Shown here one piece after another: positions 1 through 64,000 of a stretch of DNA of 64,000 nucleotides (position 1 is the first letter of the stretch; the number at the start of each line of letters is the position of its first letter). The stretch comes from Artemia franciscana. Lineage: Eukaryota; Arthropoda; Branchiopoda; Anostraca; Artemiidae. Position numbers and translations under genes: made by a program. Below the pieces are notes generated by a model. It made no database searches. It saw nothing but the letters and a program-made list of their open reading frames with translations, and was not told the origin of the DNA. Location of the stretch: the NCBI RefSeq assembly GCF_032884065.1, contig NC_088879.1, positions 24,228,038 through 24,292,037 on the forward strand, in the 5' to 3' direction.

Positions 1-184
1 GAGTATGTAGTGAACATTCCCCCAAGTCCCTATATAAGTAAATTTTATTGTTGCTCTTAAGTCTGATTTTAATTGCTTCTCAAACTACCTGCTGTACGCA
101 TAGGGCATTGCTAATAAGGGTGGATTCTTTAAAAAGTATTTTGTGGCTAGGAATTTCAAATACATGGCTGTATGAAGCAGAATC

Positions 185-1733
185 AAAAGAAAAAGAAAGT
201 TATTCTTACTGAAAGTAAGCAGCGACATTAAAACTTAAAACGAAAAGAAATTACTTCATAATTGAAAGGGGCTTTTCCTCCTCAACACCCCGCTCTTTAC
301 GCTAAAGTTTGAATCTTTCTCTTAACTCTACTTTTTAAAAAAGTAAAAAACTTTAGCGTAAAGAGCGTGGCGTTGAGGAGGAAAAGCCCCTTTCATTTGC
401 GAAGTAACTTCTGTTCGTTTTAAGATTTAATGTTGCTCCTTACTTTCAGTTAAAAAACTAGTTTTTTTATTTAATTTCTGGACGTTTTTGAATTAATACA
501 TGTTTTGATCTTGGCTCTCCGCACATAAATAATTAAAATGAAATTTGTATATTATTTTTTCTTGGCTATCTCATAGGCTTTCTCATAGTTTAATTGGGTT
601 TCTCATAGTTTTAATCGGAAGATTTTGAAAAAAGAGCGAAGGAGGAGGCCTAGTTGCCCTCCAATTTTTTGATTACATAAATAGGCAACTAGAACTTTTA
701 ACTTTTTACGAATGTTTTCATTAGTAAAAAATATAACTAACTTACGAATTAACTTACGTTTTATTGCATATATGAGGAGGTTCAACCCCTCGTCAATACC
801 TCGCTCTTTACACTAAAGCTTAAATTTTGTCCCAATTCTTTAAGAATTGGGAAGAGAATTGAGAAGTTCGTTTTAAGTTTTAATGCTGCTCCTTACTTTC
901 AGTTGAAAAACTATTCATATTTATTTTTTCATTGTTTTTTAAATAATGCTTAAAAATCCTGAGCCCCTTCATTGAAATTCTCCTCCCCCATGACACATTC
1001 CTCCATGGAAAGATCCTCCCAAGTAACCCCCCTCCCCTCAACCCCCCCCCCCAAAAAAAAAAAGAAGGAAAAAAACTGAAAACCTTTGGTCACTTTCCAA
1101 TAACCATTACTATATGTAAACACAGGTCAAGTTTTGTAACTTGCAGCCCTTCCCACGGGGACGGTGGGGGAGTAATTCGTCCCCAAAGACATAGTTTTTA
1201 GGTTTTTCGAATATGGTGAATAAAATGGTTATCTCAGAATTTTGATCCGGTGACTTTGGGGGAAAATGAGCGTGGGAGGGGGCCTAAGTGCCCTCCAATT
1301 TGTTTGGTCATTTAAAAAGAGCACTAGAACTTTCAACATCTGTTAGAATGAGCCCTCCCACGACATTCTAGGACCACTGAGTCGATACGATACCCCTGGG
1401 GGGAAAACAACAAAAAAACAAATAAACAAGCATCCGTGATTTGTCTTCTGGCAAAAAAGTGCGAAATTCCACATTTTTGTCGATAGGAGTTTGAAACTTC
1501 TACAATACAGTTCTCTGACACGCTGAATCTGGTGGTGCATTTTTCGTTAAGATTGTATGACTTTTAGGGGGTTTTTCAACCTATTTTCTAAAATGAGGCA
1601 AATTTTTTCGGGCTCGTAACTTTTGATGGGACTAATCTTGATGAAACTTATATATTTAAAATCAGCATTAAAATGTGATTCTTTTGATGTAACTATTGGT
1701 ATCAAAATTCCACTTTTTTTAGTTTCGGTTTTA
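185..1733 (+). mobile_element. Family A repeat, long 5' copy
   Basis: This is a copy of the most abundant repeat in the window. It opens with a foldback hairpin (209-449, arms about 105 bp, loop about 35 bp). It then runs through the conserved body: a gctctccgc block near 500, a ggcaactag block near 680, a second inverted pair of ctctttac/gtaaagag motifs near 800, an ataaccattactatatg block near 1100, and a gataggagtttgaaac block near 1480. The last part, which in other copies ends in gtcgctccttac plus a stem-loop, is missing here, so this copy is 3' truncated. No coding capacity is shared with other copies; short open frames inside are not conserved. It is probably a non-autonomous DNA element of Helentron type, by architecture only. 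Confidence 0.8.
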
Positions 1734-2633
1734 TTTTACCAAATTTAGGAAATCCATGATTTCGAAATCATTGGTAAATGCAACTTACAGATTATTTTGT
1801 GTGCAGACTTTTTTTTGGATTCGCGGTGATCTATGAGATGGATGGGAGGTAAAGTATATTTGAGGTCTTATCGAAATTCTAATGATAAGCTACCATAGAC
1901 CCCTCCAATTTGATCAAAAGCCATACATAAAGATGTTTATCGACAGCTCTGATGTAAGATATGAAAGATCTTAGGCAAAAACGAAGGTTTACAAAATGAT
2001 GAATCTGTATCCCCGTAATAAACTTGAACTTGTCCGTTTCCCAGCCACTGTAGCTTATACTCATTGTAGTAAAATTTTAACATGAGTTTTTTGACATTTT
2101 TAGTTTGGCCCTGCCAGCGGCAATATTTTCATTTAAAATTACATTTTTCTTTTCTATACAAAATGACCATATTCGAGTCTGATCGTAAATGATCTGAAAT
2201 ACGAACATGCGATGATTTAGGCATATTCTTTCGGATCGGTTACAACGTCACAACGACTCCCATTGAAAACATTTTCGCAAATCTTACCAAAGAATGAATT
2301 TAAAATGTGTTTAAGGCCTCGCGTAAGTCCAGACATTATACTCCCTAGTCAATTCTTTTTCAGAACTATTATTCGAGGAGAAAATTAGAGATATTATTAT
2401 TCGAGAATTTTTTTGGGAGGATGGGGGGGTTCAACTCTTACAAAAGAAATACCAGGAAAACATGGGAAAATCAAACATTTCGCTGAGAAAACTAAGCATT
2501 TTACAATTTCCACAATTTGTGGAAATTACAAATAAAAAGTACATGTTTTCGGGTTTTTACTTTATGCAGACCGATTTACAAAAATAAATTTAAATAATTG
2601 CTCGTAGTGAAGTGACCAATTTTCTTCATTTTA
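1734..2633. other. Unassigned AT-rich intergenic stretch
   Basis: No gene, RNA or clear repeat structure was recognised between two oppositely oriented family A copies. A 61-codon open frame on the - strand (1879-2064) has no recognisable motif and no splice context. Confidence 0.5.
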
Positions 2634-3574
2634 TCAAACAGTTTGTGGTAACGAACTGTAGTAAGGAGTGACCCGGCTCAATAGTAACCAAAACTCTAAA
2701 AAATGGAATTTTTAATAGCTACATCAACAGAATCGCATTTTAATGCTGATTTTAAATATATCAGTTTTACCCATCTAAAGTTACGAGCCTAAGAAAAATT
2801 GTCTTATTTTAGAAAATAGAGGGGAACACCCGCCAAAAGTAATAAAACCAAAATTACACCATCCGATTCAGTGTATCAGAGAACCCTATTGTGGAAGTTT
2901 CGAGCTCCTATCCACAAAAATGTGGATTTTTTTCCAGGGGCGATCTTATCGAACCAGTTGTCCTAGAATGTTGCGAGCGGGATCATTCCAACGGAAATGG
3001 AGTTATAGTACCCTTTTTAATTGACCCCAAAAAATCCTCCCACGCTAATTATTTTCCCGCAGTCACTGGATCAAAATTCTGAGATAGCCATTTTATTCAG
3101 CATAGTCAAAAAACCTTATAACTATGTCTTTGAGGACGGCTTACTCAACTGAAAGTACGGAGCAGCATTAAAATTTAAAACGAAAAGAATACAGAAGTTC
3201 GCTCGTAAGCTAAAGTTCTAGTTGCCTTTTTAAGTAACCAAAATATTGGAGGGCAACTAAGCCTCCTCCCCCGCTCCTTTTTGCTCAAAGTGATTCACTC
3301 AAAACTATGAGAAAGCCATATAAACATGCAAAATTCGTTTTAATTATTCATCTGTGGAGAGCCAAAATCAAAAAATGCATTAATTCAAAAACGTTCAGAA
3401 ATTAAATAAAAAAAACATGTCTTTGAACTGAACGTAAGGAGCAACATTAAAACTTAAAACGAGCATAAATTATTTCGTATATGAAAGGGGCTGCTCCCTC
3501 CTTAACGCCCCGCTCTTTACACTAAAGTTTGACTCTTTCTCTCAACTCTACCTTTTAATACTGTAAAAACTTTC
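2634..3574 (-). mobile_element. Family A repeat, inverted, internally shortened
   Basis: It begins on the + strand with the family's terminal stem-loop (two 8-bp arms, cagtttgt and acgaactg, around 2639-2658) followed by gtaaggagtgac, which is the 3' end of family A read backwards. The block around the cccacggggac motif is absent, and the body jumps at about 3140 to a hairpin-arm fragment. The hairpin at the other end (from about 3428) keeps one arm and the loop; it stops at 3574 in unrelated sequence, so the second arm is lost. Confidence 0.75.
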
Positions 3575-4384
3575 TTATGTCTAGAAAGAGATTTCTTATG
3601 TCTAGGTCATTGACCTACTTACATGACTAGCTGCCTAGACAGGTATCCGACGATTCTGGGTGAATGACCTACATATTAATGTCAGGACGCGACTGGCAAA
3701 TATTTGTTCTTCACTGAATAAAAGCAATGTCCAGTTTTTATAATACTTAATATTCAAGTCGTGAAAATCAAATGAAAAAATGTTTCGTCTTTTGAAAATA
3801 TTGTTTAGTATTGGGGAATACATACAGTTGATACTAATAAAGTCGTATATATTTTAAGCAATGATAGGACAGCCCTGGGTTATCCATGACCCAACCCCAA
3901 AAGGCCCAATATCAACTTTTTTCATGTCTTAAAATGACATAAAATATACTTAAAATCCAAAAAATTCACTTGTAGCATTTTCGAAATACAAAATGAAGAT
4001 GATATAGATATGTTAAGCGTGATTTTTCCTATTAGAAAAATAATGTTTATAGTGACATTTTTTTTACTTAGAAATTGTTTTCAACTTTTATTTTACATGT
4101 CTTGAAATGACATAAAATATACTTAAAACAAAATAAATTAGCTTGTGATGCTTCTTATTAGAAAAATTATATTTTTATCTACACTTTTATTTTTATATTT
4201 TTTACTCAGAATTTTTGGACTGAATTTTTCGGACAGAACTTTCTTTTTAACTTGAAATTTTTTTTACTCAGAATTTTTAGGCTTTTAGCAGCTGGTTCTG
4301 TCAAACGATTTTTTTTTTTTTTTTTGGAAGGGTGTCATATAAGAATAGGTTTTGCTATTGATAAAAATTTTATTCAAGTATTTC
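3575..4384. other. Intergenic stretch with a diverged tandem pair
   Basis: No gene was seen. A segment containing the words tgacataaaatatacttaaa occurs twice, near 3935 and 4105, about 170 bp apart, indicating an old tandem duplication. A T-run lies near 4309-4325. Confidence 0.5.
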
Positions 4385-4515
4385 CAAATTCTGTTTGACA
4401 TTACCAAAATCTTGTCTGATATTATCAAACATCTTCCACAACATTATCAAACTCTCGCCTGATATAACGAGAACCCTCTATTGTATTATCAAAACCCTAT
4501 GGGGTATTATCAAAT
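4385..4515. repeat. Degenerate minisatellite, ~28 bp unit
   Basis: About five imperfect repeats of a unit containing attatcaaa followed by a pyrimidine-rich ending (ctctcgcctgata and variants). It grades directly into the CA/GA-rich block that follows. Confidence 0.6.
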
Positions 4516-5230
4516 TCAACACAAAAAGGTAGACACAGAGACAAGCAAACAGTCTCTCAGACGCACAGGCACAGAGAGAGAGAAAAAACTTATAAACACA
4601 CAAAGAAAGACAAAGAGACAAAAAAAAAACACCCACTCCGACAAAGAGACACAGAGAATGAGAGAGAGAGATAAAAATACATACAAACGCACAGGGTCAG
4701 ACATACAAACACACAGTCAGACACAGAAACATGCAAACACATGCGAAGACGCACAGGCAGAGTGAGAAAGACAAAAGACCTAAAAACACAGAGTCAAACA
4801 CGCGAAAGCACAAAGGCAGACACGGAGACAGAAAAATATCCACTCAGACACACAGGCACATAGAGAGAGGCAAGCAAATACCTACAAACACATGGAATTA
4901 GACACAAAAACATATAAAGACAGACACGAGACTATCAAACAGCTGCTCAGACACATTGACACAGGGAGAGAAAGAGAGAGAGGGGGGAGAGAGAGAGAGA
5001 GAAAAAAAACATTATAAACACACAGTCAGACACACACACACATACACACACGAAGACAGACACGAGTACAAGAAAACCGCCACTCAGACACATATGCACA
5101 CAGAGAGAGAGAGAGAAAAAAAACATACAAAGAAGGACGTAGAAACCAGCAAACAGCAGCTCAGACACACATGCAAAGAGAGAGAGAGGGGGGGGGACAA
5201 AAACACATACAAATACAGAGACTGTTTTGC
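4516..5230. repeat. CA/GA-rich low-complexity block
   Basis: Some 700 bp built from mixed gacaca, cagacaca, agagagaga and aaaaaac words with a loose higher-order period. The strand asymmetry is extreme: almost no T on the + strand. Open frames of 60-95 codons on both strands are by-products of the low complexity and are not genes. Confidence 0.85.
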
Positions 5231-5235
5231 GTTCT

Positions 5236-5637
5236 AATTAGCCCATGTTCCATCTAGGACCATTGTTTCGACACGACTGCTCTTGAAAAAAAAATAACAC
5301 ACATCCATGATGTTTTTTTCTGGTAAAATGCACGAAATTCCACATTTTTGTAGATAGGAGCTTGAAACATCTACAGTAGTGTTTTTTTATTTGCTGAATC
5401 TGACGGTGTAATTTTCATTAAAATAACTTCCTTTTTCGGGGTGTTTTCCCGCTTCACACAAATTTTCTCAGGGTTCGTAGTTTTTAATGGGTAACATTAA
5501 ACTTAAGTAATTATTTACATTTGGAATCAGCATAAAAAATAAATTATTTTGATCTATCTATTGTTATCAATATTCTATTTTTTTAAAATTGGCCGAGTCG
5601 CTCCTCTGTTATAGTTCGTTACCTCGAACTGTTTGAA
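5236..5637 (+). mobile_element. Family A repeat, 3' end only
   Basis: It matches the last 400 bp of family A: a block around gataggagcttgaaac (about 5353), a tgctgaatctga block, and the terminal sequence gagtcgctcc followed by the stem-loop cgttacctcgaactgtttga, ending at 5637. It is more diverged than most copies, so probably older. Confidence 0.7.
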
Positions 5638-5915
5638 ATTTTTCGGCTCGAATGTTTTGCACTGCAATCGGTGGATAAGACAATCGCCATTATCAGTTCG
5701 TGACATTTTGCCCTCTCGAAATGTTTTCGAAAAGCACTCTTTAAACTTTGCCATAAGGATTGGGGGCTGAGGGAGCAGCAAGCCTCACCCAAATGTAGGG
5801 CAAATTCGACAAATTTGTTTTATCTATTTAATCTAAACAAAGCGATGAATTGATATTTAAACGAATGTTTTATAAATCATTTGAAATTATTTGATTTTAT
5901 TTGTTCTTGTTTCAG

Positions 5916-6178
5916 GTGAAGACGCAGTTATTTTTGATGGAGTTTATATATTGCCGGAAATCCGAAGACAAGGATACTGTATGGCCCTCCTCGATTACAT
6001 TGAGTCACATTATGATAAAAGGAATATTACTTTTACAGCTCCTATTTCTAAGTCACTAACTATTGTCGTAACAAAGCACTTATTTAGAAATGAAAGCTTG
6101 CGAATTAAATATTGGATACTGACTGAAAATGGTGATAGGTTAAGTTTTTGGATTAGTACAATGAATAAGTGCACCTGA
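5916..6178 (+). CDS. Terminal coding exon, possible FAM169-like GNAT-fold protein
   Basis: The exon starts after a strong acceptor (ttgttcttgtttcag, AG at 5914-5915) and ends at TGA 6176-6178, followed 88 bp later by an AATAAA signal. About 87 residues are encoded, entering with two bases of a split codon (phase 1 intron). The segment FDGVYILPEIRRQGYCMALL has the beta strand, R-x-x-G-like turn and following helix of GNAT acetyltransferase motif A. A later API-S-KS stretch and a final W-rich stretch resemble the order seen in FAM169 (SLAP75-type) proteins, as I recall them. That family link is an inference from motif order. Upstream exons were not found; the preceding 280 bp are intron and a family A 3' end. 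Splice site, stop and poly(A) signal together make this the best-supported host exon here. Confidence 0.6.
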
Positions 6179-6265
6179 AAATATGGTGAAAGTCTTGATT
6201 TTAAAAATTCTGAGTTGTCTTGGAATAAGAGTTGAGTAATTTTGTATTAAGATTTTAGTAAAAAT

Positions 6266-6271
6266 AATAAA
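6266..6271 (+). promoter_or_regulatory. Poly(A) signal AATAAA
   Basis: A canonical AATAAA lies 88 bp after the stop codon of the exon ending at 6178, followed by a gttgtctt GT-rich stretch. It fits the 3' end of that transcript. Confidence 0.55.
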
Positions 6272-6835
6272 GAGGTTGTCTTTCTAAATTTTAGGAAAAG
6301 ATAGCCAGTACCATAGTTTTGTTCAAAAAAAAGATAAAAAGAACTGAGCAAAATACTGAGATGATCATTTTCTGAATTAGGTCATTAAGAAACACCCAGT
6401 TTCAAGATGTCAGTGAAAGAGGTTCCTCACATTGCAGTAACAAATACTAAAAGGCATATTAGACATAAAAAAATACACGAATATGATGAGGATCATTGAG
6501 GGCAAAAGAAAATACTATTAGTCAAACATATCGTTGGCCCTCACTTTACGTATTATAAATGAATTCGATACTGAAATTTAGTAAGTTTTCAAAAATCAGT
6601 TCAACTATTAATACAACAGATGTAAATTTGACATCACATTGCGAAAAATATAGATTATCGTTCCATTTACTCCACCAATTAACGAATAAGTAGGTTTTGC
6701 CGTTTTTATTTCAATTTTTAGGAAACTTTCAATGTTGTTGATTTTTTTACCAACGAATTCTTAATTAACTGGAAAATTCACTATGAAGCAACTATTAAGA
6801 ATTCTTCTTTTTCAGATATCTACAAAAAATTTCTG
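6272..6835. other. Intergenic stretch, nothing recognised
   Basis: AT-rich sequence between the 3' end of the 5.9-kb exon and the next family A copy. No exon, repeat array or RNA was recognised. Confidence 0.5.
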
Positions 6836-7995
6836 GAAAAACAAGTTTTTTTTCAAATGAAAATAAGGAACAACATTTAAACCTGAAAAGAACGGAAATT
6901 ATTGCGTATATGAGGCTGGTCACCCCGTTTTCAGCGCCTTGCTCCTCAAGCTAGAATTTTTAGTACTTTTAAAAAAGCTTCCTGTTGTTCTAACTAAATG
7001 AACCTTGTGTTTCAGGAGTCGTTCTTGGAGAATTGGTACAAAATTTGAACTTTAGTGTAATAAACTAGGTGTTGAAGAGGGGGCAACCCCTAGTATACGT
7101 AATAATTTTTTCCGTCTTAAGTTTTAATGTTACCCCTTACTTTCAGTCGGAAAAAACTTTTTTTTTAATTTAATTTCTTATTCTTTTTTAAATAATGCCA
7201 GGAAGTTCGGCTCTTCCTCCACAGAAAATCCCGTCTACCCAGGGATACATCCTCTAGACAATTTGATTCTGGTAAAAATTTACCCCGGACAATTAGCCTA
7301 CCTTTAACATTTTTATGCGTAAAACTGAGTCGGCAAAGAGAAAGCATGACATAAAAAGAACTACGTTTAGGAAATCTGGCAGATTCTCCCATTGTAATGT
7401 TTACCCTGAAAAATTCATCCCCTGGAAACTTCCTTCCCCTTGGTAAAATTCTCCCCGTGGAAAAACCACTGAGCAGAAATATCCCTCCCCCCCATCCGAA
7501 AAATGTCTACACGCTTCCCAATAACAAATACTATGTGTAAATAATGGGCAAATTTTATAACTTAAAGACCTTTCCCCAGGCGCTTTGGGGGTCATGTTAT
7601 TTTCAAAGGCACAGTTATTCGGGTTTTCAATTATACTGAAAAAAAAATTCGTATCTCAAAATTTTGAACGGACGATTTTTGAACGAAAAAGGGCGTGGGA
7701 GGGGGCCTAGTTGCCCTTCAATCTTTTTGGTCGTTTAAAAAGTGCAGTTAGGGGGTAAAAAAAGAAACTAATAAATACGTATCCGTGAACTTTCTTATTG
7801 CAGAAAATACAAAATTTCACATTTCTGCAGATAGGAGCTTGAAACCTCTGCAATAGAGTTCTTTGATATTCTGAATCTGATGGTGTAATTTGCATTTAGA
7901 TCCTTTGACTTTTATGGGGTGTGCCCCCCTTTTTTCGAAAATCAGGCAAATTTTCTTAGGCTCTCAGCCTTTTGATGGGCAATTTATATGATTCT
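6836..7995 (+). mobile_element. Family A repeat, 3' truncated, degraded hairpin
   Basis: It starts with the family's aaaaacaag leader and a degraded hairpin whose arms no longer pair well, then follows the body order to the block ending tttgatgggcaat near 7983. The terminal 200 bp are absent; the sequence passes straight into the ankyrin fragment. Confidence 0.7.
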
Positions 7996-8029
7996 GATGC
8001 CAAATATGCAGTCGGTGGAAGATGACAGG

Positions 8030-8567
8030 AAGGAAGTTTTTTTTAGAAATTGGTAATTACTAGTTTCAAAAGGCGTCATCGCTATGGATGATGAAAAGTC
8101 AACACTTTTACATGTAGGTATTCCGCAAGATAATTCAAAAATTAATAAGTTATTTAAATACTGTGGAGCAGGTATTGATGTCCTGAATCTTCATTAAAAA
8201 ACACCTTTACATCTTGCTTTTAGTTGCAGTAAGCTAAAAAATAGTCAGTTATTGCTTTCGATACTTTTGAGGCATCCCATCGAGGCCAAGGACAGTTTAA
8301 AGCAAACAGGTTTGCATCATGCTGTTCAACAACAACAAAGATCTTAGTATTTGGAAACTTTTAGTGGCATATGGTGCAACTATTGATTCCACAGATATTT
8401 GGGAAAGAATTGCTTTATATGTAGCTGCTGAATGGCTAAAGGTTTGTTAGTTTTTAGTATCAAAAGGTGCACTAACAGATGACAAGGAAATTTGGAACAT
8501 TACATTTTTACACCAGGCTGTTGTAAATGGCAATCTATCCGTTTTCCAGTTGCTGGTTTCAAAATGT
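8030..8567 (+). pseudogene. Ankyrin-repeat gene fragment (broken)
   Basis: Translation of the + strand gives successive ankyrin-type motifs: LLVSKG, STLLHVG, KTPLHLAF, TGLHHAV, LLVAYGATID, IALYVAAE, TFLHQAV and FQLLVSKM, spaced about 30-35 residues apart as in ANK helix-loop-helix units. About five repeats are discernible. At least two in-frame stops and at least one frameshift (between TGLHHAV and LLVAYGATID) break it, and no intron is evident. On the left it abuts a truncated family A copy; on the right its last codons join the 3' terminal 130 bp of family S with no spacer. This suggests a captured or retro-copied host (or parasite) ankyrin gene piece carried by a mobile element. The source gene is unknown. 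Confidence 0.75.
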
Positions 8568-8700
8568 ATTAAGCCTCTGATTTTCCTTTTATACCAATCT
8601 ATTGATTCTTAGAATTTTGTTAGAGCTCATACCATGTGAACTCCTGGCTCATAGCTCTTCTTGCCTCGTCACAAGTGCCATATGAGCTCTTAGCTCTTGC
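8568..8700 (+). mobile_element. Family S element, 3' terminal segment
   Basis: It is about 90% identical by eye to 13950-14082, the 3' end of the full family S element: aagcctctgattttcc, then a cataccatgtg block, the subterminal word caagtgccata, and the final agctcttg. Confidence 0.75.
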
Positions 8701-8705
8701 TGTTG

Positions 8706-9009
8706 CTAGGAGCCTGAAACTTCTACTGTAGGGTTCTCTGATACGCTGAATCTGATGATGTGATTTTTGTTAAGATTCTATGAATTTTAAGGGGTATATC
8801 CCCCTATTTTCTAAAATAAGGCGAATTTTCTCAGGCTCGTAACTATTGATGGGTAAATCTAAACTTAATAAAAGGTATATTTTTAAAACCAGCACTAAAA
8901 TGCAATTCTTTTGACGTAAGTATTGTTATAAAAATTCCGTTTTTTAGAGTTTCGGGCACTATTGAGCCGGGTCGCTCCTTACTACAGCTCGTTACCACGA
9001 ACTGTTTGA
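8706..9009 (+). mobile_element. Family A repeat, intact 3' terminus
   Basis: It covers taggagcctgaaac to the terminal gtcgctccttactacag plus stem-loop (ctcgttaccacgaactg) and tttga, ending at 9009. It follows the family S end at 8700 with a few bases between, consistent with S having inserted in an A copy. Confidence 0.75.
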
Positions 9010-9575
9010 AAATCATAATATGTCATTTACCTGACTTTAAGTTAAATCAGCACCATCTGTTGTAAACTATAAGAGGTTGTAAACATAGGAAATCACTTGA
9101 TAATTATTCTAAAATTTATAGGATGCCTACATATTAAGCAAATCAAATGTTTATTTTCGTGTAGTGGGGTAAACAAAGACGTTATAGTGATTTTTGTTAA
9201 TTAACGAAATTAACGAAACGTAGCTATGTTACTACTTTACGTTAACTAACGTGAAGTTAATTTCCTTTCTTTTCATTCTTTCTTATGCAAATTAATGAGT
9301 TCGCTTGAGTTTGGACCTTAAAAAAACGTATTCTATGACATTGGACGCTAGGGCCAGTTGTAATTTTGTCTCTCTTTGTGAAATAAAAAGAAAAATTTGA
9401 TGAATTTTTCAATCAACCATCTCAGTTAAATTTTACAATTTCAATTCAAACAATCAAAGCATTCGATCCAATTTATTGAATTTATTATGAGCTGATATCT
9501 CTGCAAGACCAAGCGATGATCAGAACAAACAACTACTGAAAAGGTCATTTTAAACAAATGAAGGATAGTTACTAC
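9010..9575. other. Intergenic stretch with ACGTTAACTAACGT palindrome
   Basis: No gene seen. Around 9190-9260 there are overlapping short palindromes built from acgttaac/gttaacgt words. The rest is plain AT-rich sequence. Confidence 0.4.
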
Positions 9576-9790
9576 AACTATTACTAAAACCTCACCGCAG
9601 CAACAAGCCACCTGACGCCCACGCAGCTACGCACGCTCCTCCTCCATCCCAATCTATTCAAGGCTTCCCTCTTTACACCCTCCCAGGAAGTTCACAGTTT
9701 CCTTAAATGTTTGTTTATGACATCCTCCCACCACAACCGCAGCCGATATGCTTTCCCGTTAGTTACACTACAGAAAAACAGAATTTACTT
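9576..9790 (-). mobile_element. LINE (RTE-like, family B) 3' tail
   Basis: The - strand reads W-E-D-V-I-N-K, then SWEGVKREALNRLGWRRSV, then RSCVGVRWLVAAVR. This is the C-terminal tail of a non-LTR retrotransposon reverse transcriptase polyprotein. The same tail recurs in this window at 15.7-16.5, 24.8-25.2, 41.0-41.4 and 59.0-59.4 kb. Only the end is present, as expected of a 5'-truncated insertion. One in-frame stop lies between the two quoted blocks. Confidence 0.75.
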
Positions 9791-10280
9791 AAAAAACTTT
9801 TCAGTCATATTTTTCACTTTTTTATACCCTACGTCTATTCTCATACTTCCAAATCATTCTTTATGGATTCTTGAAATTCTAGGTTAATTAATTTACATTG
9901 TTTTCTTATACAGAAAGAAAAGCGAACACAAAACCATGCAAGCTTGACATATGTTGTACGGTTGTTATCATGAAATCATATTTTTAGGGTTTTTGGCTTT
10001 ACCTTTTTTTAGTCAATGTTTACCTGATTTTAATACTTTAGCTCTATTCTGATGGTTCAAAAATTCTTGCGCACAGATTTTCACGTTTTTAACTTATTTA
10101 CTCATGTGGAACAAATAAACACATATAAAAAAGACAATTGGCCTTATATACAGAAAACAGCAGTAAATAAAATAAAATTGCAAAAAATAAAACTATTTTT
10201 CCCAAAGGAAAATAGAAACGACGACAACTTACCCCCAACGATCAAAGGAATTGATATCCCATAAAATTCCTTGCACAAAT
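9791..10280. other. Intergenic stretch, nothing recognised
   Basis: AT-rich; a 70-codon open frame at 10052-10264 on the + strand has no recognisable domain or splice context. Confidence 0.4.
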
Positions 10281-10905
10281 ATTCTATGATCGTACATCGC
10301 TAAAAAGAAAAGAAATTTATCAAGGAGGCACACTCGTGCCTCTTTAAAGAGGCGAACCACGACAATGTTAAGCGATCTTCGGTTCCAGGGGTCGCAGAGG
10401 GATGGGGAGGGATGCATTTCGTAGCCCGAGCTCCAACTAAGAAACCTACCAAATTTCATCCCCCTCCGACTTTTCCTTCATGGGGAAAATCTGGCCGAAA
10501 GTTTCGACCCCACCCCCCACCCCCCTTTAACGTTGTCCGATTGGGCTGAAATTCACAAGTTAAGGTCCCCTAGGGTCCAGGAGCTTATCCGCGAAATTTC
10601 AGCTCGATCCGATAACTCCTTCCCTGTTTTCCAGAAACCACGCATAGCCACTTAATGTTCATGTTCTTCTTTTGTTTGTTTTTTTCGCCACGCCTACAGG
10701 TCACAGCCGACATCGGATCTGGGTGTATGAAGACTCATTCGACGCGGAATTCTCCAAGTAATTTTCCTGGAAAGTTTCGTCGGAAAATCTTAACCCCCCG
10801 ATTTTCTAGCTTGGAATAACCTATTTCCCCATAAGAGCCCATGTTAATTTTTGAGATTCTTAAAAGTTATTTAAAAGTTTTATTTATACACATGCAGGTA
10901 TTTCG
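10281..10905. other. GC-richer unclassified repeat-like segment upstream of tRNA
   Basis: Distinctly richer in C and G than its surroundings, with C-runs (10508-10530). Around 10535-10612 it has an imperfect inverted pair (ccgattgggctgaaatt and aatttcagctcgatccgat) centred on a ccctaggg palindrome. A short hairpin, gaggcacactcgtgcctc, lies near 10324. It looks like part of a repeat family but only this copy is present. Confidence 0.4.
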
Positions 10906-10916
10906 ACTTCAAACAT

Positions 10917-10989
10917 GCCCGGTTAGCTCAGTCGGTAGAGCGTGGGACTTTTAATCCTAAGGTCAAGGGTTCAAGTCCCATATCGGGCG
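10917..10989 (+). tRNA. tRNA-Lys (UUU)
   Basis: It folds as a full cloverleaf: acceptor GCCCGGT with ATCGGGC plus discriminator G; D arm GCTC/GAGC; anticodon stem TGGGA/TCCTA with loop CTTTTAA, anticodon TTT at 10950-10952; variable loop AGGTC; T loop TTCAAGT. The A box (TAGCTCAGTCGG) and B box (GGTTCAAGTCC) are intact, so internal Pol III promotion is expected. The T stem has one A-A mismatch (AAGGG/CCCAT instead of the usual CAGGG/CCCTG), a mild sign of decay or of a minor copy. No intron. Identity as lysine tRNA rests on anticodon and on close match to animal tRNA-Lys(UUU). Confidence 0.93.
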
Positions 10990-10990
10990 G

Positions 10991-10998
10991 TTTTTTTT
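10991..10998 (+). terminator. Pol III terminator T8
   Basis: A run of eight T begins two bases after the tRNA discriminator, the standard RNA polymerase III stop. Confidence 0.85.
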
Positions 10999-11003
10999 CA
11001 CAA

Positions 11004-11350
11004 AATATGAAAAAAACTTCGTTTTCTTAAAGAGTTAAAGAGGCTGTGTCCCAAAGTCGAACCTTAAAACGTACAGGAATTAGGAGAGGCAGTTGGGGGG
11101 CTGCCGCCCCCCCAAATCCCCCGCTTTTAAAGACTCTTTTGTACAGGTTTTTTGTTTTGTTAATTAAAAGAGGGCCTTTCCGAAGCCAAGAGCGGGGGGT
11201 TAGGGGGCGGCAGCCCCCCACAACAAAAAACTTGTACAAAAGAGTCTGTAAAAGCGGGGGGTTGCCTCTCCTAATTCCTGTTCGTTTTAAGGTTCGACTT
11301 TGGGACGCAGCCTCTTTAACTCTTTAAGAAAACGAAGTTTTTTTCATATT
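11004..11350. mobile_element. Snapback (foldback) element directly behind tRNA-Lys
   Basis: The outer arms pair: aatatgaaaaaaacttcg at the left and its complement ending at 11350. Pairing continues inward through ttaaagagttaaagaggct, a ccaaagtcgaacctt block and a taggagaggca block to near 11160, with the right arm from about 11195. The interior carries a second C/G-rich inverted word pair (ggggggctgccgccccccc and ggggcggcagcccccc). Arms are about 120-140 bp with small gaps. It has no coding capacity. Its left edge is 6 bp beyond the Pol III terminator. Confidence 0.75.
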
Positions 11351-11670
11351 ATTTAGCTAAAGAGTCCTTCCATTACCTATAATAACTAACGCTGCTCAAA
11401 AAGGTACTACCATTTTATGGCTCGCTCGAATGAACCTTCTGGGAATAATCTAGCACCACGAACTAAGTGCGGAATGGGAGTTGTGCTGACCTCGAGGCTG
11501 TGTCGGTTTCAATTTTCTTTATTGCGTTCAGCGCTGTACTACTTATCTCTGCTTGTTCAGTTTGCCCTACACCAGTGCTGGGCTCCCCTGGAGTCCCCCC
11601 ATGAAAGAATTCTCCCAGGAAAATTCCCGCTTTTACACCCATTAGAGCTTTTTGTTTTCAGTTATATGGT
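11351..11670. other. Unassigned stretch between snapback and family S
   Basis: A 114-codon open frame (11417-11761) runs out of this stretch into the family S 5' end, so it is not a gene as drawn. No motif was recognised. Confidence 0.35.
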
Positions 11671-14082
11671 TTTTATGGCACTTGGTATTAACCAAGTGAC
11701 ATATAGCAATCGCCAATTCTGTCGGTCTGTCTGTCTGTCGGTCCCGGTTTTGCTACTTTAGGCACTTCCAGGTAAGCTAGGACGATGAAATTTGGCAGGC
11801 GTATCAGGGACGGAACCAGCTTCAATTGGAAATAGTCGTTTTCCCAATTTGACCATATGGGGGGGGGGGGAGTGGGGGGCCAATTAATTTGGAAAAAATA
11901 GAAAAAATGAAGTATTTTTAACTTATGAATGAGTTATAGTATCTTAATGAAATTTCATGTTTGGAATGATATTGTGTCTCAGAGCTCTTATTTTAAATTC
12001 CGACTGGATCTGATGACATTGGGGGGAGTTGGAGGGGGGAAACCTAAAATCTTGGAAAACACTTAGAGTGGAGGGATCGGGATGAAACTTGATGGGAGCA
12101 ATAATCACAAGTCCCAGACACATGATTGACATAATCGGGACGGATCCGCTCTCTTTGGGGTAGTTGGAGGGGGGGGGGGGTAATTCGGAAAAATTAGAAA
12201 AAAATGAGGTATTTTTAGCTTACGAACGGGTGGTCGGATCTCAATGAAATTTGATGTTTAGAAGGATATCGTGTCTTATAGTTCTTATTTTTAATCCCGG
12301 ATCTGGTAACATTGGGGGGGAGGACTTGGGAGGGGAAACCTATATCTTGGAAAACACTTAGAGTGGAGAGATCGGGATGAAACTTGATGGGAAAAATGAA
12401 CACAAGTGCTAGATACATGATTAACATAAACGGAACGGATCTGCTCTCTTTGGGATAGTTGGGGGGGGGGGTTATTTTTGAAAAATTAAAAAAAATTAGG
12501 TATTTTTAACTTACGAACAGGTGATCGGATCTCAAGTAAATTTGATATTTAGAAGGATATCGTGGCTCAGACCAAATCTGATGACATTGTGGGGGAGTTG
12601 GGAGGGGGAAACCTAAAACTTGAAAAACACTTGGATTGTAGGGATCGGGATGAAACTTTGTGGAAAAAATAATCACAAGTCCTAGATACATGATTGACAT
12701 AACCGAAACGGATCCGCTCTCTTTGTGATAGTTGGGGGAGGGGTTAATTCTGAAAAATTAGAAAAAATGAGGTATTTTTAACTTACGAATAGGTTATCGG
12801 ATCTCAATGAAATTTGATATTTAGAAGGTTATCGTGTCTCAAAGCTCTTATTTTAAATCCTGACTGGATCTGGTGACGTTGGGGGAAGTTAGGGGTGGTT
12901 GGAAAAATAAGCAGAAGGCTTGCATACGTGATTTACATAATTGGAACGGATCCGATCAATTGGGGGGGAGGGTAATTCTGAAAAATAAGAAAAAATTACG
13001 TATTTTTAACTTACGAAGGAGTGGTCAGATCTTCATGAAACCTCATATTTAGAAGGACCTCGTAACTCAGATCTCTTATTTTAAATCTGAACCGGATCTA
13101 GCGTAATTGGGGGGGCAGTTAGGGGGAACGGAAATCTTAGAAAATACTAAAAGCGGCGAGATCAGGATGAAAGCGGATGGGAAGAATAAAAACCTGTCTA
13201 AGATACGTGACTGACATAACTGGACCGGATCTGCTCTCTTTGGTGGAATTGGAGGGGGGGGGTAATTTTCAAAATTGAGGTATTTGTAACTTACGGAAGG
13301 GTGACCAGATCATAATGAAATTTGATATTTAGAATGATCTTGTGCTTTAAAGTTCTTATTTTAAATTCCGACCAGATCCTGTGACGATGGGGGGAGTTGG
13401 AGGGGGAAACCGGAATTCTTGGAAAACGTGAAAATTGGGGTATTTTTATCTTACGAATAGATGATCGGATCATAATGAAATTTGATTTTTAGAAAGAATT
13501 CATGTCTCAGAACTCTTATTTCAAATCCCGACCAGATCATTTGTCATTGGGGGGAGTTGGTGGGGGGAATCTTGGAAAAAAAACTTGGAGTGTAGGAATC
13601 GGGATGAAGCTTGGAGGATAGAATAAACAAGTGTCCTTGATACGTGATTGACAGAATCGTACTGGATTTGCTCTCTTTGGTGGAGTTAGGGGGAGGGTTC
13701 AGTGATTTGGCGAGTTTGGTGCTTTTGGACTTCTAGGACGATGAAAATTGATAGGCATGTCAGGGAGCTGCACAATTTGACTTGAAAAAGTCGTTTTTTC
13801 AGATTTGACCATCTGGGGGTCTAAAGGGCGAGGAAAAATTTAAAAAAATTAGGTATTTATAACTTACGAGTTGGTGATCGGATCTTAATGAATTTTGATA
13901 TTTAGAAGGACATCGTGACTCAGAGCTCTTATTTTAAATCCTGACCGGCAATAAGCCTTTGATTTTCCTTTTTAAATCAATCTATTGATTCATAGAATTT
14001 TGTTAGAGCTCATACCATATGATCTCTTGACTCTTAGCTCTTCTCGCCTCGTCACAAGTGCCATATGAGCTCTTGGCTCTTG
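11671..14082 (+). mobile_element. Family S element with internal ~290-bp tandem array
   Basis: The 5' end is ttttatggcac followed by a perfect 8-bp stem-loop (cacttggt-atta-accaagtg, 11679-11698) and a gtctgtctgtctgtcgg run. The centre holds about eight tandem units marked by cttacgaa (11919, 12219, 12513, 12780, 13010, 13290, 13452, 13862), each with gatcggatctcaatgaaattt, G-runs and tagatacatgattgac. The 3' end is the 130-bp segment also found at 8568, with caagtgccata at 14055-14065, the inverse of tatggcacttg at 11674-11684, and a final gctcttg. Subterminal inverted repeats, internal minisatellite and terminal stem-loop resemble Helentron-associated non-autonomous elements. It encodes no protein. 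Confidence 0.7.
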
Positions 14083-15744
14083 TTTCGTTTTTGCAGGTTA
14101 TTAAGAGTTAACGGGTAAGAAATTTGGGGGTTAAGTAAAATAAAAAAATACAGTAATTTTAACCCTTAAGTCTTATTTGGGCCACCCCGAAGAAACTTTC
14201 TAGTCGACGGACTTTTTTCGCCATATGCGAGAAGTGGCAAAAAAAATATATATTTTAAAAAACTTTTCATTTTATAACTTGGTTCGGTTTAATAATACTC
14301 TTATATAACTCTAAAACTTATTTAGCGGCAATTTCCCGTCATTTCAGAGCATTGATTCTTATGTAATTCCGAGTTCGAAGTTTATTTATTATTATTTTTT
14401 TTTAATTTAAGGCTTCTGACGCTAGAATCTGCTGAAGAAGTACGAGTATCCAAATTGACTTCTGAAGTGCTCATTAGGAAAAACTTCATTTTGAAGGGCT
14501 TATAGTAACTAAAGAATCAGCAAGATAGGGAATTATTTAAAAATAGTTGGGTTTTCATATTTCTTCATGCTGAGCAGAAGTTTTACGGATAAAACTGAGC
14601 TTACAATTTATTTCAACTTTTTATGATAAAATAGATTCTTTGATAATATTCGGGTTAGAAAATTAATGAAGAGGCTTTGTAGCATCCAAAGAGCATGGAA
14701 AACTTAGAAGTTTTTAAAATTTCCTTGGTTAATAACTTTGTGTTACTAAACTCCAACAAAGTTACGTAAAGCGATTTCTTTATGGACGACAAGCAGATCC
14801 CATCTATTACAAATGTAGTAGTTTTTTTTTTTATAGAAAACAAATCATTTTATGGACGGCATAACCATTTATTTATTTATTTCTTTTTTAACTTCTATTC
14901 ATTCCTTTTTTCATTTTATTTCGTTTTTATTTATTTCTTTTTTCCTATTTAGTTCTATATATTTCTATTTCCTTTTCAATTTTTTCATTTATTTCAGCCC
15001 AATTTAATTTTCTTTACTCTTTATTTATTCCTTAATGGAATCATTTTTTTTTTATGGATGACAAGCAGAACCCATGTATTAAAATTTAATTTTTTGTTTT
15101 TGTTTTAGAGAGTAAGTAATCATTTTTATCATCATAAACTGATATCAAAGAGACCCTGAAATAAACGTAGACTAGGGATGACTTTACTAGGGAGGATTTG
15201 CATAAATCCACTAGTCTCAGATTTTCTGAATGGGTTTCGTTCGAATAAAAATAGTAAGTTCTCAGTCCCATGAGCAAGAATCAGAAGTAATTGGAGGGCC
15301 GCCTAACCCATGTTCCTTTTCACCCCAAAGCCATGAAAGCAAATATGACAGCGCGTCAAAGTTTAGAAGCAGCTCGATTAGAATTCAAAATTACAATGAA
15401 GAGGATTTACGCAGCAAAAATAATGTTCATATGTGCATAACAGTCAAATTAAAAATTGTAAAAAATTTTGAAAACCAGAGTGGCTTTCAAAAGCCAGAGT
15501 GGCCAGAGTGGCAATGTTTTTATTTTGATGTCCTTGGTACTCTAAAAAACTATACCGGCTATGGATCTACAGTATTCTCAGTTTCACTAACTCTTATTTT
15601 AACTCACTTAAAGTAAATTTACTCGCATTTAACTCTTAGTGTTTTAGATAATATAATAGATGATGTAACTATTCTTGGGTTGCTAGGGTTGCTACATATA
15701 AAGGGTTGCTAGCCCTTTTTTAAAATCCTTGAAAAGTGACTTAG
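14083..15744. other. Intergenic stretch with T-rich low complexity
   Basis: 14870-15060 is dominated by ttattt words. A 128-codon open frame on the + strand (15230-15616) is the longest in the region, but it has no recognisable motif, starts in AT-rich sequence and contains a short pew-type repeat (QKPEWPEWQ). I would not call it a gene. A gggttgctag word is repeated three times near 15675-15712. Confidence 0.4.
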
Positions 15745-16497
15745 TACATGAACTTTACCGTCCGTGTTATGCTACGTTCATTAGGGGATTTTAATGTCAA
15801 GGTTGGTAGAGATGGGGATACAGAGTATCCCCAAATTTTGTGTTTGAAGAAAAAGCCGTAACTCTTATAGACTAATGCAATTTTTTAACTATAAGAATCT
15901 AGATATAAGCAATGTTATGTTTAGTAATAAAATAGCCCACAAGTTAACATGTTATTCAAATGATTACAAGACAGCTAACCTTATTGATTATTTTATCATA
16001 AATGGAAGACTAGCAGGCAAGATAAATGTTACATTCTACGGAGTATAGGAATGATGTTACTGGTATTATACGAATTGCTTAGGACACCCCCTTGATTGAC
16101 CGTGTCTCAAACAGTAATCTGATCAAAATAAAGCTCTATTCGGCTTTCTAAGGCTAGAATGAGAGAAAGGTCAATTTTAATTTGGCCAATTGAGATGACT
16201 ATGATGAGTTTTGTAGTTAAAGAATGACAGATTGTGGGATATTCCCTTTTTCGGCCAACCACCCAAGGCCAAACGAAAAACAGGTCGTCCTCAAATGAAT
16301 TGGGATAAATTTTTCATTTACTTTTCTGTTTTTTCAATTCGTCGCTGTTCATTCAATTTACGGGTACAAGGTCGAAATAAAAGTGACTCATGGCAAAATG
16401 TAAAGGAATATATAATTTTTGCTATATATTTGAACGATAGGGGCCTTAAGGTTAGAATATAGTGGAGCTGCAGTCAAAATGTTTTAACAACGATAAG
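15745..16497 (+). mobile_element. LINE (RTE-like, family B), endonuclease joined to tail
   Basis: The + strand encodes an APE-endonuclease block: LGDFNVKVGRDGD near 15784 and, in another frame, SNDYKTANLIDYFIINGR near 15957, the N-x-D-Y-I type end of the domain. Then, with no reverse transcriptase between, comes the C-terminal tail: DRVSNSN near 16095 and FGQPPKAKRKTGRPQMNW near 16248. The whole RT domain is therefore missing. Frames are broken by several stops. It is bounded on the right by the family A copy starting at 16498. Confidence 0.7.
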
Positions 16498-18233
16498 TCA
16501 AACAGTTCGTGGTAATGAACTTTAGTAAGGAGCGACCCGGCTCAATAGTAACCAAACCTCTAAAAAATTGAATTTTGATATCAATAGCTACATCAAAAGA
16601 ATAGCATTTTAATGCTGATTTTAAATATATAAGTTTCATCAAGTTTAGTCTTACCCATCTACGAGCCTGAGAAAATTTGCCTTATTTAGGAAAATAGGGG
16701 GAAACACCCCCTAAAAGTCGTAGGATCTTAACGAAAATGACACCATCAGATTCAGCGTATCAGAAAACCCTCAAGCTCCTATCTACAAAAATGTGGAATT
16801 TTGTATTTTTTGCCAGAAGACAAATCACAGGTGCGTGTTTATTTGTTTGTTTTTGTTTTGTTTTTTTCCTCAGGGGTCATCGTATCGACCAAGTGGTCCT
16901 AGAATGTCGCAAGAGGGCTCATTCTAACGGAAATGAAAAGTTCTAGTGCCCTTTTTAAGTGACCAAAAAAATTTGAGGGTATTTAGGCCCCCTCCCACGC
17001 TCATTTTTTTCCCAAAGTCAACGGATCAAAACTTTGAGATAGCCATTTGGTTCAACATAGTCGAAAACTATATTAACTATGTCTTTGGGTATGACTTACT
17101 CCCCCACAATCCCTGGGGGAGGGGCTGCAAGTTACAAACTTTGAACAGTGTTTACATATAGTATTGGTTATTGGGAAGTGTACAGACGTTTTCAGGGGGA
17201 TTTTATTTTGTTTGGGGGGGGGGGGTGGTGTTGAGGAGAGGGGGCTATGTTGGAGGATCTGTCCTTGGAGGAATCTGTCATGGGGGAAGAAAAATTCAAT
17301 GAAAAGGGCGCAGGATTCTCTAGTACTACTATAATAAAACAATGAAAAATAAACAGGAAAACTTTTTTTCAAATGAAAGGAAGAAGTAGCATTGAAACTT
17401 AAAACAAACAGAGATTATTACGCATATGAGGGATTCTAAAAATATTTTAGCATAAAGAGCGAGGTATTTAGGAGGAGATAAATACCTTGCTCTTTATGCT
17501 AAAGTATTTTTAGTAATTTCAACTATTTATTCTACGGCCTTTCTGATTCAGGGGTCATTCTTAAAGAATTGGGACAAAACTTACGATTTAGTGTAAAGAG
17601 TGAGGTATTAACGAGGGTACAAACTCCCTCGTATACATAATAAAAATGTAAGGCTATGAAAGTTTGTTACGTAAGTTAATTCTTAAGTTACGTATATTTT
17701 TTACTAATAAAAACGTTCGTTAAAAATTAAAAGTTCTAGTTGCCTTTTTAAGTAACCGAAAAATTGGAGGGCAACTAGGCCTCCTTCTCCACCCCTTATT
17801 TCTCAAAATCGTCTGATCAAAACTAAGAGAAAGCCATTTATCCAAAAAAAAGAATTAATATACAAATTTCATTTTAATAATTTATGTGTGGAGAGCCAAA
17901 ACCAAACATGCTTTAATTCAAAAACTTTCAGAAATTAAATATAAAAAAACTGATTTTTACAGCTGAAAGTAAGGAGCGACATTAAAACTTAAAACGAACA
18001 GAAATTACTCCGTATATGAAATGGGTTGTCCCCTCCGCAATCCCTCGCTCTTTACGCTAAAGTTTAACTCTTTGCCACAATTCTACTTTTTAAAATAATT
18101 AAAAGCTTTAGGCTAAAGAGCGAGGGATCGCGGAGGGGACAACCCATTTCATATACGGAGTAATTTCTGTTCGTTTTAAGTTTTTGTCGCTCCTTACTTT
18201 CAGATAAAAAAATCAGTTTTTTTTTTATTTAAT
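16498..18233 (-). mobile_element. Family A repeat, nearly full length, inverted
   Basis: This is the most complete copy. On the + strand it begins tcaaacagttcgtgg (terminal stem-loop) and gtaaggagcgacccggctca, runs through all body blocks in reverse, and ends with the foldback hairpin (17963-18203) and the leader complement ttttttatttaat at 18233. Length about 1.74 kb. The words gtaaggagcgac stand in opposite orientation near both ends, forming subterminal inverted repeats. No open frame spans it. Confidence 0.85.
17963..18203. repeat. Foldback hairpin of the inverted family A copy
   Basis: Arms 17963-18068 and 18101-18203 pair almost completely (three small differences noted by eye) around a loop of about 32 bp. 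Copy-specific words ggttgtcccctccgcaatcc and ggatcgcggaggggacaacc stand opposite each other. Confidence 0.9.
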
Positions 18234-18335
18234 TTCCATGAAGGAGGAATTGTTTTCATAGCATTTTCCCCAGTCAACAGCGTCAATCCTTGGATTATAC
18301 CCAAATGCATACTTGTATGGCCAGAAAATATAAAC
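18234..18335 (-). CDS. Candidate coding exon fragment cut by family A
   Basis: After a possible acceptor (actatgtag, exon first base 18335) the - strand reads VYIFWPYKYAFGYNPRIDAV and continues DWGKCYENNSSFME up to the family A boundary. The composition (W, Y, P, D, G) is unlike translated AT-rich spacer. I do not recognise the protein. The frame runs into the element's aattaaataaa leader and stops, so either the exon is truncated by the insertion or a donor was lost. Evidence is only an open frame of 34 codons and an acceptor-like site. Confidence 0.3.
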
Positions 18336-18779
18336 CTACATAGTTTAAAATCGTGACAATTGAAATGTAGTCAGTTAACTTGGTAACAGCATTACAATGG
18401 TTAAAGACCGATTCTTTTGCATAAAATAGATCGCTGTGAAGATTAAAGCATGAAATAAAAAATGAGTCTGTGAAAAACCAGGTTAAGAGTTTGAATGGAA
18501 GAGCTTTTTTTCGTTTTGTTCAGACTTATAATGTACTAGTCTGATTCGAGTTCATGTGAAGCAAACATTAGGCAGAGGGCATCCCTATTATTTAGTAAGT
18601 TGCATTTATATCGATTTCTGGATTAAACTTTATAACAGGGGAGACATAATGTACGAAAAAAATAACTGTGTCTTCTCCATTAAATTTTCTGGTACTTGTA
18701 TGTTATAGCGCTTTTGTTAAGTTCTTTATCTAAGCAGGATCTGCATCTCTTACTAATATTAATGAAATTTCACAAAATA

Positions 18780-19000
18780 TGACGGAAATATATAGAAACA
18801 AATTTGCACTATATATTTGCACATTAGGGAGGGGGATGAATTATAGAGGGTGTGCACGCAAAGTTTGTTAGGTACAATTATTCTGCATATTATGAAGTAA
18901 GAATTGTTTCCTAAACTCACAGAGCACAAATACTTTACCCTACCCCACCCTAATGTGCAAATATATAGCCCACCTTATATATATTTCCCATCTATTCTGT
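18780..19000. mobile_element. Small inverted-repeat element (MITE-like)
   Basis: The words ctatatatttgcacattaggg (about 18808) and ccctaatgtgcaaatatatag (about 18948) are complementary, with weaker pairing extending outward to gaaatatata words on both sides. Arms about 50 bp, spacer about 100 bp. No target duplication could be fixed. Confidence 0.5.
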
Positions 19001-20500
19001 CACTTGTCTCTGTTTTTCTACGCTAAGCTGAAAGAAACTAACGAAGAAACCGGTATTACAGTGGGTCAATGGATGAAAAACTGGTAAATACGAAGAAAGT
19101 GAACATACAACTAGATGTCATTTCTTGTGCTCTGTCTGAATATAATCGCTTTTCTTGCAAATTCAATTTTAAGGACTTTTAGGACCCTTGAAAATAACAA
19201 TGTCATTCTATATTTTTTTGGTATAAAAATGGGTTATAACAATTGTTTCAAGCATACTATTAATTTTAAATTTATGGATTGTGAATTGTAACATTGATTT
19301 CTCAATATTAAGTTGGATAACGAACAAAAGAAAAACCTGCCATGACTTCTTCGTATTTTGTTACATCGCTTATCAACTGCCCTTTTACCTATATGTCAAA
19401 AATGTCAAAGCCGACTGACGAAACATGGCGGATAGAAAAATGATTTTTTTTTATTTTATTTTGTATTGAACTTAATAATGATAAATCAATGCTCGTGGAT
19501 TATTTAACTTTAAAAATGGATTTATTATCAAAAAGTAAGTTTAGAACCAACGTTTTAAGCATTTTCTATACCCGAAAACTAGAAATTTTGGGTCATTTTT
19601 AAGGGCCCGAAAAGGGCTTAAATTTGAATTTGCGAGAGAACCAATTATTATATTCTTAAAGAACATAAAAGAAGCATGAAGTTGTATGTTCATTTAATTC
19701 GTAAGTCATTTGTCCTGTAATTTTTTCTCGTTGGGAAAGGGCAGGGTTTTTTTCACGGGTGTACAAAAAAACAGTTTAAAATGTATTTTAAAAGGGGTGC
19801 CTTGAAATGCGTCCTTTTTTTCTCAAAAGAACCCTTTATTTAGAACAAATAAAGACTTGAGAATAAATAAATAAAACATTGTGTAAACATTGTGCATAAA
19901 AGTATTGTTTACCATTCCAAAGAAATTTTTATGTTATGTTATGCTCTCTGTTATGTTTTCTCGCACAAAATTAGGCAAATATATAGCGTTATAAATAATT
20001 AAAATAATCATTGATAATTAATAATAATTAAAATAATCTATAATCATTGGTACAGCCGTGTAACAATGGACATAAGTGTGGGTGAAGGGTTTTCGAAGTA
20101 TTTCAAATTTGCGAAGTATTTCTAAGCTTCTTTTCCAGGGCTAAACTTGTGAATGACACTGCAGTTTTAAGAGTGATTGACACTCGGTTCCTAACGAAGC
20201 AATCTCTTCGCTTCCACGGAAGAGAGGAAATCCAGAGTAAAAGGGAAAACATATAGAAACTAAAGTCTTTTTCAAACGAAAGTATTCTAAAATACTTTTT
20301 AGAATAATGTTATTTTCTAACAATGGGAGAAAAATCACTATGCAAAAAGACAAAACAAAATCCAAAGAAAGCTCACTTTTAAATGTGAGTTTACTCAAGG
20401 ATACGTCTGTTTTATATCTTCTGATTGTTTTTGCTCTGTTTGTTAATATGTAGGTTTCGTCTAAGTATGAGATCAATTTTATCGTTTTTTTCTCTTTTAG
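19001..20500. other. Intergenic stretch, no gene recognised
   Basis: AT-rich. An acatggcgg word near 19421 resembles a YY1-type start-region motif but no open frame follows. A 120-codon open frame on the - strand (20141-20503) shows no motif. Confidence 0.4.
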
Positions 20501-20633
20501 CAATTGTTAGTTAACTTAGGATTTGTTTGCTCCCTTTGTTTCCTCATGTTTTATCCAGGCTAGGCTTTTTTAACCCCTCGATAAAGGCTTCCAGATTGGA
20601 AGACGAAACATTCGGACTTATATCGTTATTAAC
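20501..20633 (+). mobile_element. Penelope-type flank with degraded hammerhead-like motif
   Basis: Around 20576-20622 the sequence ctcgataa, a stem (cttcca-gat-tggaag), then acgaaac follows the order core box, stem II, GAAA of a hammerhead ribozyme as carried by Penelope-like elements. The first core box is changed from ctgatga, so it is probably inactive. A related stretch is at 32525-32583. Confidence 0.4.
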
Positions 20634-20930
20634 TACAAAAAAAAACAAGTTTTCTTTAACTGAAATTAAGGAGCGACATTAAAACTTAAAATGACCAGAA
20701 ATTATTCCGTATATTTAAGGGGCTGTGCCCTCCTCAATGCCCCGCTCTTTACGCTAAAATTTGACTCTTTCTCACAACTTTACTTTTTAAAACAATAAAA
20801 CACTTAGCTTAAAGAGCGGGGCATTGAGGAGGGGACAGCCCCTTTCATATACCGAATAATTTCTGTTCGTTTTAATTTTTAGTGTCGCTCCTTACTTTCA
20901 ATTAAAAAAACTTGTTTTTTTTTATTTAAT
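20634..20930. mobile_element. Solo family A hairpin
   Basis: Only the foldback part of family A is present: leader aaaaacaag, arm from 20660, loop, second arm to 20900, and the inverted leader cttgttttttttt plus atttaat. Both ends are the same sequence inverted. It sits between a Penelope-type flank and LINE reverse transcriptase sequence, showing the hairpin exists without the body. Confidence 0.8.
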
Positions 20931-22400
20931 AGATTTCAGAAAGGCTTTTGACAAGGTGGTTCATGAAATTTTATTGCGTATGCTAAGCTCTTGAGGGATT
21001 CAAGGTGTTAACCTGAAGTGGTTTGAATCGTATCTAACCCTAAGTGGTTTGAACCAGCGCATTATCCGGGTCTGTATTCAAAATTATATTTCAACAACTT
21101 TTATCGTTAATTTTGGAGTCCCTCAGGGATCAGTGCTTAGTCCACTTCTTTGTCTAATCTACGTTGATACCCTGTGTTTTTATACACCAGATGCACTGAT
21201 TGTGTTTTTTGCTGATGACACGCGTATTATACCAGCGTATTATACGAGTCTGTATTCAAAATTATATTTCAAAAACTTTTATCGTTAATTCTGGAGTCCC
21301 TCAGGGTTCAATGCTTGGTCCACTTCTTTGTCTAATCCACGTTGATACCATGCAGTTTTATACACCAGATACATTGATATTGTTTTTTGCTGATGACACG
21401 GTGTTTACGGTTAAAGCTTTTTGTCTAAGCCAGTTTATTGAGAAGACAAATAAGGTCCTTGCTAAATTGAATAGTCTTACAAGTTCTAGTTATTTGGCAG
21501 GGAATATTTCAAATACGAATTTCATGATATTTTGCCGAAAAGGAGTTCCTCATGTTTTAGATAATAAAATTGTTTTTAATGCTGAATTTTAAAGCAAGTA
21601 AATGGTGTTAAATACTTGGCTTTAGTTTCCATTTTGATTTAAGTTGGAAATAGCATTGTTATCTTCTGGCAGTTAAGATTTCGAGAGATTTGGGTTTGAT
21701 AAGAAAACTGAGAAATCAACTACCGACAAACGTTTTACTTTTACTGTATCATTCTATTCTTATCTCTTACTTGTCGTATGGTTGCATGCTATGGACTAGC
21801 AACTTTACTGAAAGTTTTAGAAAAGTCTAGATTTTACAGAATAAAATTATTCGTGTTTTAGGTGATTATATTTAGTTTGGAAATAGCGCGTTGAATTGCT
21901 TTACAAGTTCGAAAATTTTAAATATTTATCAGTTACTGTATTACCAGTTAGCAATTTTTATATGTCAATGTTTGAATAAGTGTTCACCGAAGTATTGTGG
22001 AAGTTTTTACAGTTAATTCATCTTACCACTGTTATGAGACTGGAAATGCATATGACCTTGCATCTGAGCTCCGGAGTACTCAGTGTGCTGCGTTCCAGCC
22101 TCGTTTTGCGGGATCGGGGTTGTGGATTTCCCCCCCTCCCCCCTCCCAATGGTATTAGGGAGGCTGATTATATAATCCAGCTCAAGAGTAGATTGAAGCG
22201 TTAACTTTTGGGTGATAATTGAGAAAGAATAGAAAGTTGTATGTTATTTCCCTTAATTTTTTTTCTTCATTTTTATGTTGTAGTTGTAGAGCTGTATAAT
22301 AATGGATTTGCCACCATCGTCAACAAACCTTCAGTTTTTTGTAGATGGCTGCTGTAAATTTGTTTTAATTTTTATGTTAAATAAATTAATTTTATCTGAA
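20931..22400 (+). mobile_element. LINE (CR1/Jockey-like, family A-LINE) RT and 3' end
   Basis: The + strand encodes non-LTR reverse transcriptase: DFRKAFDKVVHEILLRML (RT2) at 20932, FGVPQGSVLSPLLCLIYVD (RT4) near 21113, and FFADDT, the catalytic palm motif, near 21207. A second set, SGVPQGSMLGPLLCLIHVD and FFADDT, follows at 21290-21400 because a 178-bp segment is duplicated in tandem. Farther on, AYDLASELRSTQCAAFQPRF and IREADYIIQLKSRLKR (about 22155-22204) give the usual C-terminal end, followed by an AT-rich 3' UTR to about 22400. The N-terminal part with the endonuclease is missing; the frame has several stops and shifts, and the RT2 region contains an in-frame TGA after RMLSS. Non-mobile relic. 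Confidence 0.85.
21053..21400 (+). repeat. 178-bp tandem duplication of RT core
   Basis: Units 21053-21222 and 21231-21400 both start accagcg and end gctgatgacacg. Each carries the GVPQGS and FADDT motifs. They differ at roughly one base in ten by eye. The period is not a multiple of three, so the second unit is in another frame. Confidence 0.85.
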
Positions 22401-22777
22401 AAAACAATTTGACTTGAAGCCAGCAGCAATAAAAGTAAAAAAAAAAGTTTGTTTTATTTGTTGGTTTGTTAAAAGAAGAGATGGTGTTGTTTTCATACTT
22501 TGCTGCTACAGTCATATTCTGAAACTTCATTCTTCTCTCTGTGAGAACCCTCTCTGAACAGATGGCAACACGTCATTAATAAAAACGACAATTACCCTTT
22601 TATGAATAAACAGTCTGTTTTCCAGTAAGTTAATTGTGGAGAGTTTGGAAATGGATGTGAATTAATCATGTCGGTGGTGGGTATATAAACCACTTGTTGT
22701 TGCCTATTAATTAATCTGTCAGTTCCTATTAATATGCGTTTTTTTATGAAATATATACTTACCTCTTTTGTTTTCAG
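22401..22777. other. Unassigned stretch upstream of the 22.8-kb exon
   Basis: No gene recognised; probably intron of the gene carrying the next exon. Confidence 0.35.
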
Positions 22778-22893
22778 ATGATTTAATGAAAAAGCGAGTA
22801 AAAGACTTGGAAGCCCAACGTAAGTTACTCGACTATCTAGTTGGAGAGATGACTGATGGTATTGAAGATCAGACAATTATTGCTAATATGCAG
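22778..22893 (+). CDS. Internal coding exon, coiled-coil-like, unrecognised
   Basis: It is bounded by acceptor ttttgttttcag (AG 22776-22777) and donor cag|gtattt (GT 22894-22895). After two bases of a split codon it reads DLMKKRVKDLEAQRKLLDYL and continues VGEMTDGIEDQTIIANMQ, ending in phase 0. The first half is charged and heptad-like (L/V at a and d positions), suggesting a coiled coil; the end is acidic. The other two frames hit stops at once. Length 116 bp. The family is not recognised and neighbouring exons were not found within reach on the + strand. Splice sites and residue composition make a real exon likely. Confidence 0.55.
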
Positions 22894-23560
22894 GTATTTT
22901 ATTTTATATTAGGGTTGTCCTGTTTGTTACCAGGGGTGTAAGTAGTTGAGGGGCCCATTTTTTTCTGGTTTATTCTATAATTTCATGTTTTTTTGTTGTT
23001 GTTGTTTTTTGTTGTTGTTTTTTTTACAGAATGTACATGTTAGTTTTGTGAATGTATGCATTTAACTCCCCCACAATACCCCCCTCCCCTTGATTCCTTC
23101 CTCCTGTCTACGGGTCTACTCAGTAGTAATACCATCGGTGGAGTAAAATTCAAGGAAATGTTTGGAAAATAATTTTTTTAAGCATATACTTTTGAAGAAT
23201 TGCTTCGTCGACAATCGAAAATGTGTAAATATCTCTGATAACTGATGAAACTGGTTCACAGAAAACACCATCTAATTTACAGGTATTTTTTTTCTGGCTA
23301 GATCCCTCTCTCTCTTCTACCAGGTATTTATGTAGCAGAGGGGGTTTTGTGTCTTTTCGGAATGAATGACATTTTTTCTATGGAATGTGCCTATGCTAAT
23401 TTTGGATTTATTTCTTTGCCACTCCTGAAAAAGATTCCTGCATTCAAGCATATTCACTGCTAATAATATTAGCAGAGTAAAGCTTAAAGAAAAGTCTAGT
23501 GAACAATTTCTTTCTAAATACATGTTTTTGAAGAATTGGCTGATTGACAATCGTAAAGTT
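22887..23560 (+). repeat. Diverged tandem duplication behind the 22.8-kb exon
   Basis: Two units about 390 bp apart (from about 22891 and 23278) share caggtatttt, a taccagg word, then, after about 230 bp, an agtaatacc/taataatatt region and ttttgaagaattg followed by gacaatcg. The copy begins right at the donor of the exon, so the exon's 3' edge may have been duplicated. Identity is low, about 65-70% by eye. Confidence 0.5.
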
Positions 23561-23650
23561 AAATACTCCTTTGTAAGCTAAGAGTAGAAGTACCTAGAAT
23601 AGAATATATTCTTGGCCCTAAAATAGTACATGTACGTTAAACAAAAATAC

Positions 23651-23923
23651 TTAAGGACTTTAAAACTTTTTTTGCATGCTGACGAATGATCCGCGTTGCG
23701 CAGGCACCGATCTCCTGATTTGATGCTTTCGGCCGGGAATGCAGTGCGTTTTAGGGGCAAATCATCCCTCACTTCCTGTGTTTCTACTCCAGATTTTTCC
23801 AGGTACTCATTTAGAGCTGGATCGACTCTGGCTGGACTTACAGAGTCACACCATTGACCCCCGTTCTGAACCAAATAACCAACGACACCAGAACTTGAAT
23901 TCATGACGTTGGGATTCCAAGTC
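23651..23923 (-). CDS. Host exon, minus-strand gene, downstream exon
   Basis: The - strand is open for about 90 codons after acceptor aatttaaatttag (exon first base 23923). It reads TWNPNVMNSSSGVVGYLVQN, then GGQWCDSVSPARVDPALNEY, then an R/D/K-rich stretch ending NADHSSACKK. GC content rises clearly above the surroundings, as in coding sequence. The right-hand exon 24320-24581 ends after two bases of a codon and this one begins with its third base, so splicing keeps the frame. The 3' donor is uncertain: gtattt at 23650, or a stronger gtaagt at 23841 that would shorten the exon to about 82 bp. The protein was not recognised. Confidence 0.5.
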
Positions 23924-24319
23924 CTAAATTTAAATTCAGGCAAAATCATAAAAGTGAGAATTAGTAGTTAAAACCTATTAAACTCGTGATAAGAAGAAAA
24001 AAAAAGCAAAAAGGGGTTACTTCACTCACCCTTAAAATGGGCAGTTAAAGTAGAGGATTCTTAAAAATAGGATATGTTTGTATTTTATCATCGATATTCG
24101 AGGGTAAGGGTAAAGCTCGGTTATATCAGCTCTTGGTATATATTTTTGACATGATTAAGATCACAGAAAAAAGGTATATAAATACCAATATCCAACTGAG
24201 CAATTTTTGGTAAAGGATAATTTTGCTGTTTGTTCTAGTCTGTCTTCATTTCCTTCCAAAAAATGTTTGGACAAGTTCCTTCTTTTAAAAGCAAGCTTAT
24301 TCTGAAATACTATTTTTAC

Positions 24320-24581
24320 AAAAGAAATTCGAGAGAATTGAAATAACTTTTGAAATAATCATCAGTTTTCTTCTGACTACTTATAAATTTTAATCCTATG
24401 CTCGGATAGTGAACCAGCATGAATTGCCCATTAGAACGAATTGATCGTTGTAAACGTTGCAACACTATCTGGCTACGTACATTATAATCATCACGACTAG
24501 CTGCAAGGTCCATCAAATTCCTAATCCATTTTTTAAGCTTGAAGGGTGTACCATTGGGACACTTGTATTGAGCATATTTGT
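24320..24581 (-). CDS. Host exon, minus-strand gene, upstream exon
   Basis: Acceptor ctctcaaccatag precedes 24581. The - strand then reads YAQYKCPNGTPFKLKKWIRN, continues LMDLAASRDDYNVRSQIVLQ and RLQRSIRSNGQFMLVHYPSI, and reaches SLEFL before a donor gtaaaa (GT at 24319-24318). Without splicing a TAA follows at once (24318-24316), so it could instead be a terminal exon. Phase agrees with the exon at 23651-23923. The protein is basic in the middle and helical in appearance, with no family recognised. A GTACGT donor-like word inside (after DDYN) is an alternative boundary. The two exons together are the best multi-exon host gene candidate in the window. Confidence 0.5.
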
Positions 24582-24770
24582 CTATGGTTGAGAGCTAGGA
24601 TGTGCTCACTAAGTCAGTTAGTCCAGATACCCAGATGAAGCATACATTATTTAAACAAAACTTATTACTGGTCAAGACTAACGGGGGGAAGGGGGCAATG
24701 TGGGCAAATGTTCTCCAGAAACTATATCATTAATTCAGCATGATAAAGATTGTCACCTACTATTACTAGT

Positions 24771-25250
24771 AACAACTCACTGCTGCACCAAGCCACCTAA
24801 GACCAACATAGATACGCAAGCTCCTCCTCCATCACAATCTATTTAAAGTCTTCCTCTTTGCACCCTTTCAAGAATTTCCCACTTACCTTAAATCTTTCAT
24901 TACGAGATCCTCTCACCCCATTTGGAGACGACCCGCTTTTTGTTTAGTCATCCTTCATCAGTAAAACGCGTCCTATCAATCCTTTCTTTCATTATAGCCC
25001 TAGAAAGCCCGCTTTCCTGAACCGCGATTTTCGTTCAGCTTGCTATTTGAGATTCGGTCAATCAGACAGGTACCTAAATCTTTCTGTAGGCAATTTCTCT
25101 GGAAAACATCTAGCAAATTCTTTTTGGAGCGCCCACGCTTCAGAACAATGGTTGTCCACTGTCATCACCGCAGCTTCCAGTATTCTAATCTTGGTTCGTA
25201 GACTTATCTTCCTAATCCTACAAACGGGTGAGAAACATTTTGACATGGAT
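24771..25250 (-). mobile_element. LINE (RTE-like, family B) 3' portion
   Basis: The - strand reads ISLRTKIRILEAAVMTVDNH, SEAWALQKEFARCFPEKL and DRISNSKLNE from 25225 downward: the post-RT region of family B. The tail block (a CDGGGA-type region, 24780-24850) is the same as at 9576-9790. Several stops interrupt it. Confidence 0.7.
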
Positions 25251-25434
25251 TCATAATATTTTTGAATTTAAGATTTTCCAGCGTCAATTCTAAAAAACAT
25301 CTACACTAAAATTAGCAAAATGAAAGTTAAGAAAGGTGTAAAGCTAAAAAGGTTAGCAAGGTTAAAGAAATGTTTAAAGGGCTCTCGCTGAGATTAGTTT
25401 GGAACTTTAACCTCCTAACGTACCATAACTAATA

Positions 25435-26470
25435 GTTGTATTGCCGAAAATATTCGTGGCTTACCTGCATAAAGGCTTACCGGCTTCCTCATATAATGAA
25501 TTCTTTGATCTTCTGGAGGAGCAGCTTGAAAAGTTGCCCATGAATCTCCCGCGTTTCTTTGTGGGTAATCTAATCGTTGACCTGATTGAAATAAATGCAA
25601 ATAGCAGCCAAATATATGAATAATTTGATATCATTTGGATTATTTCCATCAATCAACATATTTACGAGGGTTACAGACAAGGCCGTATCAAGGGGGCAGG
25701 AGGTTGGGTGCTTGAACTCCCTAGCCCCGAAATGTTTGGCCGACTCGTACAAACGAAACAAAAATGAATATAAACAAATTTTTATGCGTTTTTGAAGTTT
25801 TTTTTTGTAACCCCTCCCCCCCAAAAAAAAAATCCTGGATACGGCCCTGGTCATGGATACATCTCCGACATGTATTGATAGCATACTCACTAATGTTAAC
25901 CTTGACTCCTTCCGCGTTGTTGTTAGTGACACCTCTGTCCATTTTTGTGTGTTTTCTAGACATGCTATTCCTCTAGGAAATATAGATTAAAGAATAAGTT
26001 TTCTTGGCAATATGCAAATAGAACAATTCTTTTATGTTATAACAATGTATTACCCTAAATGAATCGTGATAAATTTTGTCAGCTGCGTCAAATAATGAAG
26101 ATGGGTTCGATATGTTTTACCAGATAATCCAAAGTGAATTAGAAAAATATTGCCAAGGAAAAAAGGACGGTGTAAGAAGTCTTGTTTAACTGCAGACCTA
26201 CTATAATCGATCCGTATAACAGACAAACCTTACAAAACAAAGATCTATCGTAAGTGTAATCTAAACGATTGAACGTAAAATAATTATCATAACGCTCAGA
26301 ATCCATTATTACAAATAGCAAGAGAATTTTACTCGAGGAAGTATACGGATGTCCGGCAAAAACTTGGCACATGTTTAAGAAATACTTCTGTAGCCAGCGA
26401 AAATGATCTCATTTTAAATCGTAAACCAAGAAGCACAAAATTTAGGAAATTAAATATCGATTTCAGTTTC
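25435..26470 (+). mobile_element. LINE (CR1/Jockey-like) endonuclease region
   Basis: The + strand encodes LHKGLPASSYNEFFDLLEEQ, LPRFFVGNLIVDLIEI (equivalent to F-x-G-D-F-N-x-D-L, here with NLIV instead of DFNV), then, after a 177-bp insertion, SPTCIDSILTNVNLDSFRVV, which is the C-terminal block of an APE endonuclease with its C-I-D motif. A linker with lysine-rich words follows to about 26470. The FVGDFN catalytic Asp appears lost. It may belong to the same LINE family as 20931-22400 but no overlap allows a test. Confidence 0.7.
25676..25852. mobile_element. MITE inside the LINE, GGCCGTATC termini
   Basis: The ends are inverted: gacaaggccgtatcaagg at the left and cctggatacggccctggtc at the right. 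It lies between LINE words TRVTD and SPTCID, so it inserted into the LINE. The interior has a pyrimidine-rich tract and A-run. No clear target duplication was found. Confidence 0.65.
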
Positions 26471-26614
26471 GTTTTATGTCATCTATTTACAAAATGTATC
26501 CCTTTTTTGCTCTTTTATGTCCCAAATTTCTAAAATGTTTCACTTTTTTGTCCTTTTATGTCATTGTGTCCCGGCACATGGGATGTGTCCAGTTGGCAAC
26601 CCTGTTGTTGACAC

Positions 26615-26615
<1 letters not shown>

Positions 26616-26670
<55 letters not shown>
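26616..26670. repeat. 55-nt uninterrupted poly(T)
   Basis: Fifty-five consecutive T. Its right neighbour begins gagaagagccgtaag, so it may be the poly(A) tail of a - strand retroposed sequence at 26671 onward, or simple slippage. Confidence 0.9.
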
Positions 26671-26671
<1 letters not shown>

Positions 26672-27248
26672 AGAAGAGCCGTAAGACCAATCATCACCTG
26701 GGGGATGTTCTTCTTACCGTTCGTTTATTCGCAATATTTTCACATTGCATGATTTTCCCTATAAATTTCCAAGGTCGATTGAAATAATTGTGAACCCAAC
26801 TGACCCCGAAATTGCATTTATCCAATTTATTTTGTTTAGCCTTAAAGTAGCGCAAATTATATTCATTGTCAATAATGCTTCAATAAATATTGTATTAATT
26901 TACTCCAATAAATTCTTCAAATATTATATAGAGTAATTAAAAATAAATATCTCAATTAATATATAAATTTCCACCTCAAAAAGTAGGTAAACTATGGGTT
27001 GTATTGAGACTTTAATTTTAATGACTGCGAGATTTCTTGCTTTTAAAAATAATGTCAAGGTTTGCAGCAAGTATAACACCACTTGTTGTGATATTGCCTA
27101 TGGATGCAGAAGAATTCCCATCGAATTTTTTATGATTTTTGTTATTATTTAAGTTATTTTCTAATATTCTTCTGGAGAGTGGAACGAAACTCGATGTAAG
27201 GGTTCAAGACACAAGGTTCTTTTTTCAGTCTATAGCTTTGTGTCTATG
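26671..27248. other. Unassigned stretch, possibly a retroposed sequence
   Basis: AT-rich, no gene recognised. If the poly(T) is a tail, the retroposon would lie here on the - strand. Confidence 0.35.
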
Positions 27249-28680
27249 ATTAAATAAAAAAAACAAGTTTTTTTAACTGAAAATAAGGAGCGACATTAAA
27301 ACTTAAAACGCACAGAAATTACTTCGTATATGAAAGAGGCTGCTTCCTCATCAACGCCCCGCTCTTTACGCTAAAGTTTGACTCTTTCTCTCAATTCTTC
27401 TTTTTAAAACAGTAAAAAACTTTAGCGTAAAGAGCGGGGCGTTGATGAGGAAGCAGCCTCTTTCATATACGAAGTAATTTCTGTGCGTTTTAAGTTTTAA
27501 TGTCGCTCCTTACTTTCAGTTAAAAAAAACTTGTTTTTTTTTATTTAATTTCTGAACGTTTTTGAATCAATGCATGTTTTGATTTTGGCTCTCCGCAGAG
27601 GAATAATCAAAACGAAATTTCCATATTTTTTTTTTGACTCAATGGCTTTCTCATAATTTTGATCGAATGATTTTGAGAAAAAAAAAGCGGGGGACGAAGC
27701 CTAGTTGCCCCCCGATTTTTTGGTTAATTAAAAAGGCAACTAGAACTTTTAATTTTTTACGAATCTTTTTATTGGTAAAAGATTTACGTAACTTATAAAT
27801 TAGCTTACGTAAAGAACTTTTGTATTCTCATATTTTTATTACATATATGAGGGGATTCGCCCCATCGTCAGTACCTCGCTCTTTACACTAAAGCTTAAAT
27901 TTTATCCCAATTCATTAAGAATGACCCCCTGAATCACAAAAGCCGTAGAATAAGTAGTTGAAATTACTGAAAATACTTTAGCGTAAAGAGCGAGGTATTA
28001 GAAGGAGGTGAGCCCCTCATATGGGTAATAATTTCTGTTTGTTTTAAGTTTTATTGCTGTTCCTTACTTCCAGCTGAAAAAAGCTTTTTCACTTTTATTT
28101 TTTAATTGTTTTTTTTCTAAATAATGCTAGTAAATCCTGCTCTCCCTTCATGGAAATTTTCTTCTCCCATTACAAATTCTCGAAGGAAAGTTCCCCCAGC
28201 ATATCCCCCTCTTCTCAACCCCTCCCCCAAACCAAAAAAAATCCTCCTGAAAACGCCTGTATACTACCCAATAACCATTACTATATGTAAGCACAGGTCA
28301 AAGTTTGTAACTTGTAACCCCTCCCACGGGGACTGTGGGGGAGTAAGTCGTTCCCAAAGACATAGTTATAAGGTTTTTCGACTACGCTGAATAAAATGGC
28401 TATCTCAGAATTTTGATTCGTTGACTTTGGGAAAATAATTAGCGTAGGAGGGGGCCTAGGTGCCCTCCAATTTTTTTGGTCACTTAAAAAGGGCACTAGA
28501 ACTTTTCATTTCCTTTAGAAGGAGCCCTCTTGCAACATTCTAGGACAACTGGGTCGATACGATCACCCCTGGGAAAAAAAAACAACAAATAAACACGCAT
28601 CCGTGATCTGCCTTCTGGCAAAAAATGCAAAATTCCACATTTTTGTAGATAGGAGCTCGAAACTTCTACAGTAGGTAGTA
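27249..28680 (+). mobile_element. Family A repeat, long copy with best hairpin
   Basis: Leader attaaataaaaaaaacaag from 27249, hairpin 27277-27519, then the body to a gtaggtag word at 28675, where it stops before the 3' stem-loop. The second inverted pair (ctctttacac/gcgtaaagagcgaggtatt) lies at about 27880-28000. Confidence 0.85.
27277..27519. repeat. Near-perfect foldback hairpin of family A
   Basis: The arms pair over about 105 bp. ggctgcttcctcatcaacgc faces its exact complement gcgttgatgaggaagcagcc, and cgcacag faces ctgtgcg; both words differ from all other copies. Confidence 0.9.
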
Positions 28681-28682
28681 TA

Positions 28683-28819
28683 ATTAAGAGAAAGAGTCAC
28701 ACTTTAGCGTAAAGAGCGGTGAAAGAAGCCCTTTCATATACGAAGTAATTTCTGTTCGTTTTAAGTTTTAATGTCACTCCTTACTTCCCGTTAAAAAAAA
28801 CTTGTTTTTTTTATTTAAT
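28683..28819 (-). mobile_element. Partial family A hairpin, opposite orientation
   Basis: The loop remnant taattaagagaaagagtc is the complement of the usual loop, followed by one arm to 28787 and the leader complement. It directly follows the preceding + copy. Confidence 0.65.
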
Positions 28820-29280
28820 CTACCCTGAGAGCCACCATCCAAAAATGAAAAAATCATTTCAGCTTGTAATAGATTACTGTAACTGCAAAGAAATATTCAA
28901 AAGAAATAAGATTGCGCCATCCAGTTGAAATGAGTTGAAATGTTCAACCTAAGTTACAGTTGATTCCTAGCTTTCTTTGTGACCAGGTGGAATGCGCTAT
29001 GAAATTTAAAATAGCCTGAGTAAAAAGGTAAGTTAATACCTTCCAGATGACATGTTATATTATAATCCTTCTGCTCATCTGAAGAGAAGAGTCCCATGTT
29101 CTTCTTTGTACTGGTGCAAGATTGTGTTCCATTTTTATGTTTGTTTTATGGATATTCCAAGCTTTAATACTAGAATAACTTTTAATCATAATTTAAAAGT
29201 CTTAATTTTTGCTAGAGTCAAGATTTATGTGATGTAAAAGATAATCTAAAGACTCTTTTAAAAATTTGAATGTTTTATCA
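28820..29280. other. Unassigned AT-rich stretch
   Basis: Nothing recognised. Confidence 0.4.
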
Positions 29281-29507
29281 GGTGACCTAGCTGCCATTAT
29301 GTTTCTGAAGGGGTCCTGGATGCTTCATCATGTTTCAATGGGTCCTGGATGCTTTTGTAGTTTTTCTTGTTTGCTGGTTTGCGTAAATGTTAAGGCTGGT
29401 ATTTTATGAATGATATACCAGGGATGCTATTTCTCGGTATCTGGTTGGCCATAAAGGACAACCGGATAATAATAAAAAGATTATTTTGATTAAAAAAAAA
29501 AAAAAAA
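29281..29507 (+). mobile_element. Possible retroposon 3' end with poly(A)
   Basis: A segment with a doubled gggtcctggatgctt word (near 29309 and 29340) ends in a run of 16 A (29492-29507) after aataataaaaag, which includes an AATAAA-like signal. No coding domain identified. Confidence 0.4.
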
Positions 29508-29524
29508 TCAAGGGTGTTGGTTTT

Positions 29525-29680
29525 TTAAGAAATCACCTTGCCGATTGAAGCGTTAATGACATCTGTAAACAAGTTTGCAACAACGTCTTCAAAAAATGTC
29601 GCCGTCATGGTTTTAAGTGATTTGTGACAGTTGATTTGATCTCCTCGTCAGTTTGAAAGTAACATCCTTCAGGCCACATC
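29525..29680 (-). pseudogene. Possible mariner-like transposase tail
   Basis: On the - strand, after cctgaattgtag, there is GCYFQTDEEIKSTVTNHLK and, one frame shift later, ATFFEDVVANLFTDVI. The pattern F-x-x-D-E-E-K-x-x-V-x-x-x-L-K then F-F-x-x-x-x-x-x-L is reminiscent of the mariner transposase C-terminus, but the terminal RW-x-K-C block is absent. It could also be host coding sequence. Confidence 0.25.
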
Positions 29681-29699
29681 TACAATTCAGGAAAAATGA

Positions 29700-30584
29700 C
29701 AGGCTATGAGACCTGAACTGATTATAATACGCCTTAAACAAATAACAATTACAATATTAGATGCAAAAAAATTCCCAATCAAACCAAAAAGATTTGAAAA
29801 AATAGTCTATAACCGCAAAGTCAGGGCATCTGCTTTTGGAACTTAAAGGTGTATTGCTTATAGAGCATATATAGCCGGGAACAAACATCTTTATTTTCGC
29901 TTTAATCGGATGAGAGGGGGTGGGGGCTCTGGGTGTAAGAAGCACTAATGTTCTGGCGGACTATGCTCCCAAACATAATGAGTACAAGCATTTAGGCCTG
30001 TTGGTTAATTGAATTCTTTCAGGCAACCAAATTTTCTTTAACGACATGTTTAAGAGATAATATCCCAGGAATAGAAAGATGCTTAACAGACTTTGTCCTA
30101 CATATATTCCTTTACTGTTTTTATTCATTTTTTGCTGCTGTTTTGAATTTATTTAACATTAAAAAAGGAATAAATTAAATCTAAGTTTTGTTATGGAAAA
30201 ACTAAACATCTTCCTCCTATACCTGACAAAAATCTGTGCTATTTTTACGGTGCTAATTATGGTTTATGACCTTTTTATGACCTTTTTACCTTTTTATGAG
30301 ATTTATTATGACTTTTTAGAATGAGAAAGCTGGAGAATTAAACCAGATGTAAGGACAGCCTTATACAAGCTTCAAAAGAAAAAATTTCTGGATTGAACAT
30401 AATTAATGAAACTAAAGTAAGTGGAAAATTCTCTTCTCTCTGTATACTACCCACCAGTCAGGTCCTCGGAGTAGAAGGGTAGATCAGAGAATTTTCTTGT
30501 GAGAGGGGCTGGGGAGAGAAAAGTAAACGAACGTGCAGTTTTGGCTGCCATTCTCTAATTTTAAGGAGGAAAAATCTCTGGGGG
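29700..30584. other. Unassigned stretch
   Basis: No gene recognised. Phrase-level repeats of tatgacctttt near 30265-30300 only. Confidence 0.4.
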
Positions 30585-32165
30585 ATTTGACTCTTTCTCT
30601 TAACTCTACATTTTAAAACAGTAAAAAAAAAACTTAAGCGTAAAGAGCGGGGCGTTGAGAAGGAAAAGCCCCTTTCATATACGGAGTAATTTCTGTTCGT
30701 TTTAAGTTTTAATGTCGCTCCTTACTTTCATTTAAAAAACTTGTTTTTTTTTATTAAATTTCTGAACGTTCTTGAATTAATGCATGTTTTGATTTTGGCT
30801 CTCCGCAGAGGAATAATTAAAACAAAATTTGTATATTTATTTTTTTTGACTAAATGGCTTTCTCATAATTTTGATCGAATGATTTTGAGAAAAAAAGAGC
30901 GGGGGAGGAAGCCTAGTTGCCCTCCGATTTTCGGTTAATTAAAAAGGCAACTATAACTTTTAATTTTTTACGAATCTTCTATAAGTAAAAGATATACGTA
31001 ACTTATAAATTAGCGTACGTAAAGAACTTTTGTATTCTTATGTTTTTATTACATATATGAGGGGGTTTGCCCCCTCGTCAGTACCTCGCTCTTTACACTA
31101 AAGCTTCAATTTTGTCCCAATTCATTAAGAATGACCCCTGAAACACAAAAGCCGCAGAGTAAATAGTTGAAATTACTAAAAATACTTTAGCGTAAAGAGC
31201 GAAGTATTAGGAGGAGGTTAGCCCCTCATATGAGTAATAATTTCTGTTCGTTTTAAGTTTTAATGCTGCTACTTACTTCCAGCTGAAAAAAAAAATTATT
31301 ATTTTTTTTAAGTAATACTAGTAAATCCTGCGCTCCCTTTATGGAAAATTTCTTCCCCCATGACAAATTTGTCGATTGAAAGCTCCTCCAGCATATCCAC
31401 CTCTTCTCAACCCCTGCCTCCAACCGAAAAATCCTCCTAAAAACGCCTGTAAACTTCCCAATAACCATTACTATATGTAAGCACTGGTCAAAGTTCTGAA
31501 CTTGTAACCCCTCCCACGGGGACTGTGGAGGAGTAAGTCGTCCCCAAAGACATAGTTATAAGGTTTATCGACTACGTTAAATAAAATAGCTATCTCATAA
31601 TTTTGATCCGTTGACTTTGGGAAAATAATTAGCGTGGGAGGGGGCCTAGGTGCCCTCTAATTTTTTTTGTCACTTAAAAAGAGCACTAGAACTTTTTATT
31701 TCCGTTAGAATGAGCCCTCTTGCAACATTGTAGGGCAACTGGGTCGATACGATCACCCCTGGGAAAAAAACCGAAAAAAAAACAAATAAACACGCATCCT
31801 TGATCTACCTTCTGGCAAAAAATATAAAATTCCACATTTTTGTAGATAGGAGCTTGAAACTTCTACAGTAGGGTTCTCTGATACGCTGAATCTGATGGTG
31901 TTATTTTCGTTAAGATTCTATGACTTTTAGGGGGTGTTTTCTCCTATTTCCTAAAATAACGCAAATTTTCTCAGGCTTGTAAATTTTGATGGCTCGTAAC
32001 TTTTGATGAGTAATACTTAACTTGATGAAACTTATATATTTAAAATCATCATTAAAATGTGATTCTTTTGATGTAGCTATTAATACCAAAATTCCATTTT
32101 TAGACTTTTGGTTACTATTGAGCCGGGTCGCTCCTTACTACAGTTCGTTACCACGAACTGTTTGA
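30585..32165 (+). mobile_element. Family A repeat with intact 3' terminus, half hairpin
   Basis: It starts inside the hairpin loop (tttgactctttctcttaac), keeps the second arm, and continues through all body blocks to the 3' end gtcgctccttactacag plus stem-loop 32141-32160 (cagttcgt-tacc-acgaactg) and tttga. With the inverted copy at 16498-18233 it defines both termini of the family. Confidence 0.85.
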
Positions 32166-32169
32166 TTTT

Positions 32170-32920
32170 TTTGCATCAAGTAGTCTTTCATTTTTCACTA
32201 TGTTGAAAATTTTATACTGATTATTTTAAACATACGTAATCAATCTAGCATCTTTAGCTACATAAATTATTTCATCAAACTTTTATGAATTTTAGGCTCC
32301 ATATTCACTGTATACTTATATTAGAAACGCAAAAAAAACGAGACATTTACCAAAAACTAATCTTACTTAACCTAAAATTTACTGATTATATGACGGATAA
32401 AACACTATTTAGAGCTTTTAAAATTACTTTTATTATTTTCGATATGTTACTTATTTTCTCCTCCTAATCATGTTTTGTTGCGTTTTCAGTAAAGAGCCTT
32501 TTTTAGACTTAAATTTCTATTTTGTGTCCTCTCTTTTTAACCCCTCAATAAAGGATTCCAGATCTGAAACCAAATACATTTGGACTTTTGTTTTATTATT
32601 TTTCGCATTACTTTTATTGTCTTCTATTTTATTTCTCACTATTTCAATTTTATATCTTTGGCTACATTAATCGTTTCATCCATTTTTTATCTATTTCAGG
32701 TTTCATATTCGCTCTTTACTTTAATCAAAAACGCAAAAAAAATACTAAACCTTTACCAAAAATATCTTACTTAGCTAAAATTATATACTAAAATCTACGG
32801 ATTTTATGACGGTTGAAAGAGTTATATAAGCCCTTGATATGAATTTATCATTTTCAATGAATTACTTATTTTCTCCTCCTAATTTTTGTTGCGTTTTCAG
32901 TAAGCACTTGTTTTTTAGAT
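32170..32920 (+). mobile_element. Tandem Penelope-type flank with hammerhead-like remnant
   Basis: Two diverged units lie end to end (about 32170-32530 and 32580-32920). Shared words include tttcatc, aaacgcaaaaaaa, tatgacgg, ttattttctcctcctaat and gttgcgttttcagtaa. Between them, 32525-32583 has ctcaataaaggattccagat followed by ctgaaacc, close to 20576-20622. Tandem, non-coding, ribozyme-bearing ends are typical of Penelope-like elements. No coding part is attached. Confidence 0.45.
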
Positions 32921-35198
32921 TTCTGCAATTATTGTGATTTATATTAGGTATTTGTGAGTTATTGTGAATAGGTATTGTGATATTTACTGTGATATATTTG
33001 ATTTATTGTCATGTTTCTTCACACTTCGTGTGAGTTGCTTTTGATTGTAATTTTAAGATTCTACGTATAATATTCCTTCTTCTGGACTAACCACTATTTT
33101 TTTTTTAGATTTTTAACATTTTATGTATTTGGTTTTACAAAATTTTTATTCGATTGTAAATTTTTGAAGTAAATTTCAGCTTAATACAATACAATAAGCA
33201 CACACAATAATGTAAACCAACGAGATGAGTAAGCTTATATTGTCCAACCTAGGACTATATCCAGGCATAAGTGGGAGAAGAGATTAGGATGCAGTTAAAC
33301 TGAAATCAACTCTTAATATCAAACAAATAGAAATTTTAAACAAATAGAAGTAATTTTTTTAAACTTACGTTTCAGTTCAGAAGAGAGGATAAATTACAGT
33401 CTTTTTCCAAGAAATAGAAAATAATAACTGTAAGTGAAGGAAGTTTTAGCTACAATTTTCCCCTAAATTGAAAAGGTTGCAAAAATAGGTATTTTACCCC
33501 GAAGTTGTTTATACCTCTCAGTGCCCAAAAAGCCCACTACCACACCACCGTCAAAGGTTTTTTTTTGTCCGCCTCATCTCGCTCGGGCCTTTAGACTCTT
33601 TAACTGTAACCTGATTTCACATCAATCTGCTCAGATCATTAATTCAGACTGCTCAGATCAATAATTCATTTGCTAGAGTTTTTCGAGTTTCAAGGTTTTT
33701 ATTTTCTTTTTGTTTCAGGTAATTTGAGCCACGCCCACTCATGATCTATTAATTGCTGTATATCACGTGATTAGAGTTATAGATGTTGCTACTTAAACAC
33801 AATCACTGGATATAGCAGTATAGATTGCTTGGAACTTAAATCAGGAACGTTTTCATAGATGGATAGATTTGAAATGCTACAAATTAAATTAAAATCAACC
33901 TTAGTGTTTGCTTCACAAAAACATGAATCAGTTCCGTCTACTTTTTGTAGACATTTTTGAAAATAAATCTGTTGTAAGTTTGTTTGAGTCTTCTCTAAAA
34001 GTAGAGCCATTCATTAGCAAGACTACAAATCACCAGTTTAATTTTATATCCAAAATACAGTACAATCCATCCTCCCCTCTCTCAGGAACATTTACGAACT
34101 AAAATTATTTGGGTCTTGGACTTGCAGTTTCTCATATTAGAAGTAGTAGAGTCTCACAGTTCTGAAAGTATATATCACGCCTTAGGTAAGAAAGTGAATT
34201 CTAACCAAAATAGTTATGTTTAAAAAAATACCCGGGGCGTCAAGCTATCTTAGAAGCAAATCAAATTCTGACTGCGTGAAGTATACAAGGGCTTACAAAC
34301 CTACTCTGTTCAAAGTTTCACCCTTTCTCCCTTTTTGATCATCTATAATTGCAACTTCCAGCCCACTCGTAGCGGCCGATCACTTCAATTAGCACTATAG
34401 TGAAAGTTGAAAAAAACTATTCAGCCCCCCCCCCCAGCTGAAACTTAGGGACTTCATAAATCTCGTCAAAAACTATATAATTAAAGCATCCCTAGATATA
34501 GTTCAGTTGTCTTTAGTATACCTTTGCCTTTACGGTGCTATATGGCTCATTTTTGCTGGTCTTGGGAGATTGAATCCAACGTTGGATTCGATCCCACGTT
34601 GAATTTTTTTTTTAGTTGTTTACAAAAATATTCGAGAATATTGCAGAAAAAAAGCCCTCAAATATTTTTATTACCGACTATTAAAAATTAACGCAAAAAC
34701 TGCGTTACAGTTACCCCCCCCCTAAAAAAAGATTAAGGAGCACCGTACACAAAATTAATATAATTATGTTAAGTTACCATCTAGTGTGTCTCTTTAACTC
34801 AAAGATAACGCTTGTACAAAAAAAAGAGAAAAAAGAAAATACAGTTATCATTAATATTTTTTATATTAAAAATTTTTATATACAATTAACTTCGTTCAAA
34901 TATTGCAAGTGTGTATATCATAACAAATAAATTTAAAAGAATCACATTCGCGAGTGAACATAAAAGTCAAATTAGAAATGAACACAAATAAAAGATGTGC
35001 ATTAGTCAAACAGTATAGCCCAGCATATAGCCTAGAGCTATATCCAGAGAAAGTGTTGAAATAGATCTGTATATTCTAGCAAATGATTTTGTCTATGGAA
35101 AAGTTTTTTGTCAAAGCTGGTTTAATATCAGAGATTACATCAGATTTAATCTGGATTATATCAGAGATTAAAGGTTGAATATTGAGGGCTCTAAAATT
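32921..35198. other. Gene-free stretch with an 18-bp palindrome
   Basis: No gene recognised. A perfect 18-bp palindrome, gaatccaacgttggattc, lies at 34572-34589. Open frames at 33789-34102 are short, on both strands, with no motif. Confidence 0.4.
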
Positions 35199-36332
35199 TT
35201 GCTCTTTTTCTCAAAGCTACTTTTTAAAACAGTAAAACACTTTAGCGTAAAGAGCGGGGCATTGAGGAGGGAACAGCTCCTTTCATATACGGAGTAATTT
35301 CTGTCCGTTTTAAGTTTTAATATTGCTCCTTACTTTCAGTTTAAAAATAACTTGTTATTTTTATTTACCCTACTTTTTTTGTTTAGCCTACTAGTTACCC
35401 TCCAATTTTTTGATTATTTAAAAAGGCAACCAGAACTTTAATTTTTTTTACGAACATTTTTATTAGTAAAAATGTACTTAACTTACGAATTAATTTACGT
35501 AACGAAATTCTATATTCGAATGTTTTCATTACATGCATAATGGAATTCACCCCTTCGTCAGTACCTCGCTCTTTACACTAAAGCTAAAATTGTGTTCCAA
35601 TTCCTTAGGAATGACCCCCGAATCACAAAGGCCGAAGAATAAATAGTTGAAATTAATAAAATTACTTTGGCGTAAAGAGGCAGGTATTAGGAGGAGGTGA
35701 ACCCCTCACATACGTAATAATATCTGTTCGTTTTAGGTTTTAATGCTGTTCCTTACTTTCAGTTGAAAAAACTTTTCCATATTTATTTTTTCACTGTTCT
35801 TTAAAAAAAAAATGCCGAAAAATTCTGCACCCCCTTCATGGAAATTTTTTTCCTCCATAACGAATTCCTCCGTGGAAATATCCACCCGCAAAACCCACTC
35901 CCCTCAAACCCTCCCCCCAACCAAAAAACCTCCTTAAAGCGTCTATACACTTCCCAACAACCATTACTATGTGTAAACACTGGTCAAAGTTTGTACCTTG
36001 CAGCCCCTCCCACGGGGACTCTGGGGCAGTAAGTCGTCCTTAAAGACAAAGTTATTAGGTTTTTCGACTATGCTTAATAAAATGGCTATCTCAGAATTTT
36101 GATCCGGTGATTTAGAGGGAAAATTGGTTTGGGAAGGGGCCTAGGTGCCCTCCAATCTTTTGGTCACATAAAAAGGGCACTAGAACTTTTAATTTCCATT
36201 AGAATGAGCTGTCTCACGACATTCTAGGACCACTGGGTCGATATGATCACACCTGGGAAAAACAAAACAAAAAACAACAAATAAACATGTATTTGTGATC
36301 TGTCTTGTGGCAAAAAATCCAAAATTCCACTT
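35199..36332 (+). mobile_element. Family A repeat interrupted by family S
   Basis: It starts in the hairpin loop, keeps one hairpin arm (to 35340) and the body up to caaaattccac, where family S begins. The remaining A sequence does not resume after S, so the 3' part was lost. Confidence 0.75.
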
Positions 36333-37923
36333 TTTTATGGCACTTGGTATTAACCAAGTGACATATAGAAATCATAAATTCTGTCGATCTGTCGGTCCCG
36401 AATTTGCCACTTTAGGCACTTCCAGGTAAGCTATAACGATGAAATTTGGCAGGCGTATCGGAGACCGAACCAGATTAAATTAGAAATAGTCTTTTTCCCG
36501 ATTTGACCATCTGGGGGGGGGGGGAAGTGGGAGCCCGTTAATTAAAATGAAGTATTTTTAACTTACGAACGGTTGATCAGATGTTAATGATATTTGATGT
36601 TTGGAAGAATATTGTGTCTCAAAGGTGTTATTTTATATCCCGATCGGATCTGGTGAAATTGGGGGAGGAGGGGGTTGGGAGGGGGAAACCTAAAATCTTG
36701 GAAAAACTTAGAGTGGAGGGATCAGGATGAAACTTGGTTGGAAAAATAAGCACAAGTCTCAGATACATGATTGACATAACCGGAAGGGATCCGCTCTCTT
36801 TGGGGTTGTTGGGGGGGGGGGGGTAATTCTGAAAATTAGAAAAAACGAGGTATTTTTAACTTACTAACGGGTGATCGGATCTCAATGAAATTTGATATTT
36901 AGAAGGATATCGTGTCTCAAAGCTCTTATTTTAAATCCCAACCGGATCTGGTGACATTGGGGGGAGTTTGGGGTGGGGGAACCTAAAATCTTGGAAAACG
37001 CTTAGATTGGAGAGATCAAGATGAAACTTGGTGGGAAAAATAAGCAGAAATCTTAGATACGTGATTTACATAATTGGAACGGATCCGCTTTATTGGTGGG
37101 GGGGGGGTAATTCTGAAAAATTAGAAACAAATGGCTTATTTTCCACTTACGAAGGAGTGATCGGATCTTCATGAAACTTCATATTTAGAAGGACCTCATA
37201 ACTCAGATCTCTTATGTTAAATCTCAACCGGATCCAGCATAATTGGGGGGGGGGCCAGAAATCTTAGAAAATACCGGAACATCCTGACCATCCAGATCAG
37301 GATGAAACTTGATGGGAAGAATAAAAACCTGTCTAAGATACGTGACTGACATAACCGGACCGGATCTTCCTTCTTTGGTGGAGTTAGGGGGGGGGTAATT
37401 TGGAAAAATGAGGTATTTGTAACTTACGAAAGGGTGACCAGATCTTAATGAAATTTCAAATTTGGAAGGATCTTGTGCTTTAAAGCTCTAATTTTAAATT
37501 TCGACTAGATCCTGTGACATTGGGGGAAGTTGGAGGGGGAAACCGGAATTCTAGGAAAACGTGAAAACTGAGGCATTTTTATCTTATCAATAGGTGATCG
37601 GATCTTAGTGAAGATTGATATTTAGAAGGAATTCATGTTTCAGAGCTATTATTTCAAATCCCGACCAGATCTTTTGACATTGGGGGGAGTTGGAAGCGGA
37701 AATCTTGGAAAACACTTGAGTGGAGGAATCGGGATGAAGCTTGGTGGATAGAATAAGCAAATGTCCTTGATACATGATTGACGTAACCGTACCGGATTCA
37801 CTCCCTTTAGGGGAGCTGGGGGAGGGTTTCAGTGATTCGGTGAGTTTGGTGCTTCTGGACGTGCTAGGACGATGAAAATTGGTAGGTGGGTCAGGGAGCT
37901 GCACAAATTGACTTGATAAAGTC
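36333..37923 (+). mobile_element. Family S element, 3' truncated
   Basis: It has the same 5' start as at 11671 (ttttatggcac, stem-loop, gtctgtcgg) and five tandem units marked at 36560, 36860, 37146, 37422 and 37583. Unit variants occur in the same order as in the first copy. It ends near gacttgataaagtc, short of the 3' terminal segment. Confidence 0.75.
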
Positions 37924-38814
37924 AATATTATTTTAATCCACACAAATGAGGCACAAAATGCATATAGCAATGCACACTTAAAAGTAGCCATGAACATGAA
38001 TCTTATTAGGTTTACTATTCGATTTGTGACATTTGAATATTTACTGCGTAATAATACAAATTGCCGAGACTAACTTCGTTATGAAACAATAGATGCTTCT
38101 AAGGAACTGCTTCGACAGATTGCCCGAAAATACACTATAGAATACAGCAACTATAGTAATGTGCGAGTATTTTCAGTATTGTGCATAAAAGTTTCAAAAA
38201 CTCTGCAGACCCGCTATTATCAATTAGCAGATATTATATACGGAAAAACTACGCCAAAATGGGTGGTAACGTTGCACGGTTAAACATTTCAATTTTTTTT
38301 TTTAAACTATCTCAATTATATTATTATATCATCAATAATTAATTTTGGGATTTGTGTAACTTTAAATATTTTCCCTCAGGATCTTCTTCAAGAGAATCCA
38401 TTTTTAAAAATTTTACACAGCCATTCTTTGTAGCATAGCTAAAAAATAAATCCGACAAATTATATCTTTGGAGATAATATGGCCAAAGATGTTTTGGACA
38501 TTAATACTGCAAAGTTTCGACATCTACTTCGTTATGAATAAAAAGGTGGCTCTAAAGAACTTCTTTCGCGTATCATACGAAAATACACTTTAAAAAAACA
38601 GCAGCTGTGTGAACATTTTCAATATGGTGTGTAAAAATATTTAATAACTCTGTAGACTTGCGGGTATCAATTTACAGATATAGTCCAGGAAGGGAAAGTT
38701 TTGACCTGGAACAAATTGCAAGCGAGATAAGTCTTTGACTATACAACTCAGAAAAATAAACTGATTCGAAATGTTCAAGTTTGCTCATCTAGCTGATTCA
38801 CAAGTATGTTTTTT
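37924..38814. other. Gene-free part of duplicated segment
   Basis: A pair of diverged related stretches (around 38060-38230 and 38500-38680, both with cttcgttatgaa, aagaact/aaggaactgctt and gaaaatacact words) indicates an old ~440-bp tandem duplication. No gene recognised. Confidence 0.45.
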
Positions 38815-39540
38815 GGATGTTCTAAATGATTTTGAGCAGGTAAAATTTGCATTTCCATATAAAGGCGTAAAAAGAAAAAATTAATGTCTACAATAGGGTA
38901 ATTGATCACATTGACTATAAAAATCACCTTTACTTGAACTCAATTTGGAATTTTGACTTTGGAGGTTGAGGTTGATTCTGTTGGGGTAAATTCATGTTTT
39001 CATTCAAATGCGTACAACAACAAAATGCATGTCTAGAATAGGGTACTAGATCACGATGACTGTAAAAATCACCTTTGTTTGAATTTAAAAATAAAGATTG
39101 GTGTTTTAGGCTAATGTTGATTTTGAGGAGGTGAAATTCGTGTTCTTTTTAGAGGCGTACAACAGCAAAATTGATGTCTAAAATAAAGTACTAGATCTCG
39201 GTGATTATGAAAATCTCCTTTGTTTTAACGCAAAATTAAAATTTAGGTTTTGTAAGGTTGAGGCTGATTTTGATGGGACGAAATTCGTATTTCCATATAA
39301 AGGTGGACGACAACAAAACTGATGCGCTCTAGCATAGGGCACTTATATTATTATGAAAATCTTTTATTTGAATGTAAAATTAAAATTAGATATATTTCGA
39401 GGAGCTGAAATCTGTGTTTTATATAAAGGTTTTACAGCAACAAAATTGATGTCTAGAGTAGGGTGACTGGTCACGGTCATTATGAAAGTTACCTTTATTT
39501 GAACGTAAAATTAAAGGTTTCATTTATCTTTTTAGGTTGA
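38815..39540 (+). repeat. Tandem array, five ~145-bp units
   Basis: The marker atgtctag (or close variant) stands at 38884, 39029, 39174, 39322 and 39449. Each unit carries a tagggta word, tatgaaaatcacctttgtttgaa, ggttgaggttgatttt and aggcgtacaacaacaaaa. Units are diverged by roughly 15-25%. Confidence 0.8.
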
Positions 39541-39654
39541 ATTATGAATATGTAGCAAACTACTCTTAAACTTTAAATTGTGGATATGAATTATATCGTT
39601 TGCAAAGAAGAAATTCATTGAAGAGTCAGGAAAGGTCATTTCTGAAGAGAAAGG

Positions 39655-39755
39655 TGCAGCTTATTGAAACTCATATATTTGGAATCAGCATAATAATTCA
39701 ATCCTTTTGATATATATATATTGATATCAAAATTTCGTTTTTTAGAGTTTGAAAG
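39655..39755 (+). mobile_element. Old family A 3' fragment
   Basis: gaaactcatatatttggaatcagcat followed by ttttgata and tcaaaatttcgttttttagag matches the region just before the family A 3' end, with many changes. Confidence 0.5.
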
Positions 39756-40577
39756 GGCTGGCTTTTGCAAAATATTATGATTCGTTCAGGATTTCTCAGA
39801 AATCCTGCTGCTTTTTATTAAGTGGTCTCAGCAGCAATACTTTTGTTGCTGGAGTTCACTTTTCTTCTTGTAAAAGGCAGCAGGGGGAGTAAAATTTTCA
39901 CTAAAGCTTGATTTCTTGTTAGCCAAGATTATTTCAGTCTACTTTCGTTATTTTGACTGTTTCACGCCTTCCTTACTAAACCTGATGGTCCATTTCTAAT
40001 GTCTTGTATGGCTCACGCTATAGCAACTTCGTATTTTTTGCCAAACTTTTCGTTCTATTTGCACAGGCCTGGAAAACTTTTATAGTTGACTTAGTTTACT
40101 TTCTGGCAAATAATATCCTAAAAGCAAAAAAGTACAATTGTTAGTTAACTAAGTTCTTTTATATTGAAAGCAGTTTAAACATCTTCTAATTTCAGTATTT
40201 TATACAGGCCCTACCCCCTGAAATTGTCTCTGAACCTGTTCTTAATAACTGAATCTACTTGCTTCAGTTAGCTTGGATTTTTGCTTTTTACTTTTTAACG
40301 CATTTTAGACACATCAGTATTGAAATCTCGTGTTTTTCGGAATATCAATGACAAATGATAAAAGTTTGTACCACTTTGCAGCATGTATTCATTCTAAGTC
40401 TAAAAAGACGGAAAATAGCAATTTCTTAAATTATATCGTTTGATCTCATAATGTCTTACTATTTATTTCTTTGCAAAGATGTTCGAAATGGCAAATATAC
40501 AAAAAAAAATATATGGTTATGCTGTGCATTCCAAATTTATATAAATTTTTTCTTACAGAAGACAACTCTTCTAATGT
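39756..40577. other. Gene-free stretch
   Basis: No gene or structured repeat recognised. Confidence 0.4.
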
Positions 40578-40720
40578 ATTAAATAAAAAAGCAAGTTTTA
40601 TTTCAACTGAAAGTAGATAGTGACATCAAAACTTGAGCGAGCAGAAACTATTCCGTAATGATCTAGGCGACTGCCTTGTTAATCCCCCGTTCTTTCTTTA
40701 AATCTTCATAGCACCTTATT
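40578..40720 (+). mobile_element. Old family A 5' fragment
   Basis: attaaataaaaaagcaag leader, then ctgaaagtagatagtgacatcaaaac and a decayed hairpin arm. Much more diverged than other copies, so an ancient insertion. Confidence 0.5.
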
Positions 40721-40989
40721 TAAAATCATCCATGAGCGATTCAAAAAAGGTAGTTAAACCGTAATTGCAAGCGTTCCTTTTGCCTATCACCTTTCAAAAC
40801 ATTTGAACTGAAAACTTTGTTGTTTAAACAAAATATACATGAAAAAAATTTCCATTCTCGAGCTATTGTGAAAAAATATTTTCATCATATTTTTATTTCC
40901 CTTGTGTTTGGTTTTTACGTCATGATGGCTCAAAGCTAAACTTTTGTTATGCGTAATAATTTGTGTTCACTTCAACTTTTAATGTTTTC

Positions 40990-41400
40990 ACTTTAAAGGT
41001 TAATGTTTTGTATATTTAATTGTGTTTGCTCGTATGGCCGTACCCAGGGTAACAGACTTATTGACCGTATATCATACAGCAAGCTGTTCAAAAAATGTGA
41101 GCCAGTCCCTCTCTCTAGGGCCATAAGAAGAGAAATGTTGAGATTGTTTGTTCATTTTCTGCAGATGAAGGTCCTCGGGATTGCCCGAAATCGCCCTAGC
41201 TGGACAAACGTCTAAGGCCTAATGAAAAGTAAGTTGTCCCTGAGGGGGGCAGGAGATTTTCGTAAGTAAAGATTTTAGGAGAATCTTAATTTCTTGGGAG
41301 ATTGTAAAGAGAGAGGCTTTTAATAGCTGAGGATGGAGGAGCAGCGTGTGTAGCTGTGTTGGCCTCAGACGGCTTGGAACTAAATTGAGTGGTTGGTAAT
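40990..41400 (+). mobile_element. LINE (RTE-like, family B) 3' portion
   Basis: The + strand encodes GNRLIDRISYSKLFKKCEPV and PLSRAIRREMLRLFVHFLQM from about 41050, then, near 41335, a WRSSVCSCVGLRRLG tail. This is the same order (DRISNS, PLSRAI, SCVGLRRLG) as in the other family B pieces. Stops interrupt it. Confidence 0.75.
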
Positions 41401-41509
41401 ACTCCTAGTAGTTGCAAACTTTATTAAAAATAAAGCTACTGATAGAAATTTTCACAACTTTTAGTTTTTTTCTCGACATGTTGAGAGAAAACACTATTTC
41501 GGTGTGGCT

Positions 41510-41960
41510 CCATCTTTTTCGCTACTAAAAGAGGGTTCTAGAACTTTTTTTTCAGTTGAACGAGCCCTCTTTCGGTATTCTAGTTCTATTGGTTCGATGC
41601 GATCGTCCCTCAGAAAAAAATGAACATACATTCGTCATTTTCTTTAAAAAATAATAATAATAGTTTAACGTTTTAGTAGACCAGAGCTTGACACCTATAC
41701 AATAGAGTTCCCGCTTCCGCGTACTGTAATTCACATCCCGCTTTGGGAGTATTCTCTTGGCTTTTCGAAAATCAAGCAAAGTCTGTTTAAACCCTCAACT
41801 TTTGTGGAGTGATCTGTAAGTGTGTTGAATTTTATATTTTTAAAATCATCATAAAGAGCAAATTATTTTGTTAAAATATTGTTATTAGAACTTGTTTTTT
41901 CTCAGAATGACAGTTACTTAGCATGAGTAACTCTTTATCACAGCTTTTTGAACATATACT
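41510..41960 (+). mobile_element. Old family A 3' half
   Basis: Recognisable by cgagccctctttcggtattctag, ggttcgatgcgatcg, a gaccagagcttgacacc block and a final agaatgacagtta region. It is heavily diverged. A 75-codon open frame on the - strand is accidental. Confidence 0.55.
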
Positions 41961-44879
41961 TCATCTTATCAGTCCGTTTTCACTATCTCCCCTGAAGAGA
42001 GTAAAAAAAGGATGACCTTGCATCCACCTTTAAATGCTGAAGATGACGATTAGACTTTTCTTGACCGAAAATCTTCCCGTCAGAGTCGTGTGGTGGTAAA
42101 AAGTTGTTTTAAGGACATGTACACCCTCCGAAGGTGAATAAAATGACAAATCACACGATAGAGGGGGGTGAAAACAGCAACAAGGAGATCTCAGTTTAAA
42201 TGGTGCACCCCCGAACACGAATAATTATGGGAATTAGGATTTCCCAAGCACTTATGTGAAGGATTATTTAGTTTAAGCTTGGCTTAAACCAAGCTTGGCT
42301 AGATTATGAGCTTGGCTTGTGGGAAATAAAATAAAGGTGTCAGTAAATGAATTCTAAAATTATGAGGAAAATAAGATCTCTTAACTTTAATTGCGTTAGA
42401 AATGGATGATTACGTATGGTTTATGACTAAACAGTAAAAGAGTTTTCTTATGAATTTTTGGAGGACTAAATATTATTAGTTTGTAAGAATATGGAGCCAA
42501 ACAAAGAACTTCAAAATAGTTTACAAGTAATTTAAGGGGAAGGAGTGTGATGGGTGTCAAGAGTGTCATGGGTTTTCTTACTAAGCATGGCTTCTTAATA
42601 GTAGTGATTTGTCAGAAAAGTAATAATGGTGTCACTGTCATTAAACAAATTGGAAAATTGCACGGTTTAACGACTGGGTCTGAGCTTTCAAAATATTAAG
42701 CATAGCAATGCAAAAACAGGTTTTTTGAAAATAAAATAATGGTAGAAAATATATTTTTAATATTTCCAAGCCCAAAAAAGCTTTTAAGGCGCAACGCCGC
42801 AATGGCAAAAATTTGATTTTTCAGATCGTGAATTTTCTGATGGACGAAAGTTACATTAAATTTAAGGAATGTAGCCTTGTTACTTTCCTGCCCGATACTT
42901 CCAGGAACCAAAAAAATGAGCAGTTATTTTTATCCGACATTGAATTGAAGCTCAATGTATGTAGTTGAATCGTTTAGCTTTACTTAGGCGTTGCTAAACA
43001 TCCAAGAATGAAAACTACTTGTGACGTGCCTTGGGCACCATTCAAGACTCTAACCCCTCTGAAGGAATCAGATTAAATCTTTTCATGGTTCCATTAGTGA
43101 TATAGCCTAGGCCTAGGGGTAAGGTGAAAACACTATAGGTCACTCAATGCTTTTTTTCATGCACTTTCCATTTTCAACAATCATTTGTGGGGCAATTATA
43201 TTTTTAGTCCTGAAAGGGATCCCAGAAGGTAATCCATCTTATTTTTGTCATTGTAAAAAAAAAGTGATCATGACTAGAAATGGGTTCAAAAATGATTAAA
43301 ACATACATTGGTCTATAAAACAGTTATTTAAAAGTAATTTGCTCAAAATTCATTGATTTATAACAATTTAATTTCACAAAAATTTGATTTGTAAACATTA
43401 TGACAGGAAACAGACAGAAGAAGTCATAGAAAAACATTTTTAGGTTATGGTTATATGCTATTATGAAAATATAATGGCTATATTAGTGCTGAGTATAAAA
43501 TTCAGTATGTTAGCATGGTTCAACCTATCAAATTCATTTTAATCATGTCAATTTGTGAATGTCCATGTAGCCTATGTTGAGGCAGCATCTAAATTTTTGA
43601 TGATGATAATCCCAGCATTGTTTTTTTTTCATGTGTATTTTTTTTTTTAGTTCACACTCTGTAGCTGTAGCTTTAATCAGTATCTATACATAGCTTTAAT
43701 CAGCCTATATATACTGTAATTTTTCAGGTTTTTTTTCTTTAGTTTAAATTATCTAATATATATTACTCTTTTCATGCCTGTATTTACTGGTATTTTTCTA
43801 TGTGTGCCTTAAATGTAAAGAATATACACTTCATCTAGAAAATAAATATCTTACTATCAGATGGTAGGTTTTTAAAATAGTTTGCTTTTATAAATCAATT
43901 GGGCTAGACAATATGTTAAAAAAAGAAAATAAGGCTTTACCTTTAGGGTCTCTTTAAAAGCTAAAAAATAGCATTGCAAAGAAAGCTAATTCTTAAGTGA
44001 AATAATTTTAAACTAATAGCTTCATTTTTAATACCTTTTTTCATTTATTTATTTTATTAGTTTCTCTTTTTATTCTCAAGGCTCATGGTGTACTGCCTTT
44101 AGCTACAGCCTACATGGTGCTTACTGCCATACTTCATGCACACATTCCAACCCTTTGAATAATGCATTGATTTGAAACAATCCAATAACAATGGATTTGA
44201 AACAATCCAATAACAATGGATTTGAAGCAAAATTATGAACATATAAGAGAAAAAATCATTTGAATATGTTTTGTTTACCTAAGAAATTTTTAAATAGCAA
44301 AATTGTAAAACAAAGAAAAAATACAGGTAAAGGTAAAGGCTTTCTGATCAATCAGAAAGCCTTTTTATAATGTTAAGACTAGTAGCCAAAGGTCTAAATT
44401 GTTTTTTTTTTTTCAAATACAGCATCCAGTAGAACTAACTTTACAGTAAAAATTTATTTCAAAAGCTGATTTCATCTTTACTCCTTGAGCATATATGTAT
44501 TTTTTTGCTTTTGTTTGATATTGTGTTAGGCATTGCAATCACTGTCTTAATGCATTCACTGTGAATAAGTCCTCTTGTCAATGTAGTTCACACAGGCAGG
44601 TGGTGTGCTCAATCTAGCAAATCTCTTCCTCTGAACAACCTAAGTTGTGTAAAACTGCTAATGTTGTATTTTTAAGGAGATGCAGCATTAAAATGTGAAG
44701 TATTCGAATAGGAATAATATATAGTTGTATTCTCTCTTGAAATTTATTTTAAGGCTAGAAACGTTTTTTGATGAACTAACAAATAGGCATTTTTTGTACA
44801 ACACTTTCCCCCCATAAAATTAGCCCTCATCTTTGCATCTATAATGATGTGTATTATTTTTGTGTATTATGTTTTTTAG
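41961..44879. other. Gene-free stretch with perfect hairpins
   Basis: No gene recognised. An 8-bp-stem palindrome (aagcttgg-cttaaa-ccaagctt) lies at 42275-42296. A 25-bp unit, gatttgaaacaatccaataac plus aatg, is repeated in tandem at about 44170-44225. Confidence 0.45.
44335..44364. repeat. Perfect 14-bp stem hairpin followed by T run
   Basis: aaaggctttctgat and atcagaaagccttt pair exactly around a 2-nt loop, then T residues follow. It is conserved in copy 2 at 62314-62343. It resembles a bacterial intrinsic terminator, which has no meaning here, and is too short for a microRNA precursor. Confidence 0.7.
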
Positions 44880-45023
44880 GTGGATGCAGGCAATTTAAAT
44901 GGCCCTTTTCCAGAATTATTGTTTTGTATACCAAAATGGGTATTTATAGGCAACAATTCTCTTGTTCTTACTAGGGGAGAAAGTTGGTACTTGTCTATTA
45001 TACAAAACACACTTAAGAAGTGA
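44880..45023 (+). CDS. Candidate exon, unrecognised
   Basis: After acceptor attatgttttttag the + strand reads VDAGNLNGPFPELLFCIPKW and stays open for 47 codons to TGA. Its last third overlaps the left arm of the inverted-repeat element at 44985, which argues against a conserved exon. Chance openness of this length is not negligible. Confidence 0.25.
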   Translation: MDAGNLNGPFPELLFCIPKWVFIGNNSLVLTRGESWYLSIIQNTLKK

Positions 45024-45561
45024 AGTTTAGTGACAATAAAATGTGATGAAAAAAGAATACTTTATTAGCAAAATTGTAAAGGTAATTCATGAATTATTAA
45101 TTTGGGAGCTTCAGCATTGGCTGACCATCTCAAAGACAAAGAAAAAGCTCATTATTAATGCAACTCTTGACCAGTTCATTTTAGTTCATTATTAACACAA
45201 TTCTTGAGAACAATAGTTAGTTTGCTTTCACTAGTGATAGAATATAGTGTCTCACCAGGGATGTTCAAATTAAGATTTGTGAGTTGCCAATGACTGAAGA
45301 ACAGACAATTATATTTTTCAAGGATGAGGGGCTGTTGCCCAAAACAAAACACTGTGTCAATGGACACACCATGACTTTGTACTCTTACAATAAGCAACAT
45401 TTTTGGAAGTATAGCACTGTGTTCTAGAAGCATATTTCCAAGCTGTAGTGTTCACAATTTTGCTAATAAAGTATTCTATTTTCATCATATTTATTTTTTT
45501 TTTCATTAATATTAACCAAACTTTACTTCTCAAGTGTGTTTTATATAATAGAAAAGTACCA
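44985..45561. mobile_element. Inverted-repeat (foldback) element
   Basis: The left arm (44985-45077) and right arm (45455-45561) are inverted copies: ggtacttgtctattata with aaaacacactt, and gaatactttattagcaaaat at the inner ends. Arms about 95-105 bp, about 80-85% complementary, spacer about 380 bp. No transposase. The spacer holds an 85-codon - strand open frame without motif. Confidence 0.65.
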
Positions 45562-45706
45562 GAGAGTCCTTCGGAAAAATCTTGAGGAGATGATTAGTGT
45601 ACATATCCTTGCAAAAAACGTGAACTGTGAACTTTTATTAAATGAAAGTCATAATTTGATAAAAACAAAATATTCCAAGTTCAGCTATTCCTTGCAAAAT
45701 GTGCAG
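45552..45706 (+). CDS. Candidate exon, unrecognised
   Basis: An acceptor-like tatataatag and a donor cag|gtcctt bound a frame reading KYQRVLRKNLEEMISVHILA followed by KNVNCELLLNESHNL. The charged, helix-like composition is suggestive only. It starts inside the right arm of the inverted-repeat element. Confidence 0.25.
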
Positions 45707-45866
45707 GTCCTTAGTCATTGCACAAAATATTCTTGTTGAAAAGAGGCATTAAACCCCCCTGTAAACTATGAAGGAGCAAAGACCTTTGAATTTTGTCTAG
45801 GAAGTAAGATTGTTTGTTTGTTTCAAATGTCTAGTATTAAAAAAAAGTTCTTATGCTAAACTGGCC

Positions 45867-47753
45867 AGTCATGATAAAAAACAACAAAGAGAGGTAAAAC
45901 TCAATGAAAAGACATCAAACAAGTGTGCAGCGAGTAGAGAGAAAAGATGAAAGACTAAGACAACACAGATATTTTGCCTGTATGTAAAGTAGGCATCCTT
46001 AGCATTTTCAAAAGATAATCCTAAATTGGGTCAATATTTGAATTTTCTGCGTCCCTATTTATTGAAAGATTAGCAAACATATGTTTTTTAATTTCTATAA
46101 ATTTAATTTCTTATCTCTATAGTTTTTTAAATGGTGAGTTCTACCAATATAAAACTTTCCACAAGAACAAGGAATTTTATACACCCTACTAACTAAATCT
46201 CCTCAGGTTAAATCCTTCCCAGAATTAAGGAAACTACCTATTGGTCTCACCAATTGGGAACATGTATCAATGTTAAGTTTATGCAAAATTAGTTTAAGCA
46301 TCTCCCCCAAAATAGGTACAAAAGGCAAAGAAATGAAACTTTTAGATGCATTTAATTCTGAACACTGCAAAACTCCAATGACCCTATTATTATGTTTCAT
46401 GCATCTATTTTTTATTATTTTATCAATGAATGAATTGGGTAACTATTACAAAATAAAATATCCCTCAAATATAATAATTCAGAATCTAAAAACTCCTGGG
46501 AACAAATTCTGGAAGCTCTATCCACCATTGCAATCACAACCCCTTGTTTCGCTGAAATAGGGTGACACTAATGAAAATTCAAATACCTTTTACTGTGTGT
46601 AGGCTTTCTATATATTGAGAATAGTAAATGGAAATCACTTTTAATTAATAAGATATCAAGAAAAGGTAGTTTGTCATTTTCTTCAAACTCCATTGTAAAT
46701 TTTACATTTTTACCAGAATATTTAAATGTCTATGGAATAGGTCTAAGGAATCTAAACTGTGTTTCCAAATGCAAACCACATCGTCCATGAATCTGCCCCA
46801 GTAACAAGGGCAGAGTCTAAGACTATGTAAAGCAGAGGTTTCATTAGAGTCCATGAAAAGATTTGCCAACAAAGGAGAGAGAGACGGCCTCATAGCCAAA
46901 CCAAATGCTTGTTTGTAAAATTCACCTCTAAAACCAAAATGAAGAGAAAATTAATTTACAAGGATAACCAACTTCATAATGACATCAATCTCCAAGCTAG
47001 CCATGGGAACATCTTGTAACAAATCAAATTGTTTTTGTAATTTAATCCCTAATATATCTTTTCACTTTTTCACATTACAATTCGAATACATGGAGACCAA
47101 ATTAAAACTACAGAGAATTGAATTCTCCTCCAATGTAAAATTCTTAAACATATAAGTAAGATGAATTTTGGGCAGACGATAGATCTTGGGTGCAGAACAA
47201 CCTCTTGGATAAAATTGATTATAAAACTGTGGGGTAATATGTAAACTGTTTTTCAGAGACTCCAAATCCTTTCTTATTAACTTTATATATTGATCTGTAG
47301 GATCAATATCCAGTTTTTTGTAAGTAATGGTATCAGAAATAATTGTATTCATTTTACAATCATAATCATCAGTGTCCATAATTACAGTAGTGTTACCTTT
47401 GTCTGCTCTAGTGATAGTAAAGACTTTATCCCTTTTCAAATCAGAAAGTATTTTAATGTCTTTTTTTCTGTAATATCATTTTAATTTTTCTTAGGCTAAA
47501 AGTGTTTAGTTTTCTTACAATCTCAACTCTAAGTTCCTGAGGAGCCTCGACTTTATCAATAGAAGCCATAATTCCTGACTTTACCTTATAAATTATTTTT
47601 GAATGAGAAATTAGTGTTGGGAAGTAGAATTTAAAACCCTTCGACAAAACTGCCTCTTGTTGACTTATTAGTATTATTCATCTTTTCTCTTTACTGGCTG
47701 CAGTCTCGTTTGATGTCTTTTCATTGAGTTTTGCCTCACCTTGTTGTTTTTTG
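45867..47753 (-). mobile_element. Penelope-like element (PLE1) with inverted ends
   Basis: Read on the - strand: an N-terminal part with SKGFKFYFPT and KVEAPQELRVEIV (about 47640-47530); ADKGNTTVIMDTDDYDCKMN and FYPRGCSAPKIYRLPKIHL (47400-47150), the Penelope RT signature; AMRPSLSPLLANLFMD and GRFMDDVVCIWKHSLDSLD (46897-46730) with the FMDD catalytic palm; and VYKIPCSCGKFYIGRTHH (about 46170-46115), the GIY-YIG endonuclease block typical of Penelope-like elements. It is interrupted in several places and not functional. About 75 bp at each edge (45867-45945 and 47680-47753) are inverted copies of each other. Confidence 0.85.
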
Positions 47754-49039
47754 TGTAGTATTCAGGACCTAGTATTAGGGAAGCTGATGACTCTTCCAAA
47801 AAAAGAATCAACAGTCATATAAAACCTCAATAAAACACTATCAGCATAGCAGATATTTAATTATACCCAGTGCTGCAAATTTAGGAATACAAAGAAAAAA
47901 GAGAAAGAGCCTCTCCATCTGCCAATCTTTCCATTGAACAGGGCATGTGATATTTTCTGTGTTGGGTCAAATTCAGCTGGAAGCTAGACTCCTGTGGTGT
48001 CCCTACCAGGGCTGTAATTTGCAATGGGGCATGGGAGCAACTTCACCTCCCTGACCTTTGTTTTCTCCCCCCAAAACCCAGTTTGCCCTGCTCTCCCCCC
48101 CCCCCAGCTGAAATTTAGTTTCTTCCAAAATTTAGTTTCAACACTATTTTGCAATGATAGTTAGGGCTGACATCAAAGGATCAAGAAGTGATGTTGCTCT
48201 TAATGATTTGTCACCAGTTATCCCTGTGGACTTTTCTGGCGTCTGTTTTTCAAAACTGTTAAAGCCAAAGGGATTAAAGAGGCTATTCTTTCACAGTCTG
48301 TACCCATACAAAAAGACAGGATCAAGCCACGAGTAGCTGTTTTGCTCTGTGGTAACTTCGTGTTCTTTCTTATGTGGTCATTGATCATTTGTGTTGTGAT
48401 TTTGCAGATATACCTCCCTGTCAAGCTTCCTATTTAGTAATGTCCTCAGGACGGATCAAGAACGTCACCCACAGGTGAAATCTCTTGACGTAGCAAACAA
48501 TTCCATTCACTGCTTTTATTTCACTGCTCATGCTATGGGAGACATGATGGAGATCTGCCACTCATGGGATATGATATGATGGAGACTGGAGAATTCATTT
48601 GTGTGTGTTACTAATCAAATGATATAACGTTGGGATATTGGAAATGTCACGTTCGTGTCCTTTACAGTATAAGTCTCACTAGTTTAAGTCTAACCAGGGT
48701 TGAAGTGAACCTGGGTCACTAATAAGCCTCTTGGCTGAAATTTACCTTTAGATTCCTTTTTTTTCTTCAAATTCCTGATAGCTTTAGAACTCTTGCAAAA
48801 GGAATTTTCTTGTTTTTGCTATTAATATGAATTGCATAAAACCCAACACATGTTGCTTCAAATAAAACATATTCTTTGTCAAAAAACTGTTCATTAAATT
48901 TTCAGCTAAAACTTTAAACAAATGGAAATAAATTTATGAGACGGGTTAAAACTGTAATACCTTTCCTCTGTTTAATTCAAATGTAACGTGATTTAACTTA
49001 ATCCACATGTTTTTACTTTTTTTTTTGTCATTGTTGTAG
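47754..49039. other. Unassigned stretch, possible gene fragments
   Basis: C-runs near 48100. On the + strand near 48265-48420 one frame reads AKGIKEAILSQSVPIQKDRI followed by a hydrophobic stretch; another frame is open at 48154-48336. None could be assigned, and no clear splice pair frames them. Confidence 0.3.
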
Positions 49040-49195
49040 CTACTGCAAAAACAGAAGATTCTACTAAATGCATGGAAAGGTCAGCTAAGCCACTTTGACC
49101 TGAATGAATGGTCTCAACACACAGACAGTACAAACCCTGGGTCTTTCATCAAGAGGAGACTACTTAAGGACAAAAGGGAATTTTTCATTACAAAT
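49040..49195 (+). CDS. Internal coding exon, unrecognised
   Basis: Acceptor tttgtcattgttgtag (AG 49038-49039) and donor aat|gtaaat (GT 49196-49197) bound exactly 52 codons in phase 0: LLQKQKILLNAWKGQLSHFD, then LNEWSQHTDSTNPGSFIKRR, then LLKDKREFFITN. GC is above the neighbourhood. The next candidate exon (49313) begins in the same phase. No family recognised. This is the clearest exon of the possible + strand gene at 49-51 kb. Confidence 0.5.
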
Positions 49196-49312
49196 GTAAA
49201 TTTCTATGTTTTGAATGTTATTTTTAGTCTATTGGAGATGAACCAAGTTTTTTAGGGCATTTGCCAAGTTTATATTACTTTACTAAAAGTTTTGCAATGC
49301 TTTTTTTTTTAG

Positions 49313-49522
49313 TACCATAAGTTGTTCATACTAGACTTCCTAGTCGTTCTGAATCAGACGTTAATTGAACTAATAGCAAAGGGGGATAATATTACTTTGC
49401 TGTCATTGGAAATTGCTAAATTATTTACAGAATGTAGCATTACAACTTGTAGTAGGTGCTCCATGCTCTTGAATTTTTCTAAAAAAATGGAAACTCAACC
49501 AAAGTCTCCATGTTGCTACTGA
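49313..49522 (+). CDS. Candidate exon following 49195, unrecognised
   Basis: A long T tract and AG (49311-49312) precede a frame reading YHKLFILDFLVVLNQTLIEL, then IAKGDNITLLSLEIAKLFTE, to a TGA at 49520-49522. Phase 0 matches the exon ending at 49195, separated by a 117-bp intron. Internal GT words (for example after LFTE) could be the true donor, since no poly(A) signal follows the stop. The first 40 residues look like a hydrophobic helical region. Confidence 0.45.
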   Translation, partial: YHKLFILDFLVVLNQTLIELIAKGDNITLLSLEIAKLFTECSITTCSRCSMLLNFSKKMETQPKSPCCY

Positions 49523-49650
49523 TATACATTTTGTTAATTGAAAAGCACCTTGTTGTTAGGATGACAAACTTCAGTGGACCAAAAACAAAGGACTGCTGAT
49601 CTCCATATCAAAGATGTCTCATCCACATTAAATCTTTATCTTCTGTACAG

Positions 49651-49750
49651 AATGAACATGAGTTCTTTCTTCTGGGAATATACATCTCCATCTCAACTGG
49701 TTGAGAACTTTGCTAAAGCAGAAAGCCAAGGGATCAAAAACAGAAAGTGA
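49651..49750 (+). CDS. Candidate exon or fragment, unrecognised
   Basis: After acceptor atcttctgtacag the frame MNMSSFFWEYTSPSQLVENF continues AKAESQGIKNRK to TGA. Just upstream, after ttgttgttag at about 49560, another short frame reads DDKLQWTKNKGLLISISKM. Both look coding in composition but cannot be joined with confidence. Confidence 0.3.
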
Positions 49751-51132
49751 ATAGAATGTTTTCTGTGTTAAAACAGAAAGTGAGGGATGTATGTCGAGAA
49801 GTTTTTTTAATTCTTTTTTTCATTTTTCGTTCATTATTACTGCTTGATGTGTATAATTATGGTAATTTTTATTGACAGGGAGGTAGAAATTTAAAAACAC
49901 ATATAATTTGGAATCAACCGGATTTATTGAAATCTAGTGTATTTATTGTAAGATATAGTACACTCTTTGTATACTTATCCTAATAGGGTAGCACATACTT
50001 GAGGGGCTGTCAAATATTTTCATGATTGGGATAGTGCAACAAAAAGTTCATTTTAGGGCTGTATTTTGCTCACTGTATAATTGTTGTAGTAATATCAAAA
50101 TCAACAATGAATATTCTGTACCTTTTTAACTAATGTCATAGTCAAATTGACCATAGATTAGTTTGTTTACTAATGTAGCAAATTTTGGGGGGCAGGTAAT
50201 TATTATCTCATTCATCTAAAATAATATATCTCAACAAAAAGTTGTCAGGAAGTATGTATGCTATTTACTTTTTATCCTTTGCTATCCTGTGAAGCCACCT
50301 AATTTTTGAAATTTTTTCAAATAATTAAACATATTAGTAACTTGCTTTTCGCCTTGTCACTGATAGGACAGTATTGAATGGTTCTTGTATTTCTGAATGT
50401 TTTTAAAGTTTCATGTGGCACGCTGATATCTCTACTACCTAAGGAAATGACTTTTGCCTTGCACCAAACTTCCAAAAAGCGACATTAGTAATTTTTGTGA
50501 AGAAAAAAAGAAACATAGCTAATCAGAATATTGGAAACTTCCTTTGTCAAACTGGTTAAAATGAAATAGTAGAACTAGGCACCTCTTCTGGTTTATGAGA
50601 CCAACAAATAGACAAAAGTAGAACTGTCTGTTCTACTCCAGAAATGGCTAACTAAGCACCCTGTTTTTCTAAGAGATGCTTGATGGCAGTGGGGTTTCTT
50701 GAAATAGAATATGTCCAAATCTCGTATTTTTTTTATTTACCTATCTTTTAAGGAAAGAATATATCAAATTACTGTCTTACTTTATAACTAGAAAGAGAAA
50801 ATGCAAGGAAGATGTAGAGCTATAGCCAGTGGCGTCAATTCTAGGAAATCAGTGGGAAGGGGGGAATGGATTTTTCTGATTCTAGGGGGAGAGGTAATTT
50901 TTTCCAATTCTTTCAATGGAAATAAAAAAGTGATGAAAGCATGGGAAATTTTTCAAAAGCTATGAGACCAAATGCCCCCCCTTTTTTTCTCGAATTGACG
51001 CAATTAACTGAAGTAGGGTAACATTCAAAGTAAGTGGGCATTTTCGTATTTGAATTTTACTGTTGAAGATTCGTTTTCAAGTTTGTATGTATTTGGCAAC
51101 AGTGTATAGTAATACTGTGTTTTATTTTTCAG
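49751..51132. other. Unassigned stretch, possible intron
   Basis: No gene recognised. 50830-51005 has a gccagtggcgtcaattc word and facing G- and C-runs (aaggggggaatgg, atgccccccc), and ends cgaattgacgcaatt, roughly inverted to its start, suggesting a small MITE. Confidence 0.35.
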
Positions 51133-51186
51133 GCATTTTTGAAGTTTTGCGAAATTCTTTATCATTTCCCTCAGTTGGTCAATAAT
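51133..51186 (+). CDS. Candidate 18-codon micro-exon
   Basis: ttttatttttcag and aat|gtaagtatt, both close to consensus, bound 54 bp in phase 0 reading AFLKFCEILYHFPQLVNN. Phase matches the exons at 49040 and 49313. Size and splice quality suggest a real short exon, but openness over 18 codons is weak evidence alone. Confidence 0.4.
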
Positions 51187-52379
51187 GTAAGTATTATTTT
51201 CCTATATCTAAAACGAGCAGTCTTAAAATTATCTATCCCAAAAGCAATGGGACACATTTTATGAACTAGAATTGGGATTGACACTGGGATCGAGGTAATG
51301 TTCCTGCTTAAAATAATTCCATCGTCAGGTTTTAGTTTTAAGATAAAAATAAAATAAAACTGCATTTTGCCTTTCCATTTATTGTGCCAAAATACCCATT
51401 GCTTGGATATTTGGTAAGTCTCTGAATGAAGGTCAGCTAGTTTTCTCACAATATTAATTGTCAATGCCTCATTACCTATTAAGTAGGTTAAACCTATCTA
51501 AGTCGTCATAATATTATGCGTATGTAAACTTTTGCAGTAAAAGAATATAAATTTTCTTCATGTCTTATTCCTTGTTAGGATTAAGACTGATTTTTTATTT
51601 GAATCGACAAGCTTTTTTGGATAAGGTAATAAAGCTCATGTTATCAACTAATTGTGATACAATACTTAACATCCCAATAATCAACATATACTATTGATAG
51701 ATAGATCGATAGATAGATAAGTGTATTTCAAAATCCCATTGGCCATATACACAAAAATATAAATAAGTAACAAACAAGCGAGGAAATTAAACAATAGTAT
51801 GAATTACAAACACGCACAAAAACAGAATACAACGCGAAAATGCCTAATCTAACAACAATAGAAATTAATCATATAAAAGTTTTTCCTCTTATTAAGGATT
51901 AATCTATATACACTCCCACTCGAAATATTGTGGTTGGGTTACTATTTTGCAGAATACCCGGAAGCATCAAATTAATCCCATGCAAATACATTTCTTGTAA
52001 AACCAAGAGCATTGGGCATTTCTGGAGACAAGGATCCAAGTTTATATTACTCATTCTCTAATTCTTTTAAAGCACCATTGAAATTCACTTTTGCAAAAAG
52101 AATTTTATGGTACCAAGCGTATACAAACCCATTTATTTCTGGTATGTGTACGAACTCGTCAACATCCTGTAGAATAATGACACTAAACTAAAAATAGGGC
52201 TGAAATTGAAAGAATTTAGACATTTCGTAAGGGCACAGATTCAAAGAAGCCCTGTAAAAACGTGCTTCCCTCCACCATTGGGTTCGACAGAAAACGATAT
52301 ATACTATCCTTATAAACAAGCAATAATTTTATATAGATAACTTCGAAGACGACACTGCCTTTCCATGACGAAAGTAAAA
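51187..52379. other. Gene-free stretch with GATA microsatellite
   Basis: A short gatagata-type microsatellite lies at about 51697-51720. No gene recognised. Confidence 0.4.
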
Positions 52380-53184
52380 CAGTTCAAAATAGGGATGAAA
52401 CCTTTTTATTGACAGTGAACAGATACAAAATTTAACTGGATATTTCGAACACATTTACAGTGTTTATCATCAGCAGTGAAACTAAAAGACATGAATAAAG
52501 GCAAACAAAATTTGGCATCATTTCATCATGACTTTCACCTTTCCAGAGAAAGATTAGTTAAAAAATTTTCAAAATTATCTGAAAATAAAGCCGTAATACC
52601 TTCGTCAACTCTTAGACCGGGTGTAATTAATTTTTCATCAAGGACCTTAACGTTACAAGAAAAGTCCGTATTAGAAAAAGGTCCAAAATTTTGCTTTATA
52701 ACTAATAAAGTCCCAGTAGAAGAAATTATCTCTTCAATAGAAACATCTTTACATAGAAACCCCATCCTAATCAAAGATGTTAGCCTAGTAAGAGCTGCTA
52801 CAGTTAAAACCCTGTCAGAGTTTGCTTTAAAACCAGAAATCCCTAATAATTCTATCGAAGACATAAAGATTCTTAATAATTTTAGTGGTAATGGACACCA
52901 AGGACTACGATTCAAAATTAAACACTTTACTGAAAGATGAAAAAACGTACAAAAAACTTTCTTTTGACCTGACGGACTCATACCCAAAGAAGTTTAAGAA
53001 CGAGTTAAAGACTTTGAAGGAAGAAGGGAAGATTACACCTCAACTTTTCTACAAATTCTTACCAAGAAGTTCTTTGTGCCCTAAATTATACGGACTTCCA
53101 AAGATACATAAGCCAAATCTGCCATTACGACCAATTATTACAAGCACAAAGTCACCAACAAGTGCTCTGAGTAAGTGGTAACAC
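52380..53184 (+). mobile_element. Penelope-like element (PLE2), 5' half, cut by Helitron
   Basis: After a flank with poly(A)-signal-like and hammerhead-like sequence on the opposite strand (52400-52476), the + strand encodes the PLE N-terminal region: VINFSSRTLTLQEKSVLEKG, CFITNKVPVEEIISSIE, then VMDTKDYDSKLNTLLKDEKT and LYGLPKIHKPNLPLRPIITS, the hallmark Penelope RT block. It ends at TSALSKW, where Helitron sequence begins. The catalytic palm and GIY-YIG parts are absent from this side. It differs clearly from PLE1 in sequence, so it is a separate lineage. Confidence 0.85.
52438..52476 (-). ncRNA. Hammerhead-ribozyme-like motif in PLE2 flank
   Basis: On the - strand: ctgatga (52473-52467), a stem (aacac with gtgtt around tgtaaat), then cgaaa (52447-52443). 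This is the core box, stem II and GAAA order of a hammerhead. Stem I and III partners were not established. It is antisense to the PLE2 coding frame, as expected if this flank is the inverted 5' copy known for Penelope-like elements. Confidence 0.45.
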
Positions 53185-53451
53185 CTAGTTGATGGGGTGC
53201 TTCGCCCCCCCCCCGCGCGCGTAAGTTGTTACGCGCCATATTAGTTACGTGCCATTGTAGTTGTGTCCCTGTGTACCACCTATGAATATAGATAGATTTA
53301 TATATGTGTTTTGAACTACGTAAAACTTGCGAATATACAACATTCTTGGCTTTCCCATTGTCTGTGCATATACAAAGCCTTACGTACTTATAATGACGTC
53401 ATATGCAAACGCCCCCCCCCCAGCCCCCCACGCGTAAGTATATATATGTTC

Positions 53452-53655
53452 TTAACTACGTAAAACTTGCGAATATACAACATTCTTCGATATCCCATTG
53501 TCTGTGCATATAAATTGATTGTCAGGTTTACCGACTCTTGAACATGCAACATAAAATTGTCCATGGGAAAAACAATCCGTATTCAGATCTATACCTAATT
53601 TTTCTAATGATTGCCCTTAAGCTTTGTTGATGGTGATTGCTAATCGAACATTCCC
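53452..53655 (-). pseudogene. Helitron helicase C-terminal fragment
   Basis: The - strand reads GNVRLAITINKA, a stop, GQSLEKLGIDLNTDCFSHGQ, FYVACSRVGKPDNQFICTDN and GISKNVVYSQVLRS ending at TAA (53454-53452). This is helicase motif V/VI of Pif1/Helitron type (A-x-T-I-N-K-A-Q-G-Q-S and F-Y-V-A-C-S-R-V). One sense codon (Q) is a stop. Upstream helicase motifs are absent and are replaced by minisatellite. Confidence 0.85.
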
Positions 53656-53985
53656 TGTGTCCCCGACGTCATTTATATATGTCCCTGTGCCCCCGGCAAC
53701 CCCTTTGTAGTTGTGTCCCTGTGTCCCGGTCGTCATTTATATTCCCAGTATCCCGGTCGTCATTTGTATCCCAGTGTCCCAGTCTGTAATTTCTCTTTGA
53801 GCGTCCCAGTCGTCATTTATATTCCCTTTGTCCCGGTGTCCTGGTCGTCATTTGTGTCCCGGTCTGTAACTTATCTTTGAGTGTCCCGGTCGTCATTTAT
53901 ATCTCCCGGTCGTTAAATGTGTCCCAGTGTCCCAGTCTGTAATTTCTCTTTGACTGTCCCGGTCGTCATTTATATTCCCTGTGTC
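53656..53985. repeat. Minisatellite, gtcccggtcgtcattt unit
   Basis: Irregular tandem units of roughly 20-28 bp combining tgtcccggtcgtcatttat, attccctgtg and tgtcccagtctgtaattt. Repeated in the second Helitron unit at 54665-54985. Confidence 0.8.
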
Positions 53986-54245
53986 GCGGTTTTTAGTTTT
54001 CTTTTTCTCCTTTATTTTTCAGTTTTTTTTCCTTTTTTCTTTTTTTTCTTTTTCAGTTTTTATTTTTTTTTTTATTGGTTTTTGTTTTTTTCTTTTTTGT
54101 TTTTTTTTGTAGTTTTTACCTTTTTTTTATTTTTTTTATTTTTTTCTTTTTTAGTTTTTAGTTTTTTACCTTTTTTTAGTTTTTTTTTAGTTTTTTAGCT
54201 TTTTTAGTTTTTTTAGTATTTTCTTTTTAGTTTTTTTTTGTAGTT
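53986..54245. repeat. T-rich tract (agttttt words)
   Basis: About 260 bp of tttttagtttttt words, recurring at 54986-55245 in the second unit. Open frames rich in F on + or K on - are by-products. Confidence 0.85.
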
Positions 54246-54514
54246 TTTTCTATCAGCTGCAAGTTTTTTGGCATAGACTCTGAGCAGCTTCCTCGGCTGT
54301 TGCCATTGTAGGTTCTTCAGTCATTTTACAATAAACATTTTTCCGTCCACGCTCTTCTTACAATTAAAAATTTGTCTTTGAACAATTTTCTTCAATACCT
54401 TTAATGACGTCATCGTCATAACAAACATGACGACAACTAACTTCATGACGACCTGATGACATGACGTCACTCGACAGACACACAGACAAACAACTTATTT
54501 TTATATATATTTGT

Positions 54515-54664
54515 GCATATAAATATATTGTCAGGTTTACCAACTCTTGAACATGCAACATAAAATTGTCCATGGGAAAAACAATCCGTATTCAGATCTA
54601 TACCTGATTATTCTAATGATTGCCCTTGAGCTTTGTTGATGGTGATTGCTAATCGAACATTCCC
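54515..54664 (-). pseudogene. Helitron helicase C-terminal fragment, second copy
   Basis: Same as 53452-53655 but it carries GNVRLAITINKAQGQSLE with the Q retained, and a stop at the following K position. It ends near GKPDN, where the tandem unit begins. Two copies broken at different codons show the stops arose after duplication. Confidence 0.8.
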
Positions 54665-55742
54665 TGTGTCCCCGTCGTCATTTATATATCTCCCTGTGCC
54701 CCCGGCATCCCCCTTGTAGTTGTGTCCCTGTGTCCCGGTCGTCATTTATATTCCCAGTATCCCGGTCGTCATTTGTGTCCCAGTGTCCCAGTCTATAATT
54801 TCTCTTCGAGTGTCCCAGTCGTCATTTATATTCCCTGTGTCCCGGTGTCCTGGTCGTCATTTGTGTCCCGGTGTCCTGGTCTGTAACTTATCTTTGAGTG
54901 TCCCGGTCGTTATTTGTGTCCCAGTGTCCCAGTCTGTAATTTCTCTTTGAGTGTCCCGGTCGTCATTTATATTCCCTGTGTCCCGGTTTTTAGTTTTCTT
55001 TTTCTCCTTTATTTTTCAGTTTTTTCCTTTTTTCTTTTTTTTTCTTTTTCAGTTTTTAGTTTTTTTATTTTTTTTTTATTAGTTTTTGTTTTTTTTCTTT
55101 TTAGTTTTTTTGTAGTTTTTACCTTTTTGTATTTTTTTTTAGTTTTTTTCTTTTTTAGTTTTTGTTTTTTACCTTTTTTAGTTTTTTTTAGTTTTTTAGC
55201 TTTTTTAGTTTTTTTAGTATTTTCTTTTTAGTTTTTTTTTGTAGTTTTTCCTCGGCACGCTTTCTTTTCTTACTTTCTCTATCAGCGGCAAGTTTTTTGA
55301 CATAGACTCTTTGAGCAGCTTCCTCGGCTGTTGCCATTGTAGGTTCTTCAGTCATTTTACAATGAAACATTTTTCCGTCCACAATCTTCTTACAATTAAA
55401 AATTTGTCTTTGAACAGTTTTCTTAAATACCTTTAACGACGTCATCGTCATAACAAACATGACGACAACTAACTTCATGACGACCTGATGACATGACGTC
55501 ACTCGACAGACACACAGATGGATGGGCCAAAAAGTGAAAATTTGCAGTTGCAGTTCATATAAATGATCATTTTTTGAAACCAACACCTGAACTATCAAAC
55601 GTGATAAGATCTGAAAATTGACAATCTGGACCATCAATTGGACAACACCAATACGGCCAGCCAAAGCAAAGGTAATTGCTAAATTGTCTGAAGTGATCAA
55701 GTTCCCAACAACGTGTCAAAAATGAAAATGAAGAGAAAGATA

Positions 55743-55842
55743 NNNNNNNNNNNNNNNNNNNNNNNNNNNNNNNNNNNNNNNNNNNNNNNNNNNNNNNNNN
55801 NNNNNNNNNNNNNNNNNNNNNNNNNNNNNNNNNNNNNNNNNN
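55743..55842. other. Scaffold gap, 100 N
   Basis: Exactly 100 N, a conventional placeholder for a gap of unknown size. The Helitron runs into it on the left, and copy 2 of the large duplication begins right after it. Confidence 0.98.
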
Positions 55843-56794
55843 GACCTCATAACTCAGATCTCTTATGTTAAATCTCAACCGGATCCAGCATAATTGGGGG
55901 GGGGGGGCAGAAATCTTAGAAAATACCTGAACATCCTGACCATCCAGATCAGGATGAAACTTGATGGGAAGAATAAAAACCTGTCTAAGATACGTGACTG
56001 ACATTTGTGACATTTGAATATTTACTGCGTAATAATACAAATTGCCGAGACTAACTTCGTTATGAAACAATAGATGCTTCTAAGGAACTGCTTCGACAGA
56101 TTGCCCGAAAATACACTATAGAATACAGCAACTATAGTAATGTGCGAATATTTTTAGTATTGTGCATAAAAGTTTCAAAAACTCTGCAGACCCGCTATTA
56201 TCAATTAGCAGATATTATTTACGGAAAAACTACGCCAAAATGGGTGGTAACGTTGCACGGTTAAACATTTCAATTTTTTTTATAAAACTATCTCAATTAT
56301 ATTATTATATCATCAATAATTAATTTTGGGATTTGTGTAACTTTAAATATTTTCCCTCAGGATCTTCTTAAAGAGAATCCATTTTTAAAAATTTTACATA
56401 GCCATTCTTTGTAGCATAGCTAAAAAATAAATCCGACAAATTATATCTTTGGAGATAATATGGCCAAAGATGTTTGGAGATTAATACTGCAAAGTGTCGA
56501 CATCTACTTCGTTATGAATAAAAAGGTGGCTCTAAAGAACTTCTTTTGCGTATCATACGAAAATACACTTTAAAAAACAGCAGCTGTGTGAACATTTTCA
56601 ATATGGTATGTAAAAACTTTTAATAACTCTGTAGACTTGCGGGTATCAATTTACAGATATAGTCCAGGAAGGGAAAGTTTTGACCTGGAACAAATTGCAA
56701 GCGAGATAAGTCTTTGACTATACAACTCAGAAAAATAAACTGATTCGAAATGTTCAAGTTTGCTCATCTAGCTGATTTCCCAAGTATGTTTTTT

Positions 56795-57515
56795 GGATGT
56801 TCTAAATGATTTTGAGCAGGTAAAATTTGCATTTCCATATAAAGGCGTAAAACGAAAAAATTTATGTTTACAATAGGGTAATTGATCACATTGACTATAA
56901 AAATCACCTTTACTTGATCTCAATTTGGAATTTTGACTTTGGAGGTTGAGGTTGATTCTGTTGGGGTAAATTCATGTTTTCATTCAAATGCGTACAACAA
57001 CAAAATGCATGTCTAGAATAGGGTACTAGATCACGATGACTATAAAAATCACCTTTGTTTGAATTTAAAAATAAAGATTGGTGTTTTAGGCTGATGTTGA
57101 TTTTGAGGAGGTGAAATTCGTGTCCTTTTTAGAGGCGTACAACAGCAAAATTGATGTCTAGAATAAAGTACTAGATCTCGGTGATTATGAAAATCTCCTT
57201 TGTTTTAACGCAAAATTAAAATTTAGGTTTTGTAAGGTTGAGGCTGATTTTGATGGGACGAAATTCGTATTTCCATATAAAGGTGGACGACAACAAAACT
57301 GATGCGCTCTAGCATAGGGCACTTATATTATTATGAAAATCTTTTATTTGAATAAAAATTAAAATTACATATATTTCGAGGAGCTGAAATCTGTGTTTTA
57401 TATAAAGGTTTTACAGCAACAAAATTGATGTCTAGAGTAGGGTGACTGGTCACGGTCATTATGAAAGTTACCTTTATTTGAACGTAAAATTAAAGGTTTC
57501 ATTTATCTTTTTAGG
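56795..57515 (+). repeat. 145-bp tandem array, copy 2
   Basis: Counterpart of 38815-39540 with the same five units in the same order; the first marker is atgttta at 56864. Confidence 0.8.
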
Positions 57516-58969
57516 TTGAATGATGAATATGTAGCAAACTACTCTTAAACTTTAAATTGTGGATATGAATTATATCGTTTGCAAAGAAGAAATTTATTGA
57601 AGAGTCAGGAAAGGTCATTTCTGAAGAGAAAGGTGCAGCTTATTGAAACTCATATATTTGGAATCAGCATAATAATTCAATCCTTTTGATATATATATAT
57701 TGATATCAAAATTTCGTTTTTTAGAGTTTGAAAGGGCTGGCTTTTGCAAAATATTATGATTCGTTCAGGATTTTTCAGAAATCCTGCTGCTTTTTATTAA
57801 GTGGTCTCAGCAGCAATACTTTTATTGCTGGAGTTCACTTTTCTTCTTGTAAAAGGCAGCAGGGGGAGTAAAATTTTCACTAAAGCTTGATTTCTTGTTA
57901 GCCAAGATTATTTCAGTCTACTTTCGTTATTTTGACTGTTTCACGCCTTCCTTACTAAACCTGATGGTCCATTTCTAATGTCTTGTATGGCTCACGCTAT
58001 AGCAACTTCGTATTTTTTGTCAAACTTTTCGTTCTATTTGCACAGGCCTGGAAAACTTTTATAGTTGACTTAGTTTACTTTCTGGCAAATAATATCCTAA
58101 AAGCAAAAAAGTACAATTGTTAGTTAACTAAGTTCTTTTATATTGAAAGCAGTTTAAACATCTTCTAATTTCAGTATTTTATACAGGCCCTACCCCCTGA
58201 AATTGTCTCTGAACCTGTTCTTAATAACTGAATCTACTTGCTTCCGTTAGCTTGGATTTTTGCTTTTTACTTTTTAACGCATTTTAGACACATCAGTATT
58301 GAAATCTCGTGTTTTTCGGAATATCAATGACAAATGATAAAAGTTTGTACCACTTTGCAGCATGTATTCATTCTAAGTCTAAAAAGACGGAAAATAGCAA
58401 TTTCTTAAATTATATCGTTTGATCTCATAATGTCTTACTATTTATTTCATAGCAAAGATGTTCGAAAAGGCAAATATACAAAAAAAAAAATATATGGTTA
58501 TGCTGTGCATTCCAAATTTATATAAATTTTTTCTTACTGAAAACAACTCTTCTAATGTATTAAATAAAAAAGCAAGTTTTATTTCAACTGAAAGTAGATA
58601 GTGACATCAAAACCTAAGCGAGCAGAAACTAATCCGTAATGATCTAGGCAACTGCCTTGTTAATCCCCCGTTCTTTCTTTAAATCTTCATAGCACCTTAT
58701 TTAAAATCATCCATGAGCGATTCAAAAAAGGTAGTTAAACCGTAATTGCAAGCGTTCCTTTTGCCTATCACCTTTCAAAACATTTGAACTGAAAACTTTG
58801 TTGTTTAAACAAAATATACATGAAAAAAATTTCCATTCTCGAGCTATTGTGAAAAATATTTTCATCATATTTTTATTTCCTTTGTGTTTGGTTTTTACGT
58901 CATGATGGCTCAAAGCTAAACTTTTGTTATGCGTAATAATTTGTGTTCACTTCAACTTTTAATGTTTTC

Positions 58970-59380
58970 ACTTTAAAGGTTAATTTTTTGTATATTTAAT
59001 TGTGTTTGCTCGTATGGCCATACCCAGGGTAACAGACTTATTGACCGTATATCATACAGCAAGCTGTTCAAAAAATGTGAGCCAGTCCCTCTCTCTAGGG
59101 CCATAAGGAGAGAAATGTTGAGATTGTTTGTTCATTTTCTGCAGATGAAGGTCCTCGGGATTGCCCGAAATCGCCCTAGCTGGAAAAACGTCTAAGGCCT
59201 AATGAAAATTAAGTTGTCCCTGAGGGGGGCAGGAGATTTTCGTAAGTAAAGATTTTAGGAGAATCTTAATTTCTTGGGAGATTGTAAAGAGAGAGGCTTT
59301 TAATAGCTGAGGATGGAGGAGCAGCGTGTGTAGCTGTGTTGGCCTCAGACGGCTTGGAACTAAATTGAGTGGTTGGTAAT
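58970..59380 (+). mobile_element. LINE (RTE-like, family B) 3' portion, copy 2
   Basis: Counterpart of 40990-41400, encoding the same DRISYSKLFKKCEPV and PLSRAIRREML words with a few substitutions. Confidence 0.75.
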
Positions 59381-59489
59381 ACTCCTAGTAATTGCAAACT
59401 TTATTAAAAATAAAGCTACTGATAGAAATTTTCACAACTTTTAGTTTTTTTCTCGACATGTTGAGAGAAAACACTATTTCGGTGTGGCT

Positions 59490-59940
59490 CCATCTTTTTC
59501 GCTACTAAAAGAGGGTTCTAGAACTTTTTTTTCAGTTGAACGAGCCCTCTTTCGGTATTCTAGTTCTATTGGTTCGATGCGATCGTCCCTCAGAAAAAAA
59601 TGAACATACATTCGTCATTTTCTTTAAAAAATAATAATAATAGTTTAACGTTTTAGTAGACCAGAGCTTGACACCTATACAATAGAGTTCCCGCTTCCGC
59701 GTACTGTAATTCACATCCCGCTTTGGGAGTATTCTCTTGGCTTTTCGAAAATCAAGCAAAGTCTGTTTAAACCCTCAACTTTTGTGGAGTGATCTGTAAG
59801 TGTGTTGAATTTTATATTTTTAAAATCATCATAAAGAGCAAATTATTTTGTTAAAATATTGTTATTAGAACTTGTTTTTTCTCAGAATGACAGTTACTTA
59901 GCATGAGTAACTCTTTATCACAGCTTTTTGAACATTTACT
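59490..59940 (+). mobile_element. Old family A 3' half, copy 2
   Basis: Counterpart of 41510-41960, almost unchanged. Confidence 0.55.
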
Positions 59941-62860
59941 TCATCTTATCAGTCCGTTTTCACTATCTCCCCTGAAGAGAATAAAAAAAGGATGACCTTG
60001 CATCCACCTTTAAATGCTGAAGATGACAATTAAACTTTTCTTGACCGAAAATCTTCCCGTCAGATTCGTGTGGTGGTAAAAAGTTGTTTTAAGGACATGT
60101 ACACCCTCCGAAGGTGAATAAGATGACAAATCACACGATAGAGGGGGGTGAAAACAGCAACAAGGAGATCTCAGTTTAAATGGTGCACCCCCGAACACGA
60201 ATAATTATGGGAATTAGGATTTCCCAAGCACTTATGTGAAGGATTATTTAGTTTAAGCTTGGCTTAAACCAAGCTTGGCTAGATTATGAGCTTGGCTTGT
60301 GGGAAATAAAATAAAGGTGTCAGTAAATGAATTCTAAAATTATGAGGAAAATAAGATCTCTTAACTTTAATTGCGTTAGAAATGGATGATTACGTATGGT
60401 TTATGACTAAACAGTAAAAGAGTTTTCTTATGAATTTTTGGAGGACTAAATATTATTAGTTTGTAAGAATATGGAGCCAAACAAAGAACTTCAAAATAGT
60501 TTACAAGTAATTTAAGGGGAAGGAGTGTGATGGGTGTCAAGAGTGTCATGGGTTTTCTTACTAAGCATGGCTTCTTAATAGTAGTGATTTGTCAGAAAAG
60601 TAATAATGGTGTCACTGTCATTAAACAAATTGGAAAATTGCACGGTTTAACGACTGGGTCTGAGCTTTCAAAATATTAAGCTTAGCAATGCAAAAACAGG
60701 TTTTTTGAAAATAAAATAATGGTAGAAAATATATTTTTAATATTTCCAAGCCCAAAAAAGCTCTTAAGGCGCAACGCCGCAATGACAAAAATTTGATTTT
60801 TCAGAACGTGAATTTTCAGATGGACGAAAGTTACATTAAATTTAAGGAATGTAGCCTTGTTACTTTCCTGCCCGATACTTCCAGGAACCAAAAAAATGAG
60901 CAGTTATTTTTATCCGACATTGAATTGAAGCTCAATGTATGTAGTTGAATCGTTTAGCTTTACTTAGGCGTTGCTAAACATCCAAGAATGAAAACTACTT
61001 GTGACGTGCCTTGGGCACCATTCAAGACTCTAACCCCTCTGAAGGAATCAGATTAAATCTTTTCATGGTTCCATTAGTGATATAGCCTAGGCCTAGGGGT
61101 AAGGTGAAAACACTATAGGTCACTCAATGCTTTTTTTCATGCAATTTCCATTTTCAGCAATCATTTGTGGGGCAATTATATTTTAGTCCTGAAAGGGATC
61201 CCAGAAGGTAATCCATCTTATTTTTGTCATTGTAAAAAAAAAGTGATCATGACTAGAAATGGGTTCAAAAATGATTAAAACATACATTGGTCTATAAAAC
61301 AGTTATTTAAAAGTAATTTGCTCAAAATTCATTGATTTATAACAATTTAATTTCACAAAAATTTGATTTGTAAACATTATGACAGGAAACAGACAGAAGA
61401 AGTCATAGAAAAACATTTTTAGGTTATGGTTATATGCTATTATGAAAATATAATGGCTATATTAGTGCTGAGTATAAAATTCAGTATGTTAGCTTGGTTC
61501 AGCCTATCAAATTCATTTTAATCATGTCAATTTGTGAATGTCCATGTAGCCTATGTTGAGGCAGCATCTAAATTTTTGATGATGATAATCCTAGCATTGT
61601 TTTTTTTTCATGTGTATTTTTTTTTTAGTTCACACTCTGTAGCTGTAGCTTTAATCAGTATCTATACATAGCTTTAATCAGCCTATATATACTGTAATTT
61701 TTCAGGTTTTTTTTTCTTTAGTTTAAATTATCTAATATATATTACTCTTTTCATGCCTGTATTTACTGGTATTTTTCTATGTGTGCCTTAAATGTAAAGA
61801 ATATACACTTCATCTAGAAAATAAATATCTTACTATCAGATGGTAGGTTTTTAAAATAGTTTGCTTTTATAAATCAATTGGGCTAGACAATATGTTAAAA
61901 AAAGAAAATAAGGCTTTACCTTTAGGGTCTCTTTAAAAGCTAAAAAATAGCATTGCAAAGAAAGCTAATTCTTAAGTGAAATAATTTTAAACTAATAGCT
62001 TCATTTTTAATACCTTTTTTCATTTATTTATTTTATTAGTTTCTCTTTTTATTCTCAAGGCTCATGGTGTACTGCCTTTAGCTACAGCCTACATGGTGCT
62101 TACTGCCATACTTCATGCACACATTCCAACCCTTTGAATAATGCATTGATTTGAAACAATCCAATAACAATGGATTTGAAACAATCCAATAACAATGGAT
62201 TTGAAGCAAAATTATGAACATATAAGAGAAAAAATCATTTGAATATGTTTTGTTTACCTAAGAAATTTTTAAATAGCAAAATTGTAAAACAAAGAAAAAA
62301 TACAGGTAAAGGTAAAGGCTTTCTGATCAATCAGAAAGCCTTTTTATAATGTTAAGACTAGTAGCCAAAGGTCTAAATTGTTTTTTTTTTCAAATACAGC
62401 ATCCAGTAGAACTAACTTTACAGTAAAAATTTATTTCAAAAGCTGATTTCATCTTTACTCCTTGAGCATATATGTATTTTTTTGCTTTTGTTTGATATTG
62501 TGTTAGGCATTGCAATCACTGTCTTAATGCATTCACTGTGAATAAGTCCTCTTGTCAATGTAGTTCACACAGGCAGGTGGTGTGCTCAATCTAGCAAATC
62601 TCTTCCTCTGAACAACCTAAGTTGTGTAAAACTGCTAATGTTGTATTTTTAAGGAGATGCAGCATTAAAATGTGAAGTATTGAATAGGAATAATATATAG
62701 TTGTATTCTCTCTTGAAATTTATTTTAAGGCTAGAAACGTTTTTTGATGAACTAACAAATAGGCATTTTTTGTACAACACTTTCCCCCCATAAAATTAGC
62801 CCTCATCTTTGCATCTATAATGATGTGTATTATTTTTGTGTATTATGTTTTTTAGGTGGA
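59941..62860. other. Gene-free stretch, copy 2
   Basis: Counterpart of 41961-44879, including the palindromes and the exact 14-bp hairpin at 62314-62343. No gene recognised. Confidence 0.45.
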
Positions 62861-62960
62861 TGCAGGCAATTTAAATGGCCCTTTTCCAGAATTATTGTTT
62901 TGTATACCAAAATGGGTATTTATAGGCAACAATTCTCTTGTTCTTACTAGGGGAGAAAGT

Positions 62961-63533
62961 TGGTACTTGTCTATTATACAAAACACACTTAAGAAGTGAA
63001 GTTTAGTGACAATAAAATGTGATGAAAAAAGAATACTTTATTAGCAAAATTGTAAAGGTAATTCATGAATTATTAATTTGGGAGCTTCAGCATTGGCTGA
63101 CCATCTCAAAGACAAAGAAAAAGCTCATTATTAATGCAACTCTTGACCAGTTCATTTTAGTTCATTATTAACACAATTCTTGAGAACAATAGTTAGTTTG
63201 CTTTCACTAGTGATAGAATATAGTGTCTCACCAGGGATGTTCAAATTAAGATTTGTGAGTTGCCAATGACTGAAGAACAGACAATTATATTTTTCAAGGA
63301 TGAGGGGCTGTTGCCCAAAACAAAACACTGTGTCAATGGACACACCATGACTTTGTACTCTTACAATAAGCAACATTTTTGGAAGTATAGCACTGTGTTC
63401 TAGAAGCATATTTCCAAGCTGTAGTGTTCACAATTTTGCTAATAAAGTATTCTATTTTCATCATATTTTTTTTTTCATTAATATTAACCAAACTTTACTT
63501 CTCAAGTGTGTTTTATATAATAGAAAAGTACCA
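62961..63533. mobile_element. Inverted-repeat (foldback) element, copy 2
   Basis: Counterpart of 44985-45561 with the same arms and spacer. Confidence 0.65.
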
Positions 63534-63845
63534 GAGAGTCCTTCGGAAAAATCTTGAGGAGATGATTAGTGTACATATCCTTGCAAAAAACGTGAACTGT
63601 GAACTTTTATTAAATGAAAGTCATAATTTGATAAAAACAAAATATTCCAAGTTCAGCTATTCCTTGCAAAATGTGCAGGTCCTTAGTCATTGCACAAAAT
63701 ATTCTTGTTGAAAAGAGGCATTAAACCCCCCTGTAAACTATGAAGGAGCAAAGACCTTTGAATTTTGTCTAGGAAGTAAGATTGTTTGTTCGTGTTTCAA
63801 ATGTCTAGTATTAAAAAAAAGTTCTTATGCTAAACTGGCCAGTCA

Positions 63846-64000
63846 TGATAAAAAACAACAAAGAGAGGTAAAACTCAATGAAAAGACATCAAACAAGTGT
63901 GCAGCCAGTAGAGAGAAAAGATGAAAGACTAAGACAACACAGATATTTTGCCTGTATGTAAAGTAGGCATCCTTAGCATTTTCAAAAGATAATCCTAAAT
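63846..64000 (-). mobile_element. Penelope-like element edge, copy 2
   Basis: Counterpart of the left inverted end of PLE1 (45867 onward), cut by the window end, implying that PLE1 is also present in the second copy. Confidence 0.6.

Follow-up and report, generated by a model that had tools for sequence, protein, structure and literature searches.

Matched arms and inverted loops in the terminal hairpin of a dispersed repeat: a probable product of template switching

Why should the two arms of a hairpin, in a repeat present in many dispersed copies, resemble each other more closely than they resemble the same arms of sister copies? The 64-kb stretch of DNA analysed here (the ‘window’) raises this question through one hairpin family, hairpin A. 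An initial annotation proposed that its arms co-vary copy by copy, that independent mutation could not give this, and that either one arm is copied from the other or a paired RNA is under selection. We asked how far the pattern holds, and which of several processes may have produced it.

Hairpin A and the repeat that carries it

The window looks eukaryotic in character: its GC content is about 35%, it has five stop-to-stop ORFs of at least 150 aa, and dispersed repeats are many. Within it, an inverted-repeat search identified four full hairpins of family A (Table 1; copies are named by position in kb), each of ~300 nt with two ~125-nt arms and a loop of 37-46 nt. All four had been placed by the initial annotation, although their true extents reach further than it had given; the 20-mers that it drew from facing arms are in the sequence too, but three of the four arm pairs have one mismatch and only the 27.3-kb pair is perfect. 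Overall, the arms are 83% complementary in the 0.2-kb copy and 96% in the 27.3-kb copy. The 20.7-kb copy is a standalone hairpin that adjoins a reverse-transcriptase fragment (RVT_1, E 1.4e-7).

Table 1. Coordinates of hairpin A, the composite repeat and hairpin B within the window
Feature	Position (nt)	Strand	Remarks
Full hairpin A, 0.2 kb	178-480	+	arms 178-310/348-480, loop 311-347; composite interior to right
Full hairpin A, 18.0 kb	17932-18234	-	core arms 17984-18065/18103-18184, loop 18066-18102; outer arm parts 17932-17981/18185-18234; interior to left; loop inverted relative to interior
Full hairpin A, 20.7 kb	20638-20923	none	arms 20638-20757/20804-20923; no composite interior
Full hairpin A, 27.3 kb	27256-27540	+	arms 27256-27379/27417-27540; interior to right
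Half hairpin A, 3.4 kb	3400-3573	-	one arm and loop; interior to left; loop inverted relative to interior
Half hairpin A, 30.6 kb	30586-30764	+	loop and inner arm; outer arm absent from about the loop boundary
Half hairpin A, 35.2 kb	35191-35367	+	loop and inner arm; outer arm absent from near the loop boundary
Half hairpin A, 28.8 kb	28677-28820	-	inverse orientation; loop only partly kept
Composite	16495-18236	-	most complete, about 1.74 kb; hairpin A 5', hairpin B inside, 3' GTCGCTCCTTACT and small stem-loop
Composite	30586-32168	+	3' end intact (self-comparison)
Composite	27248-28675	+	3' truncated (self-comparison)
Composite	178-1730	+	match stops about 50 nt before 3' end
Composite	35191-36336	+	3' truncated (self-comparison)
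Composite	2631-3573	-	internal deletions, 3' end intact (self-comparison)
Hairpin B of 27.3-kb composite	27836-28040	+	arms not homogenised
Hairpin B of 30.6-kb composite	31046-31250	+	control
Hairpin B of 35.2-kb composite	35527-35730	+	control
Nested palindrome in hairpin B of 18.0-kb composite	17436-17513	-	34-nt arms, 2 mismatches, 10-nt centre

A profile search of the window with the arm gave 32 arm-like matches at E 0.1, of which 12 score at least 92 bits; eight of these belong to the full hairpins, and the other four, at 3.4, 28.8, 30.6 and 35.2 kb, are unpaired. All four unpaired arms stop inside the loop or at most about 9 nt from it, their ends falling at query positions 131, 125, 177 and 155 where the loop of the reference hairpin spans 134-170. 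The motif ATTAAAT stands at the outer arm ends of the 18.0-, 27.3- and 28.8-kb copies; it is not found at the outer end of the 0.2-kb copy, and in the 20.7-kb copy it is present at one side only. Scans with exact 20-21-base patterns of collections of viral and genome contigs, which are not eukaryotic, returned no matches, such patterns being blind to diverged copies.

Comparison of the window with itself places hairpin A at the outer (5') end of a composite dispersed repeat of ~1.7 kb, whilst also finding the hairpin alone; further, more diverged pieces of the composite lie near 5.3, 7 and 8.7 kb. The composite carries a 13-nt inverted subterminal motif near both ends (AGTAAGGAGCGAC / GTCGCTCCTTACT), with the 5' motif tens of nt inside the end and a second copy of it held in the large 5' hairpin. 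At 32.1 kb its 3' end consists of the palindrome CAGTTCGTTACCACGAACTG followed by TTTGA, and slight variants of the same end close the copies at 2.6, 5.6, 9.0 and 16.5 kb. No protein-coding gene of the composite was recognised in a Pfam scan of six of the 37 listed ORFs. The loss of one arm in three of six composites (3.4, 30.6 and 35.2 kb) raised the idea of a retro-type 5' truncation, which was dropped because the 3' end is also missing in three of the six (0.2, 27.3 and 35.2 kb). The half hairpin at 28.8 kb abuts the truncated 3' end of the 27.3-kb composite in inverse orientation (28660-28820).

The window holds several other features of note. Within 10917-11350 lies a tRNA gene (Rfam RF00005, 66.2 bits), the sole Rfam match of the window at the gathering threshold; 15 nt past it stands a near-perfect hairpin, with 88-nt arms that are 98% complementary and a second, inner hairpin, which shows a weak relationship to arm A (E 2.7e-7 and 3.9e-6). 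Two sites, 11670-13979 and 36332-37923, share a clustered repeat with G-rich motifs, its units measuring about 160-300 nt and the longest matches between the sites being 77-81% alike. The ORF at 52867-53181 has no Pfam match and contains LYGLPKIHKPNLPLRPI, which we take to be typical of Penelope-like reverse transcriptases. Lastly, 38022-46026 and 56003-64000 are copies of ~8 kb that differ by 63 substitutions and 19 gap columns in 8011, the second starting soon after a gap of 100 Ns; the pair is either a recent segmental duplication or an assembly or haplotype duplicate. Between these copies, an arm-like stretch at 40.6 kb has four substitutions in its left-arm region without an evident right-arm partner, and a hairpin at 45 kb differs by a 4-nt gap only.

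Arms and loops compared among copies

The proposed co-variation is borne out when all eight full-hairpin arms are compared over a core of 103 aligned columns. The two arms of a copy differ at 10 (0.2 kb), 6 (18.0 kb), 14 (20.7 kb) and 1 (27.3 kb) of these columns, a mean of 7.75, against between-copy means of 15.0 for left with left, 17.2 for right with right and 16.3 for left with right; the true left/right pairing ranks first of the 24 possible pairings. Matched variable cells number 133 of 164, where shuffling gives 107.2 +- 3.7 and none of 20000 shuffles reaches 133, and an independent tool finds both sides changed in 15 of 103 stem pairs, as opposed to 5.7 when shuffled (0 of 500) and 0-1 once the register is slid. 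Counted against the majority, the changes shared by both arms are 5, 9, 4 and 7 in the four copies, and random placement, a null which ignores shared ancestry, gives 0.18-0.47 and reaches these counts in 0, 0, 117 and 0 of 200000 simulations; some of the both-arm variants are found in more than one copy. The 27.3-kb copy alone departs from the other full hairpins at core positions 7, 35, 61, 67 and 74, and does so in both arms at four of the five; its variant at position 67 is present also in the 3.4-kb arm.

Trees of the arms tell a similar, if graded, story. In the maximum-likelihood tree of the eight core arms, each left arm groups with its own right arm in all four copies (supports of 97.9/98 at 18.0 kb, 96.7/98 at 27.3 kb, 74.5/67 at 0.2 kb and 68.3/66 at 20.7 kb), and the unconstrained tree has a likelihood equal to that of the tree constrained to own-arm pairs; the AU column of this topology test is degenerate because two of the candidate trees are identical. 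Clustering of left arms with left arms, named in the initial annotation as the pattern contrary to its reading, is absent from hairpin A in the window, where a tree separating left from right arms is 55.6 lnL worse (SH p 0), and is present in hairpin B. With all 12 arms at full length, own-arm pairs are recovered only for the 18.0-kb (99.3/100) and 27.3-kb (94.8/96) copies, the left arm of the 0.2-kb copy and the right arm of the 20.7-kb copy being closer to the 30.6-kb arm than to their own partners. The own-arm effect is thus strong in the 18.0- and 27.3-kb copies, and weaker or partial in those at 0.2 and 20.7 kb.

Individual claims about the arms fare accordingly. A contrast between cgcacag and cgaacag holds for the 27.3-kb copy against the 18.0-kb copy, but the left arms at 0.2 and 20.7 kb read otherwise, and the matching of ttcg and tccg within copies is imperfect at 20.7 and 0.2 kb. 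Similarly, the statement that independent mutation cannot give the pattern fits the double changes, but differences of an ordinary, unmatched kind are present as well, in 28 of 103 core columns. The alleles at core sites 48 and 69 follow patterns that disagree between copies, and variants at columns 48, 66 and 69 are at odds with the tree of the interior (copies at 178-480, 27256-27540, 30586-30764 and 3400-3573); for example, a deletion common to the 0.2- and 30.6-kb copies is missing at 27.3 kb. Such conflicts suggest either exchange between copies or repeated change.

The loop provides a record of a different kind. When the loops of the six orientable copies are read from the outer end towards the interior, with that at 27.3 kb as reference (the 20.7-kb copy has no interior to orient it and the 28.8-kb copy only a partial loop), those at 0.2, 30.6 and 35.2 kb align as read, with scores of 27.0, 28.0 and 25.0. 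The 18.0- and 3.4-kb loops align only when reversed, scoring 21.0 and 26.5 as opposed to -4.0 and -7.5 as read, with shuffle means of -4.7 and -7.2. The loop is therefore flipped in two of six copies. These sit on separate branches of the interior tree, in which the 3.4-kb copy groups with 27.3/30.6 (93.1/91, about 470 columns) rather than with the 18.0-kb copy; at least two inversion events are therefore required. That the 3.4-kb copy has lost an arm and yet has an inverted loop suggests that it was once a full hairpin. We think it less probable that hairpins formed anew, several times over, from single arms, because the loop is homologous across copies and is inverted even in the 3.4-kb copy, which is armless on one side.

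Hairpin B, inside the same composite, serves as a control. In the three copies with both arms testable, its own arms differ at 14, 16 and 23 of 62 positions, whereas left arms differ from one another at 3, 9 and 11, and right arms at 4, 9 and 10. Hairpin B is therefore not homogenised, and since its left arms cluster with left arms, the arms of a hairpin in this composite are not always coupled. The hairpin B of the 18.0-kb composite contains a new nested palindrome that is missing from its three sisters (27.9, 31.1 and 35.6 kb), which looks like a trace of fold-back synthesis within the composite family.

Template switching and its alternatives

Synthesising these observations, we suggest that template switching during replication (‘quasipalindrome correction’) is probably responsible for both the homogenisation of the arms and the inversion of the loop in hairpin A. 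A polymerase crossing the hairpin would occasionally change template and copy one arm from the other, and a switch spanning the centre would turn the loop over. In this way, a mutation striking either arm of a source copy would be written into its partner or erased; daughter copies would inherit the homogenised arms, and ordinary mutations accumulating later at each insertion would blur the match. We infer that the copying is the work of a replicative switch, rather than of a recombination or transposition step, and that the switch takes place in source copies. In the 0.2-kb copy the two arms have a matched one-base deletion, found also in the single arm at 30.6 kb; this suggests copying in source copies before their spread and plain decay thereafter. 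The arms of hairpin B are more diverged than those of hairpin A, and its spacer is longer, as would fit a copying process that requires near-identical and closely spaced arms.

Certain observations count against template switching. There are only four full hairpins, two of which (0.2 and 20.7 kb) are weakly self-paired, and the loop is longer than the inverted spacers so far published in the texts cited below. The matched changes are also unevenly distributed, with 12 of 16 copy-specific matched columns falling in core 60-83 as opposed to 4 of 28 mismatch columns (Fisher p 1.7e-4), a clustering not to be expected from random copying along the stem alone. We have no firm explanation for it, constraint on the flanking stem segments being the simplest account. 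In every one of the 15 copy pairs the arms have diverged less than the interior (means of 0.122 and 0.174; nearly equal, at 0.083 and 0.084, in the closest pair, 27.3/30.6), so that some constraint on them may exist.

Two of these features are among those that selection for a paired RNA, such as a dsRNA or small-RNA precursor maintained by compensatory changes, would claim as its own: covariation along the stem is strong, columns 60-83 are variable yet keep their pairing, and the arms diverge less than the interior. We nevertheless regard this explanation as very doubtful, given the kinds of change involved. Nine of the 15 double-changed pairs are of transition type and could be reached through G-U, but the other six are of transversion type (one of them, at alignment column 76, adjoins mismatches in the 0.2-kb copy) and, like the matched deletion, could not have passed through a G-U intermediate. 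The 31 own-arm mismatch cells, which include 15 transversions and 4 gaps, show no preference for wobble pairs, with only 5 G-U on the + transcript or 7 on the -. An inverted loop in two of six copies, the loss of an arm in four and the lack of any Rfam match at the hairpins (gathering threshold) also speak against a functional RNA. Copying at the level of DNA is favoured by the flipped loops, by double changes of transversion and indel type without wobble bias and by the new palindrome; taken with the own-arm pairs, these uphold one half of the original proposal, arm copying, and disfavour the other. Copying by an assembler or polisher, in which reads of one arm were used to correct the other, we hold to be highly improbable: the window does contain a gap of Ns (55743-55842), and the 8-kb pair could be an assembly duplicate, but 1-14 own-arm mismatches remain, loop orientations differ and some family variants recur in the unpaired half copies.

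Among processes acting on DNA, ectopic gene conversion or crossing over between the arms during break repair, with the loop inverted by exchange within the hairpin, would likewise yield homogenisation as well as loop inversion, and could draw on the conflicting alleles at sites 48 and 69 as signs of exchange between copies (or of repeated change). We think it rather unlikely; arms of ~125 bp lying ~37 nt apart are short for classical conversion, and the nested palindrome of hairpin B resembles a fold-back product more than the outcome of conversion. A point in its favour is that likeness of terminal repeats within copies of Galileo appears in a paper concerned with ectopic recombination (PMC2775673). 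Unlikely also, and slightly more so, is regeneration coupled to transposition, whereby every transposition would rebuild the outer arm, the loop priming fold-back synthesis on the inner arm; arms would match at birth, the loop would alternate between ‘flip’ and ‘flop’, and half copies would be unfinished or opened products. The two loop orientations, the ends of the four unpaired arms at or close to the loop and ATTAAAT at the outer ends of three copies all agree with this, and own-arm mismatches could be decay after insertion. Saying this, ATTAAAT is missing or one-sided in the remaining two full hairpins, the far end of the composite is a small stem-loop only, and maintenance of an ancestral hairpin accounts for the same data; no replication gene was recognised among the six of 37 ORFs scanned, though a non-autonomous repeat need carry none. 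A chromosomal repeat with parvovirus-like end replication, its hairpin rebuilt at each transposition by borrowed enzymes, seems to us more unlikely still.

Relation to known systems

Parvovirus terminal hairpins occur in two orientations (flip/flop), in the context of terminal-hairpin transfer. The composite resembles them in the two orientations of its loop, but it is a dispersed genomic repeat with a hairpin at one end only, the parvoviral trait of hairpins at both ends giving way to a small stem-loop at its 3' end. Foldback-type elements bear a long terminal inverted repeat at either end; of the composites, just one has a half hairpin opposite its hairpin end (28677-28820), the standalone 20.7-kb hairpin is fold-back in shape, and no related transposase was identified in the Pfam scan of six of 37 ORFs.

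Galileo is already known to have terminal repeats that are closer within a copy than between copies, as two of the four copies in Table 2 of PMC2775673 show (1L/1R 0.0018, 2L/2R 0.0071); copies 4 and 5 of that table show 0.0628 and 0.0570 within, and 0.0071 (4L/5L) and 0.0036 (4R/5R) crosswise. Similarly, a possible homogenisation of TIR-220 is hinted at for two of three complete Tetris elements in the available portion of PMC4079207. As described there, the repeats of Galileo and Tetris lie at both extremities of the element, whereas the arms of the composite stand together at one end around a short loop.

Likeness to the HINE/DINE-1 Helentrons, as far as the accessible part of PMC4067079 describes them, extends to the 13-nt inverted subterminal motif, the 3' palindrome and the lack of recognised coding capacity. 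Helentrons carry inverted subterminal motifs of 12-15 nt near both ends; the 5' one, however, lies 2-4 nt from the end according to the same source, as opposed to tens of nt in the composite with its large 5' hairpin and second motif copy. Nor does the T-T insertion rule of Helentrons hold, the base after TTTGA at five composite 3' ends being T, T, C, A and A; on these two grounds, membership of the group was rejected.

The closest parallel lies with quasipalindromes. Homogenised arms and an inverted spacer are the pattern attributed to template switching between inverted-repeat arms in yeast coding genes (PMC8604942), the same pattern has been described for RNA-gene hairpins (PMC8794818), where 61.0% of instantaneous compensatory changes are of G-U-reachable types, and quasipalindrome template switching is reported in yeast RNase H2 mutants (PMC3820800). 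As in quasipalindrome correction, the arms of hairpin A appear to have been made alike, its centre is inverted in some copies and double changes would arise in one step. It differs from the published cases in being a dispersed repeat with ~125-nt arms, and in the size of what is turned over; inverted spacers measure 2-5 bp in the available text of PMC8604942 and up to 7-8 nt in that of PMC8794818, as opposed to a loop of 37-46 nt here. The mechanism is thus known, as is, for Galileo and tentatively for Tetris, the likeness of terminal repeats within a copy. Among the matches listed, from a part of the literature, none describes homogenisation of transposable-element hairpins by template switching, and the setting seen here, in which a dispersed non-coding repeat has a terminal hairpin with flip/flop loops of 37-46 nt and an unhomogenised internal control, is apparently undescribed among them.

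A multi-copy repeat, whose loop records orientation and whose hairpin B has stayed unhomogenised, amounts to a natural experiment on how often arms are copied over evolution. It also carries a warning, in that strong covariation of a stem, usually read as a sign of a functional RNA, can come from DNA copying alone; what hairpin A displays seems to be a familiar slip of replication in uncommonly clear form, and not an RNA gene.
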